Of a stretch of 37,681 bases of DNA, positions 1-37,681 are shown one piece after another. The notes under the pieces are model-generated. The model had not been told where the DNA came from. It saw only the letters and a list, made by a program, of their open reading frames with translations, and did not search any database. The position numbers were made by a program, and so were the translations under genes. How positions within the stretch are numbered: position 1 is the stretch's first letter; every line of letters starts with the position of its first letter. The stretch is from Deltaproteobacteria bacterium (GTDB lineage: Bacteria; Myxococcota_A; UBA796; JAFGLY01), in NCBI GenBank assembly GCA_016927815.1, contig JAFGLY010000014.1, forward strand, positions 1 to 37,681, in the 5' to 3' direction.

Positions 1-86
1 CCGGGCCGCCACAGGATCGCGATCGTGACCCCCACACACAACAGGGCGGCCAGGACGACCCACCCGATGGAGCGACGAAACGACAC
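1..86 (-). CDS. N-terminus of a membrane-anchored protein (3' end outside window)
   Basis: A minus-strand frame opens with GTG at 86-84 and stays open to the window edge, giving about 28 residues. A GAGG Shine-Dalgarno lies about 6 bases upstream. The peptide starts with a short basic segment (SFRRS) followed by a hydrophobic run (WVVLAALLCVGVTIAIL), which is a signal-anchor or uncleaved signal peptide. The start is 9 bases after the stop of the DUF1015 gene, so the two are probably co-transcribed. The fragment is too short to assign a family. It would normally be missed because it is short, starts with GTG and runs off the edge. Confidence 0.55.
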   Translation of the reverse strand, partial: MSFRRSIGWVVLAALLCVGVTIAILWRP

Positions 87-95
87 GGTGAACCT

Positions 96-1340
96 CTAGT
101 CGAGGGCGTGGACGACCACGCCGCCGCGGAGCTTGGGTTCGAACCACGTGGACTTGGGTGGCATGACCTGTCCGGAATCCGCCACGTCCATGAGCTGCTC
201 GAGGCCGGTGGGAAACAGGTGGAAGGCCACCGCGGCCCGCCGCTCGTCCACCGCGTGCTTCAGCTCCCGCCAGCCCCGGATCCCGCCGACGAACTCGATG
301 CGCCCGTCCCGCCTCGGATCCCGGATGCCGAGGACCGGTGCCAGGAGCTGGTCCTGGAGCACGGACACGTCGAGTCGTCCCACGGGATCGGCCGGGACGC
401 GCTCGGCATGCGGGGTGAGTCCATACCAGCGACCCTCCACGTACATCGTGATCAGGCCGCGTCGGCTGGGGACGGGGTCCGGATCCGGGTGCACCGCGAA
501 GCGCTCCTCGACGGCCTCGAGGAAGGCCGGGACGTCGAGGCCGTTCAGATCGGCCACGAGCCGGTTGTAGGCCAGGACCTGGAGTCGCGTCGCGGGAAAC
601 ACGCCCGCGAGGAACCAGGCGTGCTCGATGCCCTCGGGATGACGTGCGTGGCAGAGCGAGGCCGCCTGGCTGCGATGGTGGCCGTCTGCGACGTAGAGGA
701 TGGGTACCTGGGCGAAGGCCTCCTCGATCTGACGGATCCTGTCGGGTTCGGAGACCACCCACAGCGTATGGATCACGCCGTCCTCGGTGGGCACGCTCCA
801 GGCGGGCGTGCCGGACGCAAGGCGGTCGAGCAGGGCGGTCAGCGCTGCGTCCTCCCTCCAGGCCAGGAACACGAGGCCGGTCTGGGCCCCCAGGATCTCG
901 ATGAGGCGAGAGCGGTCCTCGACCTTGTCGGGCCGCGTGTGCTCGTGCTTCCGGATGAGACCCCGGTCGTACTCCTCCACCGACACGCAGGTGAGAAAGC
1001 CCACCTGCTCGTGCCAGCGCACCACGGCCCCGGACCCGTCCTTCATGGGCATCTTCTGGCCGTAGAGGTACACAGAGGGCCGGGGGTCCCTTACGAGCGC
1101 ACCCATGGCCTGCAACCGGGCGAGGGCCTCCCGGGCGGCCACGTAGGCTGCATCGGAGTGGGCATCGGTTCCCGCGGGCAGGTTCACCTCCGGCCGCGTC
1201 ACGTGGAGGAAGGAGAACGGATTGTCCGCGCACAGCGCGCGGGCCTCGGTCTCCGAGAGGACGTCGTACGGAGGGCTGATGACGCGGGCAGCGAGGGGGT
1301 CGGCGGGTCGGATCCCCGTGTGGGGACGGATGCGGGCCAT
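96..1340 (-). CDS. DUF1015 (COG4198) family protein
   Basis: This 414-residue cytoplasmic protein fits the usual length of DUF1015. Visible family hallmarks are the N-terminal RVISPPYDVLS block (about 19-29), FLHVTRPE (44-51), KHEHTRPDKVEDR (131-143) and the signature ADGHHR (218-223). I chose ATG 1340 because a GGAG lies 5 bases upstream and the family homology begins right there; an earlier in-frame start at 1517 would add an unrelated tail. Function is not established. COG4198 genes are often neighbours of serA and serC in other bacteria (from memory), and serC and serA lie on the same strand about 5.6 kb away. The ADGHHR motif recalls the DGxHR motif of ParB/Srx-fold serine kinases (SerK, SbnI), which suggests a nucleotide-dependent role in serine metabolism; this is inference. 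Confidence 0.85.
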   Translation of the reverse strand: MARIRPHTGIRPADPLAARVISPPYDVLSETEARALCADNPFSFLHVTRPEVNLPAGTDAHSDAAYVAAREALARLQAMGALVRDPRPSVYLYGQKMPMKDGSGAVVRWHEQVGFLTCVSVEEYDRGLIRKHEHTRPDKVEDRSRLIEILGAQTGLVFLAWREDAALTALLDRLASGTPAWSVPTEDGVIHTLWVVSEPDRIRQIEEAFAQVPILYVADGHHRSQAASLCHARHPEGIEHAWFLAGVFPATRLQVLAYNRLVADLNGLDVPAFLEAVEERFAVHPDPDPVPSRRGLITMYVEGRWYGLTPHAERVPADPVGRLDVSVLQDQLLAPVLGIRDPRRDGRIEFVGGIRGWRELKHAVDERRAAVAFHLFPTGLEQLMDVADSGQVMPPKSTWFEPKLRGGVVVHALD

Positions 1341-1467
1341 GCATGCTCCAGGGGCGGACGCAGGAAGCCTACCGGTATCCATCGGCCCCGAGGAAGGAAA
1401 GCGGTGCGGCTCCAGGATCGGCCCGCGGCACGGGTTAGGTGCCTCCACCGACATCCGAGGACCTCCC

Positions 1468-4386
1468 ATGGCCCAGATCGGCTCCTGGTTCTCCCGCGTG
1501 TTCTCCGCTGACGCCACCCGGGGACTCTCGGGCGACAGCGACTTCCTCGCAGGCGAGGGAGGGTCGTTCTACGCATCGCGCCTCCGCCTCCACACGTCGG
1601 AGGGCGACCCCGTGGCCGATCCCCTTCTCCTGTGGGATCCCAGCCGAGCCCGAAAGCAACGCTTCGGGCTGCATGCCCACCTGCTGGCCGACCGTGGCGA
1701 CGGGGTGGCCCGCTTCACGGACATCCTCGTGGTGCTCGCCGCGGAAGACTGGGACCGTGCGGTCAGCGAGGGGGGCCAGGCGTCGCTGGACAGGGTGCGG
1801 GACGTGCTCACGGCAGAGGTGATGCAGTTCTGCGTCCAGCACTCCTTCAACCCCATCTTTCCGGACCGCCCGTTCGGGATCAGCCTCGTGCGCGATGGCG
1901 CTCCCCAGCTCCATGGCCACCGCATCGGGCTGATCGCGGGCCAGTTCGTGACCGGTCTTCTTCCCAACTACTACCGGGGGCCCATCGAGACCTCCTCCCC
2001 CACCCTCGCGGTCCACCTGAACCTGCCGGGGCAGTGGGAGGGATACCGCCAGGTGGGCGTGGTGCACGGCGACCAGTTCCACTACACCCTCGGCTCCCAC
2101 TGGCTCGACTCGTTCCGCAACGCCGCGTTCCCCGGCCCGGCGCTCTACCAGCTCCAGCAGCAGCCCGACGGCTCCCTGGTCCACGTGGTGAATCCCGACT
2201 TCCAGGATCAGTACGAGGTCGGGACCGTGCGGACCTCGGATGGCCCGGCGGTGCTGGCCATCGCGGCCCGGAACGGCGGCACACCCGTGGCCTGGATCGT
2301 CCTCGCCGTGGCCAGCCGGAAGGTCCCCGCGCACCAGGCTGCCGCGGAACAGGGCCCGACCCCTCGTAGCCGGCGCCGAGATGGTTCCTCGGACGTCAGC
2401 AGCACGTCGCGCTCCCGGTCGAGCCCGCGGACCCGGCCGCCCCCCGACGCCGACGTCCCCACCACGCCGGCATCCTCACCCGGCGTCGTCCCCCCGGCCA
2501 TGGCCACGCAGCCGCTCCCCCCCGAGCCGGTCGCCTCGAAGGCCCGAACGGCGGCGGGCCGGGAGTCCGACCCGGCTTCGGGCCCACCGGTTCCAGCCCC
2601 CGTGGCGCCGACAGCGAGGGAGGCGCCCGCGGCCCGATCGGCCTCCGTCCAGATCGCGGGCGAGGCTCCGTCGTCCAAGCCAGGTGCGTGGCAGCGCACG
2701 ATCGTGCCCGAGGCCATCGAGGAGCGAATCTTCACCCTCAAGGAGCGCGGGGCGCTGCTCCAGCGCGTCCATTTCGCCCAGTTCATGGAAGGCTACGACG
2801 TCTTCGTGAGCCGCACGGGCCAGCTGGGGACTGCCATCCCCGATCCGGTGGCGATCTTCCAGGTCCGCGAGGACCGGGTCTTCTTCCTCGCGCAGGTGGA
2901 GGGCGTGCGCCTCGCGGGGCGTCCGCTCCAGCCGGATCGGTTGATTCCCCTGCGGGGCGTCGTCGAGATCGAGGCTGGAGGGCAGACGTTCGAGTACCGG
3001 GAGCTGGCGGGGGTGCCTGCCGAGGGCTGGCCGTTCCTCGGAGAGATCCGCCGGCCTGCCTCGTCCGCCTACATGGTGTTCGGCGGAAGCTACCGCATCG
3101 GTCGCGATCGGAAGTGCAAGGTGCGGCTGCCGGACGAGCCCCACAACGACAACATCGTCTGGCGGATGGACCTGGACGAGGGAGACGTCATCCGCTCCCG
3201 GGCGGGGGACATCCCCAAGAGCCGCTTCTACAACGACTCCATCATGGTGGCGTCCGAGCACGCGGAGATCGATCTCACGGGCGAGCCGATCCTGCGCAAC
3301 ATCGCCCGCCACTGCTTCAGCTACGTCCGACGTGGCTCCGAGGTGTTCCCCCTCTTCCCCTCCAGGGGCGAGCCGGGCGAACAGGGCGTCGTGCTCTTCC
3401 CCGGTGACGAGGTGCTCGTCGGGAACAACCTCTTCGAGGTGTCCTTCCCGCCTGCGGAAACGCAACGGGAAGAGGCGCCGGCGCCGGAACCTCGGGACGA
3501 AGGAGAACCCGGAATCCGGCTTCGCCTGCCCGGGCGCGCGACGGCCTCGAGGCCGGAGGAGGAGCCTCCTGCGGCCCACGGACTGGGGGAGGCAGGCCCT
3601 GCGCCGGAACGCCCTCCCTCCAAGCAGGAACTGGACTCGATCCTCGGCACGGACGCGCCACCCCCCGGAGGGATCACCGGTCCTCGCGGCGACGTGGTCG
3701 TCGTGGAGGAGGCGGCCTGTCGCCTGGAACTGTCCCGGCCCGCCCGGCTCCTCCAGGTGGGCTGGATGGTGGCCGGAGACCAGGTGGTGGGCAACCACCT
3801 CGGGGTCGGGATCGCCGTGCCGGAGCTGAGGATCGTGCCCGGGCAGTCGTTCCGCCCTCGCGACTATGCCGGTCTGCAGGTCAGGGGCCCTCGGGGCAGT
3901 GCATGGCTCCTCGACCGGGTGGAGGCCCGCCTGAAGATCCCCGACGAAACCGTCTCGCACACCGAGGAACTGGAGGGCCTCGTCCTGGAGATCGACCGCA
4001 GGGATCCGGACGGCGTGGTGGACTTCACGGTGGTGTTGCGGCTCCTGCTCGAGCCCTGGCTGCCCGACCCGCGTGCACGCCTCCTTGCGCTCGACAGCGA
4101 AGATCGCCTCGTCGCGTCCCTGTTCACGCTCGGCATGCCGCTCAAGGTCGGCCGGGCCCTCACCCTCGGTCCCATCCGGTGCCGCGGCACCTTCGACGGC
4201 CACGACCTCCAGATCAGCGATCACCTCGACTCCTACGCCTTGCCCGATGGTACGTTCCGCCCGTTCCTGCACCGGAGCGGAGACGGCCTGCCCCGGACCG
4301 TGCCCGAGGACGGGTCGCCGATCCGGGTGGCTCCGGGAGATCACCTCGTCGCGGGGAACGCCGTCTTCCGGTTCCTGGTGGACTGA
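1468..4386 (+). CDS. Large cytoplasmic FHA-domain protein
   Basis: The product has 972 residues. Three parts can be seen. An N-terminal globular region (1-300) has no family I recognise. A low-complexity Pro/Ser/Arg linker covers about 300-410. An atypical FHA domain sits near 530-660, with YRIGRDRKC (GR core near 545) and SEHAEI near 596; the usual S-x-x-H is thus S-E-H, and insertions of about 30 residues stretch the fold. A C-terminal beta-rich region (750-972) ends in GDHLVAGNAVFRF, the kind of strand that closes FHA domains, so it may be a second degenerate FHA. There is no signal peptide or membrane helix. ATG 1468 has GAGG 8 bases upstream. It is divergent from the DUF1015 gene (127 bases apart) and 41 bases ahead of a PP2C phosphatase, so it is a likely phosphothreonine-dependent scaffold or client of the nearby kinase. 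Confidence 0.75.
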   Translation: MAQIGSWFSRVFSADATRGLSGDSDFLAGEGGSFYASRLRLHTSEGDPVADPLLLWDPSRARKQRFGLHAHLLADRGDGVARFTDILVVLAAEDWDRAVSEGGQASLDRVRDVLTAEVMQFCVQHSFNPIFPDRPFGISLVRDGAPQLHGHRIGLIAGQFVTGLLPNYYRGPIETSSPTLAVHLNLPGQWEGYRQVGVVHGDQFHYTLGSHWLDSFRNAAFPGPALYQLQQQPDGSLVHVVNPDFQDQYEVGTVRTSDGPAVLAIAARNGGTPVAWIVLAVASRKVPAHQAAAEQGPTPRSRRRDGSSDVSSTSRSRSSPRTRPPPDADVPTTPASSPGVVPPAMATQPLPPEPVASKARTAAGRESDPASGPPVPAPVAPTAREAPAARSASVQIAGEAPSSKPGAWQRTIVPEAIEERIFTLKERGALLQRVHFAQFMEGYDVFVSRTGQLGTAIPDPVAIFQVREDRVFFLAQVEGVRLAGRPLQPDRLIPLRGVVEIEAGGQTFEYRELAGVPAEGWPFLGEIRRPASSAYMVFGGSYRIGRDRKCKVRLPDEPHNDNIVWRMDLDEGDVIRSRAGDIPKSRFYNDSIMVASEHAEIDLTGEPILRNIARHCFSYVRRGSEVFPLFPSRGEPGEQGVVLFPGDEVLVGNNLFEVSFPPAETQREEAPAPEPRDEGEPGIRLRLPGRATASRPEEEPPAAHGLGEAGPAPERPPSKQELDSILGTDAPPPGGITGPRGDVVVVEEAACRLELSRPARLLQVGWMVAGDQVVGNHLGVGIAVPELRIVPGQSFRPRDYAGLQVRGPRGSAWLLDRVEARLKIPDETVSHTEELEGLVLEIDRRDPDGVVDFTVVLRLLLEPWLPDPRARLLALDSEDRLVASLFTLGMPLKVGRALTLGPIRCRGTFDGHDLQISDHLDSYALPDGTFRPFLHRSGDGLPRTVPEDGSPIRVAPGDHLVAGNAVFRFLVD

Positions 4387-4427
4387 CCCGCGGGATCGGA
4401 GTGCCGGACCCACCCTGCCCTCCTCGC

Positions 4428-5288
4428 ATGACCGTGGGCGTGGTGTGCTCGCTGGGGATCGGGCCGGAGAAGGGCGGGCGGAAGCACAACGAGGACAACT
4501 ACCTGGTGTGCTGTGACGGAGAGATCCGTTGGCGCGAGGGCGATGGCGAAGCCGTGCACCCCGCGTCCGGCCACAGCGTGCTCCTTGCCGTGGCCGACGG
4601 CATGGGCGGCCACGAAGACGGGGCTTGGGCCTCCGCGTCGGCGGTGCAGGCGATGGCGGGCCTCTATACGACCCACCCGGACATGTCCCCGGAACTGGCC
4701 CTCCACCGTTTCTTCCTGGCGACCCACCGCAGGCTGCACAACTCCCTGGCCCACGACGGCTGCGTCCGCAGCGGCACGACCCTGGCCTGCGCCTGGATCG
4801 TGGGCTCTCGGCTTGCCTGGATCCACGTCGGAGACAGCCGAATCTACCTCTTCCGCGGCGATGTCCTGGAGCGCCTCACGCGCGAGCACACGCGTCGCCT
4901 CTTCGCTCAACGCGACCGGCGCCGGATCCCCACGGATCCCGACCAGCTCGCGCAGAACTTCATCTTCGGGTCCAGGGGTCTGGGCGACAACGCGGGGATC
5001 CGCATCGACCCCGGCCTCGACTCGGGTGCCTTTCCGCTTCGTCCCGAGGATCGGATCCTGGCGTGCTCGGACGGCCTTTGGGGCTTCGTGGGCGACGAGG
5101 ACATCGCCGAGGTCCTCAAGACCGTTCCGGCGCCGGCCGACTGCGCACGAATGCTCGTGGATCGCGCCCTGGAATGCGGGTCCGACGATAACGTCACCGC
5201 GCTTGTGGCCCGTGTGGAACGGCTCGGCCGGAAGGACCCGAGCGGGCCCATGAGGTTGAGGGCGGCCGATACGTTCGCCCCCTGGTGA
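4428..5288 (+). CDS. PP2C-family Ser/Thr protein phosphatase
   Basis: This 286-residue protein is a complete stand-alone PPM/PP2C domain that would dephosphorylate phospho-Ser/Thr proteins with two metal ions. Motifs in order are RKHNEDNY (about 18-25), VADGMGGHEDG (55-65; Asp57 and Gly58 are metal ligands), SGTTLACAW, HVGDSRIYLFR, LTREHT, CSDGLWGFV (about 213-221) and SDDNVTALV (about 251-259). All metal-binding aspartates are therefore present and the enzyme should be active. It has no membrane segment. It sits 41 bases after the FHA gene on the same strand and converges with the kinase gene, 28 bases between stops. FHA, phosphatase and kinase side by side is the usual arrangement of a Hanks-type signalling unit. 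Confidence 0.9.
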   Translation: MTVGVVCSLGIGPEKGGRKHNEDNYLVCCDGEIRWREGDGEAVHPASGHSVLLAVADGMGGHEDGAWASASAVQAMAGLYTTHPDMSPELALHRFFLATHRRLHNSLAHDGCVRSGTTLACAWIVGSRLAWIHVGDSRIYLFRGDVLERLTREHTRRLFAQRDRRRIPTDPDQLAQNFIFGSRGLGDNAGIRIDPGLDSGAFPLRPEDRILACSDGLWGFVGDEDIAEVLKTVPAPADCARMLVDRALECGSDDNVTALVARVERLGRKDPSGPMRLRAADTFAPW

Positions 5289-5316
5289 GGGGCGGGGTGT
5301 AGGGGGAGAAACGCGG

Positions 5317-6906
5317 CTACGGGTCCACCCGCACCCGCACCGTCACCGCCACGGCGCGGGTCCGCGGCAGCGAGGTGCCGGAGAGGCGGGACACGACGCA
5401 GGCCGATACGGCGGCAGGCAGCGCCTGGACGGGACGGGCGGAGCGTACCCGGCCATCTGCCTCCAGGACGAGATCCACCTGCACCGGGGCCGTGAGGCCG
5501 CAGGCCGCGGCGATGCCCAGGGAGGGGATCGCCGTCTGGATCGCCCCCCCGTCCTCCGAGGCGGCCGCGGCCTCTACGGCCGCCGCGCTCTGCGGCGGCG
5601 AGACGGAGCGGGGAACGGTCGGAACCGGAGTGCCTCGAGAGATGAGCCACGGAAGCGTGGAAAACGAGCCCGACCGGTACCCGCCGACCGCGACCAGGCC
5701 GACACCGGCACACGCGATGGAGAGGAGGGCGAGGATCGCGAGTGCGGCCAGCAGGACCCGCCGGCGCGGAGGAGCGGCCCGAGCCGGTGCCGGCGATGGG
5801 TCGGCGTCGCTGGCGGACCGGACGGGGGGGCCCGAGGTCCACGTGGACAGGGGCGTGCCCGGCCCGGCCGTGTCTCCAAGGGACCCCGGCTCCTGCCTGG
5901 GGCGTGGAATGCCGCTCTCGACGGCCTCCAGCATGGAGGCCATCTCGCGCGCGGAGCAGCGGGCCTCGGGCTCGACCGCCATGGCGGACGAGAGGGCCTC
6001 CTCGAGGGCCAGCACCAGGGCGGGTGGGCCGTCCGGTCGGCGAAGTCGGGCCGGCAGGCGCTGGATCAGCAGGTCGCGGGCATCCTCCGGGTCGAGGCGG
6101 CTCGCCATGGGAAGGAGCGGCTGGCCCTGGAGGCAGAACCACATCAGGGCGCCGGCTGCGAAGACATCGGTGGCCCGGGAGGGGGGGAGCCCCTCGAACT
6201 GCTCAGGTGCGGCGTACTGGGGCGTTCCCAGGAAGGAACCGGCCCGGGTCAGCGTGTCGCCGAACGAGGTGGCCACCTTGGCGATCCCGAAGTCCGCCAC
6301 CCGGACCACGGGCGTCCGACCGGGCTCGGGCAGGGCTTCCAGGAGCACGTTCTCGGGCTTGAGGTCGCGGTGGATGACTCCGACCTGGTGGGCCCGTTCC
6401 AGGGCTTCGAGCACCTGCCGGACCGTCCCCGCTGCCTCCCTGAGCCCCAAGAGCCCATGCTGCCGGACGTAGTCGTGGAGGCTGCCCCCGTGCTCGAAGC
6501 GCGTCACGAGGTAGGGCGGCTCGCCCGTCCTGTGCACGAAGCCCCGGTAGACCACGATGTGCGGATGATCGAGCTCCTGCAGGATCTGGGCCTCCTGGGA
6601 CAACCGTCGCAGGTAGGCCCCGTGGTCGCGGCTGGCCCACAGGACCTTCACCGCCAGCTCGGGCCCGTCTTCCGTGCCGTCGGATGCGATCTCTCGAACC
6701 AGGTAGGTGATCCCGGCGCCTCCGGTGGCGAGACGCCGGATCACCCGGTAGCGGCGATCGATGATCTCGCCTGCCTCGTACAGCGCACCCCAACCCCCTT
6801 CGGGGCGGCGCTCCTGGCAGGCGAGATTGGGACAGCTCTCGAGGTCCCCGACGAAGGTGCTCAGGCAGCGCCCACAGTACCAGGAGCGCTGGGCGGGGTC
6901 TGCCAT
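5317..6906 (-). CDS. Membrane Hanks-type Ser/Thr kinase with Cys4 N-terminus and TonB/AgmX-like tail
   Basis: The 529-residue product starts with a likely zinc ribbon (Cys11-x2-Cys14 and Cys25-x4-Cys30). The kinase domain (about 50-330) has glycine loop ATGGAGITYL, Lys87 in AVKVLW, HRDLKPEN with catalytic Asp181, DFG at 205-207, and APE at 233-235, so it looks catalytically competent. A proline-rich linker leads to one membrane helix (about 384-409). The outer tail ends in a beta-rich stretch with a conserved Cys (about 450-529) that resembles TonB-C/AgmX-PglI C-terminal domains; this last match is tentative. ATG 6906 is chosen because GGAGG lies about 5 bases upstream; a GTG at 6924 lacks one. 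It lies 31 bases after serC and converges with the phosphatase. Probable substrates are the Thr-containing partners of the FHA proteins in this window. Confidence 0.9.
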   Translation of the reverse strand: MADPAQRSWYCGRCLSTFVGDLESCPNLACQERRPEGGWGALYEAGEIIDRRYRVIRRLATGGAGITYLVREIASDGTEDGPELAVKVLWASRDHGAYLRRLSQEAQILQELDHPHIVVYRGFVHRTGEPPYLVTRFEHGGSLHDYVRQHGLLGLREAAGTVRQVLEALERAHQVGVIHRDLKPENVLLEALPEPGRTPVVRVADFGIAKVATSFGDTLTRAGSFLGTPQYAAPEQFEGLPPSRATDVFAAGALMWFCLQGQPLLPMASRLDPEDARDLLIQRLPARLRRPDGPPALVLALEEALSSAMAVEPEARCSAREMASMLEAVESGIPRPRQEPGSLGDTAGPGTPLSTWTSGPPVRSASDADPSPAPARAAPPRRRVLLAALAILALLSIACAGVGLVAVGGYRSGSFSTLPWLISRGTPVPTVPRSVSPPQSAAAVEAAAASEDGGAIQTAIPSLGIAAACGLTAPVQVDLVLEADGRVRSARPVQALPAAVSACVVSRLSGTSLPRTRAVAVTVRVRVDP

Positions 6907-6937
6907 GATCTCCTCCCTCGGCACCCTGGCCGAGGGG

Positions 6938-8026
6938 CTACCCGTGCCGCCTCTCGAAGTCCGTCATGAACGCGACCAGGGCGTCCACGGACTCCATCGG
7001 GCAGTAGTTGTAGACCGAGGCTCGGATGCCCCCCACGGATCGGTGACCCTTCAGGCCCGAGAAGCCCGCTTGGGCCGCCTCGGCCAGGAAGGTCTCCTCG
7101 AGGGTCGGATCGTGGATCCGCCAGGTGATGTTCATGCGGGACCGGCTCTCCGGTTCCGCGTGAGGCTTCCAGAAGTCGGAGCGGTCGAGCTCAGTGTAGA
7201 TCCGGGCGGCCTTCGCCTCGTTGTTGCGCGCCACGGCCTCCAGTCCGCCGAAGTCCTCGATCCATCCGAGGATCTCGTCCACCACGTAGATACCGATGGT
7301 GCAAGGCGTGTTGAACAGACTCTGCTCCTTCACGTGGGTGCGGTAGTCGAGCATGCTGGGCAGGCCCGAGGGCACCCGCTCCAGGATCTCCTTCTTGAGA
7401 ATGACGACCGTGACCCCGCTCGGACCGAGGTTCTTCTGGGCCCCGGCGTAGATGAGGTGGTGCTTCCCGACCTCGACGGGCCGGCTGGCGATGTCGGAGG
7501 ACATGTCGGACACGAGCGGAAGGCCGTCGCTCTTGGGGGTGCGGAAGAACTCGGTGCCGTAAATCGTGTTGTTCGTGGTGTAGTGGAGGACCTTCGCGTC
7601 GGGCCGGACGGTGTACTCGTCATCGGTGCAGACGTGCGCGAAGTTGTGGACGCTGCCGTCGTACGCCACGCGCACGTCGCCCACCAACGCGGCCTCCTTG
7701 ATGGCCTTCTTGCTCCAGACGCCGGTGTTCAGGAAATCGATCTTGTCTCCCCGTTCGAGGAGGTTCATGGGCGCCATGATGAACTGGAGGGAGGCACCGC
7801 CCTGGAGGAACAGGATCTCGTAGTCGTCCGGAATGGAGAGGATCCGCCTCAAGCGTGCCTGGGCGGAGCGGACGACGGCGTCGAAGGTCTTGGAGCGGTG
7901 GGAGATCTCCATGAGCCCGATGCCGGTGCCCTTGAGGTTGGGGAGCTGCTCGGCGAGCTTCTCCACCACCGAGAGTGGCAGGACGGCGGGGCCGGCGGCG
8001 AAGTTGTGGATACGATCGTACTTCAT
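6938..8026 (-). CDS. serC: Phosphoserine aminotransferase
   Basis: The 362-residue protein is a full-length class-V PLP aminotransferase that converts 3-phosphohydroxypyruvate and glutamate to O-phosphoserine and 2-oxoglutarate. The N-terminus HNFAAGPAVLP and GIGLMEISHRSK are typical of SerC, as is FLQGGASLQF. The PLP-binding lysine is Lys198 in YAGAQKNLGPSG. The C-terminal substrate-binding segment GLKGHRSVGGIRASVYN is intact. ATG 8026 is preceded by GAGAGGA. It follows serA by 24 bases on the same strand, so the first two enzymes of phosphorylated serine synthesis form an operon that may read on into the kinase gene. No serB is visible in the window. Confidence 0.96.
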   Translation of the reverse strand: MKYDRIHNFAAGPAVLPLSVVEKLAEQLPNLKGTGIGLMEISHRSKTFDAVVRSAQARLRRILSIPDDYEILFLQGGASLQFIMAPMNLLERGDKIDFLNTGVWSKKAIKEAALVGDVRVAYDGSVHNFAHVCTDDEYTVRPDAKVLHYTTNNTIYGTEFFRTPKSDGLPLVSDMSSDIASRPVEVGKHHLIYAGAQKNLGPSGVTVVILKKEILERVPSGLPSMLDYRTHVKEQSLFNTPCTIGIYVVDEILGWIEDFGGLEAVARNNEAKAARIYTELDRSDFWKPHAEPESRSRMNITWRIHDPTLEETFLAEAAQAGFSGLKGHRSVGGIRASVYNYCPMESVDALVAFMTDFERRHG

Positions 8027-8050
8027 GACGGATCCTCTCGAGGATGGGGT

Positions 8051-9004
8051 TCAGGGATTGACGCAGTTCGAGGCTTCGCCCGTGTCCAGGAACGTGCGGA
8101 TGATGCGGACGGCCTCCTTGGCGACCGCGTCCTGGGCCTGCTCGGTGGAAGCTCCGATGTGGTGGGTGCCGTAGACGCCGGGCAGGGCCGCGACGTCGTC
8201 GGCGAAGACCGTGTCGTTGGCCGCGGGCTCGGTCCAGTACACGTCCAGGCCCACACGGATCCGCTTGGTCTGGACGGCCCGAACGAGGGCGGCCTTGTCC
8301 ACGATCTCGGCCCGGGAGGTGTTGACCAGCATGGCGCCTGGCTTGAGCGCATCGATCACGGCCTCGTTCACGAGATTGCGGGTGGCAGGCACGAGCGCGA
8401 GGTGGATGGTGACCGCGTCGGCCGCGGCGGCGACCTCGAGGGCCGTCTCCATCTTGGAGCAGCCGGGTGCGGCATCGGCCGGCACGAAGGGGTCCCAGTA
8501 GATCACGTTCATGCCCATGGCCTGGGCGATGTGGGCCACCTCGCGGCCGATGTTGCCCAGACCCAGGCAGCCCAGCGTGCGGCCGCGCAGGCCTTCAGCC
8601 TTGGAGTACTCCTTCTTGGCCCACTTTCCGGCCTTCAGGTCGGCCACGTTGTCGCAGATCCGGCGGTCGAGCGCGACGAGGAAGCCGATGGTGAGTTCGG
8701 CCACGGCGGACGAGTTCTTGCCGGGGCAGTTGGTGACCTTCACGCCCCGGGTCGTGGCCTTCGCCACGTCGATGGTGTTCACGCCCGCGCCGGCACGCAC
8801 GATCATCTTCAGGGCGTTCCCGGCATCGATCTGCTCGGCCTGCACCTTCGTGGAGCGAACCACCACGACGGTGGGATCGTGAGCGCGCATCGCCTCGGTG
8901 AGGGTCGGGCCGTCGAGCGAAGGATCGGTGTGGACCGTGCAACCGGCCTCCTCGAGGGATCGGGAGAACCATGCGGGGACCTTGTCGGCGATGAGGACCT
9001 TCAC
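8051..9004 (-). CDS. serA: D-3-phosphoglycerate dehydrogenase, short form
   Basis: This 317-residue NAD-dependent 2-hydroxyacid dehydrogenase would oxidise 3-phosphoglycerate to 3-phosphohydroxypyruvate. The NAD motif GLGNIG is at 148-153, followed by an acidic-type switch region. The catalytic triad is Arg231 (NTSRAEIVD), Glu259 (DVYWTEPA) and His282 (THHIGAST). VRAGAGVNTID near 69-79 is the substrate-loop signature. The protein ends shortly after the substrate domain, so the ACT and ASB regulatory domains of long SerA forms are absent and feedback by serine through ACT is not expected. GTG 9004 has AGGAG 7 bases upstream. The assignment to SerA rather than another hydroxyacid dehydrogenase rests largely on the serC neighbour. 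Confidence 0.92.
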   Translation of the reverse strand: MKVLIADKVPAWFSRSLEEAGCTVHTDPSLDGPTLTEAMRAHDPTVVVVRSTKVQAEQIDAGNALKMIVRAGAGVNTIDVAKATTRGVKVTNCPGKNSSAVAELTIGFLVALDRRICDNVADLKAGKWAKKEYSKAEGLRGRTLGCLGLGNIGREVAHIAQAMGMNVIYWDPFVPADAAPGCSKMETALEVAAAADAVTIHLALVPATRNLVNEAVIDALKPGAMLVNTSRAEIVDKAALVRAVQTKRIRVGLDVYWTEPAANDTVFADDVAALPGVYGTHHIGASTEQAQDAVAKEAVRIIRTFLDTGEASNCVNP

Positions 9005-9140
9005 GGCGGACTCCTGGTTGGGGCTGAAATGCCCGGGCAGCAGACCCCTAATCTGGCTCCGGTTGCCCGGCTCCCCGATCCACGCCAGCGAGGCGGCCGA
9101 TATCCCCGGCGGCGATCGGTCCGGCTACGTTGGGTGGGTC

Positions 9141-10118
9141 ATGTACCCGATCGTGTACCTCTCGGCTGCTGCCTGCCCGGACCGGGGCGACGAACGCCCA
9201 GTCATGGCGCTCGGCACCTTTGACGGCGTCCACCGTGGGCACCAGGCCCTGCTCGGCCGTCTCGTGGCGCACGCGCGGGCCCTGGGGCGCCCCGCCCTCG
9301 TGTTCACGTTCCATCCCTCTCCGTCCGCGGTGCTCGGCCGCGGCGATCCCAGGGCCATCCTGCCCCTCGAGGAGCGGATCCGCCTTCTCGGGGAGTTCGG
9401 GGTGGACCGGGTGGTCGTGGAGCGGTTCTCGCAGGCCTACGCCGTACGGTCCGCCCGCTGGTTCGCTCGGGAGGTCCTGGGTCGGCTCGTCCGCCCGGCC
9501 GCCCTGGTGGTGGGCCGCGACTTCCGTTTCGGGCACCAGGGCGCGGGTGGGGTGGAGAGCCTGGCCGAGTGGATGCCCGACCTGGAGGTGGAGGTGGTGG
9601 AGGCGTGCCTGGAGCAGGACCTCCCGGTGTCCTCCTCCCGCATCCGGAAGGCCCTCGCGGCCGGCCGGGTGGCCGAGGTCGCGACGCTCCTGGGTCGGCC
9701 GTGGGCGGTGACCGGAACCGTGAGCCCGGGCCAGGGTCTCGGCCGGCGCCTCGGGTTCCCCACGGCCAACCTCGTGCACGACGCCGACCTGCTCCCGGCC
9801 GACGGTGTCTACGCGGTCCGGGCCCGGGTGGACGGGGGTGCGCCCGAACCCGCGGTGGCCAGCCTGGGAACCCGTCCCACCTTCGACGGCGAGGGCTTCG
9901 TCCTGGAGGTGCACCTGCTCCGGGATCCGGAGGGCCCGTCCGAGGACGCCCTGTACGGCACACCGGTCGAGATCGGGTTCGTGGACCGGATCCGGGACCA
10001 GGAGCGGTTCCGGGACGCGTCGGCGCTCGTCCGAGCCATCCGCAAGGACACCGAGCAGGCTCGGCGGATCCTCGCTCCGGAGGGCCCTTGCGCGGCCGGA
10101 ACCGGACGGAGAACATGA
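9141..10118 (+). CDS. ribF: Bifunctional riboflavin kinase / FAD synthetase
   Basis: The 325-residue protein makes FMN from riboflavin and ATP and then FAD. The N-terminal nucleotidyltransferase domain carries GTFDGVHRGH (25-34) and the SSSRIRKAL motif (about 164-172). The C-terminal flavokinase domain (about 180-310) has GLGRRLGFPTANL (near 198-211) and the acidic catalytic segment around DGEGFVLEVHLL. The length fits the family (about 310-330). ATG 9141 follows a weak GGTGGG; a TACGTT hexamer ends 9 bases before it, so the message may have a very short leader. The stop overlaps the next start (ATGA at 10115-10118), which ties translation of ribF to that of tadC. Confidence 0.95.
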   Translation: MYPIVYLSAAACPDRGDERPVMALGTFDGVHRGHQALLGRLVAHARALGRPALVFTFHPSPSAVLGRGDPRAILPLEERIRLLGEFGVDRVVVERFSQAYAVRSARWFAREVLGRLVRPAALVVGRDFRFGHQGAGGVESLAEWMPDLEVEVVEACLEQDLPVSSSRIRKALAAGRVAEVATLLGRPWAVTGTVSPGQGLGRRLGFPTANLVHDADLLPADGVYAVRARVDGGAPEPAVASLGTRPTFDGEGFVLEVHLLRDPEGPSEDALYGTPVEIGFVDRIRDQERFRDASALVRAIRKDTEQARRILAPEGPCAAGTGRRT

Positions 10119-11029
10119 CCTCCATCCTGTCCGCCGTTCTGCTGGGGGTCTTCATGGCCGCCGTGTTCGTGGCCGTGTGGGCCATGCAGCCCAGGGACGC
10201 CCGTCGGCGGGTGGAGGCGCGGCTCGGCCTCCAGGGCGTAGAGGCCCGACACTCCAGCCCGGTCGCGGAGGGGATGCGGCCGCTGCTCCGCCTGCTGGTC
10301 CCACTGGTGCGGGGTATCGGACAGGCCGGCTACCGGGAGCGCATCGAGCACCGGTTCGTGACCGCCGGCATGACGGGCGCCATGACCGGAGACGAGTTCC
10401 TGGCCTGCAAGGTCGTGATGGCGGTGTTCTCCTGGATCCTGATCGTCGGCATCGGCGGCGGGGTCGTCTTGCACGGGCCCGTGCCGCTCGCCGTTCACCT
10501 GCTGGTACCAGGGATCGGAGCCTTCCTTCCGGACCTCTGGCTCGAGGCCGAGGTACGGCGCCGGCAGGACGGGATCCGCCGCGCCCTCCCCTACGTGATG
10601 GATCTCCTCACGCTGTCGGTGGAAGCGGGCCTGGACTTCGTGGCCGGCCTGCACAAGGTCTGCGAGAAGGCGCATCCAGGGCCACTCGTCGAGGAACTCT
10701 CCTTCTTTCTGAAAGAGATGCAGGTGGGTGCGTCCCGCCAGCAGGCCCTCCGGAGCCTGGCCCGCCGCTGCGCCATGCCGGAGATCTCGTCGTTTTCGGC
10801 GTTGCTCGTCCAGGCGGATCACCTGGGTGCGAGCATCGGCCCCGTGCTTCGGGCCCAGGCCGACCTGATCCGCACGCAGCGGCACCAGCGTGCGGAGCGG
10901 GCAGGTGCCTATGCCTCACAGAAGATCCTCTTCCCCCTCATCTTCTGCATCATGCCCGCCGTGTTCGTCATCGTGTTCGGCCCAATCGCGCTGAACTTCC
11001 TCTATGGGAAGGGGGTGCTGGGTGGCTAG
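10115..11029 (+). CDS. TadC-like type II secretion F-domain membrane protein
   Basis: The 304-residue inner-membrane protein has an N-terminal helix (about 4-23), a pair of helices around 105-150, a cytoplasmic T2SSF domain (about 165-290) with MDLLTLSVEAGLDF and EMQVGASRQQALRSLARR, and a last helix near 270-298. This layout is that of TadC, the inner-membrane platform subunit of Tad/Flp pili, which pairs with TadB and the ATPase TadA. None of the other core Tad genes (secretin RcpA/CpaC, TadA/CpaF, TadB, prepilin, peptidase) is visible here, so this copy is an orphan or the Tad locus is split. It overlaps ribF by 4 bases and the DUF192 gene by 8 bases. The FHA genes behind it suggest phospho-regulation of the platform. 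Confidence 0.85.
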   Translation: MTSILSAVLLGVFMAAVFVAVWAMQPRDARRRVEARLGLQGVEARHSSPVAEGMRPLLRLLVPLVRGIGQAGYRERIEHRFVTAGMTGAMTGDEFLACKVVMAVFSWILIVGIGGGVVLHGPVPLAVHLLVPGIGAFLPDLWLEAEVRRRQDGIRRALPYVMDLLTLSVEAGLDFVAGLHKVCEKAHPGPLVEELSFFLKEMQVGASRQQALRSLARRCAMPEISSFSALLVQADHLGASIGPVLRAQADLIRTQRHQRAERAGAYASQKILFPLIFCIMPAVFVIVFGPIALNFLYGKGVLGG

Positions 11030-11402
11030 CCCGGTGCGCGTGATGAACCGCACCCGCTCGACCATCCTGGCCGCTCGGGCCTCCCGTGTGGACAAGGTCT
11101 GGGGACGGATGCGGGGCCTCCTGGGAGCGCCTCCCCTCGCACCGGGGGAGGGGATGATCCTCGACCCTTGTCGCTCGGTCCACACCTTCTTCCTAGGATA
11201 TTCCATCGACGTGGTGTTCGTCGCCCGCGACGGGCGGGTCGTGGGGATCGTCCCGGGACTTCGACCCTGGCGGTTGTCTGGCTGGTTCGGGGACGCCCGG
11301 GCTGCGGTGGAGTTGCCGTCCGGGACGACGGCCACCACCGGCACGGTCGCGGGCGACCTGTTGGGGCTGGAGCCCCTGGACGGATCATGCAGCTCGTCGT
11401 GA
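11022..11402 (+). CDS. DUF192 family protein
   Basis: The product is about 126 residues and matches the DUF192/COG1430 pattern: KVWGRMRGLLG, then GEGMILDPCRSVHTFFL, SIDVVFVARDGRVVGI and the closing ARAAVELPSG. The family is a small beta-barrel of unknown biochemical function. Many members are exported, but this one shows no signal peptide. GTG 11022, inside the end of tadC and 7 bases after AAGGGGG, is preferred; ATG 11004 and ATG 11043 are in-frame alternatives. DUF192 genes near Tad/type IV pilus genes are, as far as I recall, common in deltaproteobacteria. It overlaps the next gene by 16 bases. Confidence 0.85.
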   Translation: MASPVRVMNRTRSTILAARASRVDKVWGRMRGLLGAPPLAPGEGMILDPCRSVHTFFLGYSIDVVFVARDGRVVGIVPGLRPWRLSGWFGDARAAVELPSGTTATTGTVAGDLLGLEPLDGSCSSS

Positions 11403-12964
11403 TCGAGGGAGGGCCGCCGGGGGAGGTCATCCCGATCAGGGAGGGCACCTCTGGGGTGGGCCGGCACCCCTCGAGCGCCATCTGCCTCCCGTCCGCCCAC
11501 GTGAGCGCCGAGCACTGTGTGTTCCTCGCCGGTCCCGAGGGGCTGTCCATACGCGATCTCAACTCCACCAACGGCGTCTGGGTCGACGATCAGCGCGTCC
11601 TGGAGGCCCGACTCCCCCACGGGGCCCGGGTTCGGATCGGGGACTGGCTCTTCGCCGTGGATCTCGGCGCTCCGCTTCCCCCACCGGTTGCGGGAACGGG
11701 CTTCGGGCGCTCTCCCCCGCGCGCCGAGCCGCAGCCGGGGACCGACAAGCCTTCTCTCGACCCGCATCCGGCGCCCCCAGCGCCGGATCCACCCCGCCTC
11801 CCGCGGACGGCCTCCGACGAGATCACCACCGTGTCCCGCCCGCTGCACCCCTCGGCCGATCCGGGAAGCCGTCGGTCGTGGATCGCGTATGCGAGGCGCC
11901 TCGAGGAACGCATGGGACGATGGCCCTGGAACCTCCGGCTGGCCGGCGTGTTCGTGCTGGCGGGGCTGCTCCTGGTCCTGGCGCCCGGAGGGGGGCTGCT
12001 CGCCCAGGTGGCCCACGTCTCGGACGTGGCCGAGGCCGGGTCCGTGGAGCGCGCCCGCGCACTCGCGCTCGCGCTGGCGGCCCAGAACGCGCCGGCGTTC
12101 CAGGATCGGAACCAGCTCAGGCTGGACGTGTCCATCGTGAAGGACCTGCCCGGCGTCCGCCAGGCGTATCTCACCGACACCCGAGGGGCGGTGCGGGCCC
12201 CCGTCGAGACCTTGGGGCGCTCCATCGCGGGCACGGCGTCCTTCGACGAAGCGATCGAGCGCGGCACGGTCACGGCTGTGAAGGCGGGGAGAGGGAGGTG
12301 GACCGTCCTGGCCCCCATCCGTGCGCGCCCCGTGGAGGGGGCGCCCGCCCGGATCGAGGGATGGGCCTGCCTGGACTACGACGCCCGGGCGGCCATCGCC
12401 GGGTCCGACCCACGAGACAGGCGCGTCCCGGCTGCGGTCCTGGTGATCGTCCTCGCGCTGGGCGGCGCGTTCGTCCTGACCCGGCGCCTGATCGCGCGGC
12501 CTCTGGCCACGCTGGGCGAGGATCTCGAACTGGCCCTGGTGGGCCACGCCACCACGGTGGGCGTCCCCCGGGCCTGGGCGCAGGCGGAAGACCTGGCCCG
12601 CTCGGTCAATCGCCTCCTGCGTCGCTGGCACGACGCCCTGGCTGAGGGCGAAGGCATCGAGACAGCGGTCGCGCGGCTGCCGATTCCCTTCTTCGTCGCT
12701 GACGCCAGCGGCCGTGTACGGGGTGCGAGCCCGGCGGGATGCCGTTGGCTGGGGCTCCCCCGGGAGGACCTGGTGGGCCGGGATCTCGCCCGACTCCTGC
12801 CGGACGGGGCCCTCACGGTGGCGTGGACCGCCGCCGTCGAGCAGGCGGCGCGGAGGCATCCCGCGCCGTGGGCGGAGGTGGTGCGCCTGGGCTCCGGCAC
12901 GGCCACGGTGCGGGTTCTCGGGGGAGATCCGACGGGCCCGCTCCTGCTCGTCCTGGTGGAGTAG
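11387..12964 (+). CDS. FHA - membrane sensor - HAMP - PAS protein without output domain
   Basis: The 525-residue protein begins with a canonical FHA domain (1-92: GRHPSS at 25-30, SAEH at 40-43, STNG at 60-63). A Pro-rich linker leads to a first membrane helix (about 184-204), an outer domain of about 140 residues, a second helix (about 346-366), a HAMP-like coiled segment (366-420) and a PAS-like domain starting IPFFVADASGRVRG. It then stops. Histidine-kinase, GGDEF and phosphatase domains, the usual partners of such sensors, are absent. The design suggests that an external or membrane signal is passed to the cytoplasmic FHA and PAS parts, which act by binding a partner. ATG 11387 lies inside the DUF192 gene. 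The next gene starts 3 bases after its stop. Confidence 0.8.
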   Translation: MQLVVIEGGPPGEVIPIREGTSGVGRHPSSAICLPSAHVSAEHCVFLAGPEGLSIRDLNSTNGVWVDDQRVLEARLPHGARVRIGDWLFAVDLGAPLPPPVAGTGFGRSPPRAEPQPGTDKPSLDPHPAPPAPDPPRLPRTASDEITTVSRPLHPSADPGSRRSWIAYARRLEERMGRWPWNLRLAGVFVLAGLLLVLAPGGGLLAQVAHVSDVAEAGSVERARALALALAAQNAPAFQDRNQLRLDVSIVKDLPGVRQAYLTDTRGAVRAPVETLGRSIAGTASFDEAIERGTVTAVKAGRGRWTVLAPIRARPVEGAPARIEGWACLDYDARAAIAGSDPRDRRVPAAVLVIVLALGGAFVLTRRLIARPLATLGEDLELALVGHATTVGVPRAWAQAEDLARSVNRLLRRWHDALAEGEGIETAVARLPIPFFVADASGRVRGASPAGCRWLGLPREDLVGRDLARLLPDGALTVAWTAAVEQAARRHPAPWAEVVRLGSGTATVRVLGGDPTGPLLLVLVE

Positions 12965-12967
12965 CCC

Positions 12968-13924
12968 GTGCCCCTCCCCGTCCTCGTCGGCATCTCCGGG
13001 CAGGTGCGCGGCCTGGTCTGGACGGTGCCACCCCGAGGCCTTCGCATCGGACGGCAGCGGGGGAACCAGATTCGGATCGATGACGCAGGGGTATCCAGGC
13101 AGCACGCCCGGATCGTGTTGCACGAGGGAGCCTTGTGGATCCAGGACCTGGGTTCGCGGAACGGGGTCTTCGTGAACGAGGCGCCGGTCGTCGGCCAGCA
13201 GCGGCTTGCGTCGGGCGACCGCATCGTCCTCGGGGATCACGTCCTGGAGCTCCGCCCACCCGCCAGCTCCGGTTCCCCCGCATCCTCGGCGGCACCGGCC
13301 GAGACGCGTGCACCCTCTCCCCCGCCTGCACCGCCGCCCGCGTCGGGTCGCTGGCGCGGATGGCCCTTCGTCCTCACGGGTGGGGGCATCCTGCTCCTGG
13401 TGCTCTGGGTCGTGGGGTTCGGCCAGGAGCAGGTCCGATCCCCCGCACGGCATCCACCCGACTCGGTGGCCGACCTGCTGCGTTCCACGTCGGAACCGGA
13501 GCCGGAACGACCGATCGGGATCGGTGGGGTCGTCCGGGACGATGCCCCCCCTGGTCCGGCCGAAGAGGTCCTGCCTCCGCCCGAGGATGCCCTCTCCTCT
13601 GCGGAGTGGGTGGAGCGTGGGCACCAGCACTATGCCTCCGGACAGCTCCACGAGGCTCTCTCGGCCTACACTCGGGCCCGTGCTAAGGATCCCGCCTGCG
13701 AGATCTGTCTCCGCCGCATCGAGCGCCTCGAGCGCGAGATCGACCAGGCCATCGCCGATCGGTTCGACGCCGGCCTGAGCGCCTGGGACGACTTGCAGTA
13801 CGAACAGGCCGTTCGCGCCTGGGAGGCCGTGCTCCTCCTGTCTCCCGATCCCGGCAGTCGGGCCAACCGGGAAGCCCGGGTCTACCTCCAGGAGGCCGAG
13901 AGGAAGCTGAAGCCGGAGTTCTGA
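12968..13924 (+). CDS. FHA - transmembrane - TPR-like protein
   Basis: The 318-residue protein has an N-terminal FHA domain (1-97) with all binding residues: GRQRGN (28-33), SRQH (43-46) and SRNG (63-66). A Pro/Ala/Ser linker is followed by one membrane helix (about 132-152) and an acidic linker. The C-terminus (about 205-318) has TPR-like helices: the segment WVERGHQHYASGQLHEALS, then a second pair with YEQAVRAWEAVLLLSPDPG. The FHA would face the cytoplasm and the TPR the periplasm. GTG 12968 starts 3 bases after the previous stop. It has the same architecture as the next gene but only one FHA, so the two may be ancient duplicates working together. Confidence 0.85.
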   Translation: MPLPVLVGISGQVRGLVWTVPPRGLRIGRQRGNQIRIDDAGVSRQHARIVLHEGALWIQDLGSRNGVFVNEAPVVGQQRLASGDRIVLGDHVLELRPPASSGSPASSAAPAETRAPSPPPAPPPASGRWRGWPFVLTGGGILLLVLWVVGFGQEQVRSPARHPPDSVADLLRSTSEPEPERPIGIGGVVRDDAPPGPAEEVLPPPEDALSSAEWVERGHQHYASGQLHEALSAYTRARAKDPACEICLRRIERLEREIDQAIADRFDAGLSAWDDLQYEQAVRAWEAVLLLSPDPGSRANREARVYLQEAERKLKPEF

Positions 13925-13987
13925 GCTCTGCATCTCCGTTCGCCCGGTGGCCGGGGGGTTCGTGGTGCGCCGGATCGAGCGTAGGAT

Positions 13988-13993
13988 TAGGGT
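13988..13993 (+). promoter_or_regulatory. TAGGGT -10-like hexamer before the double-FHA gene
   Basis: TAGGGT fits the TAnnnT pattern of a -10 box and lies 23 bases before the ATG at 14017, in the 92-base gap between two FHA genes. I see no convincing -35 hexamer 16-18 bases upstream, so this is weak. Confidence 0.3.
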
Positions 13994-14016
13994 GCACGAC
14001 GGAGGATGCCCGCCCG

Positions 14017-16239
14017 ATGGCCGGCCGCCGAATAGAGATTCTCGTCCGACGCGAGGGACAACCCGAACGTCGGGTCACACTCGAGCAGGGCACCTACCTG
14101 GTGGGTCGGGCTGAAGACAGTGCGCTGGTGCTTCCCGATATCGCGGTTTCTCGCAGGCATGCTCGCATCACGGTCACACTTGCCCATGTCCTGGTGGAGG
14201 ACATCGGCTCCAGCAACGGCACCTACGTCCGCGGGCGTCCCATCCGCCGACAGGAGGTCGCGGACGCGGACGAGGTCTTGATCGACCCCTTCGTCCTGGT
14301 CTTCTCCGTGCCGCCCGCACCGGACCTTCCCGAGGATGCCCACCCCGTGGAGGCCGGACCTCGGCTGGACGTGCTGGCCGGCCCGGGCATGCGGGCGACC
14401 TACCCCCTCTCCGGTATCGGGCTCACGCTGGGCCGGTCCGAGCAGCGCGACGTGGTCCTGGCGGACCCGGCGGCCTCGCGCCGGCACGCCGAGGTCTTCC
14501 AGCAGGACGGTCGCTGGTACCTGCGCGACTTCGGCAGCATCAACGGTACCTGGGTGAACGACCAGAGAATCCGGGAACACGCCCTGCAGGACGGCGACCG
14601 CATCCGGATCGGAAGCGTGGAGATGCGGTTCGTGGACCCTGCACCCGGCAGCGTGGCGCCCAGTCCCAGGCCCCTGGCCAGTGTCGTGTTCACGGATCCG
14701 GCGCTCGGCCGACCGGGCGGGGGTGCCCAGCTTCCCCCTGGGGCCGTGGTCCCGCCGACCGCGGTGGCGCTCGGGATCGCCGAGCCGCCCATCACGTCCA
14801 CGCCCCTGCCCTTGAGGCCGTCTCCGGCCGCCGGGGGCTCGGAGGCCTCCGGCGTGCCCGACGGGCTTCAACCCACCGCGGCCATTCCGAGGGCCGCCAT
14901 CCTCGCGGGTGCCGTGGTGGCACCGGGCAGCGGTTCGGTACCGGGGGACGACACCCGGCCCGAGATCGGCTCCGACCCCCTGCCGTTCTTCCAGGCACCG
15001 ACCGCTCCACCCCCGGACACGGATCCGGGAGAGCCGCCCTCCACGCGCCCGGCCACGTACCCCTCCGGTGCGGGGGGCGGCACCGGAGAGGCCACGATCG
15101 CGAATCTCCGAGGCGGCAGAACGGGGGATCGTGCCGGTCAAACCTCCTTCCGAACGGGTGAGCATGGCCCGTCCATGGACCGGACCATCCGGAGGCTCAC
15201 CATCGGGATCGGGGTCTTGGCCGCGCTGCTCATCGCGTACAAGGTCATCCGGGACGCGCAGGAAGGATCGAACCCGACGATCTCCCCTCCGGGCGCGTTC
15301 GCGACCCGAGGAGAGTCCCCCGAAGCCCCATCCTCCGACAACGCGGTCGTCGGCGATCTCATCGAGCAGGGAGACCGGCTCTTCCGGGAAAAGAGGTACG
15401 TCGAGGCCATCGAGCGGTACGCGGCCGTGCAGAACCTGGATCCCCAGAACGCCAGGGCCGTGAAGATGGGCTACCACGCGTGCGAGTTCCTGGTGATCCG
15501 CACGCTCAGGGAGGAGGTCGCCCGGCGGTCCACGAGCCAGAACCAGCGGCGTGCTGCCTACGAACAGGCGGTGGCCGAGGCCAGGGCCGCACTCGCGGGT
15601 ACGGGGCCCGAAACGGCCGACGCCATCGAGGACCTCGAGACCATCCGGTCGTTCTTCCCCGAAGACGCCGTGCTCCTGGAACTCCTGGACCAGCTCCACG
15701 CCACCCGGCGCGGCGACGTGGAGGCCCAGCGCCGCCAGGAGCAGGAGACCCTCGCCTCCGGCGCCTCCGATCGATTCGCCTCGGCCGAGAAGCTCGAGAA
15801 AGACGGCGATCTTCTGGCAGCCATCCGGGCCTACGAGGCGGTGCTGGCAGCGGACCCCCACCGTCGGACCGCCTTCCCTGCCCGGGCCGAGGAGCGGATC
15901 CGTGTCGCCAAGGCCACGCTCGCCGCGCGGGGCCAGGATGCCCTCCGCCAGGGACTGGGCGCCCTGGAGGTGGGGGATCCGCTCACCGCGCGGAGCCGGT
16001 TCCGGGAGTGCCTCGAGCAGGACCCCTACAACGCCGTCGCCGCGCGCCGTCTGAAGGAGGTCCAGGACACGCTCGATCGGAGTGCGCAGACGTACTGGAT
16101 GGAGGCCGAGGTCTACGAGCGATCCGATCAGCTCGAACTCGCGATCGCCCGATACCACAAGGTCATCGAGGTCAGTGCCTCCAGCGCCGCGCCGCTCGCC
16201 CAGAAGGCCAAGGTGCGGATCGATGCGCTGCTCCAGTAG
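14017..16239 (+). CDS. Double-FHA - transmembrane - TPR protein
   Basis: The 740-residue protein has two canonical FHA domains: FHA1 (about 5-98) with VGRAEDS, SRRH and SSNG, and FHA2 (about 115-212) with LGRSEQRD, SRRH and SING. A long Pro/Gly-rich linker (about 215-388) leads to one membrane helix (about 389-411). The outer C-terminus (about 445-740) is helical with TPR-like pairs such as EQGDRLFREKRYVEAIERY and DGDLLAAIRAYEAVLAADP. Two FHA domains on one chain can bridge two phosphothreonine sites or one doubly phosphorylated partner. It follows a 92-base gap that holds a TAGGGT hexamer at 13988-13993, so it may also have its own promoter. GGAGG lies 11 bases before the ATG. It overlaps the HEAT gene by 17 bases. 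Confidence 0.87.
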   Translation: MAGRRIEILVRREGQPERRVTLEQGTYLVGRAEDSALVLPDIAVSRRHARITVTLAHVLVEDIGSSNGTYVRGRPIRRQEVADADEVLIDPFVLVFSVPPAPDLPEDAHPVEAGPRLDVLAGPGMRATYPLSGIGLTLGRSEQRDVVLADPAASRRHAEVFQQDGRWYLRDFGSINGTWVNDQRIREHALQDGDRIRIGSVEMRFVDPAPGSVAPSPRPLASVVFTDPALGRPGGGAQLPPGAVVPPTAVALGIAEPPITSTPLPLRPSPAAGGSEASGVPDGLQPTAAIPRAAILAGAVVAPGSGSVPGDDTRPEIGSDPLPFFQAPTAPPPDTDPGEPPSTRPATYPSGAGGGTGEATIANLRGGRTGDRAGQTSFRTGEHGPSMDRTIRRLTIGIGVLAALLIAYKVIRDAQEGSNPTISPPGAFATRGESPEAPSSDNAVVGDLIEQGDRLFREKRYVEAIERYAAVQNLDPQNARAVKMGYHACEFLVIRTLREEVARRSTSQNQRRAAYEQAVAEARAALAGTGPETADAIEDLETIRSFFPEDAVLLELLDQLHATRRGDVEAQRRQEQETLASGASDRFASAEKLEKDGDLLAAIRAYEAVLAADPHRRTAFPARAEERIRVAKATLAARGQDALRQGLGALEVGDPLTARSRFRECLEQDPYNAVAARRLKEVQDTLDRSAQTYWMEAEVYERSDQLELAIARYHKVIEVSASSAAPLAQKAKVRIDALLQ

Positions 16240-17395
16240 CGTTGCGGCGCTCCTCGGGGCGCTCGCGTATTCGGGATGCCTCGGCCACGGGCCCGCCACA
16301 CCCGGGGAGGGGTCGATCGAGGCGCAGGCGTCGTGGGAGGTGCCCCTCGGTGTGCTCGGTGCGGGCGCGGAGGACCTGGACGTCGAGATCCGTTCGAAGG
16401 CCCTCGCCTGCCTCGTGCGCCGCGCACCCGAGCCGGGTGGCGGCACCTGGACCGCCAGGGCGCTGTGGGATCCCAGCCCGTACGTGCGGCGCGCCGCCAT
16501 CCGGGCCCTGGCTCGCCGCCTGGAGGAGACCGAGGCCCGGGATGCCCTGGCCTCGGTGGTGGGACGAGCCGACGTGGACCCCTACACCCGGGGCCTTGCC
16601 GGGACGGTCCTCGCGGACGCGGGCGACAAGCGCGTCGCGGGCGTGCTGTCCGAGGCGTGGCGCACGGCCTCTGCCCCGTGGCAGGCGGCACCTCTGGCGC
16701 TCGCCGCAGCCCGCATGGGAGACCCGCAGGCACCCGCCGCCGTGGCCCGTGCGCTCGAGGGAGGCGAGTTCCCCCTGGAGGTCTCCTTCTTCCTCTCGAT
16801 CGGCCGAAGCGGGCTGTCGGGCCTCGCGCCCGCCCTCGTAGAGGCGGCGGCCAGCGTCGAGGAGGACCTCCTCCTCCCGGTCGCGGCCGCCCTGGTGGGT
16901 CTGGGTGCGCCCGAGGGCGAGGCGCTCTTCGACCAGGCGCTCTCCGGGTCGGAGGACCAGCAGATGGAGGCGCTCGACATCCTCGCGTTTCTCCCGGGCG
17001 ATGTGGCCCGACGTCTCGTGCGCTCGGCTGCGCGTGGGGACGGTCACCCGGCCCGCTACGCCCGACTCCTGCGCGTCGGCTGGCAGGAGACGTCCTCCAA
17101 GGAGGCCGTGCGAGCGGCGGTCGACCCGGATCGAGAAATCCGCAGCCTCGCGATCCAGGCCCTCGGACGCGCACTTCACTCCTCTTCCAGGGACGACCGG
17201 GCCCATGGTGCGCTCGTGCAGGCGTTGTCCGATCCCGAGCCCGTGGTGCGCCTGGAGGCGATCCGGTCGCTGGGACGCATCGGACACCCCGAGGACCGGG
17301 ACCTGTTCCTCCCGTTCCTCGCGTCGGGCTCGGGCAGGCCGGACCTGTTCGAGATCGAGGCGGCGAGTGCGATCCTCTGCCCCGGTCCGCCCTGA
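16223..17395 (+). CDS. HEAT-repeat protein, probable lipoprotein
   Basis: The 390-residue product begins with a short hydrophobic signal ending in AYSGC (Cys19); the position before the cysteine fits a lipobox, although the -3 residue is Tyr rather than Leu, so lipidation is likely but not certain. The rest is a series of helical repeats with the HEAT/PBS-lyase signature, for example PSPYVRRAAIRALARRLEE, DREIRSLAIQALGRAL and PEPVVRLEAIRSLGRIG. Such repeats form a protein-binding solenoid and have no enzymatic role by themselves. ATG 16223 overlaps the double-FHA gene. As the last gene of the operon it may be the outer partner of the TPR regions. It converges on the UbiB gene with 19 bases between stops. 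Confidence 0.82.
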   Translation: MRCSSSVAALLGALAYSGCLGHGPATPGEGSIEAQASWEVPLGVLGAGAEDLDVEIRSKALACLVRRAPEPGGGTWTARALWDPSPYVRRAAIRALARRLEETEARDALASVVGRADVDPYTRGLAGTVLADAGDKRVAGVLSEAWRTASAPWQAAPLALAAARMGDPQAPAAVARALEGGEFPLEVSFFLSIGRSGLSGLAPALVEAAASVEEDLLLPVAAALVGLGAPEGEALFDQALSGSEDQQMEALDILAFLPGDVARRLVRSAARGDGHPARYARLLRVGWQETSSKEAVRAAVDPDREIRSLAIQALGRALHSSSRDDRAHGALVQALSDPEPVVRLEAIRSLGRIGHPEDRDLFLPFLASGSGRPDLFEIEAASAILCPGPP

Positions 17396-17414
17396 CCGGG
17401 CCCGCGCAAGGGGG

Positions 17415-19082
17415 CTACCGGTTTCGATTCAGGAAGAGCAGGATCAAGGTCCAGAGCCAGAAGACGCCGGAGGATCCGAACAGGATCCACGACACCCAGG
17501 GTACGCCCAGAACCGCTGGGCCCTGCTGCTGCAGGGCGATGCTGCCGGCGATGAGCGAGGCCACCGACATGGCCAGGACGAGGGTCTGGACGTGCCTCAA
17601 GTTCCGGGCCCTCTGGGCTTCGGGCGGGTACCGGTGGAGGATCTCGACACGCAGGCGCTGGTCTTGCAGATCGTCCAGGACCTGGGAGACCGCTCCGGGG
17701 AGACGCCGCAGGAGCGTGCGGAGGGACACCAGCGAGTAGAAGGTCTCCTCCTGGATCCGCGCCGGCCGGAATCGTTCCTTCACGAGGGCATCGATCCAGG
17801 GTCGGGCGGCGGCGACCGGATCCACCTCGGGCAGGAGCGCGCGCGCGAGCCCCTCCGTGGTGAGCAGCGCCCGGAACAGGACCGTGTAGTTGGCCGGTGC
17901 CCGGATCCGGTGGCGGATCGCGCCGTCCGCGAGCTGCTTGAGAAACCGACCCACGTCCACGTCCTGGAGCGCCCGATCCACCCAGTGACGCTCCATCACG
18001 TCGGTCACGTCTCGCTCGAAGGCGTCGTAGTCCACGCGCGCCGTCTTGGTGCCCAGGTCGTAGTAGATCCGGGCGATGCTGCGGAAGTCCCCGCGTTCGA
18101 GGGCGAACAGGATCGCGACCAGGTTGTCCTTCATCTCGGGCGTGAGCCGGCCGGCGTTCCCGAAATCGAGCAGGCCCAGCGCGCCTCCGGGCAGGACGAG
18201 CACGTTGCCCGGGTGCAGGTCCGCGTGGAAGAACCCGTGCTCGAAGACCATCTGGTACGCGGCGGAGAGGAAGGCTCGGCCGACGGCCTCCATGTCCACG
18301 CCCTCAGCCCGGGCGTCCCGGATCCGGTAGCCACGGATCCGCTCCATGACGAGCACTTCTGAGGTGGACAGCTCCGGGAGGACCTCGGGGATGTACACCT
18401 CTGCCCGACCCTCGAAGTTGGATCGGAACCGCCGGATGTTGGCCGCCTCGATCGAGAGATCCGTCTCTTCCAGGACGGAGCGCTCGAACTCCTTGAGGAT
18501 GCCCTTGGGATCGAAGAACACCGCCTCCGGGAACTCCACGAGGATCCGCTGGGCCAGCAGGTTCAGGACCACCAGGTCGGACCGGATCCGGTCCCGCACG
18601 TGGGGCCGGAGCACCTTGACCACCACCTCCCGACCCTCGACGGTGCCGGCCGCGTGGACCTGGGCCACACTGCCGGTGGCCAGCGGCACCTCCTCCAGGT
18701 CCCGGATCCGCTCGGACCAGTCCGCACCCAGGGAGTGCTCGATCTGGGTCCGGATGGCCGGGTACGGCTCGGGTGCGACATCGTCCTGGAGTCGGGACAG
18801 GGCCTGGATGTAGGCCATGGGCAGCACGTCCACCCGCGTGGAGAGCGCCTGCCCGAACTTCACGAACGTGGGTCCCAGCTCCTGGATGGCCGCCACGAGG
18901 CGCTCCGGGGTGGTCTCCCGGGTGCCCGACGGTGCCCGGAAACCGGCGATGGGAAGACCCTGCACCACGAACCCCAGCCCGTGTCGCACGAGCACCGAGG
19001 CCACCTCCTTGATGCGGTTCAGGTCCCGCACCGTGTGCTGCAGGCTCATGGTGGTGCGGACGACGGGGCGGACGATGCGCAT
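17415..19082 (-). CDS. ABC1/UbiB (AarF) family atypical kinase
   Basis: The 555-residue protein has the features of the UbiB/Coq8 family, ATP-binding proteins tied to ubiquinone and lipid metabolism. KxGQ is at 75-78 (KFGQ). The P-loop-like segment is ATGSVAQVH (135-143), where Gly-Ser replaces the usual alanine-rich loop. Lys156 (VVVKVLRP), EETDLSIEAANI (205-216), HADLHPGN (287-293, catalytic Asp288 and Asn293) and LDFG (305-308) follow. Two hydrophobic helices at the C-terminus anchor it in the membrane. ATG 19082 is chosen; ATG 19049 is possible, and neither has a clear ribosome-binding site. It is 118 bases downstream of the nitroreductase gene on the same strand and probably shares its operon. 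Confidence 0.9.
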   Translation of the reverse strand: MRIVRPVVRTTMSLQHTVRDLNRIKEVASVLVRHGLGFVVQGLPIAGFRAPSGTRETTPERLVAAIQELGPTFVKFGQALSTRVDVLPMAYIQALSRLQDDVAPEPYPAIRTQIEHSLGADWSERIRDLEEVPLATGSVAQVHAAGTVEGREVVVKVLRPHVRDRIRSDLVVLNLLAQRILVEFPEAVFFDPKGILKEFERSVLEETDLSIEAANIRRFRSNFEGRAEVYIPEVLPELSTSEVLVMERIRGYRIRDARAEGVDMEAVGRAFLSAAYQMVFEHGFFHADLHPGNVLVLPGGALGLLDFGNAGRLTPEMKDNLVAILFALERGDFRSIARIYYDLGTKTARVDYDAFERDVTDVMERHWVDRALQDVDVGRFLKQLADGAIRHRIRAPANYTVLFRALLTTEGLARALLPEVDPVAAARPWIDALVKERFRPARIQEETFYSLVSLRTLLRRLPGAVSQVLDDLQDQRLRVEILHRYPPEAQRARNLRHVQTLVLAMSVASLIAGSIALQQQGPAVLGVPWVSWILFGSSGVFWLWTLILLFLNRNR

Positions 19083-19200
19083 GAAAGGGTCCGGGGCGAG
19101 GCTTCCTATCGCGGTGGTGGGCCGCGCAAAGCCGTGCCCGGTCCCGGCCGGCCGAAGGGAGAACGCCACAGCCGGGATCCGGCGGACGCCGGGCGTCCGG

Positions 19201-20040
19201 TCAGGCCCAGGTGGCCACGTACATGAGGGAGCGGGCGGGACGGGGCGGCGGCTGCTGCTGCCATTGCCCGGGAATCCCGAGCTCAGCGCAGGCCACCTCG
19301 ACATGGCGCATCGCGATGCCCATGTCGAGTTCCTGGAGCTTCACCGCACCGAGCATGTTGTTGTAGAAGCGGTCCTCGTCGAGGAGGAGATGGAGCGCCT
19401 CCGGCCGCGAGCGGCGATCGAGGAAGAGGCGCCAGGGCTGCCGGTTCGAGGCAGACGGGCCGATCCTCACGGCTTCGAGGACGCCCGCCCATGCGCCGGG
19501 GTCCTCGAGCGGGCGGCAGTCCTGGTCGTCCAGGATCTCGAAGAACAGCTCGCCAGGGTCCTTCCGCGTGGTGGCCCGTGCCCCCATGCGGATGACCCGG
19601 TCCTGGAGCCCCGGCTTCCGAGCAGGATGGCCCACGGGCGTCGCGGCCGGGCAGAACTCTTCTGGACCGGCCCCGAGAACCTCGCGGGCGGCCCCCCTGT
19701 CGAAGGTCCCACCGAGCCAGCAGGTCGCGAGTCCCAGCTCCGTCGCCCTCAGGACGACGCCCTCGAGGCAGTACCCGTAGTCGATGCAGGCCCGTTCTCC
19801 CCGCTCCACGGCGCCCGCGACGTAGGAGACGGCGCCCCGGACGACCCCGTACGTGCCGATCCTCGCCCGGGGTGCCTCGGGCCGGCCTGCCAGGGCGAAC
19901 CGTACCCGCCCACCGAAGGGGCCGGGGGAGGCTTCAACGAAGGCGCGTTCGAGCGCCACGACCGCCTCGGGCGCGGGCGGTTCGCCGTCGAAGGTCCGGC
20001 AGGAACGACGGTCCCGGATGGCCTGGAGGGACAGCCTCAA
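19201..20040 (-). CDS. Nitroreductase-family protein, double-domain type
   Basis: The 279-residue protein begins with the nitroreductase opening AIRDRRSCRTFDG and has two half-domains. The first half carries IDYGYCLEGVVLRATELGLATCWLGG. The second half carries the FMN-binding type motif IGPSASNRQPWRLF (near 190-205) and DMGIAMRHVEVACAELG. In ordinary nitroreductases the SxxNxQPW motif lies near residue 40 of a 200-residue chain, so this protein resembles the TM1586-type pseudodimer in one polypeptide. A flavin-dependent reductase role is expected; the substrate is unknown. The start is most likely TTG 20040, overlapping the stop of the upstream epimerase (TTGA), since no ATG or GTG is well placed. 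Membership in the epimerase-CPBP operon is clear from the overlap. Confidence 0.8.
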   Translation of the reverse strand: MRLSLQAIRDRRSCRTFDGEPPAPEAVVALERAFVEASPGPFGGRVRFALAGRPEAPRARIGTYGVVRGAVSYVAGAVERGERACIDYGYCLEGVVLRATELGLATCWLGGTFDRGAAREVLGAGPEEFCPAATPVGHPARKPGLQDRVIRMGARATTRKDPGELFFEILDDQDCRPLEDPGAWAGVLEAVRIGPSASNRQPWRLFLDRRSRPEALHLLLDEDRFYNNMLGAVKLQELDMGIAMRHVEVACAELGIPGQWQQQPPPRPARSLMYVATWA

Positions 20041-21065
20041 GGGTCCGTACCTGCCGTCCGGCGCGTGCGTTCGGCGAGAAAGGCCTCGGCGGTGAGGCCC
20101 AGCCCTTCCCGGAAGAACACTCTTGGCTGGAAATCGAGGAGTCTTTGCGCCTTTTCGTTGGAGAAGTGGTAGTGCCGGGAGGCCTGCTCGACCCGGTAGA
20201 GGGTCAGGGCCGGTGCGGTCCGGGCGCGCGCGACCCGCGCCGCCGTGGTCATGGCCACGGCTGCCGCCCAGGCGAGGGGTGTCGGGAGGCGGAGCGGCCT
20301 CCGGTTCGAGCCGACTGCGTCGTACATGGCCTCCACGTAATCCTTCCAGGGGACCTTCTCTCCATCCGTGAGGAGGATCGGCTCCCCTCTGACCTCCTGC
20401 CGGTCGAGGGCCGCGAGCACCCCCGCGACCAGGTCGTCGATGTACAGGGGACAGGTGTAGGCACGACCCGATCCGAGGTAGCCGAACACGCCGTCGAGGA
20501 TCGCCGTGAACATGGGGTAGGTGCTCGTGTGGTCGCCCGGCCCGTAGACGTTGCCGGGTCGGACGGCGACGGTGCGGAAGCCGGGCCCATCGTGGGCCAG
20601 GACGTGGTCCTCGGCGAGTCGCTTGGTCTTCTGGTAGGGGTGGCGCAGAGGGTAGTAGGGGCCTTCCTCGGTGCTGTCGACGTGGACGCCGAAGCCGTTG
20701 ACCACGGCCGAGCTGACGTAGACGAACTCCCGGGCTCCGGCGTTCCTGGCGGCCTCGAGCAAAGCCACGGTCGCATCGTAGTTCTGGACCCGGAACCGAT
20801 CGTAGGGCCCCCAGTCGGAGGTGAGCGCGGCTGCATGGATCACCGCGTCGATGCCGTCCACGAGTCCGGCGACGCGCTCTGCGTCTTGCAGGTCCACCCG
20901 GAACAGTTCGAAATCGTCGGAGGCGAGGGCGGCGATCTCCCTCGGAGGCTCCGGGCGCCGGTAGGCGGCCCGCACCCGGTCGCCGCGCGCTCGGAGCGCC
21001 CGGGCGAGGTGGGTTCCGAGGAAGCCCGAGGCCCCGGTGACGAGGACGGTCCGCCGGGTGGCCAT
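20037..21065 (-). CDS. NAD-dependent epimerase/dehydratase (extended SDR)
   Basis: The 342-residue protein has the extended-SDR layout: Rossmann motif GASGFLG (11-17), DVIHAAAL-type segment IDAVIHAAAL, SSAVVNGFG, catalytic Tyr/Lys pair in HPYQKTK, and VRPGNVYGPGD. The second half with YIDDLVAGVLAAL fits the 3-beta-HSD or dihydroflavonol-reductase branch, whose members act on steroid, sterol-like or nucleotide-sugar substrates. The substrate cannot be told from the sequence. ATG 21065 overlaps the upstream stop by one base (TGATG), and its own stop overlaps the nitroreductase start, so the three genes are translationally coupled. Confidence 0.9.
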   Translation of the reverse strand: MATRRTVLVTGASGFLGTHLARALRARGDRVRAAYRRPEPPREIAALASDDFELFRVDLQDAERVAGLVDGIDAVIHAAALTSDWGPYDRFRVQNYDATVALLEAARNAGAREFVYVSSAVVNGFGVHVDSTEEGPYYPLRHPYQKTKRLAEDHVLAHDGPGFRTVAVRPGNVYGPGDHTSTYPMFTAILDGVFGYLGSGRAYTCPLYIDDLVAGVLAALDRQEVRGEPILLTDGEKVPWKDYVEAMYDAVGSNRRPLRLPTPLAWAAAVAMTTAARVARARTAPALTLYRVEQASRHYHFSNEKAQRLLDFQPRVFFREGLGLTAEAFLAERTRRTAGTDP

Positions 21066-21865
21066 CAGAACCCACCCACGCCCCGCGCCACGACGAAGGC
21101 GTCGGTCCCGAGTCCCACGGCCGCGTGGAGGACGAGACCGGGTACGACGGAACGCGTCTTCCAGGCGAGGATGCCCAGCGCGATGCCGGCCGGCACGGCG
21201 GCGATGGACTCGGAGAGAGGGTGGCCCACGTGGAGAGCCGACGAGGGGAGGGTCTGGAAGAGGACCAGCAGGAGGACGGCAGGGCTCGGTGCGCTGGCTC
21301 CAGGACGCGCGTCCGGCAGGGTCCGTCGGGGTCCGGAAGGGGGGAATCCCCGCTCGACGCCTGCCAGCAGCCCGAGCAGGAAGAAGCCGCGGAAGAAGGT
21401 TTCCCAGGGTACGTAGTACAACAGGACGTACGCGGCGGCGTGGACGAGGAAGGGCGTCGCGCCCCGATCCCGGACCTGGTCCACCAGGTCGTGCCTGTAC
21501 GGGTAGTAGGAGGCGATGTCGGGGAAGGCGCCTCCCAGGGCGCCCAGCCCTACGGCGGCGAGAACGAGGACCCAGAACGAGGGCCGGGTGAGGACTTTTC
21601 CGGGCAGGGTCAGGCCGAGATCCGCAGGACGGAACCCCATGAGCAGAGCGACGACGAGAGGCCCCACCCCGAGGAGGACGAAGGAGGCGGCAAACCGGAG
21701 CCAGTACGCGGGCAGATCGCCCGGCAGCGCGCCGAGCCCCGGGATCGAGGCGAAAAGACCCGGGTCGACGATGGGAGGCGTGCAGGCGGTGAACAGGATG
21801 CAGGCGAGGGTCGCGACCCCGACGTAGCACGCCGGTGCGATCCAGGGCCTCACCAGACCGTTCAC
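21065..21865 (-). CDS. CPBP-family intramembrane protein, degenerate first motif
   Basis: The 266-residue polytopic membrane protein (about seven hydrophobic segments) resembles the CPBP/CAAX-type intramembrane proteases. The first motif is seen as WETFFRG: the canonical EExxxR becomes W-E-x-x-x-R, so the first glutamate is missing while the second and the arginine remain. ALHVGH and GLVLHAAVG would supply the histidines of motifs 2 and 3. GTG 21865 has GGAG 8 bases upstream; a GTG at 21907 has none and falls in the regulatory repeat. It is the first gene of the minus-strand operon and divergent from the second epimerase gene. Catalytic activity is uncertain; WE-type variants may still be functional. 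Confidence 0.75.
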   Translation of the reverse strand: MNGLVRPWIAPACYVGVATLACILFTACTPPIVDPGLFASIPGLGALPGDLPAYWLRFAASFVLLGVGPLVVALLMGFRPADLGLTLPGKVLTRPSFWVLVLAAVGLGALGGAFPDIASYYPYRHDLVDQVRDRGATPFLVHAAAYVLLYYVPWETFFRGFFLLGLLAGVERGFPPSGPRRTLPDARPGASAPSPAVLLLVLFQTLPSSALHVGHPLSESIAAVPAGIALGILAWKTRSVVPGLVLHAAVGLGTDAFVVARGVGGF

Positions 21866-21889
21866 GGTGGGTTCTCCGCTGCGAAGGCT

Positions 21890-21922
21890 GCCTGCACACC
21901 TTTGCACGTCGAGCGTGCAGGC
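21890..21922. promoter_or_regulatory. Nested inverted repeats, candidate operator
   Basis: GCCTGCAC (21890-21897) pairs perfectly with GTGCAGGC (21915-21922). Inside it, TGCACG (21903-21908) pairs with CGTGCA (21914-21919). The element overlaps the -35 of the plus-strand SDR promoter and lies just upstream of the minus-strand CPBP operon, a typical place for a repressor that controls both. Confidence 0.5.
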
Positions 21923-21930
21923 GGTAGGGT
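21902..21930 (+). promoter_or_regulatory. Sigma-70-type promoter of the SDR gene at 21967
   Basis: TTGCAC (21902-21907), a 17-base spacer and TAGGGT (21925-21930) form a good housekeeping promoter 36 bases before GTG 21967. The -35 hexamer lies within nested inverted repeats (21890-21922), so access by RNA polymerase could be controlled by a bound protein. Confidence 0.6.
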
Positions 21931-21966
21931 CTGGACGATTCGAGCCATGGGCGAGCAGGAGTCGTC

Positions 21967-22947
21967 GTGAGGGTCGCGGTGACGGGTGGCTCGGGCTTCA
22001 TCGGAAGCCACGTCGTGGATCTCCTCCTGGAGGCGGGTCACGAGGTCTCCTGCCTGATCCTGCCCTCGGACGGACCGGGATGGCTCCGCGATCGGCCGAT
22101 CGCGCTCCACGAGGGGTCCGTGCTGCGTCCGGACAGCCTCGATCCGTTCCTCGAGGGCTGCGACGGTATCGTCCACCTTGCCGGGCTCACCCGGGCGCGG
22201 ACCCAGCAGGAGTACGACGCGGTCAACACGCAGGGGACCGTGGCCGTCATCGAGGCGGCCCTCCGCTCGTCCCGGCCGCCCCAGCACATCGTGGCCATGA
22301 GTTCGCTCGCCGCCATGGGTCCGAGCGCACCCGACGGCAGCGGTCTGGACGAGGACGCGGAGTTCCACCCCGTCACCCCCTACGGCCGCAGCAAGGCAGC
22401 CCTCGAGACCTGCGTGCGGTCCTTCTCCGACAGGATCGCCTGCACGTTCATCCGGGCCCCGGGGGTGTACGGACCCAGGGACAAGGATTTTCTCGCCTAC
22501 TTCAGGTTGATCAACCAAGGCTTCCGCCTTGTCGCCGGTGCCCACCACCGGCTCTCCCTCGTGTACGTCCGGACCCTCGCCCGGAGCATCGTCTCCTGCC
22601 TCATGAACCCCAACGCCTACGGACAGGCCTTCTTCATTGCCGACGAGGGTGCTTGCGACTGGGATCGGTTCGCGACGTACATCGAGGCCGCGCTGGGGCG
22701 GAGTACCCTGAGAATACACGTTCCGGACTGGATGATCGGGATCGTGGGTACGGGATCCCGGATCGTCTCCCCCCTGTTCCCCCGCCCGCCGCTCCTGAGC
22801 CCCGGCAAGTTCGAGGAGATGCGCCAGCCCTGCTGGGTCGTGTCCACGGCCAAGGCCGAGCGGCTGCTCGGGTTCAAGGCCGCCACGAGCACGGCGGACG
22901 CCATTCGGGAGACGGCCGCCTGGTACCTCGAGCAGGGCTGGATCTGA
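21967..22947 (+). CDS. NAD-dependent epimerase/dehydratase (extended SDR)
   Basis: The 326-residue protein starts VAVTGGSGFIGSHVV, the NAD(P) Rossmann motif at 4-15, followed by GIVHLAGLTRA, MSSLAAMGPSA and the catalytic Tyr/Lys pair in TPYGRSKAALE. IRAPGVYGPRDKDFL is the usual substrate-side loop. It belongs to the same broad family as the epimerase at 20037-21065 but is only distantly similar to it, so it is not a recent duplicate. GTG 21967 has AGGAG 7 bases upstream. It has a recognisable promoter (TTGCAC, 17 bases, TAGGGT). Substrate unknown; lipid or sterol-like sugar-nucleotide substrates are possible given the membrane and PAP2 neighbours. Confidence 0.9.
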   Translation: MRVAVTGGSGFIGSHVVDLLLEAGHEVSCLILPSDGPGWLRDRPIALHEGSVLRPDSLDPFLEGCDGIVHLAGLTRARTQQEYDAVNTQGTVAVIEAALRSSRPPQHIVAMSSLAAMGPSAPDGSGLDEDAEFHPVTPYGRSKAALETCVRSFSDRIACTFIRAPGVYGPRDKDFLAYFRLINQGFRLVAGAHHRLSLVYVRTLARSIVSCLMNPNAYGQAFFIADEGACDWDRFATYIEAALGRSTLRIHVPDWMIGIVGTGSRIVSPLFPRPPLLSPGKFEEMRQPCWVVSTAKAERLLGFKAATSTADAIRETAAWYLEQGWI

Positions 22948-22993
22948 ACCGGGGAACGCCGTGCTCCGAGCGGATCCGAGCCCGTTCAGATCC
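22940..22993. terminator. Inverted repeat across convergent stops, possible bidirectional terminator
   Basis: GGATCTGAAC (22940-22949) is perfectly repeated in reverse at 22984-22993, so the SDR gene and the PAP2 gene end in the same ten bases, stop codon included. A second pair, CGGATC (22971-22976) and GATCCG (22989-22994), lies inside. No U-tract follows, and the loop of 34 bases is long, so a terminator role is only tentative. Confidence 0.35.
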
Positions 22994-23957
22994 GGATGTA
23001 CGCCTCGTACCCCGGCCTCCGAAACAGGCGATCCGCAACGCCCAGGACCACGACGCCCACGAGGATGCCCGTCACAGCGTCCACGGCGTAGTGATACCGG
23101 TTGTACACCGTGGCCGCGATGATCCCCGAGACCACGACGAAGGCGATGGGGTACACCCTGGGCAGGTACCGGGCGGACACTCCCAGGACGACCACGGACA
23201 TCGCCACGTGGGCCGAGGGAATGCAGGCTCCGGTGGCGTCGGCGCCGTGCATGATCGCGTCCACCAGGCGCGTGACCAGGTACCCCTCCAGCACCGGCTT
23301 CTGGAAGGCGAGGCCCAGCGCATTCGGTTCGAGCGGGATCGGGAAGGCCCTGTCGAGTGGGACCGCACCGAGGAAGTAGCGGGGTCCCTGGACGGGGAAC
23401 ACCGTGAAGCCGACGTAGCACAGGTAGAGGGCCGCCGTGCCTGCGAACAGGGTGTAGTAGAAGGCCTTGTGCCGTCCCTTGACCCAGAGGTAGAGCGGGA
23501 CGAGGGGCACGATGATGAAATAGGAGGCGTAGAAGGCCTTCATGAGCTCCGTCAGCGGAGGCGTGGCGATGCGCTCGAGCACGAGAGGGAGATCCAGCCC
23601 GAAGGCCCACCGCTCGAAGTCCACCACCAGCACGTCGTACCAGCGGTCGTGGTAGAGACGCATCAGGTACTCGGTTTCGCGGTAGATCGGGGTGATGAAG
23701 AAGAGCTGGTAGAAACACCGGACGAAACGCAGGAGCGTGGAAGAGTTCCGGCGTGTGGAGAGGGCCAGCACGATCATGCCGCCCAGGTAGACCGCGTGGG
23801 CGACCAGGAGCCAGCCTGCGTGGGGCACCCGCTCGAACCGGAGGGCGATGGCCAGGCTCAGGTAGGCGAAGTACCCGATGTTGAGCCAGTCTATGGCGTT
23901 GAAGGCTCTCCAGGCGGGGCGCCTCCCGCTGGCCTGCTCGCCGCCGGGGTTCGTCAT
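22986..23957 (-). CDS. PAP2-family membrane phosphatase, AUR1/IPC-synthase type
   Basis: The 323-residue protein has about seven membrane helices and the PAP2 catalytic motifs: QGPRYF (motif 1 remnant), CIPSAHVAMS (motif 2, PSxH) and YNRYHYAVDAVTG (motif 3, RxxHxxxD). The spacing and the short first motif match the PAP2_3 subgroup, which includes fungal inositol-phosphorylceramide synthase AUR1 and bacterial lipid phosphotransferases. It would act on a lipid phosphate or transfer a phospho-head group at the outer face of the membrane. ATG 23957 is preferred over GTG 23990; neither has a strong ribosome-binding site. It converges with the second epimerase gene, with matching inverted sequence at both stops. 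Confidence 0.9.
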   Translation of the reverse strand: MTNPGGEQASGRRPAWRAFNAIDWLNIGYFAYLSLAIALRFERVPHAGWLLVAHAVYLGGMIVLALSTRRNSSTLLRFVRCFYQLFFITPIYRETEYLMRLYHDRWYDVLVVDFERWAFGLDLPLVLERIATPPLTELMKAFYASYFIIVPLVPLYLWVKGRHKAFYYTLFAGTAALYLCYVGFTVFPVQGPRYFLGAVPLDRAFPIPLEPNALGLAFQKPVLEGYLVTRLVDAIMHGADATGACIPSAHVAMSVVVLGVSARYLPRVYPIAFVVVSGIIAATVYNRYHYAVDAVTGILVGVVVLGVADRLFRRPGYEAYIRI

Positions 23958-24095
23958 GCCGCCGAGGCCGCGCGGTCGCAAGACGACCACCGCTGGGCAG
24001 TTGCAGCGGGATCGACGAAGGGAGGCATGGCTGCGCAGGATCCTCCGGCGTCTGGCGCCTCAGCTACTCCGGCCGGGACCCTGCCGTCCACCTGA

Positions 24096-24115
24096 GCCCT
24101 GGGTGGACCCAGGGC
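24096..24115. promoter_or_regulatory. 20-base palindrome upstream of the AAA+ gene
   Basis: Arms GCCCTGGGT (24096-24104) and ACCCAGGGC (24107-24115) are perfect with a 2-base centre. It lies in the 224-base region between the divergent PAP2 and AAA+ genes, 67 bases before ATG 24182. The short centre favours a dimeric DNA-binding protein over an RNA hairpin. Confidence 0.45.
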
Positions 24116-24181
24116 CCTCGGCCGGGCGCGGTCCTCTCGTTCGTGCGGATACGTGGGCAGCAACGCTCGAGGAGCCCGGCC

Positions 24182-25891
24182 ATGACCCAAGAACCCGTCC
24201 TTCCGAACTGGGCGAAAGAACTACGAAATCGGTATCTCTCCGGCGAAGCGAGCATGTTCCTCGTCCACGGGAACGTCCGGGACCTGGTGTGCTGGGACCA
24301 CGGCGACACCGCCACCTACGTTTCCGTCCGGACGTTCCTGGAGCGCTTCCTCCAGCGTTCCAAGGAGATCGTCGTCTACTACAACTGCTCCGAGGGCTTC
24401 AAGTTCGTGGACCGCGCCCACCGCACGCGGTTCCTGCGCGTGGTGAACGCCCGGCGTGTTCTCGATGGCCTGCCCGAGATCGACGAGCTGCCGCGCCCGC
24501 CCGCCGAGGCGCTTCCGCTGGTGGAAGCCCTGGCCACGGACCCCGCCCAGCGGGTGGGAATCGTGCTCGACTACGTCGAGACCATCGTCCCCAACGGAGA
24601 TCTCGCGTTCATGGGCGAGGCAGACAAGTCCAACCTCGTCGCCCTGCAGCGCTTCGCGTCCGATCCCGGCCTGCTCGCGAGCGACAACCTCTTGATCCTG
24701 CTCTCGGAGAACCTCGCGGATCTCCACCGCCGGGTGGTCTCGAATCCACAACTCGCCTCGGTGCACCTGCCTTTGCCCGACGAGGGCGAACGCCTGGCCT
24801 TCCTCCGCGCCATGCCCCGGCGCGGCGTGACCCTGGAGATGACCGAGGAGGTGCTGGCCGCGGTCACGGCGGGTCTCTCGCTCATCCAGATCCGAGGGCT
24901 CCTGCGGCAGGCCCAGCAGTCGGGAGAGCCGGTCACCTTCCAGGCCGTGAGTCGCCGCAAGAAGGCCATCATCGAGCAGGAGTGCCACGGTCTCGTCGAG
25001 TTCGTGGAGCCCGGGCACGACTTCTCCCACGTGGGCGGCTGCGAGCGGATCAAGGAGGACCTGATGCAGATGGCGTCGGCCATCCGAAAGGGCCAACGCA
25101 ACCGCGTGCCCATGGGCGTCATCTTCGTGGGCCCCATGGGTACGGGCAAGACCTACGTGGCCGAGGCCTTTGCCCGGGAGTCCGGTCTCACCTGCCTCAA
25201 GTTCAAGAACTTCCGGGAGAAGTGGGTGGGGAGCACGGAGGGCAACCTCGAGCGGATCCTCCACGTGGTCCATGCCCTCGGGTACGTGCTGCTCATCATC
25301 GACGAGGCGGATCGCAGCCTGTCCGCGAGTTCCGAGAGCGACGGGGGCACCTCGGGGCGTGTGGTGGCCCGCCTCAAGGAGTTCATGAGCGATACCTCCC
25401 ACCGGGGCCGCGTGGTCACGCTCATGATGACCAACCGACCCGACAAGCTCGACACCGATCTCAAGCGACCGGGACGGTTCGACGTCAAGATCCCCTTCTT
25501 CTTCCCGGACAACGCCGAGGAGCGCCGCTCCATCCTGGAGGCACTGCTGCGCCGGAACCGCACGGACCTGGAGCCGGGGACGTCGCTCGACCGTCTCGCT
25601 GCGGCCACCGCGGGGTACTCGAGCGCCGAGCTGGAGGCCCTGCTGCTCGCCGCCGGACGTCTCTCGAGCGGCCGGGAGCGAGAGGCGCTCTCCCAGGACG
25701 ATCTCGACGCGGCGCTGGCGGACGTGATCCCGAGCCGGGACACCCGGATGCTCGAGTACATGGAGATGCTCGCGGTGTTCGAGGCCTCGGCGCGGCGGAT
25801 GCTTCCCGAGCGCCACGCCGTTCTCTCCACCGAGGAGGTCCAGTCCCGTCTGGACGCGCTGCGTGCCCGGCTGGGCCCACGGGCGCGCTGA
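24182..25891 (+). CDS. AAA+ ATPase with N-terminal pseudo-AAA region (Ycf46-like)
   Basis: The 569-residue cytoplasmic protein has one active AAA+ module in the C-terminal half: Walker A GPMGTGKT (about 316-323), Walker B LLIIDEAD (about 370-377), sensor-1 MTNRPDKLD (about 416) and arginine-finger region RPGRFD (about 428). The N-terminal 280 residues resemble an AAA fold without a Walker A motif, with [12 protein letters not shown] near 25 and a segment starting [12 protein letters not shown]. This pairing recalls the Ycf46/COG0464 group of cyanobacteria and other bacteria, whose role is unclear. ATG 24182 directly follows a GAGGAGCCCGGCC leader. Its own promoter region holds a 20-base palindrome at 24096-24115. 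A 302-base gap follows before rplU. Confidence 0.85.
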
Positions 25892-26027
25892 AGGACCCCC
25901 AGTCGGCCTCGACGCCCTGTACCGCCGACGAGGGCTCCCTCGCCATCCGCCTCCCGGGCTGCCGCCGTGCCCTCGGCCGAGCCCTCCTGCGCCTGCTCGC
26001 CCGGCCGAGACGACCCGCCTCCTTTCT

Positions 26028-26055
26028 ACAGCCTGCAATCTACAGCCTACAGCCT
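26028..26055 (+). repeat. Tandem heptamer repeat (ACAGCCT x4, one degenerate)
   Basis: Four contiguous heptamers are seen: ACAGCCT, GCAATCT (degenerate), ACAGCCT, ACAGCCT, preceded by CT. The same heptamer occurs inverted at 28816-28836, the other side of the rplU-rlmH gene run. Similar short repeats are scattered through some deltaproteobacterial genomes. Confidence 0.7.
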
Positions 26056-26073
26056 CTCCAAGAGAGGGCGCGC

Positions 26074-26102
26074 TTGACAGCCCGCACTCGACCTTCTACA
26101 TT
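26074..26102 (+). promoter_or_regulatory. Sigma-70 promoter of the rplU operon
   Basis: A perfect TTGACA (26074-26079), a 17-base spacer and TACATT (26097-26102) form the best housekeeping promoter in the window. The start would be near 26109, giving a leader of about 85 bases before ATG 26194. L21 leaders are known sites of autoregulation, but nothing here proves it. Confidence 0.8.
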
Positions 26103-26193
26103 CGCCCGGCTTCGCCCCGGGGCGGCGACCGGGCGCGGCCTGCCGCGCTGCGTCACCCCTGGCTCCGAGCAGGTGAAGGCGAGGAAGAACGTC

Positions 26194-26502
26194 ATGTACG
26201 CCATCGTCGAGACCGCTGGGCAGCAGGTCACCGTAAAGCCGGGTGACCGGATCGTCGTGAACCGCATGGACCGAGAGGTCGGAAGCGAGATCCTCCTCGA
26301 CCGCGTACTCCTCCTCGGCGGCGACACCCCGGTCGTGGGTGCCCCCACGGTGGCCGGTGCCTCGGTGACGGCCCGGGTCGTCTCGCACGACCGTGGCCCG
26401 AAGGTCGTGGGCCTCCGGTACCTCCACCGGCACCGATATCGTGTCCACCGTGGGTTCCGCGCCGACACCACAACCCTCGAGATCCTCTCCATCGCCCGGT
26501 AG
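26194..26502 (+). CDS. rplU: 50S ribosomal protein L21
   Basis: The 102-residue protein shows the L21 pattern MYAIVETAGQQ, then VKPGDRIVVNRM, VLLLGGD, and the RNA-binding C-terminal HRHRYRVHRGFRAD, where the more usual KxRxxxxYRRxxGHRQ is modified. It binds 23S rRNA together with L20. ATG 26194 has GAGGAA about 9 bases upstream. It leads the L21-L27-Obg operon with L27 12 bases downstream. A sigma-70 promoter at 26074-26102 gives a leader of about 85 bases. Confidence 0.96.
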   Translation: MYAIVETAGQQVTVKPGDRIVVNRMDREVGSEILLDRVLLLGGDTPVVGAPTVAGASVTARVVSHDRGPKVVGLRYLHRHRYRVHRGFRADTTTLEILSIAR

Positions 26503-26514
26503 GCGGAGGCAGCC

Positions 26515-26775
26515 ATGGCACACAAGAAAGGCCAGGGGAGCAGCCGGAATGGCCGCGACTCCAACCCGAAGTACCGCGGCGTGAAGTGCGGCGACGGCCA
26601 GTACGTGCACGCCGGGGCCATCATCGTGCGCCAGAAGGGCTCGACCTTCCGCGCGGGCCGCAACGTGGGCACCGGGCGGGACTGGACCCTCTTTGCCCTG
26701 ATCGAGGGGCGCGTCCGCTTCGACACCAGCGGAGATCGGCGCCGGGTGCGCATCGAGCCCCAGGCCGAGGCCTGA
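26515..26775 (+). CDS. rpmA: 50S ribosomal protein L27
   Basis: The 86-residue protein starts [19 protein letters not shown], the L27 N-terminus that reaches the peptidyl-transferase centre, and continues with [13 protein letters not shown] and [14 protein letters not shown]. It is full length and has no N-terminal extension of the Firmicutes type, so no protease cleavage is expected. GGAGG lies just upstream of ATG 26515. It is the second gene of the rplU-rpmA-obgE run, the normal order in most bacteria. Confidence 0.97.
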
Positions 26776-26806
26776 TCCCCGCATCCCACTGGGGATGCCT
26801 GCTGCC

Positions 26807-27820
26807 ATGCGGTTCATCGACGAAGTGGAGGTCCGGGTCCGAAGCGGACACGGGGGCGACGGCGCGGTGTCGTTCCGCCGAGAGAAGTACGTTCCCTTTG
26901 GGGGCCCCGACGGCGGGGACGGTGGGGATGGCGGCTCGGTGCGCCTCTGTGCGGACGAGGGCATGAACACGCTCGCCCCGCTGCGGGGCCGACGGCTGTT
27001 CTCCGCGCGGAGCGGCGAACGGGGAGGACCTCGCCAGAGAACGGGGAGGTCGGCCCAGGACGAGGTCGTCCGCGTGCCGGTCGGCACCCTCGTGCGCGAT
27101 GCCGAAACCGGAGCGTTGTTGGCGGATCTCGCGGCGCACGGCGACGAAGTGGTGGTGGCCCGCGGCGGCGCGGGCGGCAGGGGCAACATGGCCTTCCGCT
27201 CGCCGACCCACCGGGCCCCGCGGACCTTCACGAAGGGTCGCCCGGCCGAGGAGCGGCGCCTGGCGCTCGAGCTCCGACTGCTTGCGCACGTGGGCGTCAT
27301 CGGGTTCCCAAACGCGGGCAAGTCCACCTTCGTGGCCCGGGTATCGGCTGCGAGACCTCGGATCGCCGGGTACCCGTTCACCACGCTCGTCCCGACCCTC
27401 GGTGTGGTGGATCGGCCCGATGGCCGTACCTGGGTGGTTGCCGACGTGCCCGGCCTGATCGAGGGCGCCGCCGACGGCGTGGGCCTCGGGCATCGCTTCC
27501 TGCGCCACATCCAGCGATGCCGAGTCCTCCTCCACCTCGTCTCGGTCCTGCCCGACGCGGGGGGCGAGGTGGATCCACTCCAGCGCTACCGGGCCGTCCG
27601 GCGCGAACTGGAACGGTACGACCCCGCACTGGCCGACCGGGCGGAGGTGGTGGCCTTGAGCATGGTCGACACCGCCGACCCCAAGGTCGTGGAGCAGGCC
27701 CTCGCCCGCCTGGCCGGGGGCACGCAGTCCCCCGTGCTCCGGCTCTCGGCGGTGAGCGGAACGGGCTTGTGCGAGGTGCTCGAGGCGCTCGACCGACGGG
27801 TCTGCCCGCCTTCCACTTGA
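26807..27820 (+). CDS. obgE: GTPase Obg, short form, with altered G4 motif
   Basis: The 337-residue GTPase has the glycine-rich Obg fold (HGGDGAVSFRREK, GPDGGDGGDGG) and a G domain with G1 GFPNAGKST (near 166), TT-type switch I (PFTTLVPTLG) and G3 DVPGLIEGA (near 213). The G4 motif, normally NKxD, reads SMVD (285-288), so the Asn and Lys that read guanine are missing while the Asp is kept. G5 is present as LSAVSG. There is no C-terminal OCT domain, as in many short Obgs. Obg binds the 50S subunit in late assembly. ATG 26807 matches the family start (MRFIDEV); ATG 26795 would add four residues. Confidence 0.93.
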   Translation: MRFIDEVEVRVRSGHGGDGAVSFRREKYVPFGGPDGGDGGDGGSVRLCADEGMNTLAPLRGRRLFSARSGERGGPRQRTGRSAQDEVVRVPVGTLVRDAETGALLADLAAHGDEVVVARGGAGGRGNMAFRSPTHRAPRTFTKGRPAEERRLALELRLLAHVGVIGFPNAGKSTFVARVSAARPRIAGYPFTTLVPTLGVVDRPDGRTWVVADVPGLIEGAADGVGLGHRFLRHIQRCRVLLHLVSVLPDAGGEVDPLQRYRAVRRELERYDPALADRAEVVALSMVDTADPKVVEQALARLAGGTQSPVLRLSAVSGTGLCEVLEALDRRVCPPST

Positions 27821-27898
27821 TCCCCGGCGCGGCGCGAAGTACCGTGGAGGCATGGGCTTCCACGTCGACGACCGGCATGGCCTGCGGCCGCTCCCCGA

Positions 27899-28357
27899 GT
27901 GACCCTCCGGCCGGCAGCCCCGGGGACTCCCCCGTCCGGGAGATCCCGCATACCGAGAGGAGGAACCGTCATCGAATCCCTTGATCTGTCCCTGTGCGCG
28001 GCCCGGGCCGCGCACGGCAAGAAGGCAGAGGACATCGTCATCCTCGACATCCGAAACCTCGTCACCTGGTGTGACTTCTTCGTCCTCTCGAGCGTGTCCA
28101 ATCCCCGCCTGGCCGTCGCCGTGGCCGATGCGGTGACCAGTGCCCTTGAGGAGGCCGCGGGAGTGCGGCCCATCGGGGTCGAAGGCCTCGAGCGGGCCCG
28201 GTGGGTGCTCCTGGACTTCGGCGACGTCGTGGTACACGTCTTCGACGAGTCCTTGAGGGTCTTCTACGACCTCGAGGGTCTCTGGATCGATGCGCCTCGG
28301 ATCACGCTCCCCGAAACCGAGGCGGCCGGCGAGGTGGCCGCGCCTCCCCCGCCGTGA
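27899..28357 (+). CDS. rsfS: Ribosome silencing factor RsfS
   Basis: The family-conserved part, SLDLSLCAARAAHGKKAEDIVILDIRN followed by CDFFVLSSVSN and a C-terminal WVLLDFGDVVVHVF block, is the RsfS/Iojap fold that binds L14 and blocks subunit joining in starvation. The conventional in-frame start is GTG 27899, which adds 24 non-conserved residues and has no ribosome-binding site. An AGGAGG at 27958-27963 sits 7 bases before ATC 27971, where family homology starts, so the true start may be non-canonical. Its stop overlaps the RlmH start (GTGA). Position after obgE is standard. Confidence 0.9.
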   Translation: MTLRPAAPGTPPSGRSRIPRGGTVIESLDLSLCAARAAHGKKAEDIVILDIRNLVTWCDFFVLSSVSNPRLAVAVADAVTSALEEAAGVRPIGVEGLERARWVLLDFGDVVVHVFDESLRVFYDLEGLWIDAPRITLPETEAAGEVAAPPPP

Positions 28358-28815
28358 AGATCGTGGTCGTCACCGTGTCCCGGGGCCGCACACCCTGGGC
28401 GGACGAGGGATTCGAGACCTATGCCAAGCGCATCCGTCGCTGGCTTCCGCTCGAGGAGGTCCGCGTGCGACCCGCTTCCGGCGCCGACCCCGTCGCCGCC
28501 CGTGCCGAGGAGGGGCGGACGGTGCTCGCGCTCCTCCGGCCGGGCGACCGCGTGGTCTGCCTGGACGAGCGGGGCCGATTCCTGGACACCCCGGGGTTTC
28601 GCGATCTCGTGGACCGTGCGGGCATCGAGGGTCGCCACCGGCTCCTGTTCCTCGTAGGCGGTCCCTTCGGTCACGATCCCGGGGTCCGCGAGCGGGCCGA
28701 CCTCGTCCTCTCCCTCTCCGGGCTCGTGTTCAACCACCAGGTCGCGCGGGTGGTGCTGGCGGAGCAGGTCTACCGAGCCCTGTCTTCGCTCCACGGCGAC
28801 CCGTACGCTCACTAG
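28354..28815 (+). CDS. rlmH: 23S rRNA pseudouridine-1915 N3-methyltransferase RlmH
   Basis: The 153-residue SPOUT methyltransferase would modify position 1915 of helix 69 in 23S rRNA using S-adenosylmethionine. Motifs are the LDERGRFL loop, the knot segment LFLVGGPFG, and the C-terminal HQVARVVLAEQVYRA with the closing DPYAH; other members close with PYH. It starts at GTG 28354, whose GTGA overlaps the rsfS stop, and the length fits the family (about 155). The rsfS-rlmH pair is a conserved couple in bacteria. The stop is immediately followed by the heptamer repeat. Confidence 0.95.
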   Translation: MKIVVVTVSRGRTPWADEGFETYAKRIRRWLPLEEVRVRPASGADPVAARAEEGRTVLALLRPGDRVVCLDERGRFLDTPGFRDLVDRAGIEGRHRLLFLVGGPFGHDPGVRERADLVLSLSGLVFNHQVARVVLAEQVYRALSSLHGDPYAH

Positions 28816-28836
28816 AGGCTGTAGGCTGTAGGCTGT
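28816..28836 (-). repeat. Tandem heptamer repeat, inverted copy (AGGCTGT x3)
   Basis: Three perfect AGGCTGT units (the reverse complement of ACAGCCT) fill the gap between the rlmH stop (28813-28815) and comF ATG 28840. They replace any Shine-Dalgarno for comF. The orientation is opposite to the copy at 26028-26055. Confidence 0.75.
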
Positions 28837-28839
28837 AGC

Positions 28840-29481
28840 ATGCGTGGCCGTGATCTCCTCGACGCCGTCCTGCCGACGGTCTGCGTGTCCTGCGGCGCGC
28901 TCGCCGGCGAGGGCCCGATCCCCCACCTGTGCGCCTCCTGCGCCGAGGCGCTCCCGCGATCCGCATGGCCGCTCGCCACGCGGATCCCTTGCCTCAAGAG
29001 CGCCTGGTGCCTCCTTCCGTACGAGGGCCTGGGGGGCCAACTCGTCCGGCGTGGCAAGTACGGGGGCCGGGAGGTGCTCCTGGCCGAGCTGGCCGAGTAC
29101 ACGGCCCGCGCGGCGGCGCCCGTGCTGCCGCTGGTCGGGGCGGTCGTGGCCGTGCCCTCCCCCCCCGCGAGGGTGGCTGCCCGCGGCTTCTCGGCCCCCC
29201 ACCTGCTGGCGGGCGCAGTCGCACGAAGGCTCGGCGTTCCCCACGTCCGCGCCCTGCACCGGCATCGCGGGCCGCGGCAGGCCGGCCTCGCCCGGAGGGC
29301 GCGGGGGGCCAACGTGGCGGGGGCTTTCACGTTGTCGGGCCCGTTCGTGGACGAGCCCGTCCTGCTGCTGGTGGACGACGTGGTGACCACGGGAGCGACC
29401 GCCTCCGCCTGCGCCCAGGTCCTCCTGGTGGGTGGAGCGCGGGCCGTCCACCTGCTCGCGTTTGCCGCCGCACTGCCCTGA
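28840..29481 (+). CDS. ComF family phosphoribosyltransferase-like protein
   Basis: The 213-residue protein has an N-terminal zinc-finger pair (CVSCG and CASC, about 15-35), then a PRTase fold with VVAVPSPPARVAARGF, HRHRGPRQAGLARRARGANV and the PRPP-binding LLLVDDVVTTGAT near 175-187. ComF proteins take part in DNA uptake and transformation in competent bacteria; enzymatic activity has not been settled. ATG 28840 has no Shine-Dalgarno: the 24 bases before it are three heptamer repeats. It may therefore be translated by coupling to rlmH, whose stop lies 24 bases upstream. Confidence 0.9.
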   Translation: MRGRDLLDAVLPTVCVSCGALAGEGPIPHLCASCAEALPRSAWPLATRIPCLKSAWCLLPYEGLGGQLVRRGKYGGREVLLAELAEYTARAAAPVLPLVGAVVAVPSPPARVAARGFSAPHLLAGAVARRLGVPHVRALHRHRGPRQAGLARRARGANVAGAFTLSGPFVDEPVLLLVDDVVTTGATASACAQVLLVGGARAVHLLAFAAALP

Positions 29482-29497
29482 CGGCCCTCGTTGCACC

Positions 29498-29533
29498 TGT
29501 CCGAACCTGGAACGTTGTCCCAGAATCTGGACA
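29498..29533. promoter_or_regulatory. Paired repeats, candidate enhancer-binding protein site
   Basis: TGTCCGAACCTGGA (29498-29511) and TGTCCCAGAATCTGGACA (29516-29533) are imperfect direct copies 18 bases apart, start to start. The second contains the 11-base palindrome CCAGAATCTGG (29520-29530). They lie about 120-155 bases upstream of the -24/-12 promoter, the usual distance for a sigma-54 activator site. Confidence 0.4.
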
Positions 29534-29653
29534 TTCGGATTCCGCAGGGAGGATCCCCGAGGGGCATCCAGGAGACTCGCCCAAGGCGTTCGACACGCCT
29601 CGAAGGCGCGATGGCGCGGGATGACCCCGAGGGCGTTTCGACCGGACAGGGTA

Positions 29654-29668
29654 CGGCACGAATCTTGC
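29654..29668 (+). promoter_or_regulatory. Candidate sigma-54 (-24/-12) promoter
   Basis: CGGCACGAATCTTGC matches the sigma-54 consensus TGGCACG-N4-TTGC at every position but the first. GG (29655-29656) and GC (29667-29668) are separated by the required 10 bases. Transcription would start near 29680, with ATG 29729 about 49 bases later. Confidence 0.6.
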
Positions 29669-29728
29669 AAACGTATCGTACGAAACGCACCTCCTCCCGT
29701 GGCGTCCGCCCTCTATCCGGAGGCTCCC

Positions 29729-29899
29729 ATGACCCGCCGCCACACCGTCTCCCTGGGTGACCTGGTGTCCGTCTTCTACGAGGAGTACCTGGCCCTCTAC
29801 GGAGACGAGGAGCTGGCGGCCGTGGCCGCTTCGGCCACGCTCAACGAGCTGCTGGCCGAGGGGTACGTGCGTCCGGAAGGGGAAGTGGAAGCCGCATAA
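29729..29899 (+). CDS. Small acidic protein of unknown function
   Basis: The 56-residue product is predicted to be mostly helical and acidic, with LGDLVSVFYEEYLALYGDE in the first half and a LNELLAEGYVRPEGE-type second half. I recognise no family. Its reality is supported by a GGAGG 5 bases before the ATG, a clean stop, and the promoter context: a -24/-12 type promoter at 29654-29668, about 48 bases upstream of the start after the expected transcription start. It precedes the sigma/anti-sigma-like gene by 96 bases on the same strand. It has no signal peptide or membrane helix. A regulator or partner of the next gene is one possibility. Confidence 0.6.
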   Translation: MTRRHTVSLGDLVSVFYEEYLALYGDEELAAVAASATLNELLAEGYVRPEGEVEAA

Positions 29900-29995
29900 G
29901 CATCGAGGCGTCCCTGAAATCGGGCGACCTCGGTTCGTGGGGGGAAGGTTCCGGTGGGTTAGGGTCCTCCGCCCCGCACGCCGCCGATCCGCTGC

Positions 29996-31504
29996 ATGAC
30001 CATCCCCGCCCTCCCGCCCTGGGGGAACCCCGCACTCGCCTGGCTGGCCCTCACCACGCGCGTGGCGTGGTGCCTGTACCGATCCAGGATCCGCGTGACC
30101 GCGTCGATCCTGGCAGAGGTCCGGGATCACGTGCTGCTTTCACTGCCGTCCCTGTCCTCGTGCCCGGACCTCGAGGACGCCACGGATCTCCTCGTGGAGG
30201 AGTACCTCGAGCGGACCCGCTCGGGCCGGATTCCGGGGCCCCGTGAGCCCCCTCCCCTTCCGGCCGTCGACCCGACGTGGCGCCGGGCGGTGGAGGCGTC
30301 CTGCGACGCCACGGTGCTCGCGGTCTTCCGCCATCGGTACGGGGACGGTGCTCCGCCGGCCGTGGTCATGCGGGCCTGTGGACTGGATTCCCCTACGCTG
30401 CAGGCCGTTCTGGACGGGTTGCGCGAGGTGGTGCGGGAGGAGGCCCGATCCCGGGGAGTCACGCCCATCCCGCCGGGTACCGCCTGGACCGATGCCCTCC
30501 TGGAGCGTGTGGCTGCCAGTGCAGGGGACGATTGCCCGCCGGGCGCCGAGCTGGCCGATCTGGCCTCGAGGCCCGGATCCCCAGCACACCCGGTGGCGAA
30601 GCACGTGGGCGACTGCCCCCGCTGCGCGCGTGCCGTCCGGCTGGTGCGGGCGGGCCTGATCGCTCCAACGGACCTCGTCCCACCCGACGGTTTCCCCTGG
30701 CCGCCCTCCCAGGCCGCGCTCCTGGCCCTCCACCTCCACCCACAGGGTCGCACCCACCTGAGATCGCTCGCCGCCGCGCTGGGCTCCTCCGCCCGGATGG
30801 TAGGGGAGGACTCGATCCTCGTGGATCTCGGCCAGGGCGACGACTGGCGGGGGGTCCTGCTGCAGCGGATCCGCATGGGTCTGCCCTCACGGGATCACGT
30901 CCGGGGCGCGGTCGCCCGTGGCCCGGGCCGGTGGACTCCGCGCACGGTGATCGGACCGGTGCCGCTCGAGGCGCTGGAGGCCTCCCGCGCCCGGACCTGG
31001 GGAGAGGTGGAGGGCATCCCGCTCCTGCCGGACCCTCTGCCTCGGCCGCCGAGCGTGGCCCACCTCTGGACCGGGGCCATCCTGGTCGGCCTCCTGGCTG
31101 CGCTCGCCGGCGCGTGGCTCCTGCTCGGGCGCGCGCCTCCGGCCCGCTGGCCGATCGATGCCGACGTCCAGGTGGCAGAGGGAGCCGTCCGGGTGCGCTT
31201 CGACGTGGACGACCGAGCGATCGTGGATGTCTACGACCTCGAACCCCGCGAAGCCCGGCGCCGCCTGGGCAGCGCTTCGGCCGCCGACAAGGCGGACCTC
31301 GCGACAGGGGACGGGGACTACGAGGCCACCTCCTCCGGGAACGGCCTCGTGGTCATTTCGTCCGAGGAGCCCCTGCCCGACCTCGGAGACGTGCTGGGGG
31401 GCCTCGGCTACCTGCCGGTGGACCCCTCCTCGGTCCAGGACCGGGTCCGCGCCATCCGGCCGGACGCGGACGTGATCGTGGCCCTCCGCCCGGCTCAGCC
31501 CTGA
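29996..31504 (+). CDS. HTH/zinc-finger/transmembrane protein, sigma-antisigma-like fusion
   Basis: The 502-residue protein has a mosaic I do not recognise as a named family. Residues 55-75 (SCPDLEDATDLLVEEYLERT) recall region 2 of ECF sigma factors, without the WL-x-x-IARN block. Residues 101-150 (ATVLAVFRHRYGDG, then VMRACGLDSPTLQAVLDGL) recall the sigma region-4 helix-turn-helix. KHVGDCPRCARAV (His203, Cys207, Cys210) is the H-x3-C-x2-C zinc motif of anti-sigma factors. A membrane helix lies at about 356-377, followed by an outer domain of about 120 residues. The gene is 96 bases after the small protein and ends 43 bases before divIVA. Only the zinc motif and the helix are firm; the sigma-like parts are inference. 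Confidence 0.65.
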   Translation: MTIPALPPWGNPALAWLALTTRVAWCLYRSRIRVTASILAEVRDHVLLSLPSLSSCPDLEDATDLLVEEYLERTRSGRIPGPREPPPLPAVDPTWRRAVEASCDATVLAVFRHRYGDGAPPAVVMRACGLDSPTLQAVLDGLREVVREEARSRGVTPIPPGTAWTDALLERVAASAGDDCPPGAELADLASRPGSPAHPVAKHVGDCPRCARAVRLVRAGLIAPTDLVPPDGFPWPPSQAALLALHLHPQGRTHLRSLAAALGSSARMVGEDSILVDLGQGDDWRGVLLQRIRMGLPSRDHVRGAVARGPGRWTPRTVIGPVPLEALEASRARTWGEVEGIPLLPDPLPRPPSVAHLWTGAILVGLLAALAGAWLLLGRAPPARWPIDADVQVAEGAVRVRFDVDDRAIVDVYDLEPREARRRLGSASAADKADLATGDGDYEATSSGNGLVVISSEEPLPDLGDVLGGLGYLPVDPSSVQDRVRAIRPDADVIVALRPAQP

Positions 31505-31547
31505 CCGCGGCTTGTGTCGCCTTCCGCATGGCAATAGGGAAACGGAC

Positions 31548-32048
31548 ATGCGGGTCACACCCCTCGACATCCTCCAGAAGCGCTTCTCCCCGGGCCGTCG
31601 CGGTGTCGACCCCGACGAGGTCCACGCATTCCTCGAAGAGGTCCGCGAGAGCCTCGAGGAGGTCCTGAAGGAGAACCAGTCCCTCAAGGACCTCCTCCTC
31701 GCCCGCGAGAAGGAAATCGCCACGCTCCGGGAGAACGAGCTGGGCATCAAGGACACGCTCCTGCTCGCGCGCCAGCTCGCGGCGGACGTCCGGCGGGCGG
31801 CCCACAAGGAAGCCGACGTCATCGTCGGAGAGGCTCGGCTCGAGGCCGAGCGGGTCATCGCCTCGGGTCACGACGAGCAGCGTCGCACCCTCGAGCAGAT
31901 CCTGAGGCTGCGGGCCCTGCGGCAGCAGTACCTCGCCCACGTGCGGGCGTTGCTCCAGAGCCAGGATCGGATCCTCCAGGAGATCGAGTCCGACGCCACG
32001 CTTCCCTTGCTCGACGTCCAGGACGCCGCCGCAGGCTCGCGCCCCTGA
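31548..32048 (+). CDS. DivIVA-domain protein
   Basis: The 166-residue cytoplasmic protein begins VTPLDILQKRF and GVDPDEVHAFLEEV (4-32), the N-terminal membrane-curvature-binding pattern of DivIVA. The rest is a long coiled coil rich in Leu, Glu, Arg and Lys. DivIVA proteins mark poles and septa and recruit other proteins. ATG 31548 is chosen since the homology starts there and AGGGA lies about 8 bases upstream; an ATG at 31512 is further away with no site. The gene follows the sigma-like gene and precedes the SCP2 gene on the same strand. A polar-targeting role in this lineage is inference. Confidence 0.85.
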   Translation: MRVTPLDILQKRFSPGRRGVDPDEVHAFLEEVRESLEEVLKENQSLKDLLLAREKEIATLRENELGIKDTLLLARQLAADVRRAAHKEADVIVGEARLEAERVIASGHDEQRRTLEQILRLRALRQQYLAHVRALLQSQDRILQEIESDATLPLLDVQDAAAGSRP

Positions 32049-32107
32049 CGTCCGCGGCGCACTCGGGGGTGATAGGGAAGACACGTCCCCCAAGACCCGA
32101 GGCGTCC

Positions 32108-32416
32108 ATGGCCGACACGTTCACCTTCTTCCGCGAGACGCTTCCGCAGAAGATCGCCGAGAACCCCGACCTCCTCAAGGTGGGGGCCGTGTACCAGTTC
32201 GACGTGGCCGGAGCCGGGACCTGGACCCTCGACCTGGTCAAGGGCGAGGTTCGGGAGGAGCCTGCACCCACGCCCGGGTGCGTGATCGCCGTCGCGAAGG
32301 AGCACTGGGATCAGGTCATCGACGCCCCGATGATGGCCACCCAGTTCTTCATGACGGGTCAGCTCAAGGCCTCCGACCTGACCCTCGCGCTGCAACTCCA
32401 GCGCATTCTCGGGTAG
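32108..32416 (+). CDS. SCP2-like sterol/lipid-binding protein
   Basis: The 102-residue single-domain protein has the SCP2 pattern: LLKVGAVYQFDV, then TWTLDLVKG, the central EPAPTPGCVIAVAKEHWDQ and the C-terminal MMATQFFMTGQLKASD with LALQLQRIL. SCP2 domains are small alpha/beta barrels that hold lipids or acyl chains. ATG 32108 has GAGG 6 bases upstream and removes a 13-residue tail from ATG 32069. It is the last gene of the plus-strand run and converges on the GldG-like gene, 30 bases between stops. Confidence 0.85.
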   Translation: MADTFTFFRETLPQKIAENPDLLKVGAVYQFDVAGAGTWTLDLVKGEVREEPAPTPGCVIAVAKEHWDQVIDAPMMATQFFMTGQLKASDLTLALQLQRILG

Positions 32417-32446
32417 CGTTCCGCTTCCGAGCGGGTCGTCCGTACG

Positions 32447-34120
32447 CTACAGGCGACGGCGCCGGAGCCATGTGCCCAGGGCTCCGGCCACGGCGAGGCC
32501 AGGTACGAACAGGAGGGCGAACGCCCACACCAGGACGCCCTGCAGCACGCTGACCTGGAGCGTGCCCTTGGCGGCCTCGTTGGGACGGATGGAGACCTGA
32601 TCCTCCTCCCCGACCAGCCACGCCACGGTGTTGAGGAAGAGATCCTGGTTCATGCCCTGGACGAAGAGCTGGTTGGAGGCGAAGGACGCATCGCCGACCA
32701 CCACGAGGCGGCCGTGCTGGGAGGCGGGGGCGTCCTCCGGAGCGGCAGCCGCTTCCTCGGGAGTGTCGGCCGCCGGATCGAGGGCCTCGGGGGCCGACTC
32801 GGCCAGCGCCACGGGCAGAGTCGGCGCGGGCGCCACGGCCACCTCCTCCACCGGTACCGCCGCCGGATCCGTGATCTCCACGACCGCCGCGATGGGCACC
32901 GAGCCCACGATGTCCTCGCCCTGGGTGGGCTCGGCGGGGATGGAGGCGTCCATCCGGGTTTCGGCCCAGGAGGCCACGCTCGTGCGGGCCAACTCCTGCA
33001 CCTGGAGGCCCTCGGCGGGTTCCTCGACCCGGGAGACCGAGCGTGCGAACTGGAAGAGCAGGCCCTCGAGGTCCTCGGTGACCGGGTGGAAGTCGATGCG
33101 ATCCTTCGTGACCACGACGAACGTGGCATCGAGCCCGATCCGGCGGGCGTCCGGGTTGTCCTCGAGGACGAGGTCTTCCTTGAGGGCGAGCCCGTAGCGA
33201 GCGAGATCCTTCGCGGTCTCCGGAAGCGTGAGCGGCTCCAGCAGGAGCATCGCGGCCCCGCCCTCCACGACGTACCGGGCCACGGCCTCGCGCTCCACGG
33301 GTAGCAGGTCCACTCGAGGCCCCGGCACCACCAGCACCTCGCAACGGTCGGGCACGCCGCCCGACTCGAGGAGATGGACCTTCTCGACGGTGTAGTTCTG
33401 GCCTTCCAGCTTGAGCACGACCGCGCCGTACCCATCGGGGCTCTGGTCGTCGTCCGGATCGGCCTCGCCGTGCCCCGTGGAGAAGCACACCACGTGCTCC
33501 CTGCCTGCGGTGACCCGGATGAGGGCGTTGGTCAGGGCCTCCTCGTCGAAGCTGGACTCGAGGCGCTGGCGGGAGGTGCCGGAGGAGAGCACCACGGTGC
33601 CCCACTGGCTCGTGACCTCGAACTGCTGGGAAAGGAACGGTTCTGCGAGGGGGTCGTGGAACGCCACGGCCACGCGGGGCGAGCGGATCCGGTAGCCCTC
33701 CACGAGGTCCCGGAAGGAGGACTCCTCGGGGGTCTCCTTCTGGAAGAAGGCCACGATCTGCACGTCTTGGTCCAGGCCGTCCAGCACCTGCAGGGTCTGC
33801 TCGGACAGCGTGAAGCGCTGGCTCGAGGTGATGTCCCAGCGCTTGTCGTAGCGGACCGCCAGCAGGTTGGCCGCCACCGCGAGGCCCAGGGCCAGGAGGA
33901 CGAGCACCACGGCGCCGCCTCCATACCGGACCGCACGGCTGCGCATGGAGACCCCAATCCGGGCACGCTCCAGCCAACCCCATAGGAGGAGCAGCGTGAG
34001 GCCGGCAATGCCCACGCCCAGGGGCCAGCCCTCCCACGCGCCCTCGACCGGGCCGACCACGCCCCAGAGGACAAGCAGGATGAGCCCGACGACGGCGAGG
34101 ATCCAGGCGAACCGCTGCAT
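32447..34120 (-). CDS. GldG-like ABC-transport auxiliary protein
   Basis: The 557-residue protein has three N-terminal membrane helices (about 4-22, 28-47 and 65-88), a large outer region and one C-terminal helix near 535-550. RYDKRWDITSSQRFTLSEQT and STGHGEADPDDDQSPDGYG are typical of the GldG/ABC_transp_aux family (DUF4350-like segments), which works with a GldF-type permease and a GldA-type ATPase in Bacteroidetes gliding and in other phyla for unknown export. An Ala/Pro/Glu-rich stretch (about 415-470) is a flexible loop. GGAGG lies 6 bases before ATG 34120. It directly follows the permease gene (2 bases). Confidence 0.87.
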   Translation of the reverse strand: MQRFAWILAVVGLILLVLWGVVGPVEGAWEGWPLGVGIAGLTLLLLWGWLERARIGVSMRSRAVRYGGGAVVLVLLALGLAVAANLLAVRYDKRWDITSSQRFTLSEQTLQVLDGLDQDVQIVAFFQKETPEESSFRDLVEGYRIRSPRVAVAFHDPLAEPFLSQQFEVTSQWGTVVLSSGTSRQRLESSFDEEALTNALIRVTAGREHVVCFSTGHGEADPDDDQSPDGYGAVVLKLEGQNYTVEKVHLLESGGVPDRCEVLVVPGPRVDLLPVEREAVARYVVEGGAAMLLLEPLTLPETAKDLARYGLALKEDLVLEDNPDARRIGLDATFVVVTKDRIDFHPVTEDLEGLLFQFARSVSRVEEPAEGLQVQELARTSVASWAETRMDASIPAEPTQGEDIVGSVPIAAVVEITDPAAVPVEEVAVAPAPTLPVALAESAPEALDPAADTPEEAAAAPEDAPASQHGRLVVVGDASFASNQLFVQGMNQDLFLNTVAWLVGEEDQVSIRPNEAAKGTLQVSVLQGVLVWAFALLFVPGLAVAGALGTWLRRRRL

Positions 34121-34122
34121 GG

Positions 34123-34884
34123 CTACCTCCACCGGAAGGCCTCGACCCGTTGGTGGGTCGCGAAGAGGGCGACGGCGATGAACGAGACGTAGTACACGAG
34201 ATCCTTGACGTGCAGCAAGCCCTTGCCCAGCTCGTCCATGTGGGACAGCATCGAGAGGTACGACAGGACCTCCCCCAGGGTGCCCGACGCCGAGGCATCG
34301 GCCCAGGAGGCCACCCAGAAGAGCAGGGACAGTACGAACGAGACCACGAAGGCCACCATCTGGCTCTCGGTGGCGGCCGAGGCCACCAGCCCCACGGCCA
34401 TCACCGACCCCGCCACACCCAACAGGGCCAGGTAGGAGGAGATCACCACGCCCAGGTCGGGTTCGCCGATCCACCACAGGATCAGGGGGTAGTGGGCCGT
34501 GGCGAGCAGCATCACGAGTACGAATCCCATGCCACCGAAGTACTTGCCGAGCACGATCTCGACGGTGCGCACCGGCGAGGTGAGCAGCATCTCCAGGGAG
34601 CGCTGCCGGCGATCCTCGGCGAACAGACGCATGGAGAGCGCGGGGCAGAGCATGAGCAGCACCAGGCCGGTGTTCGAGTAGAACGGTGCCACGAGGTGCT
34701 GGGACAGGTCGATGTCCTGGTAGGGGCTCATCCCGAACTCGGTGGTCTGCAGGGCGAAGAAGCCCACCATCGAGGCGAAGAAGAAGCCCGTGACGAGCAG
34801 GAATGCGCAGAGCGCGATCCATCCGATGGGGGAGGCGAAGTAGGCCTCCAGCTCGCGTCGGGCGATGAAGAAGACGTTCCGCAT
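34123..34884 (-). CDS. ABC transporter permease (GldF-type)
   Basis: The 253-residue protein has six membrane helices with the ABC-2/GldF opening FFIARRELEAYFASPIG and MRLFAEDRRQRSLEMLLTSP. That EDRRxxxLExLLxxP stretch is the cytoplasmic coupling element of the family. No signal peptide. It lies between the ATPase (21 bases upstream) and the GldG-like gene (2 bases downstream), so all three form one transport unit. The substrate is unknown; in Bacteroidetes GldF works with GldA and GldG in gliding. Confidence 0.9.
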   Translation of the reverse strand: MRNVFFIARRELEAYFASPIGWIALCAFLLVTGFFFASMVGFFALQTTEFGMSPYQDIDLSQHLVAPFYSNTGLVLLMLCPALSMRLFAEDRRQRSLEMLLTSPVRTVEIVLGKYFGGMGFVLVMLLATAHYPLILWWIGEPDLGVVISSYLALLGVAGSVMAVGLVASAATESQMVAFVVSFVLSLLFWVASWADASASGTLGEVLSYLSMLSHMDELGKGLLHVKDLVYYVSFIAVALFATHQRVEAFRWR

Positions 34885-34905
34885 CGGGTTCTCCGCGGGG
34901 AAGGG

Positions 34906-35802
34906 TCAGGCGTTCTTGCCGGAGGTGAGACGCAGGTAGATGTCCTCGAGGCGCTCGCGACCGGTGAGCTCCAGAAGGTCCCAGCAGGCGGCAGTCCGCG
35001 CCACCTCGGCCCGCCGGTCCTCACGGGTGCGGATCGCATAGCGACCCTCGCCCTCCGGGCTGCACTCGGTCACGCCCTCGATGGCGGCCAGCGCGGCCTC
35101 CAGCTCGGGCCCGGGCCGTCCCACGCGGACCCGGACGAAGCGCTCTCCGCCGGCCAGGGCATCGATCGCGTCGCTCGCCACGATCCGCCCGCCGGCGATG
35201 ATGAGTACCCGCTGGCAGACGTCCTCCACCTCGGGCAGGACGTGGGTGGAGAGGATCACGGTCCGCTCGCCGGCGAGATCCTTCACGAGGTCGCGGATCT
35301 CCTTGCGCTGCGCCGGATCCAGGCCGCTCGTGGGCTCGTCGAGGATGAGGACCTCCGGATCGTGGACGAGCGCCTGGGCCAGGCCTACCCGCTGCTGGAA
35401 GCCCTTGGAGAGGTGGCCCACCAGGCGGCCCCCCATGTCCGCGAGGCCCACCCGGCCGAGCACCCGGTCCACGGCGGCGTCCAGATCGACCGCCCCCTTG
35501 ATCCGGGCTGCAAACCGAACGTATCCGTTTACGGTCATGTTGGGGTAGAGGGGCGGGACCTCGGGCAGGTAGCCTACCCTCCGGCGGGTCTCGAGCGGGG
35601 ACTCGAAGACGTCCAGGCCATCGATGAGGGCGCGCCCCGAGGTGGCGCCGAGGCTCCCTGCCAGGATCCGCATGGTGGTGGTCTTGCCCGCGCCGTTGGG
35701 CCCCAGGAATCCCACCACCTCGCCTTTCTGCACCTCGAACGTGACGTCGTCGATGGCCAGGGTGGTCCCGTAGCGCTTGGTGAGGTGTTCCGCGACGATC
35801 AT
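34906..35802 (-). CDS. ABC transporter ATP-binding protein (GldA-type)
   Basis: The 298-residue ATPase has Walker A GPNGAGKTTT (34-43), a Q-loop within YLPEVPPLYPNMTV, signature LSKGFQQRV (the usual LSGGQ with K and F changes), Walker B VLILDEPTSGLDP and the H-loop STH. About 70 further residues at the C-terminus form a regulatory region common in GldA/CcmA-type exporters. ATG 35802 is chosen because homology starts there. A possible promoter is TTGACT (35877-35872) and TACCCA (35855-35850) with 16 bases between, on the minus strand. It is the first gene of the exporter operon and divergent from the MopE-repeat lipoprotein. Confidence 0.92.
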   Translation of the reverse strand: MIVAEHLTKRYGTTLAIDDVTFEVQKGEVVGFLGPNGAGKTTTMRILAGSLGATSGRALIDGLDVFESPLETRRRVGYLPEVPPLYPNMTVNGYVRFAARIKGAVDLDAAVDRVLGRVGLADMGGRLVGHLSKGFQQRVGLAQALVHDPEVLILDEPTSGLDPAQRKEIRDLVKDLAGERTVILSTHVLPEVEDVCQRVLIIAGGRIVASDAIDALAGGERFVRVRVGRPGPELEAALAAIEGVTECSPEGEGRYAIRTREDRRAEVARTAACWDLLELTGRERLEDIYLRLTSGKNA

Positions 35803-35956
35803 GGCGTACGTGCTCCGCTCCCCCCAGACGAGGGTCGGTTCGGCCCGGGTGGGTAACCGCCGGTGCGACGGAGTCAACGCCTCTCGGTCACTCTGGATTC
35901 CCACCTGCCCGGCCCCCCGCCTGGCCCCGTCGGCTGGCCCGCGTGGCCAAGGGTCG

Positions 35957-35986
35957 TTGCGCCTGGACAGGTCGTGCCGGTATGAT
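35957..35986 (+). promoter_or_regulatory. Sigma-70-type promoter of the MopE-repeat gene
   Basis: TTGCGC (35957-35962), an 18-base spacer and TATGAT (35981-35986) precede ATG 36017 by 30 bases. TATGAT is one base from the -10 consensus and stands out in GC-rich DNA. Confidence 0.65.
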
Positions 35987-36016
35987 GGGCGTCCTGCCCT
36001 CCTGTCGAGGTGACGG

Positions 36017-37681
36017 ATGCCGACACGCCTCCTCTCTGTCCTGTCCGGGCTCCTCCTGGCCGGATGTTCCAGTGCGTGGACCCCCGACGACGCCGACGGC
36101 GACGGCTTCACCGCCTTGCAGGGCGATTGCTGGGACGCCGCGGAGGGGCCCGAGGGCTCGGGCCTGGGTGGGGCCGACATCCACCCGGGCGCCTCCGAGA
36201 CCTGGTACGACGGCGTGGACCAGGACTGTGCCGTGGACGACGACTTCGACGCCGATGCGGACGGCTTCGTCCCCAGCGACCACGAGGGTCGGACCACCGC
36301 GGGCGTACCCGAGACCGGCTCCCTGCCCGGCGGCGACTGCTGGGACGACCCGGCGTCCGTCCCGGCGGAGTACGCGGTGGTTCCCTCCTCGTTCAGCGAC
36401 AAGGCCGGCACCAGCCTCGCGTGGGCGCAGCCAGCGGCCTCGGAGGTGCACCCCGAGGCCACGGACACGTGGTACGACGGGGTGGATCAGGACTGCGCCG
36501 CCGACGACGACTTCGACCGGGACCTGGACGGGTGGCGCACCGAGGCCTACCCCGACGCCACCGGTACCTACGGCGACGACTGCGTGGACGGGGCGCCTCT
36601 CGACGACGAGAACCCCGCCGGGACCGCCAGCGATGGCATCCATCCCGGCGCCTCGGAGACCTGGTACGACGGCACCGACCAGGACTGCGACGACAACGAC
36701 TGCGACGCGGATGGCGATGGGTTCGACGGCGGGGACGGTACGTGGTGCGTGTCCAACGAGTGCGACGACACCGATCCCGAGATCTACCCCGACCCCGACA
36801 TCCCCGAGGTCTGGTACAACGGCCGGGACGAGAACTGCGACGGGAACGACGGCGACCAGGACGGCGACGGGTTCTGGGCGGCCGACTACGAGGCACTCGT
36901 CGAGGCTGCCGGCGGTACCCCCATGGCCATTCCGGACGGGAGCGAGGGCGACTGCTGGGACGTGCCCTCCTCCGTGGGCGGGATCCCCTCCGACTACGAG
37001 GCCATCAACGGGTTCCCCCAGGCCGACGCCGTGGATGTGCACCCGGCCGCGATGGAGACCTGGTACGACGACGTGGACCAGGACTGCAGCGCCACCTCCG
37101 ACTTCGACCAGGATGCCGACGGCCACGACACCGATGCCTGGGCCGACCGGGACGGTGTGTGGGGCCTCGACTGCGACGACGCCCGGTCCGGGGTGAACCC
37201 AGACGCGACGGAGTCCTGGTACGACGGCACCGACGACGACTGCGACGGGAACGACGGCGACCGGGACGGCGACGGGTACTGGGCCGCCGACTACGATTCG
37301 CTCGTGGTGGCCTCGGGCGGCACCCCGCTCGACGTGCCGGAGGGCTTCGAGGGCGACTGCAACGACGAGAACGCCGCGGTCCATCCGAACCGCGACGAGG
37401 ACTGCGCCACCTCCGGCGTGGACGACGACTGCTCGGGCTCCGACAACGACGAGGACGCGACCGGCTGCACCGACTGGTACTGGGATGGCGATGCCGACGA
37501 TCATGGGGACGCATCCATCGAGCCCACGTGCTTCTGCGTGCCCACCTCGGACTGGACCGCGCTCGAGGGCGACGACTGCGACGACGACGACGACAGCGTC
37601 TACCCGGGGGCCACGGAGATCGTGGGCAACGGGGTCGACGAGGACTGCGACGACGGCGAGATCTGCTACGACGACGCGGAC
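36017..37681 (+). CDS. MopE-repeat, Asp/Cys-rich surface lipoprotein (3' end outside window)
   Basis: An open plus-strand frame runs 555 codons to the window edge without a stop. It begins with a classical lipoprotein signal: basic start, LLSVLSGLLLAGC with an LAGC lipobox at Cys17. The rest consists of Asp- and Cys-rich repeats with DADGDGF-type loops and the signature WYDGVDQDC or its variants (WYDGTDQDC, WYNGRDENC, WYDDVDQDC, WYDGTDDDC), the MopE metal-binding motif, repeated at least six times. Such proteins bind copper or calcium at the cell surface; here the ligand is unknown. ATG 36017 follows GAGGTGACGG. A strong promoter lies at 35957-35986. Two copies of a block 405 bases apart show internal duplication. 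Confidence 0.87.
   Translation, partial: MPTRLLSVLSGLLLAGCSSAWTPDDADGDGFTALQGDCWDAAEGPEGSGLGGADIHPGASETWYDGVDQDCAVDDDFDADADGFVPSDHEGRTTAGVPETGSLPGGDCWDDPASVPAEYAVVPSSFSDKAGTSLAWAQPAASEVHPEATDTWYDGVDQDCAADDDFDRDLDGWRTEAYPDATGTYGDDCVDGAPLDDENPAGTASDGIHPGASETWYDGTDQDCDDNDCDADGDGFDGGDGTWCVSNECDDTDPEIYPDPDIPEVWYNGRDENCDGNDGDQDGDGFWAADYEALVEAAGGTPMAIPDGSEGDCWDVPSSVGGIPSDYEAINGFPQADAVDVHPAAMETWYDDVDQDCSATSDFDQDADGHDTDAWADRDGVWGLDCDDARSGVNPDATESWYDGTDDDCDGNDGDRDGDGYWAADYDSLVVASGGTPLDVPEGFEGDCNDENAAVHPNRDEDCATSGVDDDCSGSDNDEDATGCTDWYWDGDADDHGDASIEPTCFCVPTSDWTALEGDDCDDDDDSVYPGATEIVGNGVDEDCDDGEICYDDAD
36836..37650 (+). repeat. Internal 405-base duplicated block in the MopE-repeat gene
   Basis: The segment starting TGCGACGGGAACGACGGCGA at 36836 recurs at 37241, a shift of 405 bases or 135 codons. 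Both encode GNDGDxDGDG followed by a WAADY block and GGTP. This keeps the frame and points to growth by in-frame duplication. The downstream limit of the second copy is approximate. Confidence 0.7.

Follow-up and report, generated by a model that had tools for sequence, protein, structure and literature searches.

The closest described counterparts of the locus studied here come from Bdellovibrio bacteriovorus and Myxococcus xanthus. In B. bacteriovorus, Bd0470, a TadC, to Bd0475 are encoded in one operon, in which Bd0474 has the architecture FHA-FHA-TM-TPR (PMC6561027, PMC12034629). Insertion mutants of Bd0470 and Bd0474 lost prey killing and were complemented, and Bd0470 was handled as a type IVb pilus gene in this predation screen (PMC6561027); Bd0474 is also known to bind the TPR protein Bd0075 (PMC12034629). 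The Bdellovibrio tad locus, bd0109-0119, has been described with TadA, TadB, RcpA, and RcpC (PMC5430801). In M. xanthus, the Kil Tad system is encoded in two clusters, includes many FHA proteins, and assembles on contact with prey (PMC8460266, PMC12075869). FHA proteins are suspected to take part in the contact triggering of both the Kil and the Bdellovibrio Tad pili (PMC8460266).

The window, by which we mean the whole stretch of 37,681 nucleotides that was analysed (70% G+C), lies on contig C79 of an assembly (G000) of 3.99 Mb in 216 contigs, 97% complete, from an uncultivated lineage. Reading frames and Pfam searches confirmed six genes in the order and with the domains given by the sequence-only reading, all on the forward strand. 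The first encodes TadC, the inner-membrane platform half, of the Kil/Bdellovibrio-type clade (10115..11029; T2SSF, 2.6e-16), and is followed by genes for a DUF192 protein (11043..11402; Pfam DUF192, 2e-14), an FHA protein with a periplasmic sensor between two TM segments and then HAMP and PAS (11387..12964; Pfam, TM scan, and AlphaFold), an FHA-TM protein with periplasmic TPRs (FHATPR, 12968..13924; FHA 2.2e-19, TPR_2 5.7e-7), an FHA-FHA-TM protein with periplasmic helical/TPR repeats (FHA2, 14017..16239; two FHA domains, 9.3e-39), and an exported HEAT-repeat protein, a probable lipoprotein (16223..17395; HEAT_2, 3.2e-21). The genes are as closely coupled as had been described. The frames of RibF and TadC share 4 bp, the DUF192 gene and the first FHA gene overlap by 16 bp, and FHA2 and the HEAT gene overlap by 17 bp; the other junctions are gaps of 13, 3, and 92 bp, the last and loosest of them separating FHATPR from FHA2. 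Therefore, the operon probably starts at ribF or further upstream, although RibF itself, a riboflavin kinase/FAD synthetase (9141..10118, forward strand; Pfam FAD_syn 5.5e-38, Flavokinase 6e-35), is operon context and lies outside the pilus machinery proper. A promoter and terminator scan of 9000-17700 found neither. At 1222-4386 on the forward strand, the window also has a 1054-aa reading frame whose base composition resembles that of coding DNA and which matches nothing in Pfam or NCBIfam.

The operon resembles bd0470-bd0475 in that tadC comes first, an FHA protein fourth, and an FHA-FHA-TM-TPR protein fifth, and in that the Bdellovibrio operon is also apart from the tad locus bd0109-0119; this likeness is drawn from published descriptions. 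When the residue numbers published for Bd0474 were compared with the fetched loci, no locus fitted them. Unlike bd0470-bd0475, the window has RibF in front, and a canonical Tad locus occurs elsewhere in its host. The sixth gene of the window encodes a HEAT protein, whereas the published description of Bd0475 goes no further than a hypothetical protein.

An orphan TadC with 55-67% identity was found in 17 of the 58 genomes of the order, the window's own included, whereas the remaining 41 have only canonical TadCs, at about 30% identity. In a comparison of the window TadC with those of 16 relatives, identity was 55-66%. In the whole phylum, the orphan-TadC profile matched 20 of 379 genomes at E <1e-70. 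Because TadC keeps at least 55% identity and is followed by the same genes in 17 genomes, its occurrence as a lone TadC is, as judged from these comparisons, not due to chance. The expected conservation of gene order holds for RibF-(AroE)-TadC-DUF192-FHA/PAS, which is constant in the fetched neighbourhoods wherever the contig permits a view, but only partly for FHATPR-FHA2-(HEAT), which lies directly downstream in G001, G024, and G010 and has a separate chromosomal location in genus g3 (38 kb off in G037, for instance). On contig C8 of G037 (L089, L099, and L210), a three-way split is seen, with TadA-TadB, TadC-DUF192-FHA/PAS, and FHATPR-FHA2 tens of kb apart.

The 900-bp gap between ribF and tadC in relatives was considered as a place for TadB; the gene there is shikimate dehydrogenase, AroE, and this candidate was rejected. 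Families f2 and f5 have AroE at this place (L083, L087, L089, and L093), and f1, to which the window and G001 belong, lacks it. The absence of AroE from these two could mean that a former Tad cluster has broken up and that the operon is what remains of it, decaying and no longer functional. However, the frames are intact, TadC keeps >55% identity across families with long invariant stretches, and the FHA binding residues are kept, so that a leftover is scarcely credible.

When GTDB contigs were scanned with an alignment of this TadC, the best 80 loci came mostly from Bdellovibrionota, Myxococcota, and other former Deltaproteobacteria, with further carriers among Desulfarculales/Desulfonatronum, Schekmanbacteria, and Terriglobia. 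DUF192 is next after the orphan-type TadC in 67 of the 77 loci having enough downstream sequence, and 47 of 57 loci have at least three FHA domains within 7 kb of TadC; we found no literature linking DUF192 with TadC. The full order of tadC, two genes, an FHA protein, and FHA-FHA-TM-TPR is also present in Bdellovibrionota loci. In Bacteriovoracia, the same operon continues after the FHA genes with a PP2C-type phosphatase and a response regulator (L125:15914-18008 and its equivalents), an order that holds in nearly all of about 25 Bacteriovoracia loci, Pfam having been run on a few. Two MAGs titled Klebsiella pneumoniae (CAMAWH01 and CAMBIK01; L107 and L117) carry the operon of the window's order, and their titles look wrong.

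The position of this module relative to tad genes differs between lineages. In Bdellovibrionota and in the window's order, the TadC-DUF192-FHA module is detached from tad genes; in Schekmanbacteria, Terriglobia, Desulfarculales, and Myxococcales, on the other hand, TadC and the FHA genes directly follow TadA and/or TadB. For example, TadA and TadB are directly upstream of the module in L126, L144, L129, and L139, with the module coming after complete Tad loci in L126 and L144, and TadB is directly upstream in L120, L153, L155, L157, and L170. The sequence-only reading had named an adjacent tad locus in relatives as evidence against a new system, and these lineages provide it. In a maximum-likelihood tree, the orphan clade and its Tad-embedded relatives are apart from the canonical TadCs of the order (support 97/94), and the window TadC groups with TadCs of Tad loci. 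The sequence-only reading was right about a conserved unit of TadC and membrane FHA proteins, with FHA domains inside and TPRs outside. It went further and proposed a new, non-pilus system, a self-standing envelope scaffold in which FHA, TPR, and HEAT proteins would arrange a repurposed TadC. The window indeed has no TadA, TadB, secretin, or pilin, and the detached state of the module in two lineages also fits a scaffold. We nevertheless regard it as quite improbable, since the module comes after Tad loci in other phyla, Bd0470 was treated as a pilus gene, and the orphan co-occurs one-to-one with a TadC-less TadA-TadB locus, as described below.

This partner locus in the relatives comprises CpaB, a secretin, a CpaE-TadA fusion, and TadB, and has no TadC of its own. 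Within the order (n=58), the CpaE-TadA fusion is found in all 17 genomes with an orphan TadC, always at a distance from it, as compared to 1 of the 41 without (Fisher p 9e-14, from counts that treat genomes as independent despite shared descent). The exception, G031, has a TadC-less Tad locus and no orphan TadC. Fifteen of the fusion matches are long, with 55-59% identity, and two are truncated (G000 and G042); TadB adjoins CpaE-TadA in 15 relatives. When all T2SSF domains were counted in G002, G048, and G052, each genome had one TadB and one TadC at separate loci, the orphan being the sole TadC and the fusion locus holding the sole TadB. Bdellovibrionota genomes are arranged similarly, with a Tad locus of CpaB-CpaC-CpaE/TadA-TadB and TadC not beside it. 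Six genomes with a detached module (G379, G381, G383, G386, G389, and G391) have a long CpaE-TadA with a single T2SSF protein, TadB, after it and lack a TadC there; the fetched loci of the first five of these have CpaB and other Tad genes upstream.

The host of the window has such a locus as well, and the absence of tad genes, true of the window, does not extend to its genome. Contig C171 carries, at about 52.5-60.4 kb, a prepilin peptidase, CpaB, a secretin, and a CpaE-TadA fusion (Pfam Secretin 7.9e-26, RcpC 2e-24, and Peptidase_A24). Over C171:56651-60442, identity to G001 is 74% for CpaB, 65% for the secretin, and 58% for CpaE-TadA. The secretin, of 471 aa, has a pilus N-terminal domain and a BON domain, and the N-terminus of the ATPase is ParA/MinD-like (CpaE), with no FHA match. 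The fusion gene (58913-60442) runs off the contig end inside TadA, and the TadB of this second locus is not seen in the host assembly because the contig ends first; its pairing with the window TadC is therefore something we infer from the relatives. The Tad locus of G001 also contains pilin-like genes, one of which was run against Pfam and gave no match. A second TadA on C126 or C47 was considered and set aside; the T2SSE matches there looked like PilT, and their surroundings yielded no Tad gene calls.

A complete Tad locus with Flp, CpaB, CpaC, CpaE, TadA, TadB, and TadC is also present in this genome, at C115:14471-21685 (L017/L018 and L214), and the host therefore probably has two Tad systems. 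The C115 locus shares with the window the TadC family and the genome. In contrast to the window, it keeps TadA, TadB, and TadC together, and its TadC is on a different tree branch; no FHA or DUF192 gene was found beside it. Since the only TadB seen in the host assembly is that of C115, the orphan TadC and the FHA proteins might serve the canonical pilus as an alternative or regulatory platform subunit. We consider this improbable, as C115 has its own TadC beside TadB, the canonical TadCs form a separate branch, G048, G052, and G002 have the orphan without a canonical TadB or TadC, and many genomes of the order carry a canonical Tad locus without the orphan.

In Kil, too, the genes of the Tad machine are divided between two clusters and several FHA proteins take part, and the Tad genes of the window host show the same division into separate clusters. 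In Myxococcales genome G398, TadB-TadC and FHA genes are apart from a region with the secretin and an FHA-TadA, a two-cluster plan matching Kil. The Kil system and that of the window host differ in that the ATPase is fused to FHA in the former and to CpaE in the latter, and in that KilG and KilH sit together, whereas TadC is apart from TadB in the window system. Other inner-membrane FHA proteins, SctD/YscD, TagH, and GltG, share the cytoplasmic FHA domain; the matches are weak and at the domain level, with NCBIfam scores of the window proteins far below the family cut-offs. Because the TadC-less locus co-occurs with the orphan TadC, in the host as in its relatives, and Bdellovibrio and Kil follow the same plan, the operon very probably supplies the TadC half and a controlling FHA module to a second Tad (type IVc/Flp) pilus, the genes of which are split.

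The single proteins were compared with their homologues and modelled. The FHA signature in alignments of 34 homologues is Gly-Arg / Ser-x-x-His / Asn-Gly, and the Arg, Ser, and Asn/Gly binding residues are kept across phyla in three of the four FHA domains. In the FHA/PAS protein, G25, R26, S40, H43, N62, and G63 are 82-85% conserved, with some aligned sequences truncated. Conservation is about 100% for R29, S43, H46, and N65 of FHATPR and for the signature of the second FHA domain of FHA2, while in the first FHA domain of FHA2 Arg and Ser reach 91% and Asn is not among the conserved columns. Since the FHA residues are conserved and one lineage has a PP2C gene, phosphothreonine control of the module is plausible, and likely, but indirectly supported. 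The kinase at 5317-6906 of the window was rejected as a partner because its position near the module is not conserved: apart from the nearest relative, kinase matches occur within 10 kb in only 3 of 63 loci outside the order, and no kinase was consistently linked to the module across loci.

Hydropathy gave a single TM segment for each FHA-TPR protein and two for the FHA-HAMP-PAS protein. In the model of the FHA-FHA protein, the pair of FHA domains is joined by a long linker of low confidence to a TM helix (residues 393-411), after which come helical repeats at 440-740. The AlphaFold model of the FHA-HAMP-PAS protein (mean pLDDT 76, >90 in the FHA part) consists of an FHA domain, a TM helix, a small periplasmic alpha/beta domain, a second TM helix, HAMP-like helices, and a PAS fold; neither Pfam nor the model contains an output domain, as had been noted from the window. 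A model of the WalK sensor kinase is the top-ranked PDB match and, among the top matches, the only one covering most of the length. On this model, the protein reads as a sensor-kinase-like receptor with the kinase missing and an FHA domain in front. The HEAT protein is a probable exported lipoprotein, with a borderline lipobox in the window (AYSGC) and a canonical one (LAGC) in the orthologue of the nearest relative. A sequence search of solved structures with TadC and DUF192 as queries gave no match.

In the split pilus that we propose, TadC would pair in the inner membrane with the TadB encoded at the distant locus, which would also supply CpaB, the secretin, and the CpaE-TadA fusion ATPase and, in the relatives, Flp pilins and the prepilin peptidase. 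The three FHA membrane proteins would bind phosphothreonine on cytoplasmic partners, while the periplasmic TPR and sensor parts may anchor the platform to the envelope. Pilus assembly would then take place only when and where a Ser/Thr-phosphorylation signal, presumably set by a kinase and perhaps by contact, is present.

This locus belongs to the Bdellovibrio/Kil kind, which is represented here by an uncultivated lineage. Several points seem to go beyond the literature that we found: the linkage is broad and regular, a DUF192 gene is nearly always included, the CpaE-TadA partner locus lacks TadC, and Bacteriovoracia have a neighbouring PP2C gene. The results name a fixed gene set, tadC, DUF192, and three FHA proteins, with PP2C in one lineage, which is found beyond known predators too; its occurrence in Desulfarculus, among others, speaks against an obligatory tie to predation. 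Tentatively, and with more doubt than for the split pilus itself, such loci might represent a class of phospho-gated Tad pili in several phyla, not confined to predators, in which an inner-membrane FHA assembly forms part of the TadC platform, a DUF192 protein is nearly always included, threonine phosphorylation acts as the on-switch, and an operon-encoded PP2C acts as the off-switch in some lineages. The split arrangement offers an explanation of why TadC seems to be missing from Bdellovibrio-type Tad loci, and a lone TadC call need not signify a partial or repurposed system.
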